Part shown: piece by piece, positions 1-64,000 of the stretch
Numbering within the stretch: the first letter of the stretch is position 1
Layout of the letters: each line of letters opens with the position of its first letter
Source: Endozoicomonas sp. G2_2
Lineage (GTDB): Bacteria; Pseudomonadota; Gammaproteobacteria; Nevskiales; Salinisphaeraceae
Assembly: GCF_017744135.1 (NCBI RefSeq)
Contig: NZ_JAGHQU010000016.1
Span: 1-64,000 of the forward strand
Reading direction: 5' to 3'
DNA length: 64,000 bases
Position numbers and translations under genes: made by a program
Notes under the pieces: model-generated
Told to the model about the DNA's origin: nothing
Databases searched by the model: none
The model's input: the letters and a program-made list of their open reading frames with translations, nothing else

Positions 1-122
1 GTCGTATCGTCTCGCATGGTGGTGGCACCTCTTCTGTCGTCTGAAATCAGTGATTGGTCTTACTAATTTCAGCAGGTGGGTGCCGCCTCCTTCAATCGCT
101 CATACACCAGAAATGAGCGTAG

Positions 123-458
123 CTCTCACTAGAAGCAGAGTACCTCGAAATCGCTGATCCAGACGCGTTCGCTGATCGCGTTAAGGAAGGGTATATGCCA
201 AACGCCGGGCAGGAAGCTCCATCTGTTATCTCTGTCAACATGCATGCTGCCAGCGCAGTGGTTCTCGAATTCTTGGCGCGCGCATTCCCGTTCCGGCTCG
301 ACGGTAACGTCGAGTTCGCTCGGGTCGAGTATGACCTAGCTTCGGAGGAGCGAAACCATGTTTCGGACGGAATTTTTGCTTCTGACTCCTCGAGTCTACT
401 TGGCATAGGACTCCGCAGGCCTTTGCTTGACTTGCCGGCACTGGAGGACCCGGAATGA
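123..458 (+). pseudogene. 3' remnant of a ThiF/E1-like adenylyltransferase gene
   Basis: The reading frame from 123 encodes about 111 residues resembling the extreme C-terminus of ThiF-family (E1-like) proteins found in bacterial ubiquitin-like operons: a short helix, a GYMPN segment, then a conserved SVISVNMHAAS helix and a tail ending in PALEDPE. A stop codon at 120-122 closes the frame and no upstream frame restores the catalytic ATP-binding part, so only the tail survives in the window. The first ATG in frame is at 195. It overlaps the next gene by four bases, which is how the intact pair is usually arranged. Seen: the frame, stop and overlap. Known: the family pairing. Inferred: that this is a truncation scar and not an independent small gene. 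Confidence 0.55.
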
Positions 459-811
459 TCGTTCGGCTTAAAGAAATCTTTGAACGGCTTGCAACGTGGT
501 GGCGCGGTGATCTAAAAGTCCTTCAAGCAGAGGGGGATACGCTGCCGAGACGCATACCGCACGGGCGCCTTATTCATATGGTCGATGCGGGCGAGAGTTG
601 GTCTGTAGGTTTTCAATGTCCGTGTGGTTGCGGCGACGTCATTGAGTTGCTCCTACTTAGAGCAGTGAGTCCGCACTGGACCCTCTCGGTAGACGGCCTC
701 CGCCGGCCGACTTTGTACCCGTCTGTTTGGAAGGCCACCGGCTGCAAATCACACTTCTGGCTTAAAAATGGACGGGCAGTTTGGGCAGGGTCCAATCTTT
801 CGGGACACTAG
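455..811 (+). CDS. DUF6527 family protein
   Basis: 118 residues with the DUF6527 signature: a PCGCG cysteine cluster near residue 54, a WTLS strand, then LYPSVW and a GCKSHFW motif with a second Cys and His, consistent with a small metal-binding fold. Its ATG overlaps the stop codon of the ThiF-like remnant (ATGA), so the two were translationally coupled. Family members are usually the last gene of operons with E1-like, E2-like/JAB and ubiquitin-like proteins. The biochemical role is unknown. Because the partner gene is only a remnant, this copy may be an orphan. Confidence 0.75.
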   Translation: MIVRLKEIFERLATWWRGDLKVLQAEGDTLPRRIPHGRLIHMVDAGESWSVGFQCPCGCGDVIELLLLRAVSPHWTLSVDGLRRPTLYPSVWKATGCKSHFWLKNGRAVWAGSNLSGH

Positions 812-835
812 GAGATTGGGTTTAAGCAACTTTTT

Positions 836-864
836 TAAGTCCGCTTTGGGTCGCTATCGGCCAG
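836..864 (+). repeat. dispersed repeat copy 1 (GTCCGCTTTGGGTCG core)
   Basis: Contains AAGTCCGCTTTGGGTCGC directly downstream of the DUF6527 gene. The same core occurs at 9883 and 23045, and a related inverted form at 10656. The copies lie only in intergenic DNA near truncated or mobile-looking genes. Confidence 0.6.
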
Positions 865-1034
865 AAGCCGCCGTCGTGATAATCGATTCGGGTAGTTTCC
901 AATGATGCTGGACACTCTGGATGGGTGCGCTACGTGATAGCAGGGTATGTTCGAGGCCCGGCTCGGAGTGCCGCTTTGGATTCGAAGAAAGCCTGTAGTC
1001 GTAGAGACAATCGACAACTACAGGCATGTTCTCG

Positions 1035-2261
1035 TCAGGCGGCAAGTTGCCCACCCGGGCCGAAGAACTCGTAATGCAGATCCTGTTCAGGCACGCCGCG
1101 TTCTCGCAGCAGGGCATGAACATGCTCAAGCATTGGCGTCGGCCCGCAGAAGTAATAGGCCGCTAGCTGTTCACCGACCATCTCGTCGAGTAGTGTTGCG
1201 TCGATCAGGCCCTCACTGTCGTGCAGCCCGGCGGCCCGATCGGCCTCGCGAGGCACGTCGTAGCGTACATGAACGCTGAGGTTCGGATGCTCGGTCTTCA
1301 GCGCGTTCAATTCGTCCGAAAAGGCCAGGACGGCGCCGTTGAGCGCGCCTTGAATAAAAATGATCGGACGCGTGCTGTTCGAGTTTTCAACGGCGGCGTG
1401 CAGCATCGAGATCACAGGCGTCACCCCCACGCCGCCGGCGATGAACACCAGCGCCTTATTATCGTTATCAGGGATGTCGAGCGTGAATTCGCCACAGGGC
1501 GGGCTGAGCTCTACGCGATCGCCGGCATAGATGCGATCGTGCACGTAATTCGAGAAGATGCCGTGCGGTGCCTCCTCCGCGGCTGCGGGCTCGCGCTTGA
1601 CGCTGATGCGGTAGTAATCGCTGCCAGGCGGATTCGAAAGGCTGTAATTGCGCATGACCGTCTGGCCATTCGCGAGAGTCGCACGAATGGTTATGTACTG
1701 CCCCGGCGCATGGGCAGCTAACGGTTGGCCGTCCAGCGGCTTGAGATAGAATGACGCGATGTTGTCGCTGCTTTTCTCGCGCCGATCAACGATGAACGAC
1801 TTGAAGCCGTGCCAGCCGTATACCGCGTCCTGGGTGCTGTAGATCTGTTTCTCGCGGGCGATAAATATGTCCGCCAGTACGGCGTAAGCCGCTGCCCATG
1901 CGTCGATGATGTCGTCGGTCGCGGCTTCGCCGAGCACTTCGCGAATCGAAGCGAGAAGGTTGTCGCCGACGATCGGATAATGCTCGGGCTGGATGCTCAG
2001 CGATGCGTGCTTCTGTGCGATCAGTTCGACGGCGTCGCCGAGCACGGCCGGGTTATCGATATGCTGCGCATACGCCAGGATCGCGCCGGCCAGAGCGCGC
2101 TGCTGGCTGCCCGAGTGCTGGTGCGCCGGGTTGAAATAGTCACGTACCTCCGGATTGACGCGAAACATCCGTTCGTAGAAATGCCGTGTCAGCGTTTCGC
2201 CGTGCGCCTGCAATACCGGTAACGTCTGTTTGACGATCGATTTTTGTTGATCCGTAAGCAC
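1035..2261 (-). CDS. hmp: flavohaemoprotein, nitric oxide dioxygenase
   Basis: 408 residues from a GTG start at 2261, chosen because a GGAGA ribosome site lies just upstream; an in-frame ATG at 2294 would fall inside the operator. The N-terminal globin domain (to about 140) has the proximal-His segment QKHASL. It is followed by a ferredoxin-reductase FAD domain with RNYSLS and an NAD domain with GGVGVTP and YFCGPTPM. Hmp converts NO and O2 to nitrate in the cytoplasm using NAD(P)H. It is divergent from nsrR with a palindrome between them, so NO-responsive repression is expected. Confidence 0.96.
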   Translation of the reverse strand: MLTDQQKSIVKQTLPVLQAHGETLTRHFYERMFRVNPEVRDYFNPAHQHSGSQQRALAGAILAYAQHIDNPAVLGDAVELIAQKHASLSIQPEHYPIVGDNLLASIREVLGEAATDDIIDAWAAAYAVLADIFIAREKQIYSTQDAVYGWHGFKSFIVDRREKSSDNIASFYLKPLDGQPLAAHAPGQYITIRATLANGQTVMRNYSLSNPPGSDYYRISVKREPAAAEEAPHGIFSNYVHDRIYAGDRVELSPPCGEFTLDIPDNDNKALVFIAGGVGVTPVISMLHAAVENSNSTRPIIFIQGALNGAVLAFSDELNALKTEHPNLSVHVRYDVPREADRAAGLHDSEGLIDATLLDEMVGEQLAAYYFCGPTPMLEHVHALLRERGVPEQDLHYEFFGPGGQLAA

Positions 2262-2285
2262 CGTTGTCTCCAAAATAGGTAAGTG

Positions 2286-2310
2286 ACATGCCAATTAATA
2301 ATTGGTATGT
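2286..2310. promoter_or_regulatory. NsrR-type operator palindrome
   Basis: A 25-base inverted repeat centred at 2298: ACATGCCAATTA on one side and AATTGGTATGT on the other, with a single mismatched pair apart from the centre. It lies between hmp and nsrR, the classical position for an Rrf2-family operator. The sequence is AT-rich like NsrR sites but is not the enterobacterial consensus. Confidence 0.7.
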
Positions 2311-2340
2311 TAGTTACCGAATTAAGAAAGTCAAGCCGTC

Positions 2341-2772
2341 ATGCAACTGACCACACATACGGACTATTCCCTGAGGCTGCTGATCTATCTGGCGGTTCGA
2401 AAAGAGGGCATGCCGGCGACGGTTCAGGCGGCGGCCGATCGCTATTGTATTTCTGCGAACCATATGGCGAAGGTGGCTCAGACCCTTGTGCTATATGGCT
2501 ATATCAACAGCCAGCGAGGCCGCGGTGGTGGGCTGTCGCTCGCAAAACCGGCGACCCAGATCAATATCGGTGCGGTGGTTCGTCGTACGGAAAATCTCAG
2601 GCTGCTCGAATGCTTTGGCCCGAACTCGACCTGTCCGATCGATCCCGCATGCCGGTTGAAGAATATTCTGGGCCGCGCGCAGACCGCGTTTCTTGAGGTG
2701 CTCGATGAGTATTCGCTGGATGCCCTCGTAACCAACGAAGACGAATTACGGATGTTGCTCGGCGGCGCGTAA
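2341..2772 (+). CDS. nsrR: Rrf2-family NO-sensing repressor NsrR
   Basis: 143 residues. The N-terminal winged helix (MQLTTHTDYSLRLLIYLA) is typical of NsrR, followed by the recognition region with QRGRGGGLSLAKP. Near residues 91-104 are three cysteines in ECFGPNSTCPIDPAC, the pattern that binds the NO-sensitive iron-sulfur cluster. It is divergent from hmp across a palindromic operator, so it probably represses hmp and perhaps itself. Confidence 0.92.
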   Translation: MQLTTHTDYSLRLLIYLAVRKEGMPATVQAAADRYCISANHMAKVAQTLVLYGYINSQRGRGGGLSLAKPATQINIGAVVRRTENLRLLECFGPNSTCPIDPACRLKNILGRAQTAFLEVLDEYSLDALVTNEDELRMLLGGA

Positions 2773-2813
2773 GCGCCACGGCGGTTTCGGTTCACACCAG
2801 GCGGGAGCAGACC

Positions 2814-3131
2814 ATGAGCCAAACACCGGGACAAAAGCGCAAGGAACTGACACCGGATGCCGAGCAGGCGTGGCGAACGTTCAGCAAGGCGGTATTTGCC
2901 GAGGGCGAACTCGATGCCAAGACCAAGCAGCTGATTGCCGTCGCTGTGGCGCACGTTACGCAGTGTCCACACTGTATTGAGGCGCATGCTCCGGCGGCCA
3001 AGCGAGCCGGCGCGACCCAGGGTCAGGTCATGGAAGCAATCTGGGTGGCCGCAGAAATGCGGGCCGGCGGCGCTGTCGCGCATTCACATCTTGCGCTGGA
3101 TGCGTACGACAGCGCACCGGATGACGGCTAG
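2814..3131 (+). CDS. carboxymuconolactone decarboxylase / AhpD-like protein
   Basis: 105 residues of the CMD fold with the AhpD-type redox motif QCPHCIEAH (CxxC followed by His), which suggests thiol-disulfide or peroxidase activity and not ring decarboxylation. It lies 42 bases after nsrR and abuts the following nitronate monooxygenase-like gene, so the three are probably one transcript linked to nitrosative or oxidative stress. Confidence 0.85.
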   Translation: MSQTPGQKRKELTPDAEQAWRTFSKAVFAEGELDAKTKQLIAVAVAHVTQCPHCIEAHAPAAKRAGATQGQVMEAIWVAAEMRAGGAVAHSHLALDAYDSAPDDG

Positions 3132-4106
3132 ATGTACGGCGCCTTGAAAGAACTGTTGGGTATCGAACATCCGATCCTGCTGGCGCCCATGGGCAACGTC
3201 TCAGGCGGTGCGTTGGCGGCTGCCGTGAGTCATGCGGGCGGTCTCGGCCTGATCGGCGCGGGTTACGGCGATGCGGACTGGTTGGATCGTGAATTTCAGA
3301 AAGCAGGCGAAGCGAGGATCGGTGTCGGCTTCATAACCTGGGCGCTGGCGCGCAATGCGTCTCTGCTTGATCTGGCGCTCGCCTACGAGCCCGAGGCGGT
3401 GATGTTCTCGTTCGGCGATTGCACGCCATTTCTACCCGCGGTGCGCAAGGCCGGTGCGAAGATTATCTGTCAGGTCCAGACGTTGGCGCAGGCGCGTGAT
3501 GCCGCGGCTGCCGGCGCGGATCTGATCGTGGCCCAGGGTACGGAAGCGGGCGGGCACGGTGGGACACGGTCCACATTGACCTTGGTTCCGGCCGTCGTGG
3601 ACGCCGTGGCGCCAACGCCGGTCGTCGCTGCCGGCGGTATCGCCGACGGGCGTGGACTGGCTGCCGTATGCATGCTCGGGGCTTCGGGTGCGCTGATTGG
3701 CACGCGGTTTTTTGCCAGCGAAGAGGCGCTGGGCCATGCCAACGCGAAACGCTATATTGTCGAAAGCCAAGGCGATGCAACAGTAAGAACGCGCGTGTTC
3801 GATATTGTGCGCGGCTATCCTTGGCCGGTGCATATCACCGGTCGCGTGCCGCTCAACCGCTTCTCGGAGCAGTGGCATGGGCGTGAAGATGCCTTGTCTG
3901 CCGATCTGGCCCATCAGCAGATACGCTACCGCGAAGCCGAAGCCGCGAACGATACCGATACCACGGTTGTGTTTGCCGGCGAGGCTGTGGATTTGATCGA
4001 TACCATCGAGCCGGCGGCAGCGATCGTCGCGCGGCTCGCAAGCGAGGCGTACCGGCTGATGGGGATTCCTTCTACATCCGACGCGAAAATTGGGAGCGTG
4101 CGATGA
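3132..4106 (+). CDS. nitronate monooxygenase-family FMN oxidoreductase
   Basis: 324 residues of the NMO/2-nitropropane dioxygenase TIM-barrel family. Seen are the substrate-side opening LGIEHPILLAPMGNVSGG, the FMN phosphate segment GTEAGGHGG and PVVAAGGIADGRG, and the later GASGALIGTRF. The family oxidises alkyl nitronates with FMN and O2. It starts one base after the AhpD-like gene and overlaps the next gene by four bases. The substrate cannot be told from sequence; the setting beside hmp/nsrR suggests detoxification of nitro compounds. Confidence 0.88.
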   Translation: MYGALKELLGIEHPILLAPMGNVSGGALAAAVSHAGGLGLIGAGYGDADWLDREFQKAGEARIGVGFITWALARNASLLDLALAYEPEAVMFSFGDCTPFLPAVRKAGAKIICQVQTLAQARDAAAAGADLIVAQGTEAGGHGGTRSTLTLVPAVVDAVAPTPVVAAGGIADGRGLAAVCMLGASGALIGTRFFASEEALGHANAKRYIVESQGDATVRTRVFDIVRGYPWPVHITGRVPLNRFSEQWHGREDALSADLAHQQIRYREAEAANDTDTTVVFAGEAVDLIDTIEPAAAIVARLASEAYRLMGIPSTSDAKIGSVR

Positions 4107-4315
4107 GCCAGACATTCAAGGTTGGCGATCATGTCGCCTGGAATTCCGAGGCCGGTCAGGTCAGCGGGCGTATCACCAAGGTCCATACGCGCGATTTCGA
4201 ATACAAGGGCCATATGCGGCGTGCGTCCGTCGACGAACCGCAGTATGAGATCGAAAGCGACAAGACCGATCATATCGCGGCTCACAAGGAATCCGCGTTA
4301 ACGCGGATCGAGTAA
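4103..4315 (+). CDS. DUF2945 / HVA1-type small protein
   Basis: 70 residues with the family pattern FKVGDHVAWNSEAGQVSGRITKV and a C-terminal PQYEIESDKTDHIAAHKESAL, a small tudor/SH3-like beta-barrel. Members are often stress-associated; no reaction is known. It overlaps the upstream gene by ATGA, indicating translational coupling. Confidence 0.85.
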   Translation: MSQTFKVGDHVAWNSEAGQVSGRITKVHTRDFEYKGHMRRASVDEPQYEIESDKTDHIAAHKESALTRIE

Positions 4316-4324
4316 AACAGCGCC

Positions 4325-4864
4325 GTGTCGAGTTCTGTCTTCTATACCGTCGGCCATTCGACGCGTACGCAGGAAGAGTTGATCGATCTGTTGGGCGTGG
4401 GCGGGGTCGATCATGTTGTTGACGTGCGAGCCATGCCGCGTTCGCGCACCAATCCGCAGTTCAATCACGATGTCTTCGCGATGAGACTCGCGGCCTCGGG
4501 TATCGGCTATGACCATAGCGAGGCACTGGCCGGTCTGCGCAAACGTTCGAAGACGGTCGCCGACGAGATCAACGGCTTTTGGCGCAACCGCAGCTTTCAT
4601 AACTACGCGGATTACGCGCTGAGTACGCGCTATCAACAAGCGATCGAATCATTGATCGAACTGGGCCAATGCCATGTCTGTGCGCTCATGTGTGCCGAAG
4701 CCGTATGGTGGCGCTGTCATCGACGCATCATTGCTGATCACTTGCTCCATCGCGGCGAGCGCGTCTGTCATCTGATGAACAAGGATCGTATCCAGTCCGC
4801 CGAGATGACCTCGGCCGCACGTACCGGCGACAATGGCATGTTGATCTACCCCGCGGCCGAGTGA
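4325..4864 (+). CDS. DUF488 domain protein
   Basis: 179 residues starting with the DUF488 signature YTVGHSTRTQEELIDLL, then DVRAMPRSRTNPQFN, and a C-terminal CAEAVWWRCHRRIIADHLL helix with paired Cys residues. The molecular function is unknown. It begins nine bases after the DUF2945 gene and shares its orientation, so it is probably the last gene of the nsrR-linked run. The GTG at 4325 is accepted for lack of a better upstream start. Confidence 0.85.
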   Translation: MSSSVFYTVGHSTRTQEELIDLLGVGGVDHVVDVRAMPRSRTNPQFNHDVFAMRLAASGIGYDHSEALAGLRKRSKTVADEINGFWRNRSFHNYADYALSTRYQQAIESLIELGQCHVCALMCAEAVWWRCHRRIIADHLLHRGERVCHLMNKDRIQSAEMTSAARTGDNGMLIYPAAE

Positions 4865-4997
4865 GTGCCGGGCCGCCTCGCTTATGCGCTAGCACGGCGA
4901 TACCCATACGCGGGACGCCGAGCACGCACAATTTGATCGCCCGGCAGGCGTACCAAGCGTTGCGTCTGGTCGAACGCCTGCCTACCCTGTGTCGTCG

Positions 4998-5060
4998 AGG
5001 CCACGACCTCTCCCAGCTATGGGCCGGAAACGACCGGGACGACCCGGCACCGCAGGAGAG
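4998..5060 (+). promoter_or_regulatory. candidate guanidine-II (mini-ykkC) riboswitch
   Basis: At 5034-5047 a perfect hairpin CCGGG-ACGA-CCCGG carries the ACGR tetraloop that binds guanidinium. It ends a few bases before the GGAG ribosome site of sugE, as the second hairpin of this class does. A weaker upstream ACGA (5002-5005) sits in a GAGG...CCTC stem that is less regular than the consensus. Position, tetraloop and downstream gene agree with the class; the poor first hairpin is the main weakness. Confidence 0.55.
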
Positions 5061-5064
5061 ACGC

Positions 5065-5385
5065 GTGCCCTGGATCATATTGTTCGCTGCCGGCCTGTTG
5101 GAGATCGTCTGGGCGTTCTCAATGAAGCAATCGGCCGGCTTTTCCCGACTCACCCCGTCGGTCGTAACACTCGTTGCGATGGTGGCCAGTTTTGGTCTGC
5201 TGGCGATTGCGATGCGCACGCTGCCGCTTGGCACGGCCTATACGATATGGACCGGGATCGGCGCGGTGGGCGCGTTCTTCGTGGGCGTGTTGGTGCTCGG
5301 AGAATCGGCAAGCACACTACGCATTCTGGCGCTGATCCTGATCGTGGCTGGTCTTGTTCTGATGAAACTCGCGTCCGAAGGATGA
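5065..5385 (+). CDS. sugE: SMR-family guanidinium exporter (Gdx/SugE)
   Basis: 106 residues, four predicted membrane helices, from a GTG at 5065 six bases after a GGAGAG ribosome site; the longer frame upstream has no family similarity. The first helix has the Glu of GLLEIVWAFSMKQS, and GFSRLTPS and TAYTIWTGIGAVG are typical of the Gdx subgroup, not the QacE drug exporters. It exports guanidinium in exchange for protons in the inner membrane, probably as a dimer. The candidate riboswitch just upstream supports this substrate. Confidence 0.9.
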   Translation: MPWIILFAAGLLEIVWAFSMKQSAGFSRLTPSVVTLVAMVASFGLLAIAMRTLPLGTAYTIWTGIGAVGAFFVGVLVLGESASTLRILALILIVAGLVLMKLASEG

Positions 5386-5386
5386 T

Positions 5387-5605
5387 CTATCGCTGAGACG
5401 CGGGCGTCCGCTCCGTCTGCTCATCGACTTTGGCGAGTGATTCCAGCGTTTCGTTCAAATCCAGCCGTCGCATCGCGCTGATCGCCACTTCCAGCGCGCC
5501 TTCGCCGCATAGCCCGGAGATCGAGGCGTCCTTGTAGCCGGCCAGTGCCGCTTCGATACAGGCATCACGCACGCCCGCGGCGATTGTCAGCTCATCGGTT
5601 TTCAT
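5387..5605 (-). CDS. conserved small protein of unknown function
   Basis: 72 residues, apparently helical, with the pattern IRDACIEAALAGYKDASISGLCGEG followed by A.RRLDL, which I recognise as recurrent in proteobacterial small proteins without an assigned role. It converges on sugE, leaving one base between the two stop codons, and lies 26 bases downstream of the rnk-like gene on the same strand. Confidence 0.65.
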   Translation of the reverse strand: MKTDELTIAAGVRDACIEAALAGYKDASISGLCGEGALEVAISAMRRLDLNETLESLAKVDEQTERTPASQR

Positions 5606-5631
5606 GGCTAATCCCTTGGCGCGAGTCGCAC

Positions 5632-6030
5632 CTAGCGATGGCGAGCTTCGGGTTGATCACGCACCTCGAGCACACGCAGCTTGAGCGTATCGCCGCCTGG
5701 CACCTGCCACTGGATCATCTGATCGACCGCAAGACCGAGCAAGGCGCTACCCACCGGCGCGAGTATCGATACCTTCCCAGGGCTGCCGTCCATATCCTTC
5801 GGATAGACGAGCGCGAGCTCGAAACGTTTTCCGCTGTCGACATTTTCGAACGCGATAGTGGAATTCATCGTCACCACATCGGCCGAGATCCCGTTCGACG
5901 CTACGACATGAGCACGGCCAAGTTCAGCCCGCAACTCGCGTATACCGGGCACGCTGTCGCCGGTTTTGTCGAGCAACGCGTCGATACGTTCGTAATCGGT
6001 TTCGGTAACGATGATCGGTGGCTGATCCAT
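5632..6030 (-). CDS. rnk: Rnk-type nucleoside diphosphate kinase regulator, GreA-fold
   Basis: 132 residues from ATG 6030. The N-terminal short helical hairpin (residues 10-45) is followed by a GreA/GreB-type C-terminal domain with STIAFENVDSG, ALVYPKD and ILAPVGSALLGLAVDQMIQWQVP, the FKBP-like signature that contacts RNA polymerase. The short hairpin is as in Rnk and not as in GreA. Members modulate RNA polymerase and indirectly nucleotide pools. The gene probably shares a transcript with the 72-residue protein downstream. Confidence 0.85.
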   Translation of the reverse strand: MDQPPIIVTETDYERIDALLDKTGDSVPGIRELRAELGRAHVVASNGISADVVTMNSTIAFENVDSGKRFELALVYPKDMDGSPGKVSILAPVGSALLGLAVDQMIQWQVPGGDTLKLRVLEVRDQPEARHR

Positions 6031-6262
6031 GAGGTTGTCCAAAGCTTGTCGCCTATCAGCGCGACTCTATGAGTGGGCTAACCCGTTATTAAAGCATAGT
6101 ACAGGCGGTGCCGGAACAAGTCGTCGACAGGCAGTATCGCGGGCGCCGATTGGTTCTGATCCGTCGGGTTTCGACCGCTGGGGCTGCCATGAGCAGGCTT
6201 GCCGAACGTTGGCGTGCCGCATGGCACGTCAGCTCCTTCGCAAGCCGACCGGCGATAGTCTG

Positions 6263-8011
6263 CTAGGTACCAGGCAAAGCAATGCCGTCTTCATGCATAC
6301 CGCGCCGATGCGCGGCGATGACCGCGCCGCGATCGATATAGCCCACGAGTTTGCGATCGTCCTCGCGGCTGACGACCGGCAGACGGCCGATATCGTGATA
6401 GAGCATTCGGCGTACGGCTTCACGCACCGTTTCGTCGGGATAGGCACGAACGACATCGGTTGTGCATATCGTATGCGCGGTCAACGGATTGGCCGCTGAT
6501 TCCGACTGAGCGCGGAGCACGTCGCTGCGGGTGAGGATGCCGATCAGGGTCTTGTCGGCGTCGACAACGATCAGTGCATCGCTATGGCTTTGTGCGTCGG
6601 CTTCCAGGCCCAGGCGGGTCGCGACCGATGCCAGGGACGCGTTCGCGTCGATCGGCTCGGAGTGCGTCTGCATGACCGAAGCGATATCGGCGCGCTCGAG
6701 CGGGTCGACCTCGAATTCCTGGTTCACGCGCAAGCCGCGGCGCGCCAGTTTCTCGGTCATGATCGTGGTGCGCATGTAGAGAATGCTTATTCCGGTCGCG
6801 ATCACGCAGACCAGCATCAGGGGCAGTATCGCGTCGTAGTTGCGGGTGATCTCGAAGGCGAAAACGATAAGCGCGAAGGTGGCGCGGGAAGCAGACGCAA
6901 ACAGGGCCGCCATGCCAACCAGCGCAAACGCCGCCGGCTCGAGCGGAGCGCCCGGCAAGAGTGCGTTACCCGCGATTGCGAACAGCGCCCCCAGCGCCGC
7001 GCCGGTCATGAACATGGGGGCCAGCAGCCCGCCGGATGTACCCGAACCCAACGACACCAGCAGAGCCGCGGTCTTGAATACGGCGATCGACAGCAGTGCG
7101 GCGACCGCGAACTCGTTGTTGAGCACGCCCGTGATCAGGTCGTATCCCACGCCCAGCACCTCGGGCGCGAACAACCCGATCAGCCCAAGGCCCAGCCCAC
7201 CCAGGGCCGGGCGCCAGATATCGCCGATCGGCAGCGCCTCGAACGCGTCCTCGACCACGAACAGCAGCTTGCTGAAACCCACGGCAACAAACCCGATCAG
7301 GATCGCGAACAGGACATACGCCGGTGCGTTGAAGGGCAATCCGAAGTCCACGGCATCCATCGCGAACAGCGGGCCGTCGCCGATGAGGGCATGGCGCAAC
7401 GCGGTGGCCACGGCCGTGGCGATGACCAGGGGTATGAACGAGCGTGGCCGAAACTCGAAAAGCAACAGTTCGATTGCGAGGATCACGCCCGCGAGCGGGG
7501 TGCCGAAGATCGCGGCCATCCCGCCGGCCGCGCCACAAGCCAACAGCACCTTGCGCTCCGCTGCCGTTGTAGAAACCACTTGTCCGAGCAGAGAGCCCAG
7601 CGCGCCCCCGGTCTGGATGATCGGCCCTTCGGCGCCAAAGGGCCCGCCGCTCCCGATCGCGACGACCGTAGATATTGGTTTGAAGATCGCTACCCGCAGA
7701 GAGATACGGCTGTCGCTGGTCAGCACGGCTTCCATGGCTTCGGGGATGCCGTGGCCCTTGATCTTGGGCGAGCCATAGCGGGCCATCAGCCCGACAAGCA
7801 ATCCACCGATGGCGGGCACGATGACGATCCACGCGCCAAGGTTATGGTCCGCGACGCTCGGCAGTTCAAACGAAACGGCTTGCATGAACGTGACGTTGAG
7901 CGCGAGCGCGATGAGGTTGAACAAGGCGTACGCGACCAGCCCCGCCAGCAAGCCGGCCACGCACGCAAGCACCGACATATGTACCGCGCGCAAACGTTCG
8001 TGGCGGCTCAT
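6263..8011 (-). CDS. ClC-type voltage-gated chloride channel/transporter with CBS pair
   Basis: 582 residues from ATG 8011 (a GTG at 8029 is also possible). Ten or more membrane segments carry ClC selectivity motifs: GSGGPFGAEGP, with the gating Glu, and GSGTSGGLLAP. After residue 440 two CBS domains follow, ending in VGYIDRGAVIAAHRRG, which would bind nucleotides in the cytoplasm. The Glu in GAEGP suggests Cl-/H+ exchange or a gated channel; the second proton glutamate could not be confirmed by eye. It is divergent from the GntR regulator. Confidence 0.9.
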   Translation of the reverse strand: MSRHERLRAVHMSVLACVAGLLAGLVAYALFNLIALALNVTFMQAVSFELPSVADHNLGAWIVIVPAIGGLLVGLMARYGSPKIKGHGIPEAMEAVLTSDSRISLRVAIFKPISTVVAIGSGGPFGAEGPIIQTGGALGSLLGQVVSTTAAERKVLLACGAAGGMAAIFGTPLAGVILAIELLLFEFRPRSFIPLVIATAVATALRHALIGDGPLFAMDAVDFGLPFNAPAYVLFAILIGFVAVGFSKLLFVVEDAFEALPIGDIWRPALGGLGLGLIGLFAPEVLGVGYDLITGVLNNEFAVAALLSIAVFKTAALLVSLGSGTSGGLLAPMFMTGAALGALFAIAGNALLPGAPLEPAAFALVGMAALFASASRATFALIVFAFEITRNYDAILPLMLVCVIATGISILYMRTTIMTEKLARRGLRVNQEFEVDPLERADIASVMQTHSEPIDANASLASVATRLGLEADAQSHSDALIVVDADKTLIGILTRSDVLRAQSESAANPLTAHTICTTDVVRAYPDETVREAVRRMLYHDIGRLPVVSREDDRKLVGYIDRGAVIAAHRRGMHEDGIALPGT

Positions 8012-8169
8012 GAAAGATTGATTGTTCACGGCGAGCGTAAGCAGAGGTTGAACGGATCGCAAATTCTGCCGGAGACTGATGTTGATTGCAGGTATTAATC
8101 GACGGACCGTAGCGTTGCGTTTCTTATTAAAGGTAGGATGATTGGTTAATAGGTCATATAGGAGAGATC

Positions 8170-8847
8170 ATGAAGTTGGCCCAACTGTCGCGCGGCTCGC
8201 TCGTGGAGTTGGTGATAGACAGTCTTCGAGAAGCGATCGAAACGAAGCGGTGGCCCGTCGACGAACGCATTCCGACGGAGTCGGCCTTGTCCGAGCAGTT
8301 GGGTGTGAGTCGGAATACGGTCCGAGAGGCCGTACGCGTGCTGGCGCATGTCGGCCTGCTTCAGGTCCGCCAAGGCGATGGCACCTACGTGCGCGCGCAA
8401 TGCGACCCGGGCGAAACCTTGCGCCGGATTGATCGAGCCGCGCTGCGTGATCGCATCGAAGTGAGGCTGACCCTGGAGGTCGAGGCCGCACGCTTGGCGG
8501 CCGCGCGACGCAATGATTCCGACCTGCGGGAGATGCGCTGCACGCTCGATGCCCGCCGCGACGCCGGCATGGATCTGTCTCAGCGCATCGATTACGACGA
8601 GCGATTTCATCACGCCGTAGTTGCCAGTGCGCGTAACAGTGCGCTCTCCGATCTTTACGCCTACTTCTCGCGCGCGATTCGGAACACGATCGAACGCACG
8701 GAGATCGATCTCGATCTGCCAGAGCCGACCCAGGCCGATCACGAAGCGTTACTGCAGGCGATCGAAGCAGGCGATGCAGAAGCAGCCGAGTCTGCGGCCC
8801 GACACCTCTTAACGCCGTCGCTGACGGCTCTGACATCCGAGCGTTAA
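8170..8847 (+). CDS. GntR/FadR-family transcriptional regulator
   Basis: 225 residues after a good AGGAGAG ribosome site. The N-terminal winged helix has RIPTESALSEQLGVSRNTVREAVRVL. A C-terminal FCD helical domain contains HHAVVASARNSALSDLY and the His of QADHEALLQAI, residues that usually bind a metal and a carboxylic acid ligand. It lies three bases before a BASS-type transporter, so it most likely controls that operon in response to the transported metabolite. Confidence 0.9.
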   Translation: MKLAQLSRGSLVELVIDSLREAIETKRWPVDERIPTESALSEQLGVSRNTVREAVRVLAHVGLLQVRQGDGTYVRAQCDPGETLRRIDRAALRDRIEVRLTLEVEAARLAAARRNDSDLREMRCTLDARRDAGMDLSQRIDYDERFHHAVVASARNSALSDLYAYFSRAIRNTIERTEIDLDLPEPTQADHEALLQAIEAGDAEAAESAARHLLTPSLTALTSER

Positions 8848-8850
8848 ACC

Positions 8851-9840
8851 ATGCGTCGCTTTATCGATGGGTTCACCATGCTGTTGCTCGGCGCGATCGT
8901 GCTCGCCGCTTTTGTGCCCGCACGCGGCGACGCCGCGGACATGATGGGTGTGGCCGGGCAGGTCGCCGTCGCGCTGCTGTTCTTTATTCACGGTGCAGCG
9001 CTGTCGCGCGCGTCGGTGCTGACCGGCGCCGCGCACTGGCGGCTGCACCTGTTCATATTCGCGATTACCTTCGTCTGCTTTCCGCTCGTCGTACTGCCCA
9101 TATCGGGGCTGGCACCAGTTTGGATACCACCCGAACTGGCACTCGGCTTTCTCTACCTTGGCGCCTTGCCGTCGGCGGTTTCTTCGTCGATAGCATTTAC
9201 GGCAATGGCCGGCGGTAATGTGCCCGCGGCGGTCTGCAGTGCAGCGGCCTCGAACGTCTTCGGCATGATGATGACGCCGTTTCTGTTAATACTTCTTGCG
9301 CAGACTGCCGGCGGTGATGCATTCGCCGTGGGTGATGCCTTGCGGGATATCGTTGTGCAGCTTCTCCTGCCCTTTGCCGCGGGCCAGGCCATCAGGCCTT
9401 GGGTCGCCGACTTTATGGACCGGCATGAGGCACTTTCGTCACGCTACGATCAAGCAGTGATCCTGATGATCGTCTACGCCGCGTTTTCGAAGTCGGTGGC
9501 CAGCGGACTGTGGCACGACCTGCCGCTGGGTGCGATTGCACTCGCAATTGGTCTGTGTGCAGTTTTACTCGCGGCCATGATCGGTATCGCAATGGGCTTG
9601 TCACGGAGACTTGGCTTCAACCTCGCGGACGAGACCGCAGCAGTATTTTGCGGCTCGAAGAAGAGCCTGGCGTCGGGTCTACCCATGGCGAATGTTCTGT
9701 TTGCCAGCAATCCAGCGCTCGGTATGATCGTGCTGCCCATCATGGTCTACAACCAGATTCAGATCGTGGTCGGTGCGTTACTGGCCAAAGCTTATGCGAA
9801 ACGCTTGCGACGCCAGACGGTGAAGGAGCCGGACACATAA
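8851..9840 (+). CDS. BASS-family (SBF-like) transporter
   Basis: 329 residues, about nine to ten hydrophobic helices, of the SBF-like branch of the bile acid:sodium symporter family. Seen are FFIHGAALSRASVL in the second helix, GALPSAVSSSIAFTAMAGGN in the first crossing region, and CGSKKSLASGLPMANVLF in the second. These polar crossings bind Na+ and substrate. The substrate is unknown, probably an organic anion. It is co-transcribed with the GntR regulator three bases upstream. Confidence 0.88.
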   Translation: MRRFIDGFTMLLLGAIVLAAFVPARGDAADMMGVAGQVAVALLFFIHGAALSRASVLTGAAHWRLHLFIFAITFVCFPLVVLPISGLAPVWIPPELALGFLYLGALPSAVSSSIAFTAMAGGNVPAAVCSAAASNVFGMMMTPFLLILLAQTAGGDAFAVGDALRDIVVQLLLPFAAGQAIRPWVADFMDRHEALSSRYDQAVILMIVYAAFSKSVASGLWHDLPLGAIALAIGLCAVLLAAMIGIAMGLSRRLGFNLADETAAVFCGSKKSLASGLPMANVLFASNPALGMIVLPIMVYNQIQIVVGALLAKAYAKRLRRQTVKEPDT

Positions 9841-9882
9841 GTCTCGTACGGTACGCTTGTGTGAAGAACTTATCCAAGAGGT

Positions 9883-9905
9883 ATGTCCGCTTTGGGTCGC
9901 TACCT
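9883..9905 (+). repeat. dispersed repeat copy 2 (GTCCGCTTTGGGTCG core)
   Basis: ATGTCCGCTTTGGGTCGCTA, sharing its first 18 core bases with the copy at 836. It lies immediately upstream of the broken recombinase gene, and a related sequence in the opposite direction lies just beyond its end at 10656. Confidence 0.6.
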
Positions 9906-9960
9906 GATCACGGGTAATCGGTCGGATATTGACGGTTCCGGTCATCAAAAAGGAATCGTC

Positions 9961-10601
9961 ATGGAGTATATCGACCAATGGAAAGGCACTTCTTCTAAAG
10001 GGTCCATCATTCCGTGGAACAAAGGCCGCCTAGTTGGTCCAAAGCCACCGCTAAAGCTCAAGGAGATCTGGGGCATTCGGGTACGGCTACAGCTTGCGAC
10101 CCAGACGCGGGATCTCGCACTGTTCAACCTCGCGATCGACAGCAAGCTACGCGGGTGTGATCTGGTTAGGCTGAAGGTTCAAGACGTCGCGCACGGTGGC
10201 CGCGTACTGTCCCGCGCCGCGATTGTTCAGCAGAAAACGGGCCGACCTGTACAGTTCGAATTGACAGAGCAAACGCGTACCTCAATCGAAGCATGGATAA
10301 GCGCCGTCGCGCTGCGACCCAATGATTATTTGTTTCCGAGCCGGCGTCGGGTTCTCCACATCTATCCACGCGGCAATACGCCCGAGTCGTTAAATCGTGG
10401 GTTGAGAGCATCGGCCTTGATCCTCTCGAGTACGGCACGCACTCGATGCGTCGCACGAAAGCGACGCTGATATATAGTCGAACGCGCAATTTACGCGCCG
10501 TGCAGCTCTTGCTGGGACATACGAAGCTGGAAAGTACGGTGCGCTATCTGGGCATCGAGGTCGATGATGCGCTCGAGATGTCGGAGCAGACAGAAGTATA
10601 A
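9961..10601 (+). pseudogene. tyrosine recombinase (phage-type integrase), single-base frameshift
   Basis: The frame from ATG 9961 (AAGGA ribosome site) encodes an integrase up to FPSRR. Near 10340 the frame must move by one base, after which it continues as SPHLSTRQYARVVKSWV, then HSMRRTKATL, LLLGHTKLESTVRYLG and the stop at 10601. Adding one G in the CGAGCCGGCG run restores a protein of about 213 residues with the catalytic Arg, the H-x-x-R box (HSMR), GHT and the nucleophile Tyr in VRYLG. As it stands the product loses the C-terminal catalytic half. It is probably inactive unless the frameshift is a sequencing error. Confidence 0.85.
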
Positions 10602-10612
10602 AGGGCATCGCT

Positions 10613-10643
10613 GCCGAACGAGTTAGCTCTAGGCTCGTTCGGC
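10613..10643. repeat. 10-bp inverted repeat after the recombinase pseudogene
   Basis: GCCGAACGAG (10613-10622) and CTCGTTCGGC (10634-10643) pair perfectly around an 11-base loop. No T-run follows on either strand, so it is either a weak terminator or a recombinase-related structure. Confidence 0.5.
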
Positions 10644-10655
10644 GCGTACGCCTAC

Positions 10656-10673
10656 CGGCCAAAAGCGGACTTA
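10656..10673 (-). repeat. inverted, diverged copy of the GTCCGCTTTGGG repeat
   Basis: On the minus strand this reads AAGTCCGCTTTTGGCCGG, matching the left-hand copies except for an extra T and a changed tail. With the copy at 9883 it brackets the recombinase pseudogene in inverted orientation. Confidence 0.5.
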
Positions 10674-10869
10674 TCGGTTACTCTTTTGTATCTAGGGAGA
10701 GCGACGGTTTGCGCTTGCATTATTCAATTTAACGGGACCGTGCCAGCTAGGGCTGCTCGAACCATTTTGTCCACTTCCAGTCTAGTTTGGCTTTGGTTCT
10801 TAAATATCGAATTGAAGGTGGTAAGCAGGATCGCCGACTAAGCACTTGAAGCGAGATGTTTTTTGTCGT

Positions 10870-11769
10870 CTACGTTGGCCTGGCTTGAAGTGCTTGAGCG
10901 TCAAGTGTCTGTTCGAACGCGTCGATGAAATGCGAGCGGCTGCGCTCGTTGCTGTGGATACGCCATAGCGGACGCGTTAGTTCCAGCGTGCTCAGCGGCA
11001 CCGCCTGGATATCGCCGCGTGTGATGGCGGGCTGTGTTGCGAGCGAGGTTACATAGGCCAGGCCTGCGCCCGCGGCCACGGCGCGCAGCAGGCCTTCGGG
11101 CTCGTCCATGACGAATTCGGGGTGCGGCGGGGCGTGGCCTGCCATGGCTATGCCGTGCTCGAAGACCGCACGCGTGCCCGAGCCGCGCTCACGGCCGATC
11201 CACGGCCGCTGTGTGAGTTCGGCGAGTGAGACGCTGTCGAGATTCCAGTTCGCCGGGGCAATGATCTGGACGTGGTCGGTCTGCCAGTGTTCGGCATCGA
11301 TATCGTCGCGTGTCGGCGGGCCTTCGATGAAGCCGACGTCGGCTTCGCCGGCGGCCACCCGGCGCTCGGCCTCCACGCTGTTGCCCGAGCGCATATGCAC
11401 CCCGAGGCGCGGATGCGCGGCGCGCAGATCAGCCAGAATCGATGGCAGCAGATAGCGGGCGAGCGTGGTTGAGGCGGCAACGCGTACCTTGCCCACCAGA
11501 TCGTCCGATCGCACCTGCAAGCGATCGGGCAGCGCGTCGAGCTGTGCCAACGGGTTTTCGATGAAGCCGCGTAGCCGACGCGCGTCGGCCGTGGGTTCGA
11601 GCCAGCGGCCGCGACGCTCGAACAGGGGAGTGTTCAGTCCGTCGGCGAGCTCGCGTAGCGTCTGGCTGACCGCGGCTTCACTGAGATGCACCCGCTCGGC
11701 CGTACGCCTGACCTGGCCAGTTTCCATCATGACGGCGAAGACGTGGAGCTGTCGGAGGGTGAACTTCAC
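10870..11769 (-). CDS. LysR-family regulator
   Basis: 299 residues. The N-terminal helix-turn-helix (RQLHVFAVMMETGQVRRTAE, then LSEAAVSQTLRELADGL) is followed by a periplasmic-binding-protein-like effector domain from about residue 90. It resembles the CysB/CbbR-like group in layout. It is divergent from the TDT exporter and the sulfite-oxidation operon, so it probably activates one or both in response to a sulfur compound; that link is inferred from position. Confidence 0.88.
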   Translation of the reverse strand: MKFTLRQLHVFAVMMETGQVRRTAERVHLSEAAVSQTLRELADGLNTPLFERRGRWLEPTADARRLRGFIENPLAQLDALPDRLQVRSDDLVGKVRVAASTTLARYLLPSILADLRAAHPRLGVHMRSGNSVEAERRVAAGEADVGFIEGPPTRDDIDAEHWQTDHVQIIAPANWNLDSVSLAELTQRPWIGRERGSGTRAVFEHGIAMAGHAPPHPEFVMDEPEGLLRAVAAGAGLAYVTSLATQPAITRGDIQAVPLSTLELTRPLWRIHSNERSRSHFIDAFEQTLDAQALQARPT

Positions 11770-11884
11770 TTAAGTCATTCCTAAGTGTCATACAAGCAAG
11801 GTTTGATTGTAATGCATTGGGCGCCGGATCAAGGTAGAGCCTAGAAATCTAACGATCGACCGAATCACACGGTCTGTTTTCACC
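11770..11884. promoter_or_regulatory. divergent intergenic region between LysR gene and TDT exporter
   Basis: 115 bases that must hold both promoters. An AT-rich CTTAAG...CCTAAG dyad begins directly after the LysR start codon, and ATTCCTAAGTGTCATAC is a plausible LysR half-site region. No clear -35/-10 pair stands out. Confidence 0.35.
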
Positions 11885-13036
11885 ATGTCGACCGCGCCTC
11901 TGACGCACCTCAGCCACCCGCGTGAACTGATCCGTCATTTCACGCCGAACTGGTTCACCGCCACGATGGGCACCGGGATTCTCGCTTTGGCGCTGGCCGC
12001 GTTTCCGTGGGCGATACCGGGGCTCGCGGCGCTCGCCGAGGGCCTGTGGTTTTTCAATATCGGCCTGTTCGTGCTGTGCACGCTGCTTTACGCCGCGCGG
12101 TGGATTTTCTTTTTCGATAGCGCGGTTCGTATTCTTAACCACGGCGTGGCCTGCATGTTCTTCGGCGCCATCCCGATGGGTCTGATTACGCTGGTCAACG
12201 GGTTTCTAGTATTCGGCATCAATCACTGGGGCGATACGGCGGTGCGTATCGCGGCTGATCTGTGGTGGCTCGACGCCTTCATGGCGCTGGCCTGTGCCTG
12301 GTTCGTGCCGCTTTTGATGTTCACGCGCCAGGAACACGCGCTCGAGAATATGACGGCGGTGTGGCTGCTGCCCATTGTGGCCGCGGAGGTCACGGCCGGC
12401 TCGGGCGGGCTGGTGGCGCCGCATCTCGGCGCCACGGATGAAGCGCGCGCCATGATCTTTTTCAGCTATGCGCTGTGGGCGACGTCGGTCCTTCCGGCGA
12501 TGGGTATTCTGGTCGTCCTGTTTCTGCGCATGGTCCTGCACAAGCTGCCGGGCAAGGACATGGCCGTCTCGAGCTGGCTGTCGCTCGGGCCACTGGGCAC
12601 CGGCACCCTCGGTCTGCTCACACTCGGCAGCGCCGCGCCCGAAGTGCTCTCGCAACCCGCCATTGCCGATGCCGCCTACGGTTTCGGCATCATCGGCGGC
12701 GTCATTCTCTGGGGCTACGGGCTGTGGTGGCTGGTCGTGGCCATGCTCACCACGCTCGTGCAGCTGCCCATGGGACTGCCGTTCAACATGGGCTGGTGGG
12801 GGTTCACCTTTCCGCTGGGCGTGTATTCGGTCGCCACGCTCAAGCTCGCCGAGCTGACCGGCATTGCGTTCTACGAGGTGTTGGGCGGGCTGTTCGTGAT
12901 CCTGCTCGCCGGTTTCTGGCTGCTGGTGACCGCCCGCACCGTGCCCGGCATCTATCACGGCTATCTCTTCCAGGCGCCGTGCCTGTCAAACGAAACCGGG
13001 CTGCACGATCCGGACGCGCCTGAGGCCGCGCGGTGA
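11885..13036 (+). CDS. TDT-family (TehA/SSU1-like) anion transporter
   Basis: 383 residues with about ten hydrophobic helices. The opening HFTPNWFTATMGTGILALALAAF is characteristic of the tellurite-resistance/dicarboxylate transporter family, and VAAEVTAGSGG and the NMGWWGFTFPLGVYSVAT segment near the end also fit. The family includes sulfite exporters and SLAC1-like anion channels. Placed between a LysR regulator and sulfite-oxidising enzymes, sulfite efflux is the most likely role, though no residue proves it. Confidence 0.85.
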   Translation: MSTAPLTHLSHPRELIRHFTPNWFTATMGTGILALALAAFPWAIPGLAALAEGLWFFNIGLFVLCTLLYAARWIFFFDSAVRILNHGVACMFFGAIPMGLITLVNGFLVFGINHWGDTAVRIAADLWWLDAFMALACAWFVPLLMFTRQEHALENMTAVWLLPIVAAEVTAGSGGLVAPHLGATDEARAMIFFSYALWATSVLPAMGILVVLFLRMVLHKLPGKDMAVSSWLSLGPLGTGTLGLLTLGSAAPEVLSQPAIADAAYGFGIIGGVILWGYGLWWLVVAMLTTLVQLPMGLPFNMGWWGFTFPLGVYSVATLKLAELTGIAFYEVLGGLFVILLAGFWLLVTARTVPGIYHGYLFQAPCLSNETGLHDPDAPEAAR

Positions 13037-13220
13037 TGCCTGTGCGCCACGCACGTGCTGTGCCGTACACGGCGGCGCATGAGCGCGGCTATGACTTCAG
13101 TTTTCGGCCGGCGTTTCCCGGGTGCCGGCACGGCGCGGCGCCCGCGGCCCGCTCTTTTCCGCTCTCTCAATACAAGAACAATCAGGCATCGCCTGCGCGA
13201 TCTGATCGTCGAGAAAGCCT

Positions 13221-14774
13221 ATGCTGAACGAAAATTCCGATACCGAACGTCCCATGCCCCGCTGGGCCAAGGTGCTCGACCAAACCACCTGTATCGGCTG
13301 TCATGCCTGCACCACGGCCTGCAAGGCCGAGAACGAGGTGCCGCTGGGTGTCTCGCGGACCTATGTGAAGTCGGTCGACGTCGGCGAGCATCCCGATGCG
13401 CGCCGGGCCTTCCAGGTCACGCGTTGCAACCAGTGTGTGGATTCGCCCTGCACGGATGCCTGTCCGACCGGCGCCATGCACACTCGCCCCGACGGCATCG
13501 TGGATTTCAACAAGGACATCTGCATCGGCTGCAAGGCCTGTATCGCGGCCTGTCCGTATGACGCGATCTTCATCAACCCGGAAGACAACTCGGCCGAGAA
13601 GTGCAACTTCTGCTCGCACCGGATCGACTCCGGGCTGGAGCCGGCCTGTGTGTCGGTCTGCCCGACCCAGTCGATCATGGTCGGGGACTTGAACGACCCG
13701 GAATCCCGCGTCGCCCAGATGGTCAACCGGGATCCGGTATCCGTACGTAAGCCGGAAAAAGGCACCCAGCCCAAGATGTTCTACAAGGGCGCGCATCAGG
13801 CCACCCTCGACCCACTCGCCGCGGCTCGTCCCGATGGGCCGAACTATGCCTGGGCGCAGGCGCCGCAGAATTCGGGTGCGTTTAACGACGGCACGGTGCC
13901 CGCGGGTAACCCCCTCGGTGGCAATTCCTCGGCCGCGGCCAAGCTATCCTACGACCAGCCGCACAAGCGACCCTGGGACTGGCGCGTCTCGGCTTATACC
14001 TGGACCAAGAACGTCGGCAGCGGAATTTATCTGCTGGCACTGATGCTGGTAGCGACCGGGCTGATCGAGCCGAGTAACCCGCTCTGGCGCTGGGTCGCAC
14101 CCATTGGCGGCGGCTTCTTCGTGGCCGTGACCTGTCTGCTGCTTGTGGCCGATCTGTCCCATCCGTTCCGGTTCTGGCTGATCTTCTGGCGCCCGCAATG
14201 GAACAGCTGGCTGGTGAAGGGCGGGGTGATTCTCGTGGCCTACAGCACGCTGCTGGCTGTCCATTTCGTGCTGAGCATCTTGGGTTTCAATACCGTAACT
14301 GCTTGGCTCGGCCTCATCGGCGCGCCGTTGGCCGTGGCCAGCTCGATCTATACCGCCTGGCTGTTCGGCCAAGCCAAGGCCCGCGATCTATGGCAGAACC
14401 CGATGCTGGCCCCGCACCTGCTCACCCAGGCGATGGCCGCCGGCTCGGCGATCGCGGTGCCGTTTGCCATGATCTTCGCCAATGAGGCGGCCGTGGATTT
14501 TGCCTGCTGGTGGACAGCCGGCGCCACACTGCTGCATCTCGCGTTCGTGGCCAGCGATTTCGCCTCGCCATCGCCCAGCGAACATGCTCGAGTGGCCCAC
14601 TACGAGATGACGCGCGGGCGCTTTTCACGGTTTTTCGCTGCCGGCGTGGCGCTGTCGGTGATCGGCCTGGCCGCGCCTTGGCTGGGCGTCTGGGTCTGTG
14701 CCTTCGCATTCCTCGGTCCGCTGGCCTATGAGCATGCTTTCGTCCAGGGCGGCCAGGCCGTGCCGCTGGCCTGA
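13221..14774 (+). CDS. FeS/NrfD fusion: electron-transfer and membrane-anchor subunit (SoeBC-like)
   Basis: 517 residues combining two subunits that are usually separate. Residues 1-190 form a DmsB-type ferredoxin with four [4Fe-4S] sites (CIGCHACTTAC, CNQCVDSPCTDAC, CIGCKACIAAC, CNFC...CVSVC). After a Pro/Gly-rich linker, residues about 265-510 form an NrfD/DmsC-type quinone-interacting anchor with eight or so helices, including HPFRFWLIFWRPQWNSWLVKG. It should pass electrons between the molybdenum subunit encoded next and the quinone pool. It begins an operon reaching to 22821. Confidence 0.9.
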   Translation: MLNENSDTERPMPRWAKVLDQTTCIGCHACTTACKAENEVPLGVSRTYVKSVDVGEHPDARRAFQVTRCNQCVDSPCTDACPTGAMHTRPDGIVDFNKDICIGCKACIAACPYDAIFINPEDNSAEKCNFCSHRIDSGLEPACVSVCPTQSIMVGDLNDPESRVAQMVNRDPVSVRKPEKGTQPKMFYKGAHQATLDPLAAARPDGPNYAWAQAPQNSGAFNDGTVPAGNPLGGNSSAAAKLSYDQPHKRPWDWRVSAYTWTKNVGSGIYLLALMLVATGLIEPSNPLWRWVAPIGGGFFVAVTCLLLVADLSHPFRFWLIFWRPQWNSWLVKGGVILVAYSTLLAVHFVLSILGFNTVTAWLGLIGAPLAVASSIYTAWLFGQAKARDLWQNPMLAPHLLTQAMAAGSAIAVPFAMIFANEAAVDFACWWTAGATLLHLAFVASDFASPSPSEHARVAHYEMTRGRFSRFFAAGVALSVIGLAAPWLGVWVCAFAFLGPLAYEHAFVQGGQAVPLA

Positions 14775-14792
14775 TTGTTCGGAGTAAAGACG

Positions 14793-17705
14793 ATGAAACC
14801 AAGCCATCTCATCAAGACGCTCAACAAGCGTATTGCGGCCTTTCGGGCTGATACGGAGGCCCGCGGCGAGACGTTCTATCAGGGACCGAGCCGGATCAAC
14901 CTGGCCGGTTTCCCGCCCAAGGAACACTGGGACGACTGGATCGCGCTCGAGCCCGTCAAGGGCACAGGCAAGCGCCGCGAGAAGCACTATATGCTCGTGC
15001 CGACCACCTGCTTCAACTGCCAGTCCTCGTGTGGCCTGCTGGCCTACGTGGATCGAGAGACGATGGAAGTCCGCAAGTTCGAGGGCAACCCCGAACATGC
15101 TGCCTCTCGTGGGCGCAACTGTGCCAAGGGGCCAGCCACGCTCAACCAGATCACCGACCCGGACCGCATCCTCTACCCCATGCAGCGCGTGGGCGAGCGC
15201 GGGGAAGGGCGCTGGAAGCGCATATCCTGGGACGAGGCACTCGACCAGCTGGCTACGCGCATCCGTGCGGCGATCGTCGAGGATCGCAAGCAGGAGGTGA
15301 TGTATCACGTCGGCCGCGAGGGCGAGGATGGATTCACCGAGTCCATTTTCCAGGCCTGGGGCATGGATAGCATCAACACCCATACCAATATCTGCTCGGC
15401 GGCCGGGCGCACGGGGCATCAGTACTGGATGGGGTTTGATCGGCCGTCCAACGACTTCGCCAATGCCGAAGTCATCCTTCTGACCAGCGCGCATCTGGAA
15501 TCCGGCCATTATTTCAACCCGCATGCCCAGCGCATCATCGAGGCCAAGAAGCGCGGCGCGCGGCTCATCGTGGTCGATGTGCGGATGTCCAATTCGACCA
15601 CGCATGCCGATCACTGGGTCTCGCCGTATCCGGGCAGCGAGGCCGCGATCTTCCTGTCGATCGCCCGGCATCTGATCGAAACCCGAACCTACAACCGGGA
15701 TTTCGTCGCCCGCTGGTGGAACTGGCGCGAGTTCATGGCGGCGCGATATCCCGATGATCCCGACACCTTTGAAGCGTTCGAGGCGCGGCTGGCGGAAACC
15801 TACGCCGAATACACCTTCGAGTATGCCGCCGCCGAGGCACGTATCGATGTCCGCCAGTTGGTGGCGGTGGCCGAGACGGTGGCCGGCGCCGGCACCAAGC
15901 TCTGTACCCAGAACTGGCGTTCGGCTGCGGCCGGCAATCTCGGCGGCTGGCAGGTGCCACGCACCTTGTTCCTGCTCAATGCGCTGATGGGTGCGGTGGC
16001 CACCGAGGGCGGCATGGCGCCGAACGCCTGGAACAAGTTCGTGCCCAAAAACCCGATGGACACCGAACATCCGGACTGGTGGAACGATCTCATCTTCCCG
16101 GGCGATTTCCCGTTATCGGTCAACGAGATGTCGTTCCTGTTGCCGCATTTCCTGAAACAGGGCCGCGGCAAGCTCGATACTTATTTCACCCGCGTTTATA
16201 ACCCGGTCTGGACCAACCCGGGCGGCTTTGACTGGGTCGAGGCGCTGTCGGACGAGTCCAAGGTGGGCCTGCACGCCGCCCTCACCCCCACCTGGAACGA
16301 GACCGCCCACTTCGCCGATCTGGTGTTGCCGATGGGTCATGCCTCCGAGCGCCATGATCTGGTGTCGATGGAAACCCACGACGGCCGCTGGATCTCGTTC
16401 CGCCAGCCGGTGGCGAGAGCGGCCCGCGTGCGGCTTGGCGAGACCATCACCGACACGCGCGAGACCAATCCCGGCGAAGTCTGGGAAGAAAACGAATTCT
16501 GGTTCGATCTCACCTGGCGAATCGACCACGACGGTAGCCTGGGCATCCGCCAGCACGTCGTCTCCAAGACCGACCCCGACCGGCCGATGACCCAGGACGA
16601 ATACTACGCCTGGATCTTCGAAAACTCGGTGCCGGGCCTGCCCGAGGCCGCCGAGGCCGAGGGGCTGTCGCCGTTGGCCTATATGCGTCGCTATGGCAAT
16701 TTCCAGGTCGGCCTGGGCCCGGATCAGCACTATGAAGACGAAATCGTAGGCGACGCGCTGGGCGAGGCATACACCGATGGACGCGGGCGCGTCTTTACCA
16801 CGGCGGCGGTCGATTATGGCGACGGCCCGACGCCGGAAGCCGACGCCAAAGGGCGTTTGCCGGTCGGCGTAGAGATCGACGGCGCGGTACGGCGCGGTTT
16901 CCCCACGCCGAGCGGGCGGCTGGAGTTCTATTCGGCCACACTGGCCGCCTGGGGCTGGCCGGAATATGCGCTGCCCGCCTATATCAAGAGTCATATCCAC
17001 GCCGACAACCTGGCGTCCGACCAGATGCCGCTGGTGCCGACGTTCCGCCTGCCCACCCAGATCCATACCCGCGGGGCGAACTCGAAGTGGCTGGACGAGC
17101 TGGCCCACAACAATCCCGTCTGGATGAACCCGGACGACGGCAAGCGCTTGGACGTGGCCGACGGGGATCTCATCCGGGTGCACGCCGATTTGGGCTATTT
17201 CGTCGGCCAGGCGTGGATCACGCCCGGTATCCGCCCCGGCGTGATCGCCTGTAGTCATCACATGGGGCGCTGGCAGTTCACGCCCGGCGGCAATCGTGAA
17301 CAGCGCACCATGGAAACCGATATCGCCCGCGCCGGCGACGATTGGACGCTCACACCCGTGGCCGATCACTCGCCCATGGCGCCGCAGGAAGGCCAGGATG
17401 CCGCCCGGGTCTGGTGGACGGCCGTGGGCGTACACCAGAACCTGACCTTCGGCGTGCATCCGGATCCGATCTCCGGCCAGCACTGCTGGCACCAGGGCGT
17501 GCGCGTGACGAAGGCAGAAAGCGGCGACCAGCCCGGCCAGGTCCATGTCGATCGGTCGAAATCCACCGATGTCTTCTACGAGTGGATGGGGCGTACGCGG
17601 CCGGTGGTCACGGTATCGCCGGACGGCAACCGTCGCCCGCGCTGGATGCTGCGCCCGATGAAGCCTCGCGGGGATGCCTACAAGCTGCCCGAGGGGTCGG
17701 CATGA
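14793..17705 (+). CDS. molybdopterin oxidoreductase catalytic subunit (SoeA/Psr-like)
   Basis: 970 residues from ATG 14793, eight bases after a GGAG ribosome site. The N-terminal [4Fe-4S] site is C73-x2-C76-x3-C80...C110, and the probable Mo ligand is Cys201 in THTNICSAAGR. A C-terminal molybdopterin dinucleotide-binding domain includes HTRGANSKWL and AGDLIRVHADLG-like segments. No Tat signal is visible, so the site probably faces the cytoplasm, as in SoeABC sulfite dehydrogenase. Neighbours (FeS/NrfD fusion, TorD-like chaperone, SorA) favour sulfite as substrate; polysulfide or tetrathionate chemistry remains possible. Confidence 0.85.
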   Translation: MKPSHLIKTLNKRIAAFRADTEARGETFYQGPSRINLAGFPPKEHWDDWIALEPVKGTGKRREKHYMLVPTTCFNCQSSCGLLAYVDRETMEVRKFEGNPEHAASRGRNCAKGPATLNQITDPDRILYPMQRVGERGEGRWKRISWDEALDQLATRIRAAIVEDRKQEVMYHVGREGEDGFTESIFQAWGMDSINTHTNICSAAGRTGHQYWMGFDRPSNDFANAEVILLTSAHLESGHYFNPHAQRIIEAKKRGARLIVVDVRMSNSTTHADHWVSPYPGSEAAIFLSIARHLIETRTYNRDFVARWWNWREFMAARYPDDPDTFEAFEARLAETYAEYTFEYAAAEARIDVRQLVAVAETVAGAGTKLCTQNWRSAAAGNLGGWQVPRTLFLLNALMGAVATEGGMAPNAWNKFVPKNPMDTEHPDWWNDLIFPGDFPLSVNEMSFLLPHFLKQGRGKLDTYFTRVYNPVWTNPGGFDWVEALSDESKVGLHAALTPTWNETAHFADLVLPMGHASERHDLVSMETHDGRWISFRQPVARAARVRLGETITDTRETNPGEVWEENEFWFDLTWRIDHDGSLGIRQHVVSKTDPDRPMTQDEYYAWIFENSVPGLPEAAEAEGLSPLAYMRRYGNFQVGLGPDQHYEDEIVGDALGEAYTDGRGRVFTTAAVDYGDGPTPEADAKGRLPVGVEIDGAVRRGFPTPSGRLEFYSATLAAWGWPEYALPAYIKSHIHADNLASDQMPLVPTFRLPTQIHTRGANSKWLDELAHNNPVWMNPDDGKRLDVADGDLIRVHADLGYFVGQAWITPGIRPGVIACSHHMGRWQFTPGGNREQRTMETDIARAGDDWTLTPVADHSPMAPQEGQDAARVWWTAVGVHQNLTFGVHPDPISGQHCWHQGVRVTKAESGDQPGQVHVDRSKSTDVFYEWMGRTRPVVTVSPDGNRRPRWMLRPMKPRGDAYKLPEGSA

Positions 17706-18667
17706 ATCCCTTGAGTGCGCCCTCGGCCGATCTCTGGCGGCTGCTGGCCCGTGCGATGGATACGCCGACCCGCGAACATATCGGGCTGTTCGACGCACTC
17801 GGCCTGGCCGCACCCGAGGCGCTCGAGGCCCTGCAGGCGGCCCACGCCGAGGCGTTTGTCACCCAGTGCGCGCCTTATGTGTCGGTCTATGTCGGCGAGA
17901 CCGGCCAGATCGGCGGCGAGGCCGCTGCCCGTGTGGCCGATTTCCGGCGCCTGCTCGGAGCCGAGGTCGACGCCGATGCCTCGGATGCCATCGCCGACGT
18001 GCTGGCCGACTATGCCGATCTCGTGGCACTGGCCGCCGACGATGCCCAAGCCGCGCATGCCCGAGTGGCCCTATTTTGGGAACACATCGCCCCCTGGGCC
18101 GGCGTATTCGCCGATGCACTGATCCGCAGCGCGCCGGCGCCCTACGATGGCTGGGCCGGGCTGTTCCAGGCCGCTCTGGGCGCCGAGGCCGTGAATCTGC
18201 CTGCACCTACGGCGCTGGCGCTGCACCTGCGGGCGGCGCCCGGATGGCAACCGCCCGCAGACGACGCCACCCACGCCGATGTCGCGCGTGCGCTGCTCGT
18301 GCCCGTGACCACCGGCGTCGTACTCACCCGCGCGGATCTGGCCACGGCCGGTGCCGAGCTTGGCATCGCCTTGCCGGTCGGCGGGCGGGCGTTTTTGCTC
18401 GAGACCCTGTTCCGCGCCGATACGCCGGCCACTGAAGCCTGGCTGGCTGGCGAAGCGGCGCGTCAGGCCGACGCGCGGGCCGTCGACGTCGAAACCTTGG
18501 GCGAGACGGCGCGTTTCTGGGTCGAACGGGCCTTTGCCGCGGAAGAGCGCCTGTCCGCGGCCGGCGATCGTCGTCTCGGCCCGCGCGCCGCGCACCGAAA
18601 CACGCGCGGGCACGGAAACGCCTCCAATGAAGCGTCAACGCCCGGCCATGAGGAATTGATGTCATGA
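17702..18667 (+). CDS. TorD/DmsD-type molybdoenzyme chaperone
   Basis: 321 residues from ATG 17702, overlapping the stop of the catalytic subunit (ATGA). It is all-helical and Ala-rich, with an N-terminal LWRLLARAMDTP segment, a central YVSVYVGETGQIGGEAAARVADFRRLLG (Y.S.Y...G is the usual TorD mark) and VALFWEHIAPWAGVF. Such chaperones bind apo-molybdoenzymes during cofactor loading. It is longer than usual (about 200) because of an extra C-terminal part of unknown role. Its position makes it the dedicated chaperone of the upstream enzyme. Confidence 0.75.
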   Translation: MNPLSAPSADLWRLLARAMDTPTREHIGLFDALGLAAPEALEALQAAHAEAFVTQCAPYVSVYVGETGQIGGEAAARVADFRRLLGAEVDADASDAIADVLADYADLVALAADDAQAAHARVALFWEHIAPWAGVFADALIRSAPAPYDGWAGLFQAALGAEAVNLPAPTALALHLRAAPGWQPPADDATHADVARALLVPVTTGVVLTRADLATAGAELGIALPVGGRAFLLETLFRADTPATEAWLAGEAARQADARAVDVETLGETARFWVERAFAAEERLSAAGDRRLGPRAAHRNTRGHGNASNEASTPGHEELMS

Positions 18668-19041
18668 GTGAATCCGAGTCCGGAAAGCGGGATACGCAAG
18701 AACACGAGCCGGATTACCGCTTCACCCTGGCCAACGAGCGCACCTTTCTGGCCTGGATTCGCACTGCGCTGGCGCTGCTGGCCGGCGCGGTCGCGGTGGT
18801 GCATCTGGTGCCCAGCTTCGCGTTCGACTGGACGCGCGAGGCCCTCGGCGGTTTGCTCGGCATCATCAGCGTGGGCGTGATCGCTGGCAGCGCACTGCGC
18901 TGGCGGGCGGCCCAGAATGCCATGCGCCGGGATGCACCGCTGCCTTCGACCCTGATGCCCTGGCTGCTGGCTGGGGCCGTGATTCTGGTCGGGCTGATCG
19001 TACTCGGGCTCATGATTGCCGTGGTGGCCACGAAACAATGA
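18664..19041 (+). CDS. DUF202 (YidH-like) membrane protein 1
   Basis: 125 residues with a charged N-terminus, then the DUF202 signature LANERTFLAWIRTALALLAGAVAV and two more membrane helices. It overlaps the TorD-like gene and the next DUF202 gene by four bases each. Function unknown; tandem DUF202 pairs are common in bacteria. The tight coupling suggests a role in the respiratory complex of this operon. Confidence 0.88.
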   Translation: MSESESGKRDTQEHEPDYRFTLANERTFLAWIRTALALLAGAVAVVHLVPSFAFDWTREALGGLLGIISVGVIAGSALRWRAAQNAMRRDAPLPSTLMPWLLAGAVILVGLIVLGLMIAVVATKQ

Positions 19042-19391
19042 GCGCGCCGCAGCACGCCGGGGGTTCGGAGGGTTCGTCCATCGCCGACCGGGCCGGTCTG
19101 CAAGCCGAACGGACCGACCTGTCTTGGGTGCGCACGGGGCTGGCTGTCCTGGCGAATGGTGGCCTGCTGATGCTGCGCCAGGACACAACGCATCCCAGCA
19201 CGCTGCAATTGATCGCCGGCGCGATCGCGCTGGTGCTCGCCCTGCTGACACTGGCGATCGGCTGGTGCCGAAAACGCGCGCTCGGTGCGCGGCCGTTGCC
19301 TAGCGCCTTGGCGGCGTCGGTCGAAGTGGCCCTGCTCGCTGCGGGCGCCGTACTCCTCGTGGGTGCCAGCCTGATCGCGCTTTTGTGTTAG
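19038..19391 (+). CDS. DUF202 membrane protein 2
   Basis: 117 residues with a modified signature, [24 protein letters not shown], and two further helices. It follows and overlaps the first DUF202 protein, so the two may form a heteromeric unit. No catalytic residues are apparent. The 155 bases to the next start contain no further gene. Confidence 0.85.
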
Positions 19392-19546
19392 TGAGAATAT
19401 GGATTGGCGATGACAAGAACCGGACATCGACGCTGGTAACGCAGCGAACCGGCGTGGAACGTAGGCGGCTTCATTGGGACGCGGATGTGCCGTCGGCGCA
19501 AACAGAAGCCGGCAAGGCTACGAGCAATATAAAAGGGAGGAAAATC

Positions 19547-20857
19547 ATGAAAGACGATCACAATACAACCGACTTGCAGCGCCGTGCGCTATTGCGTGGC
19601 GCGGGTTGGGGCGTGCTCGGCGCTGCAGCCATCGGGCTGGGACCGGGTCGCGCTTCGGCGGCCGTGTCGAGCCAGACCGGCGAAGCCATGCCGGCCTATA
19701 TCGGCCCGCAGGCGAACCCGCACTGGAATTCGATCGGCCCCTACGTGGCTTATCCGCAGAAGCGCCCGCTGCTGCGGCTGACCGACCGGCCGGTGCAGAT
19801 CGAGACCCCGCGTGCCTATTTCGACCGGGCGTTTACGCCCAACGACGCTATGTTCGTGCGTTATCACCTGCCGGGCGAACCCAATCATGTGGATCTCGCC
19901 AAATGGCGGCTGGAGATTTCCGGCCAGGTCGACAAGTCCATGTCGCTGTCGCTCGCGGATCTGCTCGGCCAATACGAGCCGCACGACGTGGCGGCCGTGC
20001 TGCAGTGCTCGGGCAACAGTCGCAGCTATTTCACGCCGCGCGTGGGCGGTGGCCAATGGGGCAACGGCGCCATGGCCAACGCCAAATGGACCGGTGTGCG
20101 TCTGCGCGATCTGTTGGACGCCGCCGGCATCACCGACAAAGCAGTACAGATCCAGTTCCAGGGGCTGGATTTCGGCAAGGGCCCGGCCGGCTACGGCTCG
20201 CATGCCTTTTTGAAGTCCTGGAATATCGATGATCCGGTGTTGGACAAGGCGATCGTGGCCTATGCCATGAACGACGCGCCGCTGCCCATGCTCAACGGCT
20301 TTCCGGTGCGCATGGTGTTTCCCGGCAAGTTCGCCACCTACTGGGTCAAGCACGTGACCTGGATCCGTGTGCTCGACCACGAGGACACCAATTTCTGGAT
20401 GGCCAAGGCCTACAAGATTCCGGATACCGAAGATGGCGCGACCACGCCGGAGGCGGTGGCCAAGGGCGAGGTCAACATGGTGCCGATCGGCGTGGCTGAG
20501 CTGCCGGTGCGTTCGTTTATCGCCACACCCGACGGCGCCACCAAGGCCGTGGCCGGCCTGCCAGTGACCGCACGCGGCGTGGCGTTTTCCGGCACCGGGC
20601 CGGTCACCCAAGTGGAGTTTTCCACCGACGGCGGCAAGCACTGGCAGGCCGCCACACTCGGCACGGACCACGGCCCCTACAGCTTCCGCGAGTGGCATGC
20701 CGTATTCACGCCCGACAAGCCCGGCGAATACGAGCTCGCCGTGCGCGCGACCGACGCCGCCGGCCATGTGCAGCCGGATCACGGGTTGTGGAATCCCGGC
20801 GGTTATCTCTGGAACAAGATCGAAACCCAGACGCTGACCGTCGGACCGGCCGTTTAA
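19547..20857 (+). CDS. SorA-like sulfite oxidase / sulfite dehydrogenase, Tat-exported
   Basis: 436 residues from ATG 19547 after a GGGAGG site; the longer frame upstream is not coding-like. A Tat signal (twin Arg at 12-13, RRALLRG, then a hydrophobic stretch) directs the folded enzyme to the periplasm. The sulfite-oxidase Moco domain has its Mo ligand Cys154 in [13 protein letters not shown]-terminal dimerisation domain has [15 protein letters not shown]. It oxidises sulfite to sulfate and should hand electrons to the c-type cytochrome encoded 17 bases downstream. Confidence 0.9.
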
Positions 20858-20874
20858 ACAAGGGGAGAAACATC

Positions 20875-22821
20875 ATGATGACAAAACGCGATTTCTTCGC
20901 GGGCCTGGGACTGGCTGTAGCGCTGGTCGGGCTTGCCTCGGCCGCCTGGGCCTACGAATCCGATGAAGCCGGTGCCAATCTCAACGCGCCGGACTATGTC
21001 AGCGAGGGCCAGTACGAGACCGGCCGTCTTGGCGAGGTCGACCAGCCGCAGCCGCAAGGCTTCGATACCGGCTCCAGCTACGGCATCAACGGCGCCTGGC
21101 CAACCTATGTGCCGGCGCTCGCCGACGGGGCAGGCAAGCAGAAGGTCCAGGCCTACTGCTCGGTGTGCCACAACACCACCTATATCAGCATGCAGCCGCC
21201 GTTACCGAGTGAAAAATGGGCCGAAACGGTGCACAAAATGCTCAACACCTTCGGCGCCAAGCAATATATCCCGAGCGAGGCGGGGCCCGAGATCATCGAT
21301 TATCTGCAGGCGCACTACACGCCGGAGACGATCGGCAACAACACCTATAGCGACGACACGCAAGGTGGTGATTCGGCCGGCGACTCCAAGCCCAATGGCG
21401 CCGACAAATCGAAGACAAATGCGGCAGATGCGGCCGTGGCCCCGGCTGACAGCGACTCGCAGGGCGCCAAGATCTACGCGCAGAACTGCGCGGCCTGCCA
21501 CCAGGCCAACGGCGCCGGTATTCCGGGTGCCTTTCCGCCCCAGGCCGGACACACGCCCGCGCTGCTGGCGGCCGACGGCGGACGCGACTACCTGGCCCAT
21601 GTGCTGCTGTTCGGGCTGAACGGGCGGATCACGATCGAGGGCAAGACCTACAACGGACAGATGCCGGCTTGGGGTGCTGCGCTCGACGATGCCGACATCG
21701 CGAAGGTGCTTAACTATGTGTTGACGGCCTGGGACAATAACGAGTCACTGCCGTCCGGATTCAAGGCTTATGACGCCGCCGAGATCGCCACGGCACGCAA
21801 GACAAAGCTCTCTGGAAAGGATGTACACAACGCGCGCAGCGAGCTTGGGTTGGATGGCGCCGGTAGCGCTGAATCGACAACGTCTCACAAGCAGGCGCCA
21901 AGCAAGCCTTCACAGGCGCAAGTCTCGCTTACCACGGCCGTGCCCGAGCCGGTGTACGCGACGTTGCAAAACAGCAGCGCGGTCCAGGGTTTGGGGACAG
22001 ACAGGCGATGGTCGGATATAGGCAGCGCACATTACGATGCCATTGGCCCGAATGGCCGCGAGTTGCTGGTCGGCAATATAGATACCGGTGCGGTTTATCT
22101 TCTGGATACTGCGACTGGCCGTAAGCGAGTGACTTTCGACCTTGGTCAGCCGACTCAGGGCGTTAAAATTTCGCCTGACGGAACGCGTGGCCTCGCTATC
22201 GTTCCAGGCGCCGGGATCGCTGCGGTATTTGATCTCAAAGCCGGAAAGTTGATCAAAAAGATCAAGGTCGGAAAAACACCACACAATGCAAAATTCTCCG
22301 CCGATGGCTCGACGGCATACGTCACGTTACAAGGTGGCGGCGCGATTGCCACGATCGACATGGAGAGCCTGCAAAAGACCGGTGAGATACCGGTCGCCGG
22401 CATGGCTCAGCCGCATAATCTTGATTTGTCGGCCGACGGCAAGCGCCTTTGGGTACGCGACTTCATCGGGCATGTGGCGGTAGTCAACATCGCTAGTGCC
22501 GAAGTGCTGGCACGGATCGATATCGGCCCAAGCCACGGCGGTATCGATGTCGTGCCCGGTGGTCGTCTAGTGGCCACCGATGCTATCGGCGGCCGTAGCG
22601 TCGTTCTTATCAATGCCCAGACTTACGAAAAGGTTGCAACTATCGACGTCGGTCAAGGCCCACATGGCGTGCGCGCGAGCGCCGACGGACGTTGGCTTTA
22701 TGTCGGCGTTACCGGCGAAAACAAGGTAGCGGTCATTGATCTTGCGAAACACAGTGTCGTGAGGGATATCGGGACCGACGGCGAGTTTCCATTTTGGCTC
22801 GCGGTTGCTGGCAATTCATGA
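20875..22821 (+). CDS. dihaem cytochrome c fused to a YVTN beta-propeller
   Basis: 648 residues from ATG 20875. A signal peptide ends near ASAAWA; a first haem site CSVCH (95-99) lies in a SorB-like domain and a second CAACH (205-209) in a class I domain with the axial Met region GQMPAWGAAL. From about residue 365 to the end, blades of a YVTN-type propeller follow (VKISPDGTRGLAIVPG, NAKFSADGSTAYVTLQGGG, LDLSADGKRLWVRD). The cytochrome part should accept electrons from SorA. The propeller is unusual, and its codon use looks less GC-biased than the cytochrome part. It is the last gene of the operon. Confidence 0.85.
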   Translation: MMTKRDFFAGLGLAVALVGLASAAWAYESDEAGANLNAPDYVSEGQYETGRLGEVDQPQPQGFDTGSSYGINGAWPTYVPALADGAGKQKVQAYCSVCHNTTYISMQPPLPSEKWAETVHKMLNTFGAKQYIPSEAGPEIIDYLQAHYTPETIGNNTYSDDTQGGDSAGDSKPNGADKSKTNAADAAVAPADSDSQGAKIYAQNCAACHQANGAGIPGAFPPQAGHTPALLAADGGRDYLAHVLLFGLNGRITIEGKTYNGQMPAWGAALDDADIAKVLNYVLTAWDNNESLPSGFKAYDAAEIATARKTKLSGKDVHNARSELGLDGAGSAESTTSHKQAPSKPSQAQVSLTTAVPEPVYATLQNSSAVQGLGTDRRWSDIGSAHYDAIGPNGRELLVGNIDTGAVYLLDTATGRKRVTFDLGQPTQGVKISPDGTRGLAIVPGAGIAAVFDLKAGKLIKKIKVGKTPHNAKFSADGSTAYVTLQGGGAIATIDMESLQKTGEIPVAGMAQPHNLDLSADGKRLWVRDFIGHVAVVNIASAEVLARIDIGPSHGGIDVVPGGRLVATDAIGGRSVVLINAQTYEKVATIDVGQGPHGVRASADGRWLYVGVTGENKVAVIDLAKHSVVRDIGTDGEFPFWLAVAGNS

Positions 22822-23203
22822 AACGGCCAACCGATATTAGTTAATTGAGTCTGTATAGCGCGTGCGAAGGAAATGCCGGTATGTTCTTGAAGTACCGGCC
22901 TCGACGGTAGCTTAGTGGAAAACTTTGAAGTGCTCGGTGGTGGTAGCATCCTATTCACGATCGTCGATATAGAAAATTGAAGATATAGAGCAGCGTTTTT
23001 ACAAAGAAGGTCAAGTGCGCTTATTGACCCTGGTAGTCGATAGTAAATGTCCGCTTTGGGTCGAAAGCCGACCATCTCTAGATAACTGCCCACGTTCAAG
23101 CAGCGACCGTTGAGAGAGGTATCTGTAAGAACAGGCCAAATACTTGTGTAGCTAAATTTTTTGTCAGCGAAACGGCCGGTGTCGAGGGCTGGTTCTTCGA
23201 GCC
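22822..23203. other. gene-free interval with hairpin and repeat
   Basis: No supported gene. It holds a hairpin (GCCGGTA/TACCGGC, 22875-22899) that may end the sulfite-oxidation transcript although it lacks a T-run, and the third copy of the GTCCGCTTTGGGTCG repeat at 23045. Confidence 0.6.
23045..23071 (+). repeat. dispersed repeat copy 3 (GTCCGCTTTGGGTCG core)
   Basis: AATGTCCGCTTTGGGTCG followed by AAAGCCGAC, so this copy can fold into a hairpin (GTCCGCTT against AAGCCGAC, one mismatch) with TGGGTCG in the loop. It may be the fullest version of the element. Confidence 0.6.
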
Positions 23204-24589
23204 TCAGCGATTATTCAGAGCGTGAATCAGCCCTTGAAAGGCAATCTCACGATCAGTTGTCCGGGTGACCGTGCCGGCGGTGATTAGGCCAGCGATAACC
23301 GGCGTCACCTCATGTAGCGTGGCTTCCACAACTCTGTCAGCGAAAACGCGCAGGTCTTCGTAATCCTCGAGCAACCCGTAAGCACCGCCGTGTAGAAGTG
23401 CAGAGCGACCTTTGCCGTATACCTCTTTCACGATCATAACTACGGTCGATTCTGGGGTGGTGTCGAGCGCGGCGTGGAGAAAATCCTTGATGTATTTATC
23501 TTTGCTCATGTGTCCGGACATCACGTCCAGGGCTGCGCCGTAAGCGACTACAGCGTGGCTATCCGATAACTGGCGACGTGCGCTGCCGAGCCAATTCAGG
23601 GCATTCGCCCAGTGCTCAACCAAAGGGTTGGCGGTATCTTCTGCGCGGCCCTCGACATATTCCGTTAGCAGTTCGCCCGCCGTATCAAGAAATCTTTGCT
23701 GGTCGTTCAAGTTAGACCGAATTTGGTTAGGCGCAGCACCAATTCCAGGGCGAGGCGACTTCATCGACCATAGCTTCTTGCCATCGCTGAGCGTGGAGAG
23801 ATCATTTGCCGGCTGTAGATAATTCCGACCTGCCATAACAAGATTTGCGGCGTTCGATGAATTAAAGCAGAGACCGATCACGTCGAGCGCGAGAGACACG
23901 ACAGTGCGGGCCTTTGTCACTGCTCTTTTAGGGTCGTGCTGATCGAAGGTCACGGAAGCAACCCAGTCATAGCCCCGTAGGAAGCGTATGTATCTGGCCG
24001 CGTCATGTCTTGCTCTAGGGTCTTCAGCAAACACTTGGAGTCCGTCTAAAGACATCTGATCGATGTGCCTTCTTGTCTGGGCGTCGTTCACGAATTCCGC
24101 GAGCCAATCGGAGACACGTCGAAAGGTCACGGGTCCGATGGAGAGCGGGTCAACGCCATGCTCGCCTCGGAAGAGGACGACCGGAATATGTTGCGTTACA
24201 TCGTGCAACATCGCTTCGAGCTGTTCTTCGAGTATTCGACAATGCTCATGAAGTAGAAGATCGAGTCCGTTGTCGCCGTCTGGGAGGTGCGGGTTCCGGC
24301 ATTGCTCGTAGAACGTCTGACCCATCGCGAGCAAACAGAAAAACTCGAAGGTGGCTTTCTCAAGGTTGGCATGAGGAAATCGTCCTGACGCCCAGTACCG
24401 ACCGACTAGCTCTAGTGCGGCAAGGTACCCATCCTCCGTGACCGGATAGCTTTGATCGTCGGGAACCGGGATTTTGCGCGACTCCATGAGTGTCACATCG
24501 GGGTCTGTCTCGCGCTTGGCATTATCCTGTTGTTCGACTACGCCGTTATAAACCCGTTCGAGTAGATTTCGATCGATAACGCTTGCCAT
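23204..24589 (-). CDS. ApeA/HEPN-like protein, possible RNase
   Basis: 461 residues, cytoplasmic. The C-terminal quarter has a HEPN-type pattern: a helix WLGSARRQLSDSHAVVAYGAALDVMSG followed by KGRSALLHGG, whose Arg395-x4-His400 matches the R-x(4-6)-H RNase motif. The N-terminal 300 residues are not recognised. Stand-alone HEPN proteins with large N-terminal sensor parts (ApeA-like) act in phage defence, and the gene stands alone at the border of the accessory region, which fits. The assignment rests on one motif and general layout. Confidence 0.5.
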   Translation of the reverse strand: MASVIDRNLLERVYNGVVEQQDNAKRETDPDVTLMESRKIPVPDDQSYPVTEDGYLAALELVGRYWASGRFPHANLEKATFEFFCLLAMGQTFYEQCRNPHLPDGDNGLDLLLHEHCRILEEQLEAMLHDVTQHIPVVLFRGEHGVDPLSIGPVTFRRVSDWLAEFVNDAQTRRHIDQMSLDGLQVFAEDPRARHDAARYIRFLRGYDWVASVTFDQHDPKRAVTKARTVVSLALDVIGLCFNSSNAANLVMAGRNYLQPANDLSTLSDGKKLWSMKSPRPGIGAAPNQIRSNLNDQQRFLDTAGELLTEYVEGRAEDTANPLVEHWANALNWLGSARRQLSDSHAVVAYGAALDVMSGHMSKDKYIKDFLHAALDTTPESTVVMIVKEVYGKGRSALLHGGAYGLLEDYEDLRVFADRVVEATLHEVTPVIAGLITAGTVTRTTDREIAFQGLIHALNNR

Positions 24590-24695
24590 CTGTGTTTATG
24601 CCACGGTGCACTGGAAAAGGGATCAAAATCTCACATTCCAGAGGCCTAGTGCTACAACGACAAGACTTGGCCTCGGAACCTGCGCTTAACCTTAA

Positions 24696-25793
24696 TTACT
24701 TAGCGCTGCATCGCGGCGGATCGGACAATGAACGCCCACATGAGTCGATGATATCGACGTACGGTTCCAGCATCGCATCGTAGGTCGCGCACTGAGCCTG
24801 GTTCGACGCCAACGCATCGATCAACACGTCATCGAAAATGATGTCCTCGAAGGTGAGGAGATCGCTCAAGGTTCGTGAGATGTGCGGAAGCTGCGACGCA
24901 CCCTGTAGACGACACGCCGTGCGTAGGCGATCGACGGTCTGCCGGGCCCGAGACATAGCCGGGCAATGATCATCGTGCGATTTCTTGTTCCGGGTTCGCC
25001 GCGCTGGATCAAAAAAGGTGACGCGATCGGCCCGCGTCTCTGCATGTGGCCGCGTACTGGCGGTGACTTCGGCCTGGCGCCGCGCTCTTATCTGCTCGAT
25101 CCGGCGTATGAGCTGGGCACAGGGCAGGATCAGTCGTGCGATCAGGGTGCGTAGTGCCTGGCGATCGGTGTCCAGGTCTGCGATGAGCGTGTCAGCGGCC
25201 CGTTGATACCCTGTCGCTACCTGTCGACCGCGGCGCATCTGGTCTTCGGCACGTCTGATCGAGCGTGGCACGAGCCAACCGAAACACCGGGAACGCTCGT
25301 AGAGTGCCGCCCGGCCGGGGCTGTTCGCGGCCCAGTCGAGATATTTCCCCGCCGGCCCACGTATCGCGTGCAGGCTCTGGTGTCCCTTCGCCCGCAGAGT
25401 GCCTATATGGCGCCGTGCGCGCAGTTCGAAGCCATCAGCACGGGTCAGTGCGTCCAGTGGCGGCAGTCGCAGGGTGTGGAGTGATCGCGAAAGGGATTCG
25501 AGGGGCATGTTTTCTGCGTCGCTCAGCAGGACTCCGAGATCCTGAAAGTAGCGATCGATCAGGCGTTGCCACTGCCGCAATCGTTCAGGCGAGGGCAGAG
25601 GTTGGCCCAGCGTCCCGCTGAGATCATCAACGGGCAGAGTGTCCAGCCGATCGATGAGGCGGCGCGGTACGTTGTTCGCCTTCGAGATAGCGGGCGCCCC
25701 ATTGGAAGTGCCGGCGCCCCTGGGGGCGCCGTGCTCTTGTGGTGGGAGCGCAGAGCGGACGCGATTATCAAGGTGTGTCATGGACATGGTCAT
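24696..25793 (-). CDS. unknown protein coupled to the methyltransferase-helicase
   Basis: 365 residues, helical and Arg-rich, with no recognised domain. Its ATG overlaps the stop of the 1642-residue gene upstream (ATGA), so it is translated from the same transcript and probably acts with it. The N-terminal 40 residues look disordered; the middle has a repeated RRIEQIRARRQAEV type helix. A nucleic-acid-binding or structural partner role is only a guess. Confidence 0.6.
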   Translation of the reverse strand: MTMSMTHLDNRVRSALPPQEHGAPRGAGTSNGAPAISKANNVPRRLIDRLDTLPVDDLSGTLGQPLPSPERLRQWQRLIDRYFQDLGVLLSDAENMPLESLSRSLHTLRLPPLDALTRADGFELRARRHIGTLRAKGHQSLHAIRGPAGKYLDWAANSPGRAALYERSRCFGWLVPRSIRRAEDQMRRGRQVATGYQRAADTLIADLDTDRQALRTLIARLILPCAQLIRRIEQIRARRQAEVTASTRPHAETRADRVTFFDPARRTRNKKSHDDHCPAMSRARQTVDRLRTACRLQGASQLPHISRTLSDLLTFEDIIFDDVLIDALASNQAQCATYDAMLEPYVDIIDSCGRSLSDPPRCSAK

Positions 25794-28700
25794 GCCGCCT
25801 TGGTGGCCTGCTCTGCGGCCTCCATCAGTTCGCGGTTCAACACCTTCTGACGTTCGAGCAAGGTTTCGAGCAGGTCTTGATCCTCGAAATCCCGGCCTTG
25901 CTGAGTGATCAGACCGGCGTGCTCCTGTTCGAGCGAGTCGATACGGGCCTGAATGCGCGCGCCGCGCTGGTTAAGGCTGTCGAGCAGATCGTTGAGCACC
26001 GCCCACGCTCGCTCGCCGCTTCGGCCAATGACCTCGTAGAGCGGTACCGCGCCGTCGAGGATCAGGCGGTAGCCCTTGCGGTACTCGCTGGTAAGTCCGT
26101 GCTCGATACGCCACTCGAAGCCTCCGAACGTGCCGAGATACAGGCTGGTGCTGTGACCCCGTAGCGCGTCCTTGCCGAAGGCGCGAACCGCCTTTTGTGC
26201 GGTGTCCGCGTCCTGCACGCGCTGGCCGTTGGCCAGTTCGAGCACGCGTTCGCCCGAAAGCACGTTCATATCCTGCTGGTGGCCGTGCAAACGCCGCTGT
26301 GCGTCGTCGAGGTGATAAGCGATTTCGCTTAGGCGTCGATCAATACGGGCCTGCGAGTTGCGGTGGTAGCGATAACGCAGCTTGAGACGGTCTACGCGAT
26401 CATCGATTTCGACCTTCTCGCGGATGCGCGGATCGCCCGACGCCAGCGCCATGATTTCGGCATATTTCGGCTCGACGGTATCGGCAATCCGACGCTGTGC
26501 TTTGTCCGGCGAGGTCAGCGCTTGGGTGATGAATCCGGCCTTGCGCTTCAACGTCTCCCACATAAATTCGGCGTAACTGTCCCGCGTTACATAGGTGTGG
26601 ATTCGTACCGAATCGTGCTCGTTACCTTGCCGCAGGCCGCGCCCGTCGCGCTGGTCGATATCGGCAGGGCGCCACGGTGCATCGACGTGGTGAATATCGC
26701 TGATCTTGTCCTGGGCGTTCATGCCCATGCCCATCTTCGCGGTCGAGCCAAGCACGACCCGCAGCTGCCCGGCGCGCGCAGCGGCATAGAGCTGCTGGCG
26801 CTGGGCGTCGGTCTTGTAGTCCTGCGCGAACGCGATTTCCTCGGCGGGCAGGCCGGCGTCGATCAGCAGCGTGCGCAGTTCCGTGTAGATCGAGAAGCGG
26901 TGCGACTTCGGCGTTCCCAGATCGCAGAACACCAGCTGCACGTTGTCACCGCCACGCACGTAGTAGTGATCAATCGTCTCGGCGACCTGACGAAGCATGC
27001 TTCCGGGGTCGTCGTTGGCTGCCGGGTCGATCAGCCGCATGTCGAGGCTGGCATGCCGCCCGTCATTGGCGATTTTCAGTATGTTGTCGTCGCGCTTATC
27101 CACCGCACCCGATCGGCATAGCGCCGCGCGTTCGCCTAGCACCTTCATGTACGCGATAAGTGCATCACTCGGCTCGGCTACGTGGTGGTGACGGTCGGCC
27201 TCCGGCGTCGGCAGATCGAGGTCGTCAGCCATTTTCACATCGGCGAAAGAGCGGAACAGCCGAACCAGCTCTGGGACGTTCACAAATCTGCTAAATCGAG
27301 AATGGACGCGGTATCCGCTACCTTCCGGGGCACGTTCGAGAGCGGCAACCACCTCGCCGAAAGCAGCGGCCCAGGAATCGAAATGAGCAATGTCGTGCTC
27401 GGCGCAGAGGTTGGGGGCCAGATACTTGAGATTGGTATACAGCTCGGTCATTGAGTTGGAAATCGGCGTACCCGATGCGAACACGATGTTGCGCTGCTCG
27501 TGCGGCGACTGGGCCATGACCCAGCGGGTTTTCATAAACAGATCGAGCGCGCGCTGAGAGGCCGCATTTGTCACGCCGGGGATCGATCCCATGCGGCTTC
27601 GAATTTCGAGATTTTTGAACAAATGCGATTCGTCAATCAGCAGCATATCCACGCCGAGAGCTTCGAAGCACAGGCCGGCGTGGTCGCGCGCCTCCTGGTT
27701 GGCGAGCTTGTCGAGACGTGCCTCAAGCCGCCGTTTTGCCATTTCGAGGTTCTTGATCGAGATACGGTCGCCGTTGTTGGCTCTCGTCTCGTTAATCAAG
27801 TCTTCGTACTCGGCGATTTCGTTACGGATGAACTGCTCGACGTACTGATCAGACAACGGCACGCGACCAAACGACTCGTGCGTCATCACGATCAAGTCCC
27901 AATTCCGCGAGCTAACTTTCGCGAGGAACTGACGGCGACCGTGCTTGGAAATATCTTCCTTGCGCGCGATTAATACATTGGCGCCCGGATAGAAGCGCAG
28001 GGCTTCGGCGGCGAAGTCATAGAGTAGGTTGTTAGGCACTACCACCATTGGCTTGCGAGCCAGCCCGAGGCGCTTGGATTCCATCGCGGCGGCGACCATC
28101 GAGCCGGTCTTGCCCGAACCCACGACATGCGCGGCGTAGGTGTTGCCGGACTCGACTACGCGCCATGCGAAGTTCGCCTGATGCGGGCGCAGCGTGCGCG
28201 ACAGCGACAGGCCGGGGAACGTCAGGTGCGACCCGTCATAGATGCGTTCAACGCGGTTGTTGAAACGCTCGTTGTAGATCGAGCATAGATGATCGGTGCG
28301 CTGTCCTTCCGACCATAGCCACTCAGCGAAGGCTTCCTTGATTGAGGCGAGCTTTTCCTGTGCCTCGTTGCTCGCATCGAAATCCTTGACCTTGTTTCCG
28401 TGGGTGTCGTACGTCCAGACCACCGGCAATTTCTGATTCAGCGCGTGTTTGATCAGCTCAATAGGCGAGAAATTCGGGGTGCCATACTGGGCAAAGGTCG
28501 AGCGGTCGCAGTGGTACTCGGATATATCGACTTCCCAGAGGCCAAGCGCCGGAGTGAAGCTGACAGCGCCATACGGCACGTGCCGATACGCCGGCACACC
28601 CCGGTTGTTCCGATTGCCCGGTGCGGCTTCCATGCCGAGCAAATGGCCGGCGAACTGGTGATAGACCCACTCAGGCACCCATGGCGCGCCCAGGTTGACG

Positions 28701-30718
28701 TCGATTTCCCCGGCGCCCAACGGCTCCGGCTGGATCGCCTGCAGGGCATCGACGTTTTCGCGGTAGTCGCCGTCTGAAAGGGCGGCTTCGCGTGCTTCGG
28801 CGAGCTTGACCACGACATTGCCCGACAGGTAGCGGCTGGCCGTCTCCCATTCATCACTACGCGGGTTGCGATAGATCGAGCCGCGCAATTCTTCGCGAAT
28901 CTCCGGCCATTCCTGATCGAGCAGGGCGCACAGGCGATCGGGCAGCACCCGCCCGTGCTCGTTCAAGCTGACAGCGAGGGCGTCATGCGGCGTCTTGGCG
29001 CGTTCGACACGCTCGGGCAGGCCGATGGTGCGCTCGGTAAAAATCTCGGTCTTCGTCGCCGTCTGCGTCTTCTCGTCGTAGTGCTCCAGCGACAGCAGCA
29101 CGGCAATAGCCGGATCGTTGCACATGGCGCGACGATTGGCGGGTTTGCTGATCGGTCCGTAGCGCTTGGTCATGGCGTCATAAGCCCGGTGCAACTTCGC
29201 CTGCGCGGCGTGCAGATCGACAAGCGGCGCCTGCTTCACCTGCGTTGCGATGACCTCGTAGGCGGCATCACGTACCGGAATCATCAGGGCGATGCGCTTT
29301 TCGGCGGTCTTGGAGACCTTCACGACTTCGAGCACGCCTTCGGCCCCAACGACGCAAAGCGCGCCGTTATCTTCGAAGGTGAAGGCGCCGACCTGAATGC
29401 TCGAAAGGCCATCACCGCCCAGCTGAACCGTTTGTTTCTCGATCTGCTGTTCGACCGCATCGGCGGCCTCGACATAGACGCCCTGCGGCAACTGGTCAGC
29501 CATAGCCTGATAGCCGTGCGAGGAGTCGGCGCGTACCAGCAGCTCCGGGCCAAAGCGACCCTGACCGATGACGCGCTCGCCGAGCACCGCTTCGGGGTGT
29601 TCGTCGAAATAGGTGTTCTGCTGGATCGATCGGCCGTTGTCGGCCCAGTCGTCCACGTTGACCCAGGCCAGCTCGCCCGGATCGTCCATACGGGCTTGAT
29701 CGCGCTTCTGCAGGAACAGAACGTCTGCGGCGACCTGTGTATTGGCGCTGTCCTTGAATGCCGAACTGGGCAGGCGAAAGGCGCCGCAGAGGTCGGCACG
29801 CTTGGCAATCTCGCGGCGCACACGGTTATCTACCTTGTCGAGCGTACCGTGGGTCGTCACGAACGCGATCAGGCCACCCGGACGTATCTTGTCCAGCGTC
29901 TTGAGAAAGTAGTAATCGTGAATGCGCAGGCTCGCGAAGCGACCCCCGGTATAGGCGCTATCCGTCACGCCGAAGTCACCGAAGGGTACGTTGCTGATTG
30001 CCAGATCGAAGCGATTGTTCGGCAGGCGCACGGATTCGTATCTGTCGGCATGCACCGTGGCGGAGGGATAGAGACGCGACGCGATTGCGGCCGCTTTGGG
30101 TTCGCACTCAACGGCGGTGAACTCGCAGGCCAGATCATTAGGGCGTCGGCCAATGAAATGCCCGATGCCTGCGGCAGGCTCAAGCACCCGGCCACCCGTG
30201 AAACCGAGCTTACGAACGCCCGACCAGATCGCATCAATCAGCGCTTCGCTGGTGTAGTAGGCGGTCAGCACGCTACCCGTGATCGCCGGCCAGTCGGCGC
30301 CATCGATATAGGTACGCAGCGTGTCGCGCGTCTGGGCGTACTTGATGCGATTTGCAGGCGTGACTTCGTCGAGCACATTCGCCAGTCCGCCCCAGCCCAC
30401 GTAGCCCAACAGAGCGTTTCGCACCGAATCCGACAGGGCATCGCCCTCGCGATCAGCCTCCGCGTCGAGCGCGGCCAGCGCATCGAGGTTCGCCTTGAGA
30501 CGATCGGCGTCCTGCCATGCCCCCTGATCGATCATGCCGTCCGGCAGGCAGACGTTGTGATCTTCGCTCGTATCGATCGATACGACGGTTGCACGGCGCT
30601 TGCTGGCCCGTGCCTGGGCCTGCTGCGCCATGACCTCGGCGTGAGCTACTTGGATTGCGGCAACAATGGCGGCGCCGTCGTCGTCGAACAGGGAAAGTTG
30701 GCTTGCGGTCTGTGTCAT
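25790..30718 (-). CDS. giant N6-adenine methyltransferase / SNF2-type helicase
   Basis: 1642 residues. The N-terminal part is a Rossmann methyltransferase with SAM motif LEPAAGIGHFIG and catalytic-type motif ISNVPFGDFG (NVPF where NPPF/Y is usual). The middle and C-terminal parts form an SF2/SNF2 motor: Walker A VVGSGKTGS, LLIDESHLFKN, and GRGLRQGN at the end of motif VI. The last 250 residues are coiled. This layout is known from large mobile-element and phage proteins such as DarB-like antirestriction enzymes, delivered with or protecting incoming DNA. Conserved element promoter copy 1 lies 31 bases upstream; the next gene is translationally coupled. Confidence 0.88.
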   Translation of the reverse strand: MTQTASQLSLFDDDGAAIVAAIQVAHAEVMAQQAQARASKRRATVVSIDTSEDHNVCLPDGMIDQGAWQDADRLKANLDALAALDAEADREGDALSDSVRNALLGYVGWGGLANVLDEVTPANRIKYAQTRDTLRTYIDGADWPAITGSVLTAYYTSEALIDAIWSGVRKLGFTGGRVLEPAAGIGHFIGRRPNDLACEFTAVECEPKAAAIASRLYPSATVHADRYESVRLPNNRFDLAISNVPFGDFGVTDSAYTGGRFASLRIHDYYFLKTLDKIRPGGLIAFVTTHGTLDKVDNRVRREIAKRADLCGAFRLPSSAFKDSANTQVAADVLFLQKRDQARMDDPGELAWVNVDDWADNGRSIQQNTYFDEHPEAVLGERVIGQGRFGPELLVRADSSHGYQAMADQLPQGVYVEAADAVEQQIEKQTVQLGGDGLSSIQVGAFTFEDNGALCVVGAEGVLEVVKVSKTAEKRIALMIPVRDAAYEVIATQVKQAPLVDLHAAQAKLHRAYDAMTKRYGPISKPANRRAMCNDPAIAVLLSLEHYDEKTQTATKTEIFTERTIGLPERVERAKTPHDALAVSLNEHGRVLPDRLCALLDQEWPEIREELRGSIYRNPRSDEWETASRYLSGNVVVKLAEAREAALSDGDYRENVDALQAIQPEPLGAGEIDVNLGAPWVPEWVYHQFAGHLLGMEAAPGNRNNRGVPAYRHVPYGAVSFTPALGLWEVDISEYHCDRSTFAQYGTPNFSPIELIKHALNQKLPVVWTYDTHGNKVKDFDASNEAQEKLASIKEAFAEWLWSEGQRTDHLCSIYNERFNNRVERIYDGSHLTFPGLSLSRTLRPHQANFAWRVVESGNTYAAHVVGSGKTGSMVAAAMESKRLGLARKPMVVVPNNLLYDFAAEALRFYPGANVLIARKEDISKHGRRQFLAKVSSRNWDLIVMTHESFGRVPLSDQYVEQFIRNEIAEYEDLINETRANNGDRISIKNLEMAKRRLEARLDKLANQEARDHAGLCFEALGVDMLLIDESHLFKNLEIRSRMGSIPGVTNAASQRALDLFMKTRWVMAQSPHEQRNIVFASGTPISNSMTELYTNLKYLAPNLCAEHDIAHFDSWAAAFGEVVAALERAPEGSGYRVHSRFSRFVNVPELVRLFRSFADVKMADDLDLPTPEADRHHHVAEPSDALIAYMKVLGERAALCRSGAVDKRDDNILKIANDGRHASLDMRLIDPAANDDPGSMLRQVAETIDHYYVRGGDNVQLVFCDLGTPKSHRFSIYTELRTLLIDAGLPAEEIAFAQDYKTDAQRQQLYAAARAGQLRVVLGSTAKMGMGMNAQDKISDIHHVDAPWRPADIDQRDGRGLRQGNEHDSVRIHTYVTRDSYAEFMWETLKRKAGFITQALTSPDKAQRRIADTVEPKYAEIMALASGDPRIREKVEIDDRVDRLKLRYRYHRNSQARIDRRLSEIAYHLDDAQRRLHGHQQDMNVLSGERVLELANGQRVQDADTAQKAVRAFGKDALRGHSTSLYLGTFGGFEWRIEHGLTSEYRKGYRLILDGAVPLYEVIGRSGERAWAVLNDLLDSLNQRGARIQARIDSLEQEHAGLITQQGRDFEDQDLLETLLERQKVLNRELMEAAEQATKAA

Positions 30719-30749
30719 TTCTAGCGCTTCGGTGTGTTCCGATAGAGCT

Positions 30750-30777
30750 AGACTCGGGCGCGCTACGAGCGCCGCAA
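30750..30777 (-). promoter_or_regulatory. conserved element promoter, copy 1
   Basis: Minus strand TTGCGGCGC, 16 bases after TTGCGG, then GAGTCT. It ends 31 bases before the start of the methyltransferase-helicase gene. Confidence 0.75.
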
Positions 30778-30863
30778 GCGGTTATTTCGTGATGCGTTGT
30801 ATGCTTTGAGAAGCGCAGAAATTTCACGCCCTGTCAGGGTGTTATCGTCGTATCGCGGGAACC

Positions 30864-31010
30864 ATGAAAGTATTTTTGACAACCTTCGTCATCGTCACGC
30901 CGATCGCATACATGGTCTGGAGCGGGGCGGATAATCCCACTGTCGCGGCGGCAATCACCGGGCTGGTAGTCGGCGCCGGCATGTCGGTTGTGTACGCGCA
31001 GAACCCGTAG
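30864..31010 (+). CDS. 48-residue two-helix membrane peptide
   Basis: A short plus-strand ORF with a GCGGGA site upstream. It encodes MKVFLTTFVIVTPIAYMVW, a polar turn with Asp and Asn, then a second hydrophobic segment ITGLVVGAGMSVVY. Codon use is GC3-rich as in real genes. It is opposite in direction to its neighbours and has no recognised family. It is either a small inner-membrane protein or chance. Confidence 0.4.
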   Translation: MKVFLTTFVIVTPIAYMVWSGADNPTVAAAITGLVVGAGMSVVYAQNP

Positions 31011-31033
31011 CGCGCCCGACCCCACACAAAGAA

Positions 31034-31060
31034 AAGGGGCGGTCATCACGACCACCCCTT
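31034..31060 (-). terminator. Rho-independent terminator of the GHKL ATPase gene
   Basis: On the minus strand AAGGGG-TGGTC...GACCG-CCCCTT forms a strong stem followed by a T-rich tail. It lies about 45 bases downstream of the stop at 31106. It could also stop plus-strand reading weakly. Confidence 0.75.
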
Positions 31061-31105
31061 GAGGTATGCCTACTCGGCGTTATCGCTGTCGCACACGGGC
31101 CGGCG

Positions 31106-32812
31106 TCATGCAGCGTTCTCGACCGTAAGCTGGCCGTGCTCGTCGAAGCTGACGGTGAACCGCTTGTTACGGATCGTATCGAGCGACGAGATACTGCTCT
31201 CGCCCAGAGTGGCAGCGACCACACGGCTCATGTCGTCGCAGTAGATCGCGCGAACTTGGGCAATCAATTCGCTCGTCATCGCATTGAAGTAGTCAGGGTC
31301 GAACGTGTCGTTTTCGCTATCCCAGAAGCTGATAAACGTCTGGAAGGCATCATCGTTGACCGTGGCCGGCAACAGCACTGGCTTGCCGTCCGCCTGTGGA
31401 AGCGCCCAGTCATCGAAACGAACGGTGCCCAGTGGGCCATCCATCTCGACGGCCTCGCAGATGCTGGCCCGGAAGCGATAATGGATTGACTGCAAGGTCT
31501 CGGTCACGACTCGGCCAGTCGCCCGATAGCTCAGGCTCGTGTTATCGAACTCGCTCAGCATCGGGTGAATCCAGTGCCCAGCGTCGTACTCCGATGTTTC
31601 TATTACCACCGTGTTGAAGTGGGCCAGATAGATGATGGTCGGGCTGACCATTTCGTCGTCCTGGTGTTCTTCTTCGAGTGTGTCGCAAAGGGCGTTGTAT
31701 TGGGCCCGTGAGATCACGAGATCGGCCGCCTCGATCTCTTCCTTCGTCACCATGGGTCGGTGCGGCCAGTAGCGTCGCGCGTCGTCAGTATTCGAGCGCA
31801 GAATCGCGCTTTCGTCCAGCGTCATCCATTCACATTTTTCGGATGCGAGCAGAGGGATGTCGTTGAGTAGATCGAGACAGCCTACCCGCTCCAACAACTC
31901 AATATCGAAGCGTGATGCGAACGCCGCGGCGTCCAGTACAGACTTCATCCGGCGCACATACGCACCCAAGAGCGCGCGGATCACCGGCGCGATCAAAGCT
32001 GCCGATTCACGCATGTCGAGCAGCTGTGCCCGATCAGGCAGGCGGGCCTTGAAGCGCCGGCTATCGAGGTGGACAACATGACCGTAGTCGAGGCCCGCGT
32101 CCGTGGTCTTCAAGATTGCTTTGGCCGTCTCGTAATCATCGGAGTCTGCGACCAGGGCGCGGCGCGACGGGCCGGTTACGGGCAACCCCTGTAGGTAATA
32201 CGTCGGTCTGACATTGCGCGTGGCCAATGCGACCCTGCCCACCGGGCTATCAACGAAACGCTCGTCGTCATCCGCGTCCGGGCGCTCGAGTTCTTCGCCG
32301 TTGAGCGTGACCGGCAGTGGAAAACCCCGCACGAACGAGCGCAAGTCCGATTCGAGGTGTTTCGACGACACCGTGATTCCCGACAACCCGATCGTCGTAC
32401 CCGCGACAGACGATGGCTCGGCGGTGACGGGGGTGGGCTGGCGCGATAGCAGCAATTCGGTATTGCAGCACATCCGGTCGCCGTTCGATACGACATCAAT
32501 GAATTCGGCCGCACAAAGCGCGCTGAGAAAGCCGATTCCGAACGGCTTGTCGTCAGCCATGGTCTCGGCATCCCAGCCTGACTCGCAGATGGACACGAGG
32601 CCCGACCAGTCGCGGATGCCGCTGCCGTTATCGACTACGGTCAGACGAGAGCCGTCCTCGTAGTCCTCGATCGTGAAATCGATACGTGTCGCGTCGGCGC
32701 GGCGAGCGTTCTGCAGCAGTTCGCCGAGAAACGTCGTGGAGTTCGTGAAGGAGTTGCGAAGCAGGTCGAGGAGGCGGTCTTCGTTGACGCCCATGGTGAC
32801 GGTCTGGCTCAT
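31106..32812 (-). CDS. HSP90/GHKL-family ATPase
   Basis: 568 residues from ATG 32812. The N-terminal GHKL ATP-binding domain has the N-box GELLQNARRADA, G1 VDNGSGIRD and G2-like GIGFLSAL. The rest (about 250-568) is unrecognised and ends in acidic, DNA-mimic-like stretches. Such ATPases occur as MutL-, Hsp90- and MORC-like proteins in mobile elements and defence loci. The order N-box then DNGSGI fits the Hsp90-like group. It is transcribed alone from conserved element promoter copy 2 and ends at a terminator. Confidence 0.8.
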   Translation of the reverse strand: MSQTVTMGVNEDRLLDLLRNSFTNSTTFLGELLQNARRADATRIDFTIEDYEDGSRLTVVDNGSGIRDWSGLVSICESGWDAETMADDKPFGIGFLSALCAAEFIDVVSNGDRMCCNTELLLSRQPTPVTAEPSSVAGTTIGLSGITVSSKHLESDLRSFVRGFPLPVTLNGEELERPDADDDERFVDSPVGRVALATRNVRPTYYLQGLPVTGPSRRALVADSDDYETAKAILKTTDAGLDYGHVVHLDSRRFKARLPDRAQLLDMRESAALIAPVIRALLGAYVRRMKSVLDAAAFASRFDIELLERVGCLDLLNDIPLLASEKCEWMTLDESAILRSNTDDARRYWPHRPMVTKEEIEAADLVISRAQYNALCDTLEEEHQDDEMVSPTIIYLAHFNTVVIETSEYDAGHWIHPMLSEFDNTSLSYRATGRVVTETLQSIHYRFRASICEAVEMDGPLGTVRFDDWALPQADGKPVLLPATVNDDAFQTFISFWDSENDTFDPDYFNAMTSELIAQVRAIYCDDMSRVVAATLGESSISSLDTIRNKRFTVSFDEHGQLTVENAA

Positions 32813-32848
32813 GTCTGTAGTCCTGAGTGGTGTGTATCGAGCCACTTC

Positions 32849-32876
32849 AGGTTCGGCCCTGTGGGGTGCGCCGCAA
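32849..32876 (-). promoter_or_regulatory. conserved element promoter, copy 2
   Basis: TTGCGGCGC with GAACCT at the 16-base spacing, 36 bases before the GHKL ATPase start. Confidence 0.75.
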
Positions 32877-33052
32877 GGGAAAATCACACATGAGGGCAGG
32901 CGCAAGAACAGCGTCGTAGGGTCTCGCGACCGGCCAGATGACGGTGGTGCCGCGGGCCGCCAACATAACGGCGAGCGTGTTGTGATGGGGTCAGTCGCCC
33001 GACAAGACGGAGGCTCGCGGGCAGGGCACCCGCAAGCCTCTTTCGGTCTCAA

Positions 33053-33328
33053 CTACTCGCAGTCGAGATAGAGGTTGCGATCGCTGGAATTAACACGCCA
33101 GGACGAAGGCGTGCTGGAGGACGCGCTTGTCCAGCCACCCCGGTACTCGTTCCTGCCGTCATCGTTCTCGTTGTAGAGCCGGCACTTTGTAAGCCCGCCA
33201 CCGGAGGCCGCCGCAGTCGCCATCCGCACGCCGTATTCCGAGCCGATGTCCGACGAATCGGCAGCGAAGGCGGGTACAGCCGCTGCCATCGAAAGCACAA
33301 CAAATACCCCAAGACCATTCATTCTCAT
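33053..33328 (-). CDS. small secreted protein
   Basis: 91 residues from ATG 33328. A signal peptide (MRMNGLGVFVVLSMAAAVPAFA, cleavage before ADSS) precedes a Ser/Gly-rich mature part with two cysteines (KCRLYN and LYLDCE at the end) that could form a disulfide. No family recognised. It sits in the accessory element without the conserved promoter element. Confidence 0.6.
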   Translation of the reverse strand: MRMNGLGVFVVLSMAAAVPAFAADSSDIGSEYGVRMATAAASGGGLTKCRLYNENDDGRNEYRGGWTSASSSTPSSWRVNSSDRNLYLDCE

Positions 33329-33473
33329 AGCACACCAGTACAACTATCTTGATGGCCTAACCGCTTCCAATAGTAGGGAAGCGAAATGACGCCATGATGA
33401 CGATCCGGTGAAATTTTTTGTGACACCTTCATGACGGTGTGAGCGGGCGCCGGCTCTCGGGCGAGTGCCTGAG

Positions 33474-33884
33474 TCACACGACCACTGGCACATCGAAACG
33501 GCCGCCCGTGCTCGAGCGCAGCGGGAACGCGGCACTGCGGAGCACCTTCAACACATGACGTGACCGCCCGGCATGAAACAGACGGCGGATCGTGTAGTTG
33601 CTAAGTGCGGAAATCCGCTCGCTCGCGACCATGTCCACCAGCTCGTCCACGCTACCGGCCTTGGGCATCAGGATCTCCAAGATATCGATGAAGTCGCGCA
33701 GCTGGGCCTGTGCATCGGGGGTGAGCCGCGCCTCGGGGTCGTAGATCACCCGGGCCGGCAGACCGGTCAGATCACCCAGGAAGCCCAGACTCACACCGAG
33801 CATTCGCGCGAGGGCATAGATATCGATGTCGTTGTCGACGTAGGCGTTCTGATCGAAGTTCAGGGGCAGGGTTTTCGTTGTCAT
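33474..33884 (-). CDS. MbcA/ParS/Xre antitoxin-like protein
   Basis: 136 residues from ATG 33884. Helical, with LTPDAQAQLRDFIDILEILMPKAGSVDELVDMVASERISAL resembling the toxin-binding C-terminal domain of MbcA/ParS/Xre antitoxins (elsewhere L...TQARLRE.V.IL......GS...A..W..S...PAF). The RES-type toxin that normally follows is missing, so it may be a solitary regulator. It is driven by conserved element promoter copy 3 and divergent from the Y-family polymerase. Confidence 0.5.
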   Translation of the reverse strand: MTTKTLPLNFDQNAYVDNDIDIYALARMLGVSLGFLGDLTGLPARVIYDPEARLTPDAQAQLRDFIDILEILMPKAGSVDELVDMVASERISALSNYTIRRLFHAGRSRHVLKVLRSAAFPLRSSTGGRFDVPVVV

Positions 33885-33931
33885 CGCGGAACTCTCGTTT
33901 GGTGATGCCGGCAGGCGCTGGCGGTAAGAGC

Positions 33932-33959
33932 AGGCTGATCCAGCTGTTGAGCGCCGCAA
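33932..33959 (-). promoter_or_regulatory. conserved element promoter, copy 3
   Basis: TTGCGGCGC with CAGCCT at the 16-base spacing, 47 bases before the MbcA-like gene. Its upstream edge lies 14 bases from the -35 of the divergent polymerase promoter. Confidence 0.65.
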
Positions 33960-33973
33960 GGTGTTCGTCGCTG

Positions 33974-34001
33974 TTGCGAATCCGAACGGATGGCATAAGC
34001 T
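33974..34001 (+). promoter_or_regulatory. probable promoter of the Y-family polymerase gene
   Basis: Plus strand TTGCGA followed after 16 bases by TAAGCT, the same geometry as the element promoters. The hexamer TAAGCT overlaps the first bases of the LexA box, so bound LexA would block it. Confidence 0.55.
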
Positions 34002-34015
34002 GTATATCCATACAG
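34000..34015. promoter_or_regulatory. LexA (SOS) box
   Basis: CTGTATATCCATACAG, a full match to CTGT-N8-ACAG, 14 bases before the polymerase start codon. Confidence 0.9.
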
Positions 34016-34029
34016 TAAACGCAGACGAC

Positions 34030-35259
34030 ATGAACACCTGGCAGAGAATGATTTGCCTTTGGGATGGGAACGCTTTTTTCGCGGCGATCGCTCAGATGGA
34101 CAACCCGACGTTGCGTGGTCGTCCGATTGCGATAACCAATGGCATGAAGGGCACCGCGATAATCACCTGCTCATACGAAGCGCGGGCTTATGGCATCACC
34201 ACGGGCATGCGTCTTCGTGAGGCGCGCAAGTTGTGCCCGGAGTTGATCCAGGTGCCGTCGCAGCCGGAGCGATACGCCGAAGTCTCAACCGCGATCATGG
34301 ACGCGCTCCAAGTGGTATCCCCGGATACGGCCCGATTCTCGGTGGACGAGGGCTTCATCGACCTCACGCGAGTACAGCGACTCCATCGTATGGATGCATA
34401 CGGCTTCGGCCGCTGGATCAAGCGCGTGATTTTCGACGCGTCGGGGTTGCTGTGTTCGGTGGGCATCAGCGGTGACAAGACGACGGCGAAATACGCCGCG
34501 AAGCTGCAGAAGCCGGACGGGCTCACCGTCATCGAGCCCGATGTGGCAGAGGCGAGGCTGGCCGATGTGCCGGTGACTGACCTGTGCGGCATCAGCGACG
34601 GGATCGGCGCATTTCTCGCCGCCCGCGGCGTCCATCGCTGCGGCCAGATGAAAAACATTCCAATTTCCGCGCTCGCGCAACGCTTTGGCAATCCTGGCCG
34701 GCGCCTCTGGCTCATGGCCCAGGCGAAAGACCCGGAGCCGGTGATGGAAGACACACGCCCGGCCAAGACGATCGGGCACGGCAAGGTGGTGCCGCCGGAT
34801 ACCCGCTCGCGTGAACTCATCGAGACCTACCTCATGCACATGGCCGAGAAAGTCGGGCGGCGGCTGCGGCGCAACGTGCTGGAGGCTCAGACCTTCAGCA
34901 TCGGCTTGCGTACCGACTTGGGCACGATCGGCGCCAAGGCGCGGAGTGTGACCCCGACCGACGATGGCGCCGCGATCTATGCCTTGGCCCGTGGCTTCTT
35001 GTCGTCGCGCTGGGATGGCCAGGGTGTCTCGCAGGTACAGATCAACGCGCTCGATCCGCGGCCCCGCTCGCAACAAGCCGACCTCTTCGCTGAAGGCGCA
35101 CACGCCAATGCGCCCCTGAATACCGCGATCGACGAGATCAACGCGCGCTTCGGTGGCTTCACGGTTCACCGTGCGCCGTTGTTGGCGCGCTCAGAAACCC
35201 CGGACGTCATCGCCCCGAGTTGGCAGCCCGGCGGTTCGCGAGACTCGATCGGCCACTGA
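34030..35259 (+). CDS. Y-family translesion DNA polymerase (DinB/UmuC-like)
   Basis: 409 residues from ATG 34030 (an alternative ATG lies at 34048). Catalytic acids are seen in LWDGNAFFAA and in the palm motif RFSVDEGFIDLT; a helix-hairpin-helix-like segment follows (PVTDLCGISDGIGAFLAARGV), and the little-finger domain occupies roughly 235-370. It lacks the usual C-terminal beta-clamp tail consensus, though QADLF near residue 354 could serve as one. A perfect LexA box shows SOS control. It is coupled to the following small gene (TGATGA). Confidence 0.92.
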   Translation: MNTWQRMICLWDGNAFFAAIAQMDNPTLRGRPIAITNGMKGTAIITCSYEARAYGITTGMRLREARKLCPELIQVPSQPERYAEVSTAIMDALQVVSPDTARFSVDEGFIDLTRVQRLHRMDAYGFGRWIKRVIFDASGLLCSVGISGDKTTAKYAAKLQKPDGLTVIEPDVAEARLADVPVTDLCGISDGIGAFLAARGVHRCGQMKNIPISALAQRFGNPGRRLWLMAQAKDPEPVMEDTRPAKTIGHGKVVPPDTRSRELIETYLMHMAEKVGRRLRRNVLEAQTFSIGLRTDLGTIGAKARSVTPTDDGAAIYALARGFLSSRWDGQGVSQVQINALDPRPRSQQADLFAEGAHANAPLNTAIDEINARFGGFTVHRAPLLARSETPDVIAPSWQPGGSRDSIGH

Positions 35260-35681
35260 TGAGCTGGGCGGTACGTTTCATTCATGACGGGCGTGAGCTG
35301 GTCAGCCGGTTCCCGTCGGGCAAAGCCCTGTTGCCGGTGTCTACACGGTGCGGCGCGCAGATGGTGCTTGGACGGTGGGGCCGGCGCCCCGGCGAGACCG
35401 GTGTGTTACCGCTCGGCGGCTGGGCCCATCGCACGCATCTGCAGGCTGATGTCTGGGCGCCCTACGCGCCGCGATCGGCATTGCTGCCCGTGGTGGGCTT
35501 CGCGGAGCGGGACGTCACCGGGCGCGAGCGATGGTTCGAGGTAACGCGCGGTACCTACATCCAAGGGGTGGTCGCACGAGTGGACCGGGAGTGTCGGATC
35601 TATATCGTCACGTTGGACTGCGCCCCCGACGAGACGGAGTTCGAGCGATGGCCGCGCCTGGTGACCTGGGTACCGCGCTAG
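35259..35681 (+). CDS. SOS-operon partner of the polymerase, unknown
   Basis: 140 residues starting inside the stop of the polymerase gene (TGATGA). It begins MSWAVRFIHDGRELVSRF and has GVLPLGGWAHRTHL and GTYIQGVVARVD, giving a beta-rich protein with many Trp and Arg residues. It is reminiscent of small proteins next to Y-family polymerases in mobile elements, but no activity is known. Co-expression under LexA suggests a role in translesion synthesis or damage survival. Confidence 0.65.
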   Translation: MSWAVRFIHDGRELVSRFPSGKALLPVSTRCGAQMVLGRWGRRPGETGVLPLGGWAHRTHLQADVWAPYAPRSALLPVVGFAERDVTGRERWFEVTRGTYIQGVVARVDRECRIYIVTLDCAPDETEFERWPRLVTWVPR

Positions 35682-35696
35682 CGCAAGGGCGCTGCG

Positions 35697-36542
35697 CTAC
35701 CCCTGATGCTGGTCATGTCGATCGCGATCGAATGCCGCGGTATCGCTATCCGGGTCGAAGAATGCGAGGGATTTCACGCGGCTGATGGCGCGCCGGTAGG
35801 GGAGATTCTCACGCCAGCCTTTCCAGTATTGCTCGAACGAGAACGGCCGCACGTTGTATGCCTCGGTTGTCAGAACCCGACCAACCGCGTCCACTAGGGC
35901 GTCCCATCGCGCTTCGAAGGGATTGCCGAGATAGTCACGTACCAATTCGCGTAGACCAGGGCTCTGCCCGTGATGACGTTTCACGTACTCGTCGAGGCAC
36001 CGGGCACGTTCGATCGATCTTGAGCGGTGCGACGCGGACAGGAACGCTTCAGCGATTTTTCGGACGAGATCCGTTTGCGTCTTGTCGATGGCCGCCATGT
36101 CTTGCAGAGCCTGCCAGTCGGCATCGTGACCCGGCGCAGTTTCGTTGGCGCGCTCGAAGCTGTTGGCGAGATTGCCGAGCACATGCAATGCGACATCGAC
36201 GAGCTCGTTCTCGTCGCTGCTCAGATAGGTGCGTAGCGGATTGTCCTGCTCAAGCTCGGGAATCGCACGCTTGACCGCATCGTGTCCGCGTTTCAGCCGC
36301 GAGTTGATCAGGGCGCCGGCACGAACCTTCTTGATCGCCATGTCTTCGGTGCGAAATGCGCCGCTCATCACCTGGGACCGGGGGGTGGACCTGCGCCCGT
36401 AGCACGTCTTTTCATGGTCGCAGATGCGCCGACATACCCAGTGGTAGTTGTCCGGGTCGTACGCGTAATCGGTATTGGCGTCGATGACCATGAGGCAGCC
36501 GCACTCTGGACAGCTTGGACGTGCATCGGTCAAATCCGCCAT
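35697..36542 (-). CDS. unknown protein with N-terminal zinc finger
   Basis: 281 residues from ATG 36542. The first 45 residues contain CPECGC and, after a YAYDPDNYHWVC segment, C-x3-C-x5-C, a likely zinc ribbon. The remaining helical region has no recognised fold. It converges with the polymerase operon. No conserved element promoter precedes it; the upstream region contains AT-rich DNA. Confidence 0.6.
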   Translation of the reverse strand: MADLTDARPSCPECGCLMVIDANTDYAYDPDNYHWVCRRICDHEKTCYGRRSTPRSQVMSGAFRTEDMAIKKVRAGALINSRLKRGHDAVKRAIPELEQDNPLRTYLSSDENELVDVALHVLGNLANSFERANETAPGHDADWQALQDMAAIDKTQTDLVRKIAEAFLSASHRSRSIERARCLDEYVKRHHGQSPGLRELVRDYLGNPFEARWDALVDAVGRVLTTEAYNVRPFSFEQYWKGWRENLPYRRAISRVKSLAFFDPDSDTAAFDRDRHDQHQG

Positions 36543-36723
36543 TAAAAAACCTCGCGCTGAGTTATCGGCATGCCTGCATAATGCAGACACGGGTATCAAA
36601 AAAATCCCTAGCTAGGTCAACAACATAACGCAGCATCCGCTGCGAACGCGATGTGCATCAGCAGGGAGGAACGAAGATGCCGTATGCGACCGTCAGTTCA
36701 AGGGATGGATCGCTGCAATCTGG

Positions 36724-36777
36724 GCAAAAAATAAAATGGCGGCGTCGGGTGAAGCCCACGAAACGCCCGACGCCGCC
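36724..36777 (-). terminator. strong Rho-independent terminator
   Basis: Minus strand GGCGGCGTCGGG and CCCGACGCCGCC pair fully (12 bp) and are followed by ATTTTATTTTTTG. It ends the transcript of the 167- and 75-residue genes or of candidate RNA A. Confidence 0.88.
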
Positions 36778-36934
36778 TGTTGCCGGGGCCTGTGGCCTCT
36801 ACGACAACGGGTGGAGCGGCCGGCATCCACCAACCACCGGCAGTAGCGCTGCGAAACACAGCGCTGGGCACCATACGCGATTGGAAGAGAAGGTCGCTCA
36901 CACCCCTATAAAGGGGGTGGAGAGGAGTCTCTCC
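36724..36934 (-). ncRNA. candidate structured RNA A
   Basis: Directly after the 75-residue gene the minus strand has hairpin GGAGAG-ACTC-CTCTCC, then a CACCCC...GGGGTG stem at 36901-36919, about 120 bases of GC-rich sequence, and a very strong terminator (12-bp stem GGCGGCGTCGGG, T-rich tail). The first stem and its flank recur at 44938-44968. Whether it is an independent RNA or a long structured 3' end is open. Confidence 0.4.
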
Positions 36935-36944
36935 AAAATCGGCA

Positions 36945-37172
36945 TTAAGCGTCGGCGTTGTTCGCTTTCTTGATGCCGCGTTTGACCAGGTCTGCCTCGA
37001 CGGCGTCGCGCATCTCGGCGGTCAGTTCGTTATCGGGGATGGGTGTCGCCTCACCGAAACGGGTCAGTGACATGCTGTCGTCTTCTTCGATCTTATAGAC
37101 CAAAAGCTCGCCAGCAGCGCGCACGACGCCGAGGTCATTGGGTAATCCGGTTCGCGTTACATCCGACATCAT
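36945..37172 (-). CDS. unknown small protein
   Basis: 75 residues, acidic, with an AGGAG site before a double ATG. It has no cysteines or membrane segments. It follows the 167-residue gene by nine bases, so it is the second gene of the transcript from promoter copy 4. No family recognised. Confidence 0.6.
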   Translation of the reverse strand: MMSDVTRTGLPNDLGVVRAAGELLVYKIEEDDSMSLTRFGEATPIPDNELTAEMRDAVEADLVKRGIKKANNADA

Positions 37173-37181
37173 GGGCTCCTT

Positions 37182-37685
37182 CTAGGCCGCCTGCTCAGCG
37201 TACTGGCTCAGCGGGTTATCGAGAAAACTGGTGTTGGGCAGGACTTCGCGCACGCGACGCTGAACGTCATCAGCGTCGTCGGTTTCTGCCACCTCGTTGA
37301 GTGCGGCCACGATTTGTTCGACGGTGGTGGTCACTTGGCCATCGGCGTTGCACGGCAGGGACTCGACCTGATCCATGCCCGGTCGCCACCAGCGAATTGC
37401 GCTGTCGTATTCGTACTTCTGCTCCGCGCGTGCGTCGAAGGGCGTGCCGAGCGCGATCAGCACCGCCTCAGTGGTTTGCATCTCGCCGTAGCGCGCCTGT
37501 GCGTCGTACAGGATCACGAGATCGTCATCCGAGAGGTTGATGCCGAACTCGCCGCAATCGATGTCATCGAATGTATCGAGATCGGATGAGTCGATGCTGA
37601 ACTCGGCAGTGATGTGATCGCGCAGCTGTGCATGGGCGAGGGCGTGGCGCGGAAAGGTTATTTCGCCGTAGAAACGATCAGCCAT
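37182..37685 (-). CDS. unknown acidic protein
   Basis: 167 residues, strongly acidic, starting MADRFYGEITFPRHAL, with IDCGEFGINLSDDDLVILYDAQARYGEM in the middle. No family is recognised; the acidity and size could fit a DNA-mimic or a regulatory protein. First gene behind conserved element promoter copy 4, followed after nine bases by the 75-residue gene. Confidence 0.65.
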   Translation of the reverse strand: MADRFYGEITFPRHALAHAQLRDHITAEFSIDSSDLDTFDDIDCGEFGINLSDDDLVILYDAQARYGEMQTTEAVLIALGTPFDARAEQKYEYDSAIRWWRPGMDQVESLPCNADGQVTTTVEQIVAALNEVAETDDADDVQRRVREVLPNTSFLDNPLSQYAEQAA

Positions 37686-37724
37686 GTGAATACTCCTGCT
37701 CGGTGCCTGATTGGGTGAGATAAC

Positions 37725-37752
37725 AGCTTCGGCCCCCGCTCAGGCGCCGCAA
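37725..37752 (-). promoter_or_regulatory. conserved element promoter, copy 4
   Basis: TTGCGGCGC with GAAGCT at the 16-base spacing, 39 bases before the 167-residue gene. Its GGCGCCTGA part contains the stop codon of the upstream methyltransferase gene. Confidence 0.7.
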
Positions 37753-39005
37753 GCGCTATCCGCGGCGAACGTACCGGCGAAATCTTGCGTCATGGAGAAC
37801 CCGGCAGCGTGGCGAAGCCGTTCTGCACCGCCGCGGATGTATTCGCCGTAACGCTCGCAGGCCAGCCAGCGCCGGCCGAGGCGTTCCGCTGCCACAGGCA
37901 GTGTCTGCGACCCGGCCATGATGTCGACCGCCAGATCACCCGGCTCGCTGAGGAATTCCACGAGGAAAGTCGCGAGAGAGACGGGAAACGGCGCGCCGTG
38001 GCAGGGCAGGCCAAGCGAGACGGCCTCACGCTTATAGCGCTGCTGATCGGTGCAGCGATGCCCGAGCGACAGCACGTTGCGCGGGATGCGCCCCGGTGTG
38101 ACGTTGGCGAACGAACGGCCCGGCCGCAGCCGATAGGCGCCGTCCTGGCTACAGGTCTCGCGGACCTCGCCGCCGGCGGCCATGAGTGCGGTATGGCGAG
38201 CACTGTGAGGCTGGAGCACGCGGCGGTTGTCGGCGCGTACCTGATCGGGATCGTTGGTCAGCCAGAGCAATGTCTCGTAGCCGGCGTTGAGTTGGACCCG
38301 CTGTTTCGACGCGTACTGAACGGGTCCGGGTGCCTTCGAGGGGTTGTGCCAGATCAATGCGTCCATCTTCCACAGGCCCAGTCGGTCGATGAGCGCGAGC
38401 GTCAGGCGTTCGATATAGGGCACACGCGCCGCACAGCCATTCTCGAAGACCTCGTTGCCGAGTACGAGCACGATGCTGCCGCCGGGCGCCAGACGCGCGA
38501 CGACACCTTCGAGAACGCCGCACAGCCAATCGACATACTGCTCAGCGGCGATTCGGCCATAGGCGCGGCCCTTCGCGATCGGGTAGGGCGGCGAGGTCAC
38601 GCATAGGGTCACGGGTTCGTCGATACGGGCGATGACGTCGCGGCAGTCACCCCATACCGCCACGCCGAGATCGGTCGAGAAGGCGACCAGGTGCATCCCT
38701 CGAACCGGGCGGCGCAGCTTGTGCTTGCCCTCGGCCGTGATCCGCCAGCGTCCGCGGTCAACCCGCTCGATCAGCCCCTGGGTCTTGAGCGTCTGCTGGG
38801 ACCAGCGCGCCGCGCGGGCATTGGCGTTGTAATCGCGACCCTCGCTAGCGCCGGTGAACAGTTCCATCTGAAGCCCCAGATCCTCGGCGACGGCTTCATA
38901 TAGCTCAGCGTTGGTCAGCGCCCCGCCGTGCTCGGCGTACGTGCGTGTGACGGCCGTATCGATCGCCGAGCGTTCGATGTCATGTGCCGATATTGATCCG
39001 GTCAT
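37740..39005 (-). CDS. beta-class DNA methyltransferase with N-terminal winged helix
   Basis: 421 residues. Residues 1-95 form a winged-helix-like, Mrr-N-type domain (QTLKTQGLIERVDRGRWRITAEGK). Then comes the catalytic motif VTSPPYPIAKGRAYG and, late, the SAM motif DLAVDIMAGSQTLPVAAERLGRRWLACE, the motif order of beta-class N4-cytosine/N6-adenine enzymes. GSQT replaces the usual GSGT. No matching endonuclease is adjacent, so it is an orphan or protective enzyme. It lies 88 bases after the 347-residue gene and may share its transcript. Confidence 0.85.
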   Translation of the reverse strand: MTGSISAHDIERSAIDTAVTRTYAEHGGALTNAELYEAVAEDLGLQMELFTGASEGRDYNANARAARWSQQTLKTQGLIERVDRGRWRITAEGKHKLRRPVRGMHLVAFSTDLGVAVWGDCRDVIARIDEPVTLCVTSPPYPIAKGRAYGRIAAEQYVDWLCGVLEGVVARLAPGGSIVLVLGNEVFENGCAARVPYIERLTLALIDRLGLWKMDALIWHNPSKAPGPVQYASKQRVQLNAGYETLLWLTNDPDQVRADNRRVLQPHSARHTALMAAGGEVRETCSQDGAYRLRPGRSFANVTPGRIPRNVLSLGHRCTDQQRYKREAVSLGLPCHGAPFPVSLATFLVEFLSEPGDLAVDIMAGSQTLPVAAERLGRRWLACERYGEYIRGGAERLRHAAGFSMTQDFAGTFAADSACGA

Positions 39006-39093
39006 GGTGAACCTCGGTTGATCTTGCAGCCGGCCGTGCCAGCGCGGCCACTATCACCTGGGTATGGCTTGGGTGTCTTGACGGGTAAGCGCA

Positions 39094-40137
39094 TCAGCCT
39101 GGAAGCTCGACCCGCATCGATCGGCCCTGCTGGCGGATGCCGTGCGTCACGCGGGCCTTGTCCGCTGCATCCGCGAAGTCGACCTCGTAGACCTCCGTGG
39201 CTGCGTCCTCAGCCATGAAGGCCACCCGGACACGCTCGCGACCGTCATCAATCACCGGCCATACCCGCACCGCGACATCGCGTTTCTTCCAGCCCCTCAC
39301 CAGGAACGGCCAATCGACACGGGCATGGTCGATCGGGTACCAGCCCAGATGATCCCGAGCACACAAGCGGGCCGTCATGCCGAGGCGCCGGATAGCAGCC
39401 AGATCGAGCGGCGTCGCACGGTCAGTCGATCGCACGTAATGCACCGCGAGTGCCGCCGATGCCTCGCAGCTGATCGACCCAGCGGCACAATCAAATGCGA
39501 ACGCCATACGCTCGCACAGCGAGGTCATGGCGTAATCCGCATGCGCCTTCGACACGGCCGACTCGACATCGGCAGTCATTGGCGGCGCGATCTCGAAGGC
39601 TGCATCGCTGTCGCATCGCTCGACGGCACTGGGCTTGGCTACCTTGCCCTTCGACGCATGGGTGATCTCGCTTGTCTGGCTCAGGCCCAGACGATCGACG
39701 GTTTCGTTCACCGCACGTTCGATTTCAGCCATGGCATGGGCGGACAGCTTGGCCGTCGAGATGCAGGCGACGGTCAGCGACCGGCGGACCCAACACGTAT
39801 CGTCCTCGCTCAGGCAATGTGCCGCGCGCGCTGCGTCGAGCATGTCCTGGGTGATGTCTTCACGGTGGGCGACTTCAAAGAAGTTGCACAGCGACGCCGT
39901 GACCCGCACGAGGAACGGGCCATCGTGGTCCACGTAGTCGCAGCCCAGCTGATCGCTCTCGATCGAGTCGTCGGTCAGGTAGTGCAGCTGCTCCAGCGGC
40001 AGGCGTAGCACGCTCGGCGTCGCATCGAACACGTGGGTATCGATGGTCTCGGCGTAGTCATGCTTGGGGCCGACCCATCGCTGGGCGACGAACTCAATCG
40101 TAATGTGGCGGCTGGCGTAGTCGTGGTGCGTCGTCAT
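39094..40137 (-). CDS. unknown protein
   Basis: 347 residues, soluble, with a FEVAHREDITQDML region and a C-terminal half containing several Cys residues (LCERMAFAFDCAAGSISCEASAAL). No family recognised. Conserved element promoter copy 5 lies 33 bases upstream. Possibly co-transcribed with the methyltransferase that follows. Confidence 0.65.
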   Translation of the reverse strand: MTTHHDYASRHITIEFVAQRWVGPKHDYAETIDTHVFDATPSVLRLPLEQLHYLTDDSIESDQLGCDYVDHDGPFLVRVTASLCNFFEVAHREDITQDMLDAARAAHCLSEDDTCWVRRSLTVACISTAKLSAHAMAEIERAVNETVDRLGLSQTSEITHASKGKVAKPSAVERCDSDAAFEIAPPMTADVESAVSKAHADYAMTSLCERMAFAFDCAAGSISCEASAALAVHYVRSTDRATPLDLAAIRRLGMTARLCARDHLGWYPIDHARVDWPFLVRGWKKRDVAVRVWPVIDDGRERVRVAFMAEDAATEVYEVDFADAADKARVTHGIRQQGRSMRVELPG

Positions 40138-40170
40138 GGTGTCGTTTCCGTGTGGTCGGTGAGCACGGAC

Positions 40171-40198
40171 AGGTTCGGGCGCCGCGCGCGCGCCGCAA
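40171..40198 (-). promoter_or_regulatory. conserved element promoter, copy 5
   Basis: TTGCGGCGCGCGC with GAACCT at the 16-base spacing, 33 bases before the 347-residue gene. Confidence 0.75.
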
Positions 40199-40207
40199 GC
40201 CGCGCGA

Positions 40208-40705
40208 TCAGGCAGGCGATGGTCGGGGCAGCCGCAGATCGACCCGGAAGTTGGATGTCAGCGTCGCGAGGTCGTGGTCGAAAAGCGCGCGCCAGTTCAT
40301 AGGATCATTGGACCTGAGAAGCGCGCTAAGACTTCTGGGCCTGCCTTCCTGCTGTCGATTGATCGAGAGCGTGGTGGGGCGCATTACCCACATGAGGTCG
40401 CCCGCACTGAAGTCCCCGACCACATGCCAGAGCAGCTTGAGACGATTATTCGCGTACAAGCGCTCGATCGCCGCATGAACTCGACGCGCGTGGGCGATAT
40501 CGGCCTCGAAGCTGACAAAGGGGCATGCGATCAGGTGTTCGCCCTTGCTATGGCCTTGGCAGCTTGAAAACGGCGCGACGCCCTCGAAGCTGTCGAGTAG
40601 TTCGACCAGAGGCAGCACCTTGGGATCGATCGTTTCGGTGCCGATGACATCGCCGGGTTGGCCTGTGCCGCGCGATTCCTCGGCGTGTAGCAGGAAGGGT
40701 TTCAT
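40208..40705 (-). CDS. unknown protein
   Basis: 165 residues from ATG 40705, with a conserved-looking PFSSCQGHSKGEHLIACPFVSFEAD segment containing two Cys and a His. No family recognised. Its promoter region lacks the conserved element; it ends immediately upstream of copy 5. Confidence 0.55.
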   Translation of the reverse strand: MKPFLLHAEESRGTGQPGDVIGTETIDPKVLPLVELLDSFEGVAPFSSCQGHSKGEHLIACPFVSFEADIAHARRVHAAIERLYANNRLKLLWHVVGDFSAGDLMWVMRPTTLSINRQQEGRPRSLSALLRSNDPMNWRALFDHDLATLTSNFRVDLRLPRPSPA

Positions 40706-40849
40706 ACTCGATAAAGCCCCGCCGTGTGTAGCACCTCAATGGACTTCCGTAACTGTCAGTGCCTTGAGCTACAGCGGCTGTGCGGCCCTACGCGGCACGC
40801 AATGCTTGGCCAGAGCCTCCTTTCATGCGGGGAAGCCCATATCGAGTTC

Positions 40850-41551
40850 ATGAGGATGGCGGGACAACAGAAGTCACAGTGGAGCCACGGTCAGCTGTGC
40901 GAGATCGCGGCGCGCTGGCTCAAGCGACCCCACAGCAAGGGCGGGCCAGGCTGCAAGCTGGCTCTCATCGAGCCACGCAGCGGATATGACGGCGAAGCAC
41001 CGGATGCGATCGGGTGGCGAAGTGCCGGCTTCCTGGACGGCACCTATCTGGTCGAGGCAAAGACCTCGCGCGCCGACTTCCTCGCCGACGCACGCAAGAC
41101 CCATCGATTGGCCTCCTCCGAGCAATCCGCGCTGGGGAACTGGCGGTTTTACCTGTGCCCGGAAGGTCTCATCGATCCGGGGGAACTACCGCCCCAATGG
41201 GGTCTGCTCTGGGCAACCAGGCGCGGCGGGATTCAATCGGTCGTCAATCCATTGGATATTCGAAACACCCTCGAAATGCGTGAGGCAGTTGCGTCGCACC
41301 GTCTCGAATCCAACCGCGAGCGAGAGCTGTTCATCTTGGTCGGGATGCTGTCTCGTATTGAAACGCCCGAACGTCTCAACGACTTGCTGCGGGTAGCGAA
41401 CCGAACGAATGCGAGCCTGCAGCGGGAACTCGATCGAGAGCGAAAAGCCAACCGCCGCTTACGCGAACGACTGGTGGAGCGGCTGCAGGAGCAGCCTGAA
41501 TGGGCCACGAGCCCGATAGCACGGCGTGTGTCTCGTCACGGCGGAGGGTAG
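40850..41551 (+). CDS. PD-(D/E)XK nuclease-like protein (MmcB/Vsr-like)
   Basis: 233 residues from ATG 40850 (earlier in-frame starts exist). The core EAPDAIGWRSAGFLDGTYLVEAKTSRADFLAD matches the restriction-like nuclease pattern D...(E)xK, with Asp in EAPDAIG and Glu-Ala-Lys in VEAK. It is followed by YLCPEGLIDPGELPPQWGLLWATRRGG, typical of phage and mobile-element proteins of this group. The C-terminus is a charged coiled coil. It is one of few plus-strand genes in the element. Target unknown; it could be partner to an orphan methyltransferase nearby. Confidence 0.65.
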   Translation: MRMAGQQKSQWSHGQLCEIAARWLKRPHSKGGPGCKLALIEPRSGYDGEAPDAIGWRSAGFLDGTYLVEAKTSRADFLADARKTHRLASSEQSALGNWRFYLCPEGLIDPGELPPQWGLLWATRRGGIQSVVNPLDIRNTLEMREAVASHRLESNRERELFILVGMLSRIETPERLNDLLRVANRTNASLQRELDRERKANRRLRERLVERLQEQPEWATSPIARRVSRHGGG

Positions 41552-41660
41552 TGTGCGTCACGTGCGCGGTGCGACATTGTAAGTGCGCCGGATTGAACGT
41601 CTATTGTTGATATTTTCGTCCTGTTGTTATGTAAGGCGATACGAACAGAAGCCGCGTGGT

Positions 41661-43055
41661 TCAGCCGTTGTCCGGTCGTGACGCGGCCGCATTGGTCATG
41701 AGCTGCATCATCAACGCACGCCGCTGCGCTTCAGGCACTGGGGTGCCGTTGATCACGATCTCGTCTGCTGCTGCACTGATGCGCGATACAACGCGGTCGC
41801 CTTCGATCCTGGCAAACCCCTGATCCACCATCTGTTGGACCTTGGCCAGCGCGAGGTCGGCGTTCGGCGCTATGCCGGACCACGCCCGAATCAGGCTGAT
41901 ATCGAACGCAAGATCGAGATCGATGTGAAGCCGTTGTATCAGGCTCACCATGGGCGGGGTCTTTGAAATGGCCACAGGCGCCTCGGCCTGATCCAGGCTC
42001 ATTGTCACGCTCGCATTCATGCCGCCGCTGCGGGCATCGAACTCAGGGATAGCCAGCGTCATGGAAGGGGTGCCGGCCACGAAGGCTTTCAGGGTATTGC
42101 CAAAGGCCTCGGCGATCGCCTGCGAGCGCAGCTGCTCGCTCATGGCGGATTGCTCGGCTTGGGTGATCCGTTTCGACAGACCTCTCAGCGCGTCGATACT
42201 GATGCCGTCGAGGCGATACTCGATCGTGCCCTCATTCAAAGCGAGATTGGCCGGGGGTGGCCCGGGCAGCTGCATCGTGACGTCGGAGAAGTTGAACGCG
42301 GTGCGTGAGCCGAACGTCACGTCGTCGTCGTTGATATGCACATCGTTGTTGATGCGCGCGGAGAAGCCGATCCGGGTGTCCTGGCTGGAGTCGGCGATGT
42401 CGACGCGATCAAGGGTAATGATCGCGGTCTGATCCCACACGCCGGGGTTGGGTTTATCCGGATCGAAGGCGACGCCTTCTGCTTTGATAGATCCACCCTT
42501 GAAGGCGGCGTTCACGGGCCCGTCAATGATCGTCAGGCCGGGAATCGTGAATTGCATATCCACCACGTCGCCATCGGATTCGAGCGTACCCTCCAGCCCG
42601 TCCCAGCGAACGTCGGCCGCGCCATCGACCACGCCGCGCGTTTGCGGCGAGAAGAAGGTCATTTTCATGTGGCCGAAGAGCGGGACGGTCGCGGTGTAGC
42701 TGAGCGGCGGTCCGTCAAAGAAGTCCGTCAACGTCTGCATCGAGCCATTCGTTGACGTGACGCTCTCGAGGTAGCCCTCCATCGAAGCCCAGTTGAGCGC
42801 CGGCAACGGGCCATGATGAATATCGTAGACCGAGCGCATTGTCACGGCCCCGTTCCGAGCGGTGACGCGGGCCTGTGAACTGAACCAGCCCCGTTGGTAC
42901 TCGGATACTTCCATCGACATGCCCGCGGTTTCGCCCCATGCCACCGCGTGCTCTTTGAACACATCCTCGATATGCATGCCGACGAAATAGGGCGTCACCA
43001 ATCCGCCGACGACCAAGACACCCGCGACTGCGGGCAATACAACTTTCTTGTCCAC
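41661..43055 (-). CDS. YdgA-family (DUF945) protein
   Basis: 464 residues with an N-terminal signal or anchor helix (VVLPAVAGVLVVGGLVTPYFVG) and the DUF945 pattern EYQRGWFSSQARVTARNG, then a long beta-rich periplasmic part with repeated hydrophobic strands. Members face the periplasm; function unknown. It is a chromosomal-type family, odd within this element. No conserved element promoter is present. Confidence 0.8.
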   Translation of the reverse strand: MDKKVVLPAVAGVLVVGGLVTPYFVGMHIEDVFKEHAVAWGETAGMSMEVSEYQRGWFSSQARVTARNGAVTMRSVYDIHHGPLPALNWASMEGYLESVTSTNGSMQTLTDFFDGPPLSYTATVPLFGHMKMTFFSPQTRGVVDGAADVRWDGLEGTLESDGDVVDMQFTIPGLTIIDGPVNAAFKGGSIKAEGVAFDPDKPNPGVWDQTAIITLDRVDIADSSQDTRIGFSARINNDVHINDDDVTFGSRTAFNFSDVTMQLPGPPPANLALNEGTIEYRLDGISIDALRGLSKRITQAEQSAMSEQLRSQAIAEAFGNTLKAFVAGTPSMTLAIPEFDARSGGMNASVTMSLDQAEAPVAISKTPPMVSLIQRLHIDLDLAFDISLIRAWSGIAPNADLALAKVQQMVDQGFARIEGDRVVSRISAAADEIVINGTPVPEAQRRALMMQLMTNAAASRPDNG

Positions 43056-43204
43056 TCCGATCCCCCTTATTTCGTCGTGATTGAGCCGAGCCTAAACGAC
43101 CGGAAGACGGTATGCCGAGACTTGGCCGATACCCATGAAAGGGCTGTCGACCAAGCGATGCGGTCGCAAGGCCCAGACAGCTTGTGGTTCAGTGCGTGGC
43201 TTGC

Positions 43205-43795
43205 TTAGAGACGACCCGTGGCGAGCGTGCTTTCGAGTGTCCAGTCGTAGAGGTCAGCCACCTCCCACGCGATCGCCAGTTCACGACGCGCGGCCTCCGG
43301 GTCACTTTCGTAGAGCGTGTTGAGGCATACCGGGTCATGCCCGTCCTTCTGCTCCTTCGCCACAATGACTTCGTGCGCCGGCCCCTTCGCGTTGCGAACC
43401 GCTGAGTGGGGCTTGACCTTGTAAACCATGATTTCCTGCGTGTCTCGAAACTTGATCGCCATCTTGGCGTCCGGCCCGCATAGGTTTTTCGCGCGCCGCT
43501 TGACGTCGCTACGCACAAGATCGACCGCGACCATGTGGCCGATCAGCAGATCGAGATCCAGCGGCACTGACATATCTTTGCCGAGTTCGACCTGCTTCTG
43601 GCGCGCGAGGAATTCTGTCGCCTTGGCCAGCAAGTGTTGCTTGCCCTCGATCGGGCGCAGAGCGACCGGCTCGCCATGCCCTCGGTTCGAAGCCGTTGCC
43701 GCGCGCTTGCCGTCGATATAAACGCTGCCGGTGAACGCGTTGGTCTCTTCCGACAGGCTCGTATGGTGTTTCACGCCTTTGAGTTCGATTTTCAT
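43205..43795 (-). CDS. unknown protein
   Basis: 196 residues from ATG 43795; a longer frame upstream of it is not coding. It begins MKIELKGVKHHTSLSEETNAFTGSVYIDGK, apparently beta-rich, then helical (LAKATEFLARQKQVELG) with a MVYKVKP segment. No family recognised. Conserved element promoter copy 6 lies 39 bases upstream. Confidence 0.65.
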   Translation of the reverse strand: MKIELKGVKHHTSLSEETNAFTGSVYIDGKRAATASNRGHGEPVALRPIEGKQHLLAKATEFLARQKQVELGKDMSVPLDLDLLIGHMVAVDLVRSDVKRRAKNLCGPDAKMAIKFRDTQEIMVYKVKPHSAVRNAKGPAHEVIVAKEQKDGHDPVCLNTLYESDPEAARRELAIAWEVADLYDWTLESTLATGRL

Positions 43796-43834
43796 GCGGT
43801 CTGCCCTGTGTGTGAGTGCGGTTGCTACGGGGCT

Positions 43835-43862
43835 AGACTCAGACGCGCAACGCGCGCCGCAA
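43835..43862 (-). promoter_or_regulatory. conserved element promoter, copy 6
   Basis: TTGCGGCGCGC with GAGTCT at the 16-base spacing, 39 bases before the 196-residue gene. Confidence 0.78.
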
Positions 43863-43880
43863 CCCTTTTCCGAGCCGCTG

Positions 43881-44684
43881 TCAGAACAGACTCCGCTGGG
43901 CCGGCTTGTGGTTGATGATCGAGGCCAGCGATTGACCGCTGGCGTGCATCGTGTACCCGGTCTCGTCCTCCAGCTGCATGTACTCGGTGGCGAGGTCGGG
44001 ATGCACGCGTGCTGCGTGGCGTAGGTCGTTATACGAGCCCATGATGCAAAACTGGCACGACAATCGTTCATTACCGCCCGCGTAGGCGGGGTGGGGCGAC
44101 TGCCCGGCCGCGCGAATGGTGTCGAACACGCGTGATTTCGACCAGCCGTGAATCGGCAGGTGGTCGTACCAGGTGCGCCGTCCGTTGGTCTGCGACGCAT
44201 TGACCGACCAAATCGGGCGCTTTCGTCGGGCCGGCGACTCATCGGCACGAAAGCCCAAGCAGTTCACAACGGTCGTGAAGCCGTGTTTCGTGGCGTATCG
44301 GCGGACTTCTCGCGCGATCGGCCCGCGCTTGAGATCGCTCGTGCATTGGCGCTGCGCCGGAGATGGCCAGGAGGGCACGTCGGGCCGGCGAGCGTGGCGC
44401 CGGCGCACCATGTCGAACAGCGTCTTGTTGGCGCGCGCCACGATGAAGGGCAGTGCCGCGGACTGGGCCTGGCCTTGCGCCAGCGCTTGCGCGCCAGGCC
44501 ACTCGATCGCGCCCAGGCTCGCGTGTACGACGAGCAGTTGCTCGGCGGGTATGTCGGCCTGGAGTAGGGAGATCAGCATCGATTGCGAGTCAGCGCCGCC
44601 ACTATGACTGGCCACCACGAGTGCGCCCGACGAGACGAGATCCGCGAGCGACTCGGGTATTGCGTGAGCCGGAGTTGAAGCCAT
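43881..44684 (-). CDS. PAPS-reductase-like (N-type ATP pyrophosphatase) protein
   Basis: 267 residues with the PP-loop SHSGGADSQSMLISLL near residue 28, ARANKTLFDMVRRR, and a C-terminal LSCQFCIMGSYNDLRHAARVHPDLA with a CxxC that may hold an iron-sulfur cluster or zinc. This group occurs in phages and mobile elements and includes DndC-like DNA-modifying relatives; true assimilatory PAPS reductase is unlikely. It could activate a nucleotide or DNA substrate. Driven by promoter copy 7. Confidence 0.75.
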   Translation of the reverse strand: MASTPAHAIPESLADLVSSGALVVASHSGGADSQSMLISLLQADIPAEQLLVVHASLGAIEWPGAQALAQGQAQSAALPFIVARANKTLFDMVRRRHARRPDVPSWPSPAQRQCTSDLKRGPIAREVRRYATKHGFTTVVNCLGFRADESPARRKRPIWSVNASQTNGRRTWYDHLPIHGWSKSRVFDTIRAAGQSPHPAYAGGNERLSCQFCIMGSYNDLRHAARVHPDLATEYMQLEDETGYTMHASGQSLASIINHKPAQRSLF

Positions 44685-44714
44685 GACCTTGCAGCGTTGA
44701 TGGGAACGCTATGC

Positions 44715-44742
44715 AGTCTCCGCCGGCGCGAGCGCGCCGCAA
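44715..44742 (-). promoter_or_regulatory. conserved element promoter, copy 7
   Basis: TTGCGGCGCGC with GAGACT at the 16-base spacing, 30 bases before the PAPS-reductase-like gene. Confidence 0.75.
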
Positions 44743-44784
44743 CACGGCATCTTCGATGACGGTCGATCGACTGCTGGTTTCAGG

Positions 44785-44822
44785 GTAGAAAGCCCGCCGG
44801 GCTAGGGGGGTAGCCCGGCGGG
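44785..44822 (-). terminator. strong Rho-independent terminator
   Basis: CCCGCCGGGCTA and TAGCCCGGCGGG pair over 12 bp around a six-base loop and are followed on the minus strand by CTTTCT. Confidence 0.82.
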
Positions 44823-44968
44823 AATAGAACGGAACGGTGCGCTGGGGGGCGCGTTCCGAGAAGCACGAGAGCTTTGAGATCGATGTTCACAGGCATGGGG
44901 GACCGCGTTGTGACCATCTGGCCGACGCCCGTTGAGCGTCGCTTACCCCCTTAAAGGGGGTAGGAGTG
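44785..44968 (-). ncRNA. candidate structured RNA B
   Basis: After the 1023-residue gene the minus strand has a 19-base inverted repeat TACCCCC...GGGGGTA (44944-44962) followed by AGCGAC, the same flank as in candidate RNA A, then about 120 bases and a strong terminator at 44793-44822. No ORF is convincing. It may be a second member of the same RNA family or a structured 3' end. Confidence 0.4.
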
Positions 44969-44976
44969 GAGCACCC

Positions 44977-47900
44977 TCAGCTATTCGTCCGAAAAGGGTT
45001 GTTCAACCACTCTGAGAATCCCTCGCGTAAGTCGAGATCGTCGGTTGAGAACTGCGCTAGCGCCGCAATCTGGTCAGGGGACAAGGCGCACCACAGCAGC
45101 TCATCCCGCTTTGCTTGATTGAGGTCGAAGGCGAGTGCGCCCCTGGCTCCCACCGTGCTCGTGCTCGCAAGAACGCGCAGCGTCGGGGGAACATCACGAA
45201 GCCTCGTGTACGCGAGGTCGCCGAGAGGTTCGCTCGTCAGTCTCTGGGCGATGTGATCGCCATGCTGATAGGTGTTATGCACGAGCTGCGTGATGCGATC
45301 GCGACAGCGCGTATCGCCGACCCGATAGAGCAGGGTCAGGGCGTCGGCCTGCCAACAGAGCCACCGGATGATCCGCCCGCCGTCTGCACTAAGACGTGGC
45401 GTAGCGATCAGGCCGATAGGCGCTCGAATGATGGGCGTGTTGACCATCCTGTCGCGCCGTCCGAGCGAGGCGCGTAGCGTGGTCGCGGCACGCTCGAACA
45501 AGATCGCGATATGTGCCTGATCGGGTGCTTCGCCGATCAGCATGGCCAGATCACCGGTCTGCGCCTCGACGGTGCGGCGTTGCTGGGCGAATAGATCCGG
45601 CTTGAGCCTCGGAGCCGAACGGGCACGCTCAAGCCATAGATTCACCGCGCCGCGTTCCGTGAAGTCTTCTCGTCGTGGTGGGCTTGCCGTCGATGCAACG
45701 CGCTGTGCGGGAGCCTCGTGACGTTCCCAGACGATCAGTTCGCGTGGGTTACCACGCTCGAACACCCCCCGTTCGATCTCGGGCCCGGTCGCGGGCTCGG
45801 CGATGAGCCCATCCGCGGCCAATTTCGTCGTCATGCGTTCGACCCACGGCGTCGGCCACGGCCATGCCGCGAGCGTGTCGTCGTCGGGTGCGTGGTAGAT
45901 CACCAGCCGCGCGTGATTGTCGATGGCCACGCGTATGACCGCCTCCGGGGCGAGCGCGCATGCCTGAAGCCATGTCGCGACTTGAGCGGGTGGCGGGGCC
46001 TGGTTCACGGTGACAAGGCGGCTGCAGTCCCTGGCCATCCCGCAGGCTTCGAGTGCCTGGGCAATACGTGAGGCCGCGGTAACGATGGCACGCCCCGATC
46101 CGCGCGCCGCCGTGCTCCATCGCCGGCCCCGCGCGGCGAGCAAGACGGCACGAGTGGCGTGCTCGCGTGCAGTGTCACAGACGCTGCCAGCCACCGCGTC
46201 AATCAGTGGTTGGGCGTCCGCTTCGGCTTGGCGCAGGTGATGGTAGGCCCGGATCAATACCGGCATGACCACCTCGTACCGCTCGCGAGCCTCTCGTGAG
46301 TACAGCCGCGGTTCGATGTCCGCCGCGGTCAGACCATCGAGCACGAGCAGGTGATAGCCCAGGCTCATGCGGCCGCGGTCACGATCGAGCTGAAGCATGG
46401 CAGTGGTATTGCGGGTACCGCATGTGGCGTGACTGAAACCCTCGACGCGCAGGCGCACAGCGGCATGCCCTTTATGCTGACACACGGTAGCGATCGAGCA
46501 GCGCTCGGTCGCGTGTCGAATCTGGTCTGGCTGACGGTGGACGGGATTGGTAAAGCAGTGCGGTGCGGTATCGACATCGATCAGGGCAGGCCAGTATCCC
46601 GACACTGTCGCCTCGGGCGCGAGACGGGCGAACTGATCGGCGAACAATCGACCCAGGGGCACGGCGTCCCGACCCAGCAGTCGCGTGTCGTCGTCATCGG
46701 CAATGAAATCGAAGATCGCGGCCTGGACATCCGTATCGAGCAGATTCAATCGGCCGTGCAGTGCTTCGAGGTCGAAGTGCCCGAACAGCGCGTCACGGTC
46801 GTAGAGACCCCACAGCAATATGAGCAGGCGCTTATACATCAGCGCGATCGAGTCCTGACGATCACGGCTATCGGCATAGTTCACGTCGTCGAGCGTGATT
46901 CGCTCGCCGTCGATGCCCTGGAACGGACGATCCATGTCATCGCTCGTCGGGAACAGGCGCGGCAGATAGTCGAGCGGGGAGAACACCGCATCGACACGAT
47001 CACCGTCGCGTACCAGCAGGAACACCGCCGCGTTGTAGCCGTTGTAGACCATGTTCGCGAGGGTGTCGTTGTAGTCGCGCCGGTGGCGCCGGTAGCGCAT
47101 CGCAGCGATACAGCGTGTTTCGGGCAACAGGCGATCCCGAAGCTCGGTATCGTCGCGCAACAGGGCCGCGAAGGCGCCGAGGTCACGGAAGTCTGCACCG
47201 CCGAACTCGACGTTGATCAGCGATTCCTCGTCCATGAACAGGCAGCGCTGGCGTATCGCGTAGGCACCGTGATCGGGGCTGCGATCGCCCTCGACCAGTG
47301 TTTCAACAGCCACGTCCTTGCCGGTATAGAGCTCGAGTGTCGATAAGGCGTCGAACACCTTCTTGGCGTCGGCGACCATTGCCTTGGCTTGGGCCGACAT
47401 CGCGGCCGCGCGCTCCAGATGAAACGGCGAGATGGCTTTGGCCAACCGCTGCAGCTCGTGACTTTCTCGGGTGATCAGCTCCGCACGCGCACTGACCAGC
47501 GCGACCTGATTGCCGGCCGCGGCCTGAAGCTGTGCGAGTTGGTCCGGGCTGACAGCCTCCAGCGAGTTTGACGTCGCCCCCGGTGCCGGCAGGCCGGCGA
47601 CCGGTTGGTATCCGGCAGCCAGCTCCGAATCCGGGTTGTCTCGTCGTTCGGCCTCGATCGCGGCAATCACCGCGGTCGAGTCGCTCGATAGGGTTTCGAT
47701 GCGGGTCTTTGAGGCGAGGATCTGACCCTCGATCTCGGCGATCTCGGCATCGCGGATGGCTTGCGCCTGTTCGGCATCGATCGGCTCGAAGCCATCCAGG
47801 AACTCACGCAGCAACAGGCGACGGCTGTGGTGTGAACTCTCGCTGGGATGATGGCGCAGAACGACCGTGTGAGGGACATCGTCAACGATCTTGATCTCGT

Positions 47901-48048
47901 CGATCATGAGCATACGACCCGCCGGAATCGTCACGCGGTCCCGGGCCCGATGGTCGCGCGTCGCCCGCCAGTACGCCCCAGGCGCCAGGTTGTATTCACG
48001 CTCGATACGGGCGACACGAGCGGCTGACGGCATCAGATCCTGTGGCAT
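44977..48048 (-). CDS. large unknown protein
   Basis: 1023 residues, soluble. Residues 110-150 form a coiled coil (AEIAEIEGQILASKTRIETL). The rest is mixed, with LDYLPRLFPTSDDMDRPFQG and DDVNYADSRDRQDSIALMYKRLLILLWGLYDRDALFGHF, and a C-terminal half rich in Arg and Asp. No Walker, nuclease or methyltransferase motifs are apparent. Length and setting suggest a core element protein. It lacks the conserved promoter element; its start lies 75 bases upstream of the 127-residue gene's stop. Confidence 0.7.
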   Translation of the reverse strand: MPQDLMPSAARVARIEREYNLAPGAYWRATRDHRARDRVTIPAGRMLMIDEIKIVDDVPHTVVLRHHPSESSHHSRRLLLREFLDGFEPIDAEQAQAIRDAEIAEIEGQILASKTRIETLSSDSTAVIAAIEAERRDNPDSELAAGYQPVAGLPAPGATSNSLEAVSPDQLAQLQAAAGNQVALVSARAELITRESHELQRLAKAISPFHLERAAAMSAQAKAMVADAKKVFDALSTLELYTGKDVAVETLVEGDRSPDHGAYAIRQRCLFMDEESLINVEFGGADFRDLGAFAALLRDDTELRDRLLPETRCIAAMRYRRHRRDYNDTLANMVYNGYNAAVFLLVRDGDRVDAVFSPLDYLPRLFPTSDDMDRPFQGIDGERITLDDVNYADSRDRQDSIALMYKRLLILLWGLYDRDALFGHFDLEALHGRLNLLDTDVQAAIFDFIADDDDTRLLGRDAVPLGRLFADQFARLAPEATVSGYWPALIDVDTAPHCFTNPVHRQPDQIRHATERCSIATVCQHKGHAAVRLRVEGFSHATCGTRNTTAMLQLDRDRGRMSLGYHLLVLDGLTAADIEPRLYSREARERYEVVMPVLIRAYHHLRQAEADAQPLIDAVAGSVCDTAREHATRAVLLAARGRRWSTAARGSGRAIVTAASRIAQALEACGMARDCSRLVTVNQAPPPAQVATWLQACALAPEAVIRVAIDNHARLVIYHAPDDDTLAAWPWPTPWVERMTTKLAADGLIAEPATGPEIERGVFERGNPRELIVWERHEAPAQRVASTASPPRREDFTERGAVNLWLERARSAPRLKPDLFAQQRRTVEAQTGDLAMLIGEAPDQAHIAILFERAATTLRASLGRRDRMVNTPIIRAPIGLIATPRLSADGGRIIRWLCWQADALTLLYRVGDTRCRDRITQLVHNTYQHGDHIAQRLTSEPLGDLAYTRLRDVPPTLRVLASTSTVGARGALAFDLNQAKRDELLWCALSPDQIAALAQFSTDDLDLREGFSEWLNNPFRTNS

Positions 48049-48123
48049 GGCGGTATTTGGTGGCTTATAGGGAGAAACAGCCCTGCAGCGATGCCGCAGG
48101 GCCGGAGGTATCTCGAGAGCCGC

Positions 48124-48507
48124 CTATTCGGGCGGCGGAGTCACGGATGCGGTCGAGCCGTGCTCGAGCGCGTCGAGCCGGATGGCTTCCGCCAGCCAGA
48201 GCAGGGCTTGGCGGGTGCGGCTGTTGCGGCCGCCGCCGGCGCGTGTACGAATACGAATGCTTGGGAGCGGGTTGGGCTCATCGTCCGGTATCTGCTCCCA
48301 GTCCTGCATCATCAGGTGCACGTCGCTGTCAGCCGGCGAGACCATCACGCGCAGCCAAGAGCCGCCTTTGCGGCCCTTGTCGTCGCACAGCACCTCGTAG
48401 CTGGCGCCGGCGACGACGCCCTCGGGCCAGTGCGGGCGAAGCACGTTATCGGAGGTCGGCGGTTCGTGATCGTCCAGGTTGGGCAGGTTGTTGGGCGAAT
48501 CGAGCAT
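48124..48507 (-). CDS. unknown protein
   Basis: 127 residues with a VVAGASYEVLCDDKGRKGGSWLRV beta segment and a C-terminal helix RTRQALLWLAEAIRLDALEHG. No family recognised. Conserved element promoter copy 8 lies 36 bases upstream; the giant unknown gene follows downstream, so the two may be co-transcribed. Confidence 0.6.
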   Translation of the reverse strand: MLDSPNNLPNLDDHEPPTSDNVLRPHWPEGVVAGASYEVLCDDKGRKGGSWLRVMVSPADSDVHLMMQDWEQIPDDEPNPLPSIRIRTRAGGGRNSRTRQALLWLAEAIRLDALEHGSTASVTPPPE

Positions 48508-48543
48508 GAGTTGGCTCCACGGGTGGGTATGTCCTGTAAAGCC

Positions 48544-48571
48544 ACCCTCGGACCAGTGGTGCGCGCCGCAA
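48544..48571 (-). promoter_or_regulatory. conserved element promoter, copy 8
   Basis: TTGCGGCGCGC with GAGGGT (G in place of the usual C) at the 16-base spacing, 36 bases before the 127-residue gene. Confidence 0.68.
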
Positions 48572-48589
48572 CCCTGTTCTCGCGGCCAT

Positions 48590-48621
48590 AAAAAAACCCG
48601 ACACGATTGGCTCGTGTCGGG
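48590..48621 (-). terminator. Rho-independent terminator
   Basis: CCCGACACGA and TCGTGTCGGG form a perfect 10-bp stem with a five-base loop, followed on the minus strand by seven T residues. It ends the transcript of the 99-residue zinc-binding gene. Confidence 0.92.
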
Positions 48622-48668
48622 CAGTTGGTATTAGATTTGGTCGATCTGCGTGCTTGGATTAGAACGAG

Positions 48669-48968
48669 CTAAGTCTCGTTCCACTTCATGGCGTTGTGTC
48701 TCCAGCCTTCCTCGTCCTGGGGGTCGATCCCAGCCGCTAATTCGTTGCAGCTATCGCAGAGCCCATTGGTGAAATTTTGGGGTTCATCGTACTCATTACA
48801 GCCAGGGGTAGCGCATTTTTCTAATTCGGAATAATGCTCTATAAAGCAGGAGTCACAAATTACTTGGCGATCTACTAGCCAGAACTGGCTGGTCTTAACG
48901 TTATGATTTTCGTGGGTACACAATATCGGAACGGGGGAAGGTTTGTGTATTTCTTCAACCTCTGACAT
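48669..48968 (-). CDS. small zinc-finger-like protein, AT-rich gene
   Basis: 99 residues with seven cysteines in pairs: CTHENH, CDSCFIEH, CATPGC and CDSC, consistent with two zinc sites. The gene is visibly more AT-rich than its neighbours, a sign of separate transfer. It is monocistronic: a variant element promoter (copy 9) upstream and a strong terminator downstream. Function unknown. Confidence 0.65.
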   Translation of the reverse strand: MSEVEEIHKPSPVPILCTHENHNVKTSQFWLVDRQVICDSCFIEHYSELEKCATPGCNEYDEPQNFTNGLCDSCNELAAGIDPQDEEGWRHNAMKWNET

Positions 48969-49061
48969 AGAAGCCTCCTGTTTCGTGCAGCGTTTTGAGA
49001 ATGCGGCGGAGCAAGCTGATCTCAGAAACGGTCGTCCAGCCTACTCGCTAGACTGCTTTCT

Positions 49062-49089
49062 AGCCTAGCCCGCACCTCCAGTAGCGCAA
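49062..49089 (-). promoter_or_regulatory. conserved element promoter, copy 9 (TTGCGC variant)
   Basis: TTGCGC instead of TTGCGG, but TAGGCT sits at the same 16-base spacing. It lies 93 bases before the zinc-finger gene, farther than other copies. Confidence 0.45.
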
Positions 49090-49134
49090 CCTGGTTGACA
49101 GGTCGGCTACTGGAACGCCCGCGAGTCGCACAGG

Positions 49135-49668
49135 CTATGTGGGCATATACGCCTTGCCCTGTGCGTTCCAGGGGCTGGGAACGAGGCCACCGGGCAGGTA
49201 GAGCGGATGCTCCGGGTGGCCTTCTTTCGTCACTCGCAGGGCGGTCCAATGATTGGTGAGTGCCGCGACCTCACGAAAGCGCTGCGCGGCGAGCCGGCGG
49301 GTGGCCGCCTTCCCCTTGGGGGTGCCCCAGCAGGCCAACAGAATGCCGTCGTGCTCGCGACAGTAGCGAACGGCCGCTTGGATCGCTTCATCGTTATGAG
49401 TGCCTACGGGGTCGCTCATGACGGCGAGGTCGTCCGGGTAGGGCGATACCGCCGCGAACGTATTGACCTTGATCAGCATGCTGCAGTCGAGCATTTCCGC
49501 CAACGTCACCTCGCGGGTGATGGTGGGGTCGTTTCGCGCTTCCGCTGCGACGCTGGGGTTGTAGCCACACGAGACCAGCGGCCGGTCGCCGAACATCGAG
49601 ATCGGACGGCAGAGGGTGTAGCGGTGTCTGCGATCGGGCGAGAAATTCGCCGCCGCCAGAATATCCAC
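49135..49668 (-). CDS. DUF1643 family protein
   Basis: 177 residues with the DUF1643 pattern: YTLCRPI, VSCGYNPSVAAEARNDPTITREV, VNTFAAVSPYPDDL, ACWGTPKGKAATRR and the C-terminal GHPEHPLYLPGGLVP. The family is common in phages and plasmids; activity unknown. Its start lies six bases after the stop of the Cys-rich 86-residue gene, so they are co-transcribed. Confidence 0.88.
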   Translation of the reverse strand: MDILAAANFSPDRRHRYTLCRPISMFGDRPLVSCGYNPSVAAEARNDPTITREVTLAEMLDCSMLIKVNTFAAVSPYPDDLAVMSDPVGTHNDEAIQAAVRYCREHDGILLACWGTPKGKAATRRLAAQRFREVAALTNHWTALRVTKEGHPEHPLYLPGGLVPSPWNAQGKAYMPT

Positions 49669-49674
49669 GAGCGC

Positions 49675-49935
49675 CTAATCCTCGGTCAGAGCTGACCAGC
49701 AAAACAGCCGGTGCAGCAGAGCGTGATACGCGCACATGAACTGACGCTCCCAGCGGTTGGCTTCGACAACACCGGGCTGGCGGCCCGACAGACACGAAAA
49801 GGCGCTGGGGGTGCACAGCTCAGCCACCCAGCCATCGCGAGAGCACTCGCTACAGAACTCGCCCTGAGAGTCGCGCGCGACGTAGGTGCGGCCGTGGTGC
49901 TGGCAGAAATCGCGGCAAGTACAGGAAACGCTCAT
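49675..49935 (-). CDS. Cys/His-rich small protein
   Basis: 86 residues with CTCRDFCQHHGRTYVARDSQGEFCSEC near the N-terminus and further Cys residues later, a likely zinc-binding fold. No family recognised. It sits between small membrane ORFs and the DUF1643 gene on one probable transcript. Confidence 0.6.
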   Translation of the reverse strand: MSVSCTCRDFCQHHGRTYVARDSQGEFCSECSRDGWVAELCTPSAFSCLSGRQPGVVEANRWERQFMCAYHALLHRLFCWSALTED

Positions 49936-50141
49936 GGCACGGTCACAACAAGCCCAGAACCGTCGCGAGCATGATTCCGATCACGGTGCCCGCAGCCAAA
50001 GCCCACAGCCGTCTGGGTGCGCTTGAGACCGAAATCGATACGCCTTGCGTGGTGGCCATCGCGGTTACTCGTTCGCCATGGCCCGGTGATGACCATCAGC
50101 GGCAGAACCATCACTGATATGAAGACGAGGGTGTTGAACAT
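49932..50141 (-). CDS. possible small membrane protein
   Basis: The frame from ATG 50141 encodes MFNTLVFISVMVLPLMVITG, a good membrane helix, then a tail with no hydrophobic pattern that overlaps a better-looking ORF in another frame (49943-50059). The real product may be shorter or joined by a frame change. Confidence 0.3.
   Translation of the reverse strand: MFNTLVFISVMVLPLMVITGPWRTSNRDGHHARRIDFGLKRTQTAVGFGCGHRDRNHARDGSGLVVTVP
49943..50059 (-). CDS. 38-residue membrane peptide
   Basis: From ATG 50059 this frame encodes a short polar N-terminus and a C-terminal helix RRLWALAAGTVIGIMLATVLGLL. It overlaps the 69-residue ORF in a different frame and ends just before the Cys-rich gene. The clean hydrophobic C-terminus makes it the likelier coding frame here. 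Confidence 0.35.
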   Translation of the reverse strand: MATTQGVSISVSSAPRRLWALAAGTVIGIMLATVLGLL

Positions 50142-50166
50142 CCGTCACTCTCAGGTCGAACAGGAT

Positions 50167-50186
50167 CAGGGCTCAATCGAGCCCTG
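50167..50186 (-). terminator. hairpin downstream of ssb
   Basis: CAGGGCTC and GAGCCCTG pair perfectly around a four-base loop, 27 bases past the ssb stop. There is no T-run, so it may be a weak terminator or a stabilising stem. Confidence 0.5.
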
Positions 50187-50212
50187 TCGTTGCTGTCGTG
50201 TTTTGTCTGGGG

Positions 50213-50761
50213 TTACACGCTCCCCGGATCAAAAGGGATGTCATCATCCAAATCGTCGTCGAACCCAGGGTCTTGCCCGGTAGCGGCAGGGGCAGGCGCC
50301 TGCTGCTGCGATGGCGTCGGCGCCGGCGCGCTACCGCGACTGCCTGCGGCGTAGTCTCGCGCTGAAGATGGCGTGCCCTGCTGGCGGCCGCCGCCCGAGC
50401 TGCCGCCATCGCGATTACCGCCGGCGGAGTCGAGCATCTGCATCTCGTTGGCTACGATCTCGGTGGTGTAGACGTCTTGGCCTTCCTTGTTCTGCCACTT
50501 GCGCGTCTGGATACGGCCTTCGACGTAGATCTTGGAGCCCTTGCGCAGGTATTCGCCGGCGACCTCGGCCAGCCGCGCGAAGAACACCACGCGGTGCCAT
50601 TCGGTACGTTCCTGCATCTCGCCGCTGGACTTATCGCGCCAGGTATCGGAGGTGGCCAGATTGACGTTGGTCACGGCGGTGCCGCCGGCGGTATAACGCG
50701 TCTCAGGATCAGCGCCTAAGTTACCGATTAATATGGCTTTGTTGATTCCACGAGACGCCAT
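50213..50761 (-). CDS. ssb: single-stranded DNA-binding protein
   Basis: 182 residues. The OB-fold (1-110) begins [24 protein letters not shown] and has [23 protein letters not shown] and [15 protein letters not shown] Gly/Pro/Gln-rich linker leads to an acidic tail [10 protein letters not shown] that binds repair and replication partners; three extra residues (DPGSV side) follow the usual terminal Phe. An element-borne copy would serve DNA transfer or replication. Weak element promoter copy 10 lies 75 bases upstream. Confidence 0.95.
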
Positions 50762-50836
50762 AACCTATTCCTTTTAAGGGCGGCCTGAAGTGGCAGGCCG
50801 GTGATAGAGGTGGTCGTTCATCGACCGTTGTGATTC

Positions 50837-50864
50837 ATCATCGACCGTCAGCTGCGCGCCGCAA
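50837..50864 (-). promoter_or_regulatory. conserved element promoter, copy 10 (weak)
   Basis: TTGCGGCGCGC overlaps the last codons of the 117-residue gene; the hexamer at the 16-base spacing is GATGAT, off consensus. Position before ssb supports function; coding overlap weakens it. Confidence 0.4.
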
Positions 50865-51201
50865 GTGCGGCGTCCATGCGATCGGCATGGCCGAGGCCCA
50901 GGGCGTAGCCGGTGGCGGTATTCAGGTCGAAGTAGTGGCGAACCTTCCAGAGCTCGTCCAGGGCGTTGCGTATCGCTGCGACATCGACCGTCGATCGATC
51001 GGACGCGCGCAGTCTGTCGTGGGCGAACTGGCCTGCAAGCATCGCGCCGGTAAAGTGAACGTCGCTGCCCTCGATCATCTCCCGGTGACCACCGCAACGG
51101 ATGAGCTTCATTGCGTGTTTGGCGCTCGATTGCCCGCCGAGGCGTGCGCTGCGTAGCAAGCTGCCCAGCTTCGGGTCGTGGATAGCGTCGCGGTTTCCCA
51201 T
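50848..51201 (-). CDS. unknown protein
   Basis: 117 residues, helical, with GGQSSAKHAMKLIRCGGHREMIEGSDVHFTGAMLAGQFAHDRL. No family recognised. Its last residues are encoded by the DNA of the promoter-like copy 10. No element promoter precedes it. Confidence 0.55.
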   Translation of the reverse strand: MGNRDAIHDPKLGSLLRSARLGGQSSAKHAMKLIRCGGHREMIEGSDVHFTGAMLAGQFAHDRLRASDRSTVDVAAIRNALDELWKVRHYFDLNTATGYALGLGHADRMDAALAARS

Positions 51202-51387
51202 ACCCCATGAAAGGGTCGCTTGGGTGAGCGATCTCGGCTGGTGAGCGTAATTAGCGCTTTTCGCACAGGCGAATACGGCGCTAGGTGGTATGCGTGGCGG
51301 GGTTCGCGGGTAATGCCCAGGTGCTCAGCACCCTCTGGGTCGTCGCCGGCATCGCTTGTTTCTCCCGTGTTGGCACGGTTGCCGAGA

Positions 51388-51741
51388 TCAGTCGTCCTCT
51401 GGGATTTCTTCCAGCAGCGCAAAAACGAAGGCCGGGACGCGGTACCCCTCTGAGCGCAGCATCCTGAGCGTCTGGATACAGCTCTGCTCGTCGGGAGCAT
51501 GGAACGACCCGCCGTCGTGAGGGCCGCCGATCATTTCGCGCGGCGCGTTATGAATCACCTCTCGCTGCTCCCGGTAGGCATCCAGATACGCCTGCGATCC
51601 GACCGAACCGATACGCGGCAATTTGGGTATGTCGGCAGCGATTCGATTCTTGGCCACCTCGATCGCATAACCGCCGCCGATGGCTTCGTAGCAGTAGACG
51701 TCACAAGCCCAGTTCGCGGAGCTGAATCTGCAGATGCTCAT
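51388..51741 (-). CDS. unknown protein
   Basis: 117 residues with DVYCYEAIGGGYAIEVAKNRI and a NAPREMIGGPHDGGSFHAPDEQSC segment. No family recognised. It lies 11 bases after the DUF4124 gene on the same strand, so it is the last gene of the transcript from promoter copy 11. Confidence 0.6.
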   Translation of the reverse strand: MSICRFSSANWACDVYCYEAIGGGYAIEVAKNRIAADIPKLPRIGSVGSQAYLDAYREQREVIHNAPREMIGGPHDGGSFHAPDEQSCIQTLRMLRSEGYRVPAFVFALLEEIPEDD

Positions 51742-51752
51742 GCTGGGGTTTC

Positions 51753-52304
51753 CTAGTTCGTCCGCAAGAATTTCGCATTCTTGGTGTTGATCAGGCCGCC
51801 CGGAGTGCTGTTGTAGATCGTGGTGCCGCCCATCGGGTCAATGAACTGACCGCCGCCAATCGATTCATAGCGCTTGCCGGTCTTGGTGTCGATGCGATCG
51901 GGCACGCGTGCCGGCACGGATGGCGCGTTGTCGGGCGGCTGACGGCTGGCTTCGCGCCGGGCTCGTCGCTCGGCCATACGCTCCGAGACGCTTGGCATGT
52001 CGGAGTAACGGGTTTCTCGTCGGCGAATATCCGCCAAGGCCCGTTGGGCGCCGGGTTGGCGCGCGCGAGGTCGAGGCCGCGGCTGGGCACGACGCTGGTG
52101 TTGGTACCGGGCGACATCGGCCGGCTCGATCGCCCGCGTTGTATTCGGCTCAAGACGAGCCTCGGATAGTGTCTCGATCACGTTCGGACATGCCTTGTCC
52201 GAATACCGAAGTGAGCCATCGGCCTGCCGACATTTGTAGACCTGGGCCTGTGTCGCAGTGGCGAAGACGCTCAGGCCAATGATGACCAACCATCGCTGAC
52301 GCAT
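51753..52304 (-). CDS. DUF4124 domain exported protein
   Basis: 183 residues. A signal peptide (VIIGLSVFATATQAQ) precedes the DUF4124 signature VYKCRQADGSLRYSDKACP, with the conserved Cys pair. The rest is Arg/Pro-rich and ends with YESIGGGQFIDPMGGTTIYNSTPGG. It acts in the cell envelope; role unknown. It is in an operon with the genes on both sides (30- and 11-base gaps). Confidence 0.8.
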   Translation of the reverse strand: MRQRWLVIIGLSVFATATQAQVYKCRQADGSLRYSDKACPNVIETLSEARLEPNTTRAIEPADVARYQHQRRAQPRPRPRARQPGAQRALADIRRRETRYSDMPSVSERMAERRARREASRQPPDNAPSVPARVPDRIDTKTGKRYESIGGGQFIDPMGGTTIYNSTPGGLINTKNAKFLRTN

Positions 52305-52334
52305 GGCTTGCCTCCCTGTCTGTCGTATGGGCCT

Positions 52335-52808
52335 TCAGCAGACGAGACTGAAGGCGTTCAGTTCTTCGTCGAGGCGCGCTTCGAGCGTACGCAGGGCTTC
52401 ATCCCGTCCCTCCGGCGAGGGCCACGGCTTGCGCCAGCAGCCATAGCGTGCGATCGCGTCCAATCGGTTGGATACGTCCGCCGGGTGGTCGGCCAAGCGC
52501 GCGAAACGGTTGCCACGGGCGTCGAGAAGTCCGACATGCGCGACACGGCTGGTAATGATCTCCAGCCGCACACGCTGGTTCCGGCGCGAACTGAAAAGGC
52601 GTCGATCTCGGGTGGCCATGAGAAACAGCACCGAGTCGCCGGCAACAACCTGCGTGCCGCAGTTGATCGTGTGCTCCTCACTGGCGGCTATCAGCCCGGC
52701 CATATCGCACACGAAATGGCGGTTCAGGTTCGCGGTCTGGCATCGCTTGACCGCGGCGCCGAAGTCGGCGGTAAGAGCGGGTGTCGCGGTAGAAAGAATC
52801 ATCGGCAT
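52335..52808 (-). CDS. unknown protein
   Basis: 157 residues with a SVLFLMATRDRRLFSSRRNQRVRLEIITSRVAHVGLLDARGN core, probably beta-rich, and four Cys residues. No family recognised. It heads the transcript from conserved element promoter copy 11, followed by the DUF4124 gene. Confidence 0.6.
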   Translation of the reverse strand: MPMILSTATPALTADFGAAVKRCQTANLNRHFVCDMAGLIAASEEHTINCGTQVVAGDSVLFLMATRDRRLFSSRRNQRVRLEIITSRVAHVGLLDARGNRFARLADHPADVSNRLDAIARYGCWRKPWPSPEGRDEALRTLEARLDEELNAFSLVC

Positions 52809-52833
52809 ATCGGTGTCTTCGAGGTGTGGTTCT

Positions 52834-52861
52834 AGCCTCGTCTGATGGATGCGCGCCGCAA
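52834..52861 (-). promoter_or_regulatory. conserved element promoter, copy 11
   Basis: TTGCGGCGCGC with GAGGCT at the 16-base spacing, 25 bases before the 157-residue gene, the shortest leader in the set. Confidence 0.78.
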
Positions 52862-52880
52862 CCCCTTATGACTTAGCGAG

Positions 52881-53462
52881 TTAGCGTAGTTCTTCCGCCA
52901 GTATCGGCACGTCGGCCATGCAGTGAACCCGGCGTGCCGCGACCCCGCGATTCCACGGGCGATCCATCAATACCGTGCGGTCGCTGGCCCCATGGCCGGT
53001 CGCGGCCAGGTGGCCCGCGTTGTCGTCGACGAGAAAGGCAACGTCCGCTCGCTCGGCGAGGAGCGTCGCCTTGGACTCCCCCTGACCGAACAACACGATG
53101 TCGTTGGCGCCGATGCCCAGGGGCGCCAGGGTGTGTGCCGTGATCTCGCGTGCCCGTGGATGGAACTGTCGAGCGGTCCATGCCTCGATGCGATAGCCCA
53201 TTGCCCGCAGCTGCTCGACGCTGTCGCGGGCGTCCGGCTCGAGCGCAATGTGTTCGAGCACTTCATGTTCGATCAGCAGCGTCAGAAAACGCGCGAGCGG
53301 TAACTTGAAGCGCTCATGGATCACATAGTCGGTCCAATGGCGCCAGTCCACGTCGACCGCCAGCTCTCGCGAGATCATCGCGGCTATGGGATCACGCAGA
53401 TTCGCCAGCGTGTCGTCGACATCGAGCGCGATCGTGCGCTTCGCCGGGTCGACAGCGCTCAT
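52881..53462 (-). CDS. HAD-family 5'-nucleotidase-like phosphatase
   Basis: 193 residues with the HAD nucleophile motif ALDVDDTLANL, motif II-like IEAWTARQFHP and a late VAFLVDDNAGH acidic motif. The size and DVDDT start fit the 5'(3')-deoxyribonucleotidase group, which removes phosphate from nucleotides in the cytoplasm. It overlaps the membrane protein gene upstream by four bases, so the two are coupled. Confidence 0.8.
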   Translation of the reverse strand: MSAVDPAKRTIALDVDDTLANLRDPIAAMISRELAVDVDWRHWTDYVIHERFKLPLARFLTLLIEHEVLEHIALEPDARDSVEQLRAMGYRIEAWTARQFHPRAREITAHTLAPLGIGANDIVLFGQGESKATLLAERADVAFLVDDNAGHLAATGHGASDRTVLMDRPWNRGVAARRVHCMADVPILAEELR

Positions 53463-53821
53463 GAGGATGCCTTGACGTGGTCACGATAGACCGCGTTGCC
53501 GAGCACGCCGAAAACCATGGGCAGGGTCAGCACCATCAAGGACAGCATCGTGCCGCTGAGGAACAAATGATGTAGCTCGGGTGTGTCGTAGATGATGAAC
53601 AAAACCATCTGCGCGCCGACCGTCATCATCGCGAGAACGTGAAGGGTCACACCGACCACCAGCAGATTGAATGCAAAGCTCGGCAGCTTTGCGATAACGC
53701 CGCGGCCGTCGCGCCCGCGTTGGTAGGCGCCGAACATGGCACGGCTGATCGCCAAGACCACGATAAGGCCGATGGCGAGTCGCAACAGCAGCCATGTGCT
53801 GAGACCAGGGGTGACGATCAT
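53459..53821 (-). CDS. small integral membrane protein
   Basis: 120 residues from ATG 53821, chosen for its CTGGAG site; longer starts up to 53953 exist. Three to four hydrophobic segments (LLLRLAIGLIVVLAISRAMFG, NLLVVGVTLHVLAMMTVGAQ, MLSLMVLTLPMVFGVLGNA). No family recognised. Coupled by overlap to the HAD phosphatase. Confidence 0.6.
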   Translation of the reverse strand: MIVTPGLSTWLLLRLAIGLIVVLAISRAMFGAYQRGRDGRGVIAKLPSFAFNLLVVGVTLHVLAMMTVGAQMVLFIIYDTPELHHLFLSGTMLSLMVLTLPMVFGVLGNAVYRDHVKASS

Positions 53822-54098
53822 CTGAAGCTCCAGGCCGAATTGAAAGAAGGGCCAGGCCACCACAACCCGGCCCCTCCGAGGGTCTAGCGCACCCATGACG
53901 TGGGATGCGGTTGCCGTGGCCGATTCACCCCGGCGGCAACACAGGGGACTCAATGAGTACCGACCGACTCACTCCTGCGCATCTTCAACCCGCGGAGTCA
54001 CGGGCGGAGACCTTGGCGATACGCTGCCACTGCACTTTATCTCTACAGCTATAAAGCAATACAGGAGAAGCGTTTCCCTGTTTGGTCCGAATATCGGG

Positions 54099-54308
54099 TC
54101 ATGCGGATACCGGTTCCTGCTCGAGGTCACCGTTGACCAGCAGCAATTCGCTCGATTCCGGTGTGTAAGTCACGCCACAGCCCGGGCAATCGTCGTCGAC
54201 TTCGCAGTACCAGCAGTCCGTCCACGACTCGTTGCAGTCCTCGCAGTGGTAGGCGTTTTCGAGCCAGCGTTCTTCGTTGGCGTAGATGCCCGAGAAGGGG
54301 TTGCACAT
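54099..54308 (-). CDS. small zinc-ribbon protein
   Basis: 69 residues from ATG 54308 with three CxxC-type pairs in YHCEDCNESWTDCWYCEVDDDCPGCG, then an acidic tail. A zinc-binding regulator or adaptor is likely; no family recognised. Conserved element promoter copy 12 lies 33 bases upstream. Confidence 0.65.
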   Translation of the reverse strand: MCNPFSGIYANEERWLENAYHCEDCNESWTDCWYCEVDDDCPGCGVTYTPESSELLLVNGDLEQEPVSA

Positions 54309-54341
54309 GGTCTGGTCCTGCTCCGTTGTTTCGATGGAGTC

Positions 54342-54369
54342 AGGTTCGCGCCCCGGCAGTGCGCCGCAA
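54342..54369 (-). promoter_or_regulatory. conserved element promoter, copy 12
   Basis: TTGCGGCGC with GAACCT at the 16-base spacing, 33 bases before the zinc-ribbon gene. Confidence 0.78.
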
Positions 54370-54384
54370 GCCCTTTTCACGTGT

Positions 54385-54894
54385 TTACACGACGACAGTC
54401 TCGACGTGCTGGAAGTGGCGATAGTTGTCGCGGTCACGCCGCGCGTTGAGCGTGCCCTGGACGAACGCAATCTGCCCATCATCGAGCAGGTAGCAGCGGT
54501 TCAGCATGTCGTGGTACTTGCCGCGCCCACTTGATTGCACGTCGCCCACGACGCGCTTGTCGCGCAGAGCCTCCGAGAACTCCGCGTAGGTCAGACTCAC
54601 GAGGCTGTCGAGCACGCTCTTTTCGTTGCCACGTATGCGCCAGATGAGAAACCCCGCGAGGATATTGCCGGCCAGTATGGCGACACCGAAGCGGATAACT
54701 TCCGGCAGCTTTTCGCGTACGACATCCCAGTCACCCGTGCCTGTGATCGCGGAGTAGGCCAGCAGGCCGAGATACAACAGGGCCGCGAGATCGGCGAAAA
54801 AGGTCACGCCGAAGACCGGCGCAAAGACGAGTTTAAGAACGGTATTGATATAGCGCGTGCGCTTGAGTCGCCTGATCGTCTTTGTCGTCGGCAT
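54385..54894 (-). CDS. membrane protein of unknown function
   Basis: 169 residues with a basic N-terminus (TIRRLKRTRYINTVLK), two or three membrane helices (VFGVTFFADLAALLYLGLLAY; FGVAILAGNILAGFLIW) and a soluble C-terminal half. No family recognised. It lies 52 bases downstream of the 219-residue gene and may share its transcript. Confidence 0.6.
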   Translation of the reverse strand: MPTTKTIRRLKRTRYINTVLKLVFAPVFGVTFFADLAALLYLGLLAYSAITGTGDWDVVREKLPEVIRFGVAILAGNILAGFLIWRIRGNEKSVLDSLVSLTYAEFSEALRDKRVVGDVQSSGRGKYHDMLNRCYLLDDGQIAFVQGTLNARRDRDNYRHFQHVETVVV

Positions 54895-54946
54895 CGTGGT
54901 TTGTCTCTTTGTTGTTGACGCGTCGTGGTCAGGGCCCTGGGCGGGC

Positions 54947-55606
54947 TCAGATCGCGGAGTGTTCGTGGAGGAAGTCGAAAAGCGCGTCCGGATCGTGCCG
55001 GGCGTAGCGTTGAAAGAGCATCAGCTTTGCGGGCACGCAGGGCATGTCGGCCAGCGCATCCGACCAGCTCATCTTCAATGAGGACCGCTGGAAGCGTGAG
55101 AGAACGTGGGGCAGGTCACGCGGACTGAACTCCACCCCTTTGTCGGGGCTGCGGCGCAGAATGTCGTCGGGTCGGTATCCGTGGCCTGAGTGCCAGATCA
55201 GCGTTTCGCGCTCCAGGCGCAATCTGTTCGAGGACAACACCATCGGAATAAAGCAGGTTTCGATGGCGCGCTCTTCAGCCGGATGAATGAAGTAGATGCC
55301 CGCGCCAGAGGCAGTCATGCCGCGTATGTGGATACGGGCACGGGCGGTCTCGGAGATCGCCTCGGGTCGGAGCTCAGGGTCACGTTCGAGGAGCCAGGCG
55401 AGAGCCATGTCGAGTCTTTCGAAGTTCTGGGAGGCCTGCGTTCCCATGAGTACCCTGAAGGCGCGCTCACCGTTGTGGAAAGCTAGGTGCTCCACGACCG
55501 CGCCTTGGCCGGCGGCGACGCCGCTCCAGATCGGGCGTGTATGGGCAATCAGGCTTTCGTAGATAGCATGGCGCTGCACAAGCGCGTCATCGACAGGGTA
55601 GGGCAT
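54947..55606 (-). CDS. unknown protein
   Basis: 219 residues with HLAFHNGERAFRVLMGTQ, IHIRGMTASGAGIYFIHPAEERA and a C-terminal helical part. No family recognised. It begins just downstream of a strong terminator, so it needs its own promoter; no conserved element copy is visible there. Confidence 0.6.
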   Translation of the reverse strand: MPYPVDDALVQRHAIYESLIAHTRPIWSGVAAGQGAVVEHLAFHNGERAFRVLMGTQASQNFERLDMALAWLLERDPELRPEAISETARARIHIRGMTASGAGIYFIHPAEERAIETCFIPMVLSSNRLRLERETLIWHSGHGYRPDDILRRSPDKGVEFSPRDLPHVLSRFQRSSLKMSWSDALADMPCVPAKLMLFQRYARHDPDALFDFLHEHSAI

Positions 55607-55644
55607 GAGCAGTGAAGTCTGTTTCGAGCCAGCTGGTGGCAGGC

Positions 55645-55689
55645 GAAAAAAAGCGCCGTAGCCAACCAGGGTGATCGGCTTACGGCGCT
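55645..55689 (-). terminator. strong Rho-independent terminator
   Basis: Minus strand AGCGCCGTA...TACGGCGCT (9-bp outer stem, inner AGCC/GGCT continuing it) followed by a run of seven T residues. It closes the short transcript that starts at promoter copy 13. Confidence 0.92.
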
Positions 55690-55742
55690 AGAAATGAACC
55701 GGCTTTCACCGGACGAGGGTCTTGTTCCGCGTTGGTCACAGG

Positions 55743-55790
55743 CTAGCTGGTGAGCAACAGGATCAAGACGATGATCAGCACAGCGGACAT
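55743..55790 (-). CDS. 15-residue hydrophobic peptide
   Basis: ATG at 55790 with an AGGTAA-like site eight bases upstream; the product MSAVLIIVLILLLTS is one short membrane segment. It is the only ORF between promoter copy 13 (34 bases upstream) and a strong terminator about 55 bases downstream. It could be a membrane micropeptide, a toxin-like peptide or a leader within a small RNA. Confidence 0.5.
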   Translation of the reverse strand: MSAVLIIVLILLLTS

Positions 55791-55824
55791 CTGAATTACC
55801 TATCGGTTTTGAAGTGGCCTATTC

Positions 55825-55852
55825 AGACTGCCCCGCGCGTAGCGCGCCGCAA
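55825..55852 (-). promoter_or_regulatory. conserved element promoter, copy 13
   Basis: TTGCGGCGCGC with CAGTCT at the 16-base spacing, 34 bases before the 15-residue ORF and 28 bases after the stop of the methyltransferase gene upstream. Confidence 0.75.
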
Positions 55853-55880
55853 GTGGTATTTCGAACTTTTTTCGATCGCC

Positions 55881-57005
55881 TCACACGAGGTCCAAAAGCG
55901 CCTGCTGAGTCGCTCGCGGCGCGTTGTCCGCGAGGTGCGCGCGCGGTGTGGCCTCGGCCTGCCAGACAGCCAGGCTCTCCTCGGTAACCCCAGGCAGCGC
56001 GCTCTGAAGGCTCGGCGCCACGTTCGCCAGGCGCTGTGCCCGAACGTCTTCGTAGAACAGATCGCACCCCACGAACGAACGCCCTTCAGCCTTGGCGACC
56101 GCGGTAGTCGTGCCGGACCCATCGAACACGTCAACAACAAGTTCGCCCGGATGGGTATAGAGCAGGATCGCGCGGCGGGCGAGCATTGTCGGATACTGCG
56201 CCGGGTGGCCGCCGCCGGCGGCACGATCCGGGTGGTTGTGGCCGACGTTGCCGATATCGGCCCATACATCGCTGGGGTGGGCGCCTAACGGATTGCCCGA
56301 TAATGCGCCTTTGTTGGCGCCTTTGAACGCCCGTTTGCCCGGTTGCTTCTGGGGCACGCGCGCGGCATTCGCGTTGAAGTGCTTCGGCTCGCCTTTGCTG
56401 AGTACCAGCGCGACCTCATGGCGGCCAGAGAGGCGATGCTTGGGCGTCAGGCCGTGCGGCACCGTCCAGACGACGCGGTTCTGAAAGGTCAGGCCCATGG
56501 CCCGCAGATGTTCCAGCAGCACGCAGTCCAGTGGCATGAGACCGCCATCGTCCATGCGCGTCGATCCGACCTGGAGGAACAGCACGCCGCCGGGGGCCAA
56601 CGTGCGTGTCATCTCCGACAGGGTCTGGAGCATGAAGCCGAGATAGAAGTGGTGGCGCCGGCGGTCGATGGTGTCGCTGCCCCCATAGGCCTTGCCGACG
56701 TTGTAGGGAATCGAGGTCAGGTGCAGCTGTACGCAGTTGTCGGGCATCCCGTCGAGGAAGTCGAGCACGTCCGCCTTGTGCGAAGCCTGAAGCACTTCAG
56801 CCAGGAAGGCCTGCTGGCGCGCGGCGCGCTCACGGCGTCGCTCCTGGATACGCACTTCGTGTTTGCGTGCGCCCAGTCGGACCGCCGCGTTGTAGACGCG
56901 GCCCCGTGAAACACCGTGGGACGCAGCAACGTCGGCATAGGTCATCTGGGCAAGGGCTTCGACGAGTGTGTGGTCATCGACGGTGGGGAGGGCGGCGGCA
57001 GTCAT
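55881..57005 (-). CDS. beta-class DNA methyltransferase with altered catalytic motif
   Basis: 374 residues from ATG 57005. An N-terminal helix-turn-helix-like segment (TYADVAASHGVSRGRVYNAAVRLG) is followed by motif IV in HLTSIPYNVGKAYGG and late SAM motif VVDVFDGSGTTTAVAKAEGRSFVGCDL, the beta-class order. Motif IV reads SIPY where SPPY is expected, so activity is uncertain. No endonuclease is adjacent. It follows the 217-residue gene by 40 bases and is probably read from promoter copy 14. Confidence 0.85.
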   Translation of the reverse strand: MTAAALPTVDDHTLVEALAQMTYADVAASHGVSRGRVYNAAVRLGARKHEVRIQERRRERAARQQAFLAEVLQASHKADVLDFLDGMPDNCVQLHLTSIPYNVGKAYGGSDTIDRRRHHFYLGFMLQTLSEMTRTLAPGGVLFLQVGSTRMDDGGLMPLDCVLLEHLRAMGLTFQNRVVWTVPHGLTPKHRLSGRHEVALVLSKGEPKHFNANAARVPQKQPGKRAFKGANKGALSGNPLGAHPSDVWADIGNVGHNHPDRAAGGGHPAQYPTMLARRAILLYTHPGELVVDVFDGSGTTTAVAKAEGRSFVGCDLFYEDVRAQRLANVAPSLQSALPGVTEESLAVWQAEATPRAHLADNAPRATQQALLDLV

Positions 57006-57045
57006 GAATAGCTCCAAGGTGAGATAGGGCAGTTCTCGCGCCAGC

Positions 57046-57699
57046 TCAGAAGGCCAGCGGGCCGGGACCGTCCATGACGGCCGGGTCGATACGCACGCGG
57101 CGGGGAAGCACCGCGAGTATGTTCTCGCCCTGTCGGCTCGGAATGATCGAACGCTCGTCGCTCTTGGCTTGCTTGAGGATGCGTCGGGCAAACTCGCCCG
57201 AGACCGAGCTTCGCGGCAGGTCTTCACGCTCGCAGAGCTGGCGACCGGGCGCGTAGTGAAAGCTGCGCCTGCGGTACATAACGCTGGTCGAGCGGGTCGC
57301 GGCGACTGTGACGATCTCGATGGCCTGTGGCTGATCCCGGCGTTGCCGGATCACTTCGACCATCGGCAACCGGCTGGCCTGTTCATGGCAGAGGCTGAAT
57401 GTCTTCTGCACGTCCTTGCAGCTCCAGCACAACTCCCCGTAGACCTTGCCGTTACTGATCGCCGCGGGGTACTGAAAGAAGCCCTGTAGCAGATGATCGC
57501 CATGAAACGCGATCTCAGCCCAGCTCACTACCCGAACCATTCGCGGCTGGTCCTGAAGGCTGTCGTGCAGACGCAGAATGGGCGTGCCGTCCTGGGTCAG
57601 CGTGGCAATAACCACCATCCAGCGGTGCTGGTCGATCACCAGACCGGCCACCGGCAACATGGGGGCGTAGGGAAACTCGTTCGACTGGTTGTTGGGCAT
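57046..57699 (-). CDS. unknown protein
   Basis: 217 residues with LPVAGLVIDQHRWMVVIATLTQDGTPILRL at the start, CWSCKDVQKTFSLCHEQASRLPMVEVI in the middle (three Cys) and a basic C-terminus. No family recognised. It heads a two-gene transcript with the methyltransferase. Confidence 0.65.
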   Translation of the reverse strand: MPNNQSNEFPYAPMLPVAGLVIDQHRWMVVIATLTQDGTPILRLHDSLQDQPRMVRVVSWAEIAFHGDHLLQGFFQYPAAISNGKVYGELCWSCKDVQKTFSLCHEQASRLPMVEVIRQRRDQPQAIEIVTVAATRSTSVMYRRRSFHYAPGRQLCEREDLPRSSVSGEFARRILKQAKSDERSIIPSRQGENILAVLPRRVRIDPAVMDGPGPLAF

Positions 57700-57727
57700 G
57701 ACGGGCGCGGTGTGTGGTGTGACTACC

Positions 57728-57755
57728 GTTATGCACCGTGCAGTGGGCGCCGCAA
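57728..57755 (-). promoter_or_regulatory. conserved element promoter, copy 14
   Basis: TTGCGGCGC with CATAAC at the 16-base spacing, a variant closer to the sigma-70 TATAAT, 28 bases before the 217-residue gene. Confidence 0.65.
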
Positions 57756-57860
57756 GCCATTTTCAGGTCGTCTAACCCAGCCCGGACCATGAGAAAGCCC
57801 CGCAGTGCGGGGAATCGATATTCGGGTTATCGCGGTACCAGCGGCCTCACGGGCGGGGCG

Positions 57861-58217
57861 TCACTGGTATAACCACCAGAGCATTTCCCCGGTATAGAGC
57901 CGGTAGCCCTGATAGATAACAAAGCCGATCACCCAGAGGCCGGCGAGGAACTGCAGACCCTCCTTGGCCACCGATTTCCCATTGCGACGTCGTTCCTCGC
58001 GAAGACGTAGCCGGATATAGCGTTTGCGCGCTTTCTGATTGTCGCCGCCGGCATCGACCAGGGCCTGTGCCATCGTGGTCGCGTCGTATTGACGCGTCGC
58101 AATCTCGTCACTGACCGCGGTCTTGGCGCGGCGCTGGCTGACGTATCGCCAGACCGCGAACCCCACGATGAGAAGAACAGCCCATGCGATGCATTCTTCG
58201 AGGGTCTTTTGGCTCAT
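57861..58217 (-). CDS. membrane protein of unknown function
   Basis: 118 residues from ATG 58217 with two helices (AWAVLLIVGFAVWRYV and FLAGLWVIGFVIYQGYRLY) separated by a basic cytoplasmic-looking region rich in Arg/Lys. No family recognised. It lies 46 bases downstream of the CHC2 gene, so the IS insertion in that gene is expected to reduce its expression from promoter copy 15. Confidence 0.6.
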   Translation of the reverse strand: MSQKTLEECIAWAVLLIVGFAVWRYVSQRRAKTAVSDEIATRQYDATTMAQALVDAGGDNQKARKRYIRLRLREERRRNGKSVAKEGLQFLAGLWVIGFVIYQGYRLYTGEMLWWLYQ

Positions 58218-58448
58218 TTGCTGACTTGTTCCTGGTTGCCGAACGGCTCTGGTCGCGTGCCATCTACGCAGCGCGTTGGCCCTGATGACTGATGGCAAAT
58301 GCGCTGAAGTCGCCAACGGCGCGTACCGTGCGAGCGTTCCATTGCGACAGCAGCCCTTCTGCAAAATATCGGCTGGATGCCGCGGCTTCTGACCCGTAAT
58401 CCAGATCGACGATCAGGACATCCCGTCCGGCGACCGGCCACCGAAAGC

Positions 58449-59402
58449 CTAGATGTGTAACCCCACCAGGTTGTTCACGGACAAGCCGAGTCGGCTGACG
58501 GGTGGTTGATAATCGAGACTGGCATGCGGTCGATGCCAATTGTAGTGGTGCAGCCAGTGCGGCAGATGAGCCGCACGCTGATCTGAGTGTGGGTAAGACC
58601 GCGCGTACGCCCATTCGCGCAGTGCGGTCTGAATCAGTCGCTCGGCCTTGCCGTTGGTACGCGGCCGATAAGCCCGCGTGCGGCGGTGCCGAATACCCAG
58701 ACGACGGCAAGCACGGGCGAACACCCAGGACTGATAGCAGGCGCCGTTATCGGTGAGCACGCCCCGGATAGTCACACCCAGGTGGCGGTAGTACCGCACG
58801 GCCGCGATCAACGCACGCCAGGCGCTGGCGCCGCTCTCATCCGGCCTGATCGTCGCCCAGCTGATTCGGCTGTGATCATCGATGGCCACATGCACGTAGT
58901 CCCAGCCGGCGCCGCGTGAGCGGCCGGCTTGCCGATCGCCGGTCACGCGATGCCCAGGGCGCTCGAAGCGCCCCAGCTTCTTGATGTCCAGATGCAGCAG
59001 ATCACCCGGCGCGTCGTGTTCGTAGCGCCGCACCGGCGGTGCCGGGTGAAGCGCCGAGAGCCGGTTCAAGCCAGCCCGGCGCAACACACGAGCCACCGTC
59101 GATACGGGCACGCCAACCGTCTCGGCGATATCTCGATAGATCCGGCGTGCTCGGCGTAATGCGATGATCCGATCGCGCTTGGCCGAACACAGCTGATGCG
59201 GACAACGCGTCGGCCGAGAACTGCGCTCGACCAATCCCGGCCAGCCGTGCGCTTTATAACGGTGAAGCCATTTGTAGGCCGTTCGCGCGCTCACGCCAAC
59301 CGCCTGTGCAGCCTCGACCGGTCGCAAGCCATCATCGACGATGCGCTGGACCAAGTGGGCTCGACCGTGAACGGTCAGACGCGCATTCTTGTGCGTGTTC
59401 AT
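58449..59402 (-). CDS. IS481-family transposase
   Basis: 317 residues from ATG 59402 after a GGAG site. N-terminal helix-turn-helix (RIVDDGLRPVEAAQAVGVSARTAYKWL), then the DDE core: Asp in HLDIKKLGRFERPGHR and VHVAIDDHSRISW, Asp in GVLTDNGACYQS, and Glu in NGKAERLIQTALREWAY. The C-terminus is HRPHASLDYQPPVSRL. The TAG stop lies partly in the flanking target duplication, so the reading frame uses host DNA to end. Confidence 0.93.
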   Translation of the reverse strand: MNTHKNARLTVHGRAHLVQRIVDDGLRPVEAAQAVGVSARTAYKWLHRYKAHGWPGLVERSSRPTRCPHQLCSAKRDRIIALRRARRIYRDIAETVGVPVSTVARVLRRAGLNRLSALHPAPPVRRYEHDAPGDLLHLDIKKLGRFERPGHRVTGDRQAGRSRGAGWDYVHVAIDDHSRISWATIRPDESGASAWRALIAAVRYYRHLGVTIRGVLTDNGACYQSWVFARACRRLGIRHRRTRAYRPRTNGKAERLIQTALREWAYARSYPHSDQRAAHLPHWLHHYNWHRPHASLDYQPPVSRLGLSVNNLVGLHI

Positions 59403-59488
59403 CCGGGTTGCTCCTCGAACTGACGGACTTCGAACACCCATCAGCTTCGGGACTGCGGCCCAGATGAACAACCTACTGAGAGATCACA
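58454..59488 (-). mobile_element. IS481-family insertion sequence, 1035 bp
   Basis: The ends are imperfect inverted repeats: TGTGTAACC...AGGTTGTTC at the left and TGTGATCTC...AGGTTGTTC at the right end, read inward. A 6-bp target duplication CCTAGA flanks it (58448-58453 and 59489-59494). It carries a single transposase gene and looks intact. Confidence 0.9.
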
Positions 59489-60000
59489 CCTAGATGCGGC
59501 AAGCCGGGCGGCAGTACCAGCGCATGGATGCCGTCAGCGCGCAGTTCCTTGGCCAGTTCCCATGCGCCTTCGCCGGTGATGATCTGGATTGCTCCCGTCG
59601 CGGGTATCGAGCGCGAGTAGGGCGGGCACTGGGTCGGCGCACGGCCATTCACGCGATCGCGAACGATTGCGCGCCACTGCTCGTCCGCCTGCTGGCGGCG
59701 TTGGCGGGCGGCGAGCTGCGCCTTGGTCGGCTTGTGCCAGAGCCCTTGCGAACGCAGCGCCTGAATGATCTCTGCCTGATCGCAGCCGGCATGGCAGTAC
59801 ACAAGCGGGCCCGTGTCGCCTTCGGCGATCGAGAAACTCGGCGAGCTGTCGTCATGGCCGGGTACCGGGCAGCAACATGCCCAGCGGCCCGGCCGAATAC
59901 GCTTTGCGTCGAGCGCTTGGGCGATCTCGGCGGCGGTGATGCGTTCGTTGTGTGAAGCGGTGCGGCACATGGCGAAAGGTGCTGTTGATCTGTCAGATTC

Positions 60001-60028
60001 AGATTGGCCCGCGCGCCACGCGCCGCAA
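60001..60028 (-). promoter_or_regulatory. conserved element promoter, copy 15
   Basis: TTGCGGCGCG with CAATCT at the 16-base spacing, 30 bases before the CHC2 gene. Confidence 0.72.
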
Positions 60029-60041
60029 CCCCTGCACGTGG

Positions 60042-60503
60042 CTAGGCGACGGAATCCATTGGGGACTGAATTTCCGCTGGGTCGACCGTGCGCGTCGTGC
60101 CTTCCGCCCAGTCCACTTCGTAAATCGACAGACCTTTCCAGCTGTGGCTCTCGTAGGTTTCATTCACCTCGCTCACGAAGTCCGGGTCATGGATGTCTTC
60201 GTCGATCTCCATCGTGGTCCGGATCTGACGTAGCGCGCCGTCCAGATCGTTGTGGGTGGTCAGCCATTCGGAGTAATCATGGTTGAAGGACACGACGAAC
60301 GATTTCTGCGGCGCATCCTCGATCGTTTCCAGCAGCGCGCCTGAGCGCGCGTACAGGCCCTTCATGCAATCGGCTTCGATCTCGGAGTAAGCATCTGCCG
60401 TCAGGTTGCCAGAACTCAGGTAGTGACCCAGGTCGCACGCGCCGCGTGTTGCGAGGGCGAGTAGATCGGTGAGCTGGCCTTGGGTGAGCTGAATCATGGG
60501 CAT
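60042..60503 (-). CDS. unknown acidic protein
   Basis: 153 residues from ATG 60503, chosen for the GGAG site just upstream; an upstream TTG start is less likely. It begins MPMIQLTQGQLTDLLALATRGACDLGHYL and is acidic, with a C-terminal EVNETYESHSWKGLSIYEVDW. No family recognised. Promoter copy 16 lies 66 bases upstream. Confidence 0.62.
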   Translation of the reverse strand: MPMIQLTQGQLTDLLALATRGACDLGHYLSSGNLTADAYSEIEADCMKGLYARSGALLETIEDAPQKSFVVSFNHDYSEWLTTHNDLDGALRQIRTTMEIDEDIHDPDFVSEVNETYESHSWKGLSIYEVDWAEGTTRTVDPAEIQSPMDSVA

Positions 60504-60569
60504 GGGGCGCTCCTTCAAGCGTGGTGTGAGTCGTTGAACGCAGCGTGTGGGTGCGCCTTGTTCGATCTC

Positions 60570-60597
60570 AGCCTCGGCCCCGTGCAGCGCGCCGCAA
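60570..60597 (-). promoter_or_regulatory. conserved element promoter, copy 16
   Basis: TTGCGGCGCGC with GAGGCT at the 16-base spacing, 66 bases before the 153-residue gene. Confidence 0.72.
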
Positions 60598-60616
60598 CCC
60601 CATTCGATGGCCCGTA

Positions 60617-61216
60617 CTAGGCGTGATCGACGACAGCCTCGCCGCCGGTATAAAGCAGCGTTTCATGGCAGCGGGTGCATCGATATCGGCGCGGCTCCTT
60701 GAGTGCGCGCCGGTGTCGCACCGCCCCCAGATAAACCGTTTTCTCGCAGGCACAACGATACGGATAGCGCGGGGTGCGTCGTGCCGAAGTCGTCGACATC
60801 GAATGGCACCGAGTGGGCTCTTTGCCGAACGCGCGCATGATGGATTTCCATTCGCGCCCGTGCGGGGCAACGCGTTGTCCCCAGGCCCATCGAGTCACGA
60901 CATGGGCGACCTCGTGGGGAATCGTCTCGTCGATCATTTCATCGGGATAGCGCCACAACAGATCGGCATTCACACGCAGCAGGGCCGGCATTTCGCGCGT
61001 ATGCCGGGGCGCATGGATCGCCATCCCGGCCGTGCGCCCCTGGAGATCGAAGCGAACGGCTGGCATGGGCACCGCGCCGTCGCGCAGTACGGCGGTGTTG
61101 GCGTGCTCGATCCAGCTTACGACCGCGGCCTTGGCCCGTCGTCGCAGCTCGTACTCCGCCGCGTTCCGACAGGGCTGTGATTTCATGCGGCTGCCGTAGC
61201 CCCGCGCCTGGGTCAT
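60617..61216 (-). CDS. SprT-like zinc metalloprotease
   Basis: 199 residues from ATG 61216 (61186 is also possible). The active site is IPHEVAHVVTRW (HExxH), followed by APHGREWKSIMRAFG with the third His ligand. A C-terminal zinc ribbon is formed by YRCACE and YRCTRCHETLLYTG. SprT/Spartan-like proteases are linked to cleavage of DNA-bound proteins, which suits an element that handles its own DNA; the bacterial role is not settled. No conserved element promoter; direct repeats lie upstream. Confidence 0.88.
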   Translation of the reverse strand: MTQARGYGSRMKSQPCRNAAEYELRRRAKAAVVSWIEHANTAVLRDGAVPMPAVRFDLQGRTAGMAIHAPRHTREMPALLRVNADLLWRYPDEMIDETIPHEVAHVVTRWAWGQRVAPHGREWKSIMRAFGKEPTRCHSMSTTSARRTPRYPYRCACEKTVYLGAVRHRRALKEPRRYRCTRCHETLLYTGGEAVVDHA

Positions 61217-61295
61217 GTGTCGTCTCGTGCGTGTCTCGTCCCATAAAGGGCCTGGCAGACAACCAGCGGCCGCGCCGGGGTCCATGAGCACGATC

Positions 61296-61370
61296 GGACA
61301 GGCTTACCGGGATTCGAGGTTACGCTGCGCCTGACAGAAAGCGGGTGGGACAGGGTTACCGGGATTCAGG
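61296..61370. repeat. two 23-24-base direct repeats upstream of sprT-like gene
   Basis: GGACAGGCTTACCGGGATTC at 61296 and GGACAGGGTTACCGGGATTC at 61348 differ at one base over 20 and start 52 bases apart, about five helix turns. They fill the gap between the SprT-like gene and the CoiA-like gene. Likely a protein-binding pair or iteron-like sites. Confidence 0.6.
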
Positions 61371-61426
61371 CTCCCAGCGAGACGAGCGCCTCATGGGCTC
61401 AGCTCGATTTTGGCGATAGGTAGAGG

Positions 61427-62557
61427 TCAATGGAGCCTGGGGCGGCCATGGCCGTGTCGTTGCCATAGGGGCAGGGGTCTGTCGGTGCGGCTCATGTCTG
61501 GCCATCGCTCGGCGTAAGCGCGGCGTTGTCGTGGGTAGGGCATCCACTGGCGAGGTGTGGTTGAGGGGGGCTTCGGTTTGGAGTGACCTACCGGGTCTTC
61601 TTCCTTGGCTACGAAAGCCAGGGCGAGCTGCTCCTGCGGTGCGGTTGGCCCCTGAACTGTTGGACGGGCAACGGCGACGGCCGGGTACAGATCCCTTTGC
61701 ATTGGCCCACGCGCGCAGTCCTCAAGTCCCAGTTCGCCTTGTTCATGAACAACTACTGGCAGCCGAACCGGTGGTAAGGGCAGACGGCGAGCCAGCTTCT
61801 GACCGACTTCGATCAGCATGTGCTTCCATCGTGTGAGCACAGGGACGGGGCCTGTGCCGGCGCGATCCGGCTTCCAGATCGCAGCGAGACGGCGATCGGT
61901 GAGCCATTTGGCGATCACGCTGCGACCACGAAGCCAGAGGCTGGCCAGGGGCGAGGCCAGGCGCGCCGGTTCGACCCAGTCGTAGCAGGTCGATGTCTTG
62001 AGCAGAGCATGCAGCGTGTCGCGATTTCCAGCCGAGCTCGTGTAGACACGCAGGCACGGCAGGCCGATGGTCAAGAACTCCCGCGCCTTTTTCGTGCTGA
62101 CATCGCTCGTCACGACCACCTCGACAGCCAGGTAGCCTTCGCGAGTTTCGAGTAACAGATCGGGCACGCCTTTCAGGCCCAGCGACTTCGTGAGCTGTTT
62201 GAAGCCCGGGTCGCGATCATCGAGTGCGCGCCGGATATTCAATGGCCCCGGCACCGCGCCGATGGAGTAGATACCCGCCGTGCTCGGTACCGGGATCGAC
62301 ACACGGGTCTTGATGTATTCGATGACGTAGCGATGTAGATCGGTCTCGCCCGTGCAACCGCGATCCTGCGCAGCCCTCTTGTGGCGGAAGTGGTTGCGTT
62401 TACGCTCGGGGATGCAGGCGACCATCGGTTCGTCGCACTGAGCACAGCGCCAGGACCGCCCTCGATCTTCGGCACGTAGATCAACTGCCATGACAGTTTG
62501 CCCGGAATCGCGATCAATGGCGTACGAGTTCTTTAAGGTCTTGAAACGAACATGCAC
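61427..62557 (-). CDS. CoiA-like competence/nuclease-domain protein
   Basis: 376 residues from GTG 62557; an in-frame start at 62611 would overlap the divergent gene. It has the CoiA pattern: AEDRGRSWRCAQCDEPMVACIPERKRNHFRHK, a zinc-like CxxC then HFRH, then a nuclease-type core TKSLGLKGVPDLLLETREGYLAVEVVVTSDVS (PD...E.E.V). The C-terminal third is Pro/Arg-rich. CoiA acts in DNA uptake in Gram-positives; here a role in handling incoming DNA is inferred. Confidence 0.75.
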   Translation of the reverse strand: MHVRFKTLKNSYAIDRDSGQTVMAVDLRAEDRGRSWRCAQCDEPMVACIPERKRNHFRHKRAAQDRGCTGETDLHRYVIEYIKTRVSIPVPSTAGIYSIGAVPGPLNIRRALDDRDPGFKQLTKSLGLKGVPDLLLETREGYLAVEVVVTSDVSTKKAREFLTIGLPCLRVYTSSAGNRDTLHALLKTSTCYDWVEPARLASPLASLWLRGRSVIAKWLTDRRLAAIWKPDRAGTGPVPVLTRWKHMLIEVGQKLARRLPLPPVRLPVVVHEQGELGLEDCARGPMQRDLYPAVAVARPTVQGPTAPQEQLALAFVAKEEDPVGHSKPKPPSTTPRQWMPYPRQRRAYAERWPDMSRTDRPLPLWQRHGHGRPRLH

Positions 62558-62604
62558 GGGAGGCCCCGTTGGAAAAGGAACCCCGATCCTCAGCGCAGGA
62601 AGCG

Positions 62605-63636
62605 ATGACAACCCATGAACAACCGGGTAGTAACCGGTTAGGCGAGGCTGTCGCAGTGGCGCAAGCCTTTCTGCAGCACTACGATCGCCCCGATCGCGAC
62701 ACGCGACCCGTTCAGCTCTTCCGCGCGCTGGTCGATCTCACGCGTGCAAAGCACGACGCCGGCGCATTGGAATCCTCGCACTACGAGTTCAGCCGCGATG
62801 AGCTGATTGGTGAGATGCCGGATACCGGCGGTATCGACGCACACGGCAACATCAACAGTTGGTGGCGGAAGCTCGAAAGGTGGCAGTCCAATCAGGTCAA
62901 TGGTCTGATCAAGGATGCAGCCCAGGACTTGGGCTACCAAGTTGTCCCAGTCGCCCACCGGCTCGCCTCGAAAGGCGGCCCTCGCAATCAGACGACGTAC
63001 CGACTGATCGCGGAGTCATCGGGGGAACAGGAATCTCCGGCGACCCAGGCAATCCCTTCTGGTTGTATTCGATACGAGCGCGCGAGCGAACAGATCCACA
63101 ACAGTTGGGTCTCGGTGCTCGGATCGGAACTGGGGCGCACGAAGCTGTTGGCTTGGCTTATTGCCTGCCTGGTCGTTGCCGTGCTTGCTGGGGTCTGTCT
63201 GGCCTTGGCTATCGTCAGCGCGATCAACGGCGTCAGTGGCGGCGTGCTGGCGGGGGGAATGTACGCGCTGCTGCTGGGCGGCTTGGGCTGGTATTGGCTC
63301 GCACCGATCGTGCTGACCGTAAATAACGTGGTCGCTCAGGCCAGTGTGTGGCATACGCCCTGGAGTGAATCAGACCCGATGCAGATCGTTCTGGAGCGTG
63401 ATGAAGCCACGGATGCCCGGCGTATAGCCCTACGCAAGTACGAGTCGAAATGCGGAGTGCCGAACTGCGGCGGCGAGGTCATGGTGGGCCGCGGTACAGG
63501 CGACATGAAGGGGAGATTGATCGGGCGATGCCGCCGTAGCCCCAACGAGCATATCTACACGTTCGATCACCAGACCCGCACGGGCTTCCCGCTGCGCACC
63601 GCGGCCAGTTGGCACGCTCACACTCGACCCGAATAG
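62605..63636 (+). CDS. unknown two-helix membrane protein with Cys pair
   Basis: 343 residues from ATG 62605 with an AGGAAG site. The N-terminal 150 residues are soluble (FRALVDLTRAKHDAGALESSHYEFSRDEL). Two helices follow (LIACLVVAVLAGVCLALAIVSA and GGMYALLLGGLGWYWLAPIVL), then a cytoplasmic-like tail with KCGVPNCGGEVMVG and RCRRSPNEHIYTFD, a possible zinc ribbon. No family recognised. It is divergent from the CoiA-like gene. Confidence 0.65.
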   Translation: MTTHEQPGSNRLGEAVAVAQAFLQHYDRPDRDTRPVQLFRALVDLTRAKHDAGALESSHYEFSRDELIGEMPDTGGIDAHGNINSWWRKLERWQSNQVNGLIKDAAQDLGYQVVPVAHRLASKGGPRNQTTYRLIAESSGEQESPATQAIPSGCIRYERASEQIHNSWVSVLGSELGRTKLLAWLIACLVVAVLAGVCLALAIVSAINGVSGGVLAGGMYALLLGGLGWYWLAPIVLTVNNVVAQASVWHTPWSESDPMQIVLERDEATDARRIALRKYESKCGVPNCGGEVMVGRGTGDMKGRLIGRCRRSPNEHIYTFDHQTRTGFPLRTAASWHAHTRPE

Positions 63637-63694
63637 GGCGTCCACGTGCGGCTTTAGCCCCGGCGCCGGATCACACGGCGCCGGGATGTAGTGT

Positions 63695-64000
63695 CTATTG
63701 GCAACCGAACTTCGAATGCAGCCCGAGCGCGCTCACGGCATCGAATGCAGTGAAGGCGATACCGTCTGGCGTATCGCCCCAGCTCGAGCCACCCGCAAAG
63801 CAGACCTGATAAGCCGGAGCATCCCCTGCAGGCTCGAACACGCGTATTGCGATATCCCGCGCGAGGATGTCGCGGTTCCATACGCCAATGAAGTTGTCGA
63901 CGGATTTGGTGATCGCATCGGTGACGGCCGCCGGGCTGTATTCCTCCTCGATGAATCCCTGCTCATCGAACATTTCGAGATCGCATGCTTCGCAGAACGT
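63695..64000 (-). CDS. unknown protein, 5' end outside the window
   Basis: The frame is open from the window edge: FCEACDLE leads into MFDEQGFIEEEYSPAAV, so the true start is further right. At least 101 residues, with a Cys pair typical of a zinc ribbon, then VDNFIGVWNRDILARDIAIRVFEP and YQVCFAGGSSWGDTPDGIAF. No family recognised. Confidence 0.6.
   Translation of the reverse strand, partial: TFCEACDLEMFDEQGFIEEEYSPAAVTDAITKSVDNFIGVWNRDILARDIAIRVFEPAGDAPAYQVCFAGGSSWGDTPDGIAFTAFDAVSALGLHSKFGCQ

What the first reader, a model, noticed from the sequence alone, without database searches (positions are those of the whole stretch)
36724..44968. Two related stem-loop plus terminator regions suggest a paired non-coding RNA family
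At 36893-36925 and 44938-44968 the same sequence occurs: GTCGCT(C/T)AC then a CCCC(T)...AAAGGGGG stem. Each lies just past a stop codon, and each is followed at about 110-150 bases by a perfect 12-bp GC-rich terminator with a T-rich tail. The coding genes around them are unrelated, so the shared structure is not explained by gene duplication.
Basis: seen in the sequence. Interest (0 to 1): 0.6.

Follow-up and report, generated by a model that had tools for sequence, protein, structure and literature searches.

The report
Plasmid-specific promoter boxes, possible sRNA genes
The two matching "stem-loops" are copies of a DNA box that recurs at least 20 times, mostly just before genes, on one mobile element; it is most likely a promoter, and at these two places it seems to drive short non-coding RNAs rather than mark a shared RNA structure.

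Summary
The shared sequence is real, but it is not the signature of a two-member RNA family. Read on the minus strand, both sites carry a box, roughly T(C/T)GCTnCAC-N8-11-CCC(CC)TTTnAnGGG(G)T. A sequence model built from 17 other copies, without either site, recovers both: 44937-44976 at 22.7 bits (E 2e-4 over the whole genome) and 36896-36921 at 11.7 bits (E 0.011 in 42 kb, weaker). Of 28 genome-wide matches, 24 lie on four contigs (6.8% of the genome; one is the window's) that carry plasmid partition and conjugation genes. Nineteen of the 24 boxes have a coding-like ORF 6-81 nt downstream, five at 6-8 nt, as leaderless promoters would give. At the finding's two sites no coding ORF follows; instead come about 120 nt and a perfect 12-bp GC stem, so two short non-coding RNAs (about 176 and 162 nt) are likely but unproven. 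Their bodies are unrelated. The element also carries about 39 copies of a second promoter-like box (TTGCGG-17-ARnCTG) and a divergent sigma-70-family factor. All transcription claims are inferred; there were no RNA data, and no close relatives of the element were found.

The parts
44937..44976 (-). F2 box at site 2 (GGGTGCTCCACTCCTACCCCCTTTAAGGGGGTAAGCGAC); predicted -10-like element CTTTAA
   Evidence: held out of the model, recovered at 22.7 bits, E 2e-4 genome-wide
36896..36921 (-). F2 box at site 1 (CTCCACCCCCTTTATAGGGGTGTGAG); weaker member
   Evidence: held out, 11.7 bits, E 0.011 in 42 kb, 0.97 genome-wide; direct similarity to site 2
36726..36901 (-). predicted RNA 1 (about 176 nt), from the inferred start after the box to the U tract
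   Evidence: box + no coding ORF + terminator; fold z -4.3 with terminator, -1.85 without it; start and existence inferred
44783..44944 (-). predicted RNA 2 (about 162 nt)
   Evidence: as above; fold z -4.0 with terminator, -1.5 without it; existence inferred
36726..36777 (-). intrinsic-terminator-like 12-bp stem with U tract ATTTTATTTTTT
   Evidence: sequence
44783..44822 (-). 12-bp GC stem with weak T tail CTTTCTACCC
   Evidence: sequence
40701..40736 (-). F2 box 6 nt before the ATG of 40208-40705
43120..43162 (-). F2 box upstream of the DUF945 gene 41661-43055
51194..51234 (-). F2 box 7 nt before the ATG of 50848-51201
61231..61265 (-). F2 box, probable, 27 nt before an ATG of a coding-like ORF
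   Evidence: not in training set; 13.1 bits
36945..37172 (-). 75-aa ORF whose stop precedes site 1
   Evidence: no Pfam match
44977..48048 (-). 1023-aa protein whose stop precedes site 2; distant relatives (about 25% identity) on large conjugative plasmids

Best explanation
The two 'stem-loops' are members of an element-specific, promoter-type DNA box (F2): TnGCTnCAC, about 9 bp, then CTTTA/CTTTnAT, with transcription starting about 6-8 nt after CTTTA. Shown: the box exists in 20+ copies, is confined almost entirely to four contigs with plasmid genes, and sits 6-81 nt before coding-like ORFs at 19 of 24 sites. Inferred: that it is a core promoter, often giving leaderless or short-leader mRNAs. 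At the finding's two sites it lies in the gap after an upstream operon and before a terminator with no ORF between, so it most likely drives two short non-coding RNAs of about 176 and 162 nt that end at the 12-bp terminators. These RNAs share their promoter and a few 5' nucleotides, not their bodies, so they are co-regulated rather than homologous. Which polymerase holoenzyme reads the box is unknown; the element encodes a divergent sigma-70-family protein (C14 10537-11628), a candidate for F2 or, more likely, for the second box family F1.
For: Held-out recovery of both sites by a model of 17 other boxes. Of 11 genome-wide hits outside the training set, 7 fall on the four element contigs (6.8% of the genome). 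The copies on C12 and C14 were found by a whole-genome search with a model from C2/C7 copies. ORF starts follow the boxes more often than random intergenic points: 5 of 24 at 5-9 nt against 3.3%, 14 of 24 at 5-42 nt against 18.6%. The box at C12 30478 precedes a run of conjugation genes and closely resembles site 2. No coding signal follows the box at the two sites. The bodies are unrelated.
Against: No transcript data. No canonical sigma-70 promoter was found by scan at either site, and no conserved -35 hexamer lies 17 bp upstream. Site 1 is a weak member (E 0.97 genome-wide). The second terminator has a poor T tract. The box alignment includes columns around the ATG, so the ORF-distance test is slightly circular. 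Three further boxes (C2 1461, 46309, 88260) also lack a clear ORF, with no terminator found. No relatives of the element were found, so conservation could not be tested.
Confidence: 0.55

Rival explanations
1. F2 is an operator: the binding site of an element-encoded DNA-binding protein that overlaps promoters, rather than the core promoter itself. The CCC..GGG dyad and GTGnnnCAC-type arms are protein-binding half-sites.
For: Dyad symmetry in many copies; the upstream conserved block lies outside normal -35/-10 spacing.
Against: The dyad is absent in several good members with GGGGCTTTA; CTTT is the most constant part and sits at a start-site distance from ATGs.
Confidence: 0.2
2. The two sites start attenuated leaders: transcription begins at the box, and the 12-bp terminator in the leader decides whether the next gene (43881-44684, or 35697-36599) is transcribed.
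For: Box, structured leader, terminator, then a same-strand gene at both sites.
Against: The gene after site 2 has its own F1 box after the terminator (44734); no alternative antiterminator fold was seen in the MFE folds.
Confidence: 0.1
3. The boxes at the two sites are leftovers of genes that have decayed, with no functional RNA.
For: Site 1 keeps GTG at the place where other boxes have the start codon; folds without the terminator are only mildly stable (z -1.85 and -1.5).
Against: Both sites keep perfect 12-bp stems; site 2 is one of the strongest boxes of all.
Confidence: 0.1
4. One reading: the shared stem-loop is a structured part of a paired non-coding RNA family.
For: Shared stem and AGCGAC at two sites, terminators downstream.
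Against: The same sequence occurs before many protein genes, often within a few nt of the ATG; bodies unrelated.
Confidence: 0.05

Closest known systems
Plasmid-encoded sigma factor regulon, SigN of Bacillus subtilis pBS32 (PMC6751061)
   Same: A mobile replicon carries its own sigma factor, and replicon-specific promoter sequences are spread over it while none were found in the chromosome.
   Different: Unrelated host and sequences; here two box families (about 39 and about 24 copies); no transcription evidence; which box, if any, the sigma factor reads is unknown.
AcaCD master-activator regulon of IncC conjugative plasmids (PMC8409611)
   Same: One motif recurs upstream of several transfer-related genes; the 1023-aa protein beside site 2 has distant relatives on large conjugative plasmids.
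   Different: The AcaCD half-site quoted there (CCSCAAWW) does not resemble F2 or F1; no FlhCD-type activator was looked for here.
Leaderless-mRNA promoters (TAnnnT about 7 nt before the ATG; own knowledge)
   Same: A T/A-containing element 6-8 nt before the ATG at five sites.
   Different: The hexamer is CTTTAn/TTTnAT in a GC-rich context, with an additional conserved block TnGCTnCAC about 9 bp upstream.
Plasmid-encoded sRNAs, e.g. those of pNDM-HK (PMC5880898, abstract only)
   Same: Short non-coding transcripts encoded on a plasmid.
   Different: Here only predicted; no expression test.

Membership tests
Structured non-coding RNA family (two members) | homologous transcript bodies with conserved structure | tested here: not met
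   body-body local alignment no better than shuffles, 57% reach the score; MFE folds differ
Structured non-coding RNA family (two members) | match to a described RNA family | tested here: not met
   no Rfam match in the window
Small RNA gene (each site separately) | promoter, no ORF, terminator | tested here: inconclusive
   promoter-like box, negative codon scores, 12-bp stems, but weak T tract at site 2 and promoter activity not shown
Small RNA gene (each site separately) | discrete transcript | not testable with these tools
   needs RNA-seq or northern blot
Canonical sigma-70 promoter | TTGACA and TATAAT-like hexamers 16-18 bp apart | tested here: not met
   none found at either site
Element-specific promoter regulon with its own sigma factor (SigN-like arrangement) | sigma factor encoded on the element | tested here: met
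   C14 10537-11628 has sigma-70 regions 2 and 4 above Pfam cut-offs and aligns with SigA/RpoD over about 235 aa; that C14 belongs to the element is inferred from shared boxes and ParA
Element-specific promoter regulon with its own sigma factor (SigN-like arrangement) | promoter motif concentrated on the element | tested here: met
   24 of 28 F2 hits on four contigs, 17 of them training copies; 39 in-register F1 copies counted on the same four contigs, rest of genome not scanned with the final F1 pattern
Element-specific promoter regulon with its own sigma factor (SigN-like arrangement) | transcription from the motif by that sigma factor | not testable with these tools
   needs in vitro transcription or a sigma deletion
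AcaCD-activated promoters | AcaCD motif | tested here: not met
   by eye against the half-site CCSCAAWW quoted in PMC8409611; matrix not run

The most novel reading that the evidence does not exclude
A large mobile element runs its own transcription programme: its sigma-70-family factor reads one of two element-specific promoter classes (F1: TTGCGG-17-ARnCTG, about 39 copies; F2: TnGCTnCAC-N9-CTTTA, about 24 copies), many genes have their own promoter, some mRNAs are leaderless, and at least two F2 promoters make small RNAs that belong to the same regulon.
Probability: 0.35. Interest if true: 0.65.

Novelty: new variant of a known kind. Interest (0 to 1): 0.45.

Why it matters
If right, the element separates its gene expression from the host with dedicated promoters and possibly a dedicated sigma factor, a scheme known from some phages and from pBS32 but not found described for a conjugative element of this kind in the library searched here. 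It would also give a simple way to list the element's genes and small RNAs from sequence alone. For the narrower finding, it corrects a shared 'RNA structure' to a shared promoter-type box.

Tried and rejected
Rfam and tRNA search: nothing. Exact pattern scans of viral and genome collections for the pair: nothing. The 1023-aa protein in 100 related genomes and in genome contigs: only its own genome; the 167-aa protein likewise. Flanking DNA and proteins in plasmids and phages: no DNA match; only distant relatives of the 1023-aa protein. The pattern for F1 in 194 relatives was mis-specified (zero hits in its own genome) and says nothing; a later pattern was also too strict. F2/F1 patterns in viral contigs gave single scattered hits, not followed up and taken as chance. 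REP-type repeat: rejected because copies sit before start codons. Conserved RNA hairpin over the CTTTA region: rejected because the dyad is missing in members such as 40701 and C2 92944. AcaCD-like box: no resemblance. Shared 5' 'seed' AGCGAC as a functional sRNA seed: not claimed, because C12 30478 has a similar AACCGAG after its box and then a protein gene. Sigma-32-like reading (CCCC before the -10 element): rejected, since several good members have GGGG there. Extra boxes from the first hand-made PWM (12-14 bits) were at the level of the reversed-sequence control and were not used as evidence. An early statement in the notebook that no sigma factor lies on C2/C7 is true, but the sixth hit of that same search, on C14, turned out to be the element's own.

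Full report
What is there. The window is the first 64 kb of a 77.4-kb contig (C7) of a 3.73-Mb draft genome. From about 23 kb on, most genes run on the minus strand. The two sites of the finding read, on that strand, CTCCTCTCCACCCCCTTTATAGGGGTGTGAGCGAC and CTCCACTCCTACCCCCTTTAAGGGGGTAAGCGAC. They lie between a stop codon (36945, 44977) and a perfect 12-bp GC stem about 120 nt further on. By shuffling, a pair this similar arises about once in 20,000 for two given downstream regions, which across the element is suggestive but not overwhelming.

From a pair to a family. Scanning contig C2 of the same genome for CCCCCTTTA turned up intergenic look-alikes with a further shared block upstream. A profile then found copies without the C run, e.g. 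GTGCTACACACCGGGGGGCTTTA. Weak extra hits of that first profile were at the level of a reversed-sequence control and were discarded. A simple pattern, CGCT-N(8-14)-CCCTTT-N(1-4)-GGG, hits six distinct places in the whole genome, five of them on C2 or C7. Eleven copies aligned with almost fixed spacing: TnGCTnCACA..C....CTTTA.

Whole-genome test. A sequence-only model of those 11 (neither site of the finding included) was run on the whole genome. It placed site 2 seventh, above several of its own training sequences, and found new copies on contigs C12 and C14. These contigs proved to hold conjugation and partition genes (VirB4/TraC-like, TraD-like and ParM-like on C12, ParA on C14; C2 holds a PRTRC ParB) and the other box family F1. 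A second model of 17 boxes, again without the two sites, gives site 2 22.7 bits (E 2.2e-4 genome-wide, third best of all) and site 1 11.7 bits (E 0.011 within 42 kb, 0.97 genome-wide). Site 2 is therefore a firm member; site 1 is a probable member, supported also by its direct similarity to site 2. 24 of 28 hits are on C2, C7, C12 and C14, which make up 6.8% of the genome; 17 of the 24 are training copies, and of the 11 other hits 7 are on these contigs. I infer that the four contigs are parts of one mobile element, probably a conjugative plasmid; the assembly does not prove it.

What the box does. At 19 of the 24 boxes an ORF with positive codon score starts 6-81 nt downstream; the distances cluster at 6-8 nt (five cases) and 27-41 nt. 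For random intergenic points on the gene strand, 3.3% have such a start at 5-9 nt and 18.6% at 5-42 nt, against 5/24 and 14/24 here (slightly favourable to the boxes because the alignment columns run past the start codons). If transcription starts 6-8 nt after CTTTA, the mRNAs are leaderless or have short leaders. This is what a promoter would look like; an operator overlapping a promoter is the main rival. No canonical sigma-70 promoter is present at the two sites.

What the two sites make. Neither site is followed by a coding ORF (codon scores negative). Both are followed by a terminator-like stem. With the inferred start sites, the products are about 176 nt (36901 to 36726) and 162 nt (44944 to 44783), with stable folds (z -4.3 and -4.0), though most of that excess comes from the terminator stems. 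The two bodies are unrelated. So the most likely reading is two small RNAs (or short untranslated transcripts) under a shared promoter class, not a pair of homologous RNAs. Small-RNA status remains a prediction.

A second box and a sigma factor. The element also carries about 39 copies of F1: TTGCGGCGC, then A at +24, T at +28, G at +29, i.e. TTGCGG-17 bp-ARnCTG, typically 53-68 nt before the ATG. The 17-bp spacing between two hexamers is that of sigma-70-type promoters, with changed sequences. C14 encodes a sigma-70-family protein (about 363 aa) with regions 2 and 4, itself preceded by an F1 box (C14 10486). In the region 4.2 helix, the residues known from RpoD to contact the -35 TTG (E585, R588, Q589) appear kept and R584 replaced (my reading of the, 85 sequences with literature knowledge), which would fit a TTGCGG -35 element. 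This is inference. It makes F1, rather than F2, the likelier target of that sigma factor.

Limits. No RNA data; no close relatives of the element in 100 related genomes, the genome collection, plasmids, phages or viral contigs, so conservation of the RNA bodies could not be tested. One relatives search used a faulty pattern and carries no information.

Noticed in passing
window 30769, 32868, 37744, 40190, 43854, 44734, 48563, 50856, 52853, 54361, 55844, 57747, 60020, 60589 (minus strand); also C2, C12, C14: F1 box: TTGCGGCGC-N14-A-N3-TG, i.e. TTGCGG-17-ARnCTG, about 39 in-register copies on four contigs, mostly 53-68 nt before an ATG; promoter-like with non-canonical hexamers.
   Followed up: partly
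contig C14 (L090) 10537-11628 +: Divergent sigma-70-family factor on a contig that shares both box families; preceded by an F1 box; listed plasmid relatives only about 25-32% identical.
   Followed up: partly
window 25790-30718 -: 1642-aa DarB-like antirestriction protein (phrog_10089).
   Followed up: no
window 58449-59471 -: IS481-type transposase within the element.
   Followed up: no
C2 (L015) 52487-58839: Run of prepilin-like genes with N-terminal GFT(L/M)IE motifs, two of them each with its own F2 box (55884, 56458).
   Followed up: no
C2 88248 / 88260: An F1 box and an F2 box abut on opposite strands, forming a divergent arrangement beside the PRTRC ParB gene.
   Followed up: no
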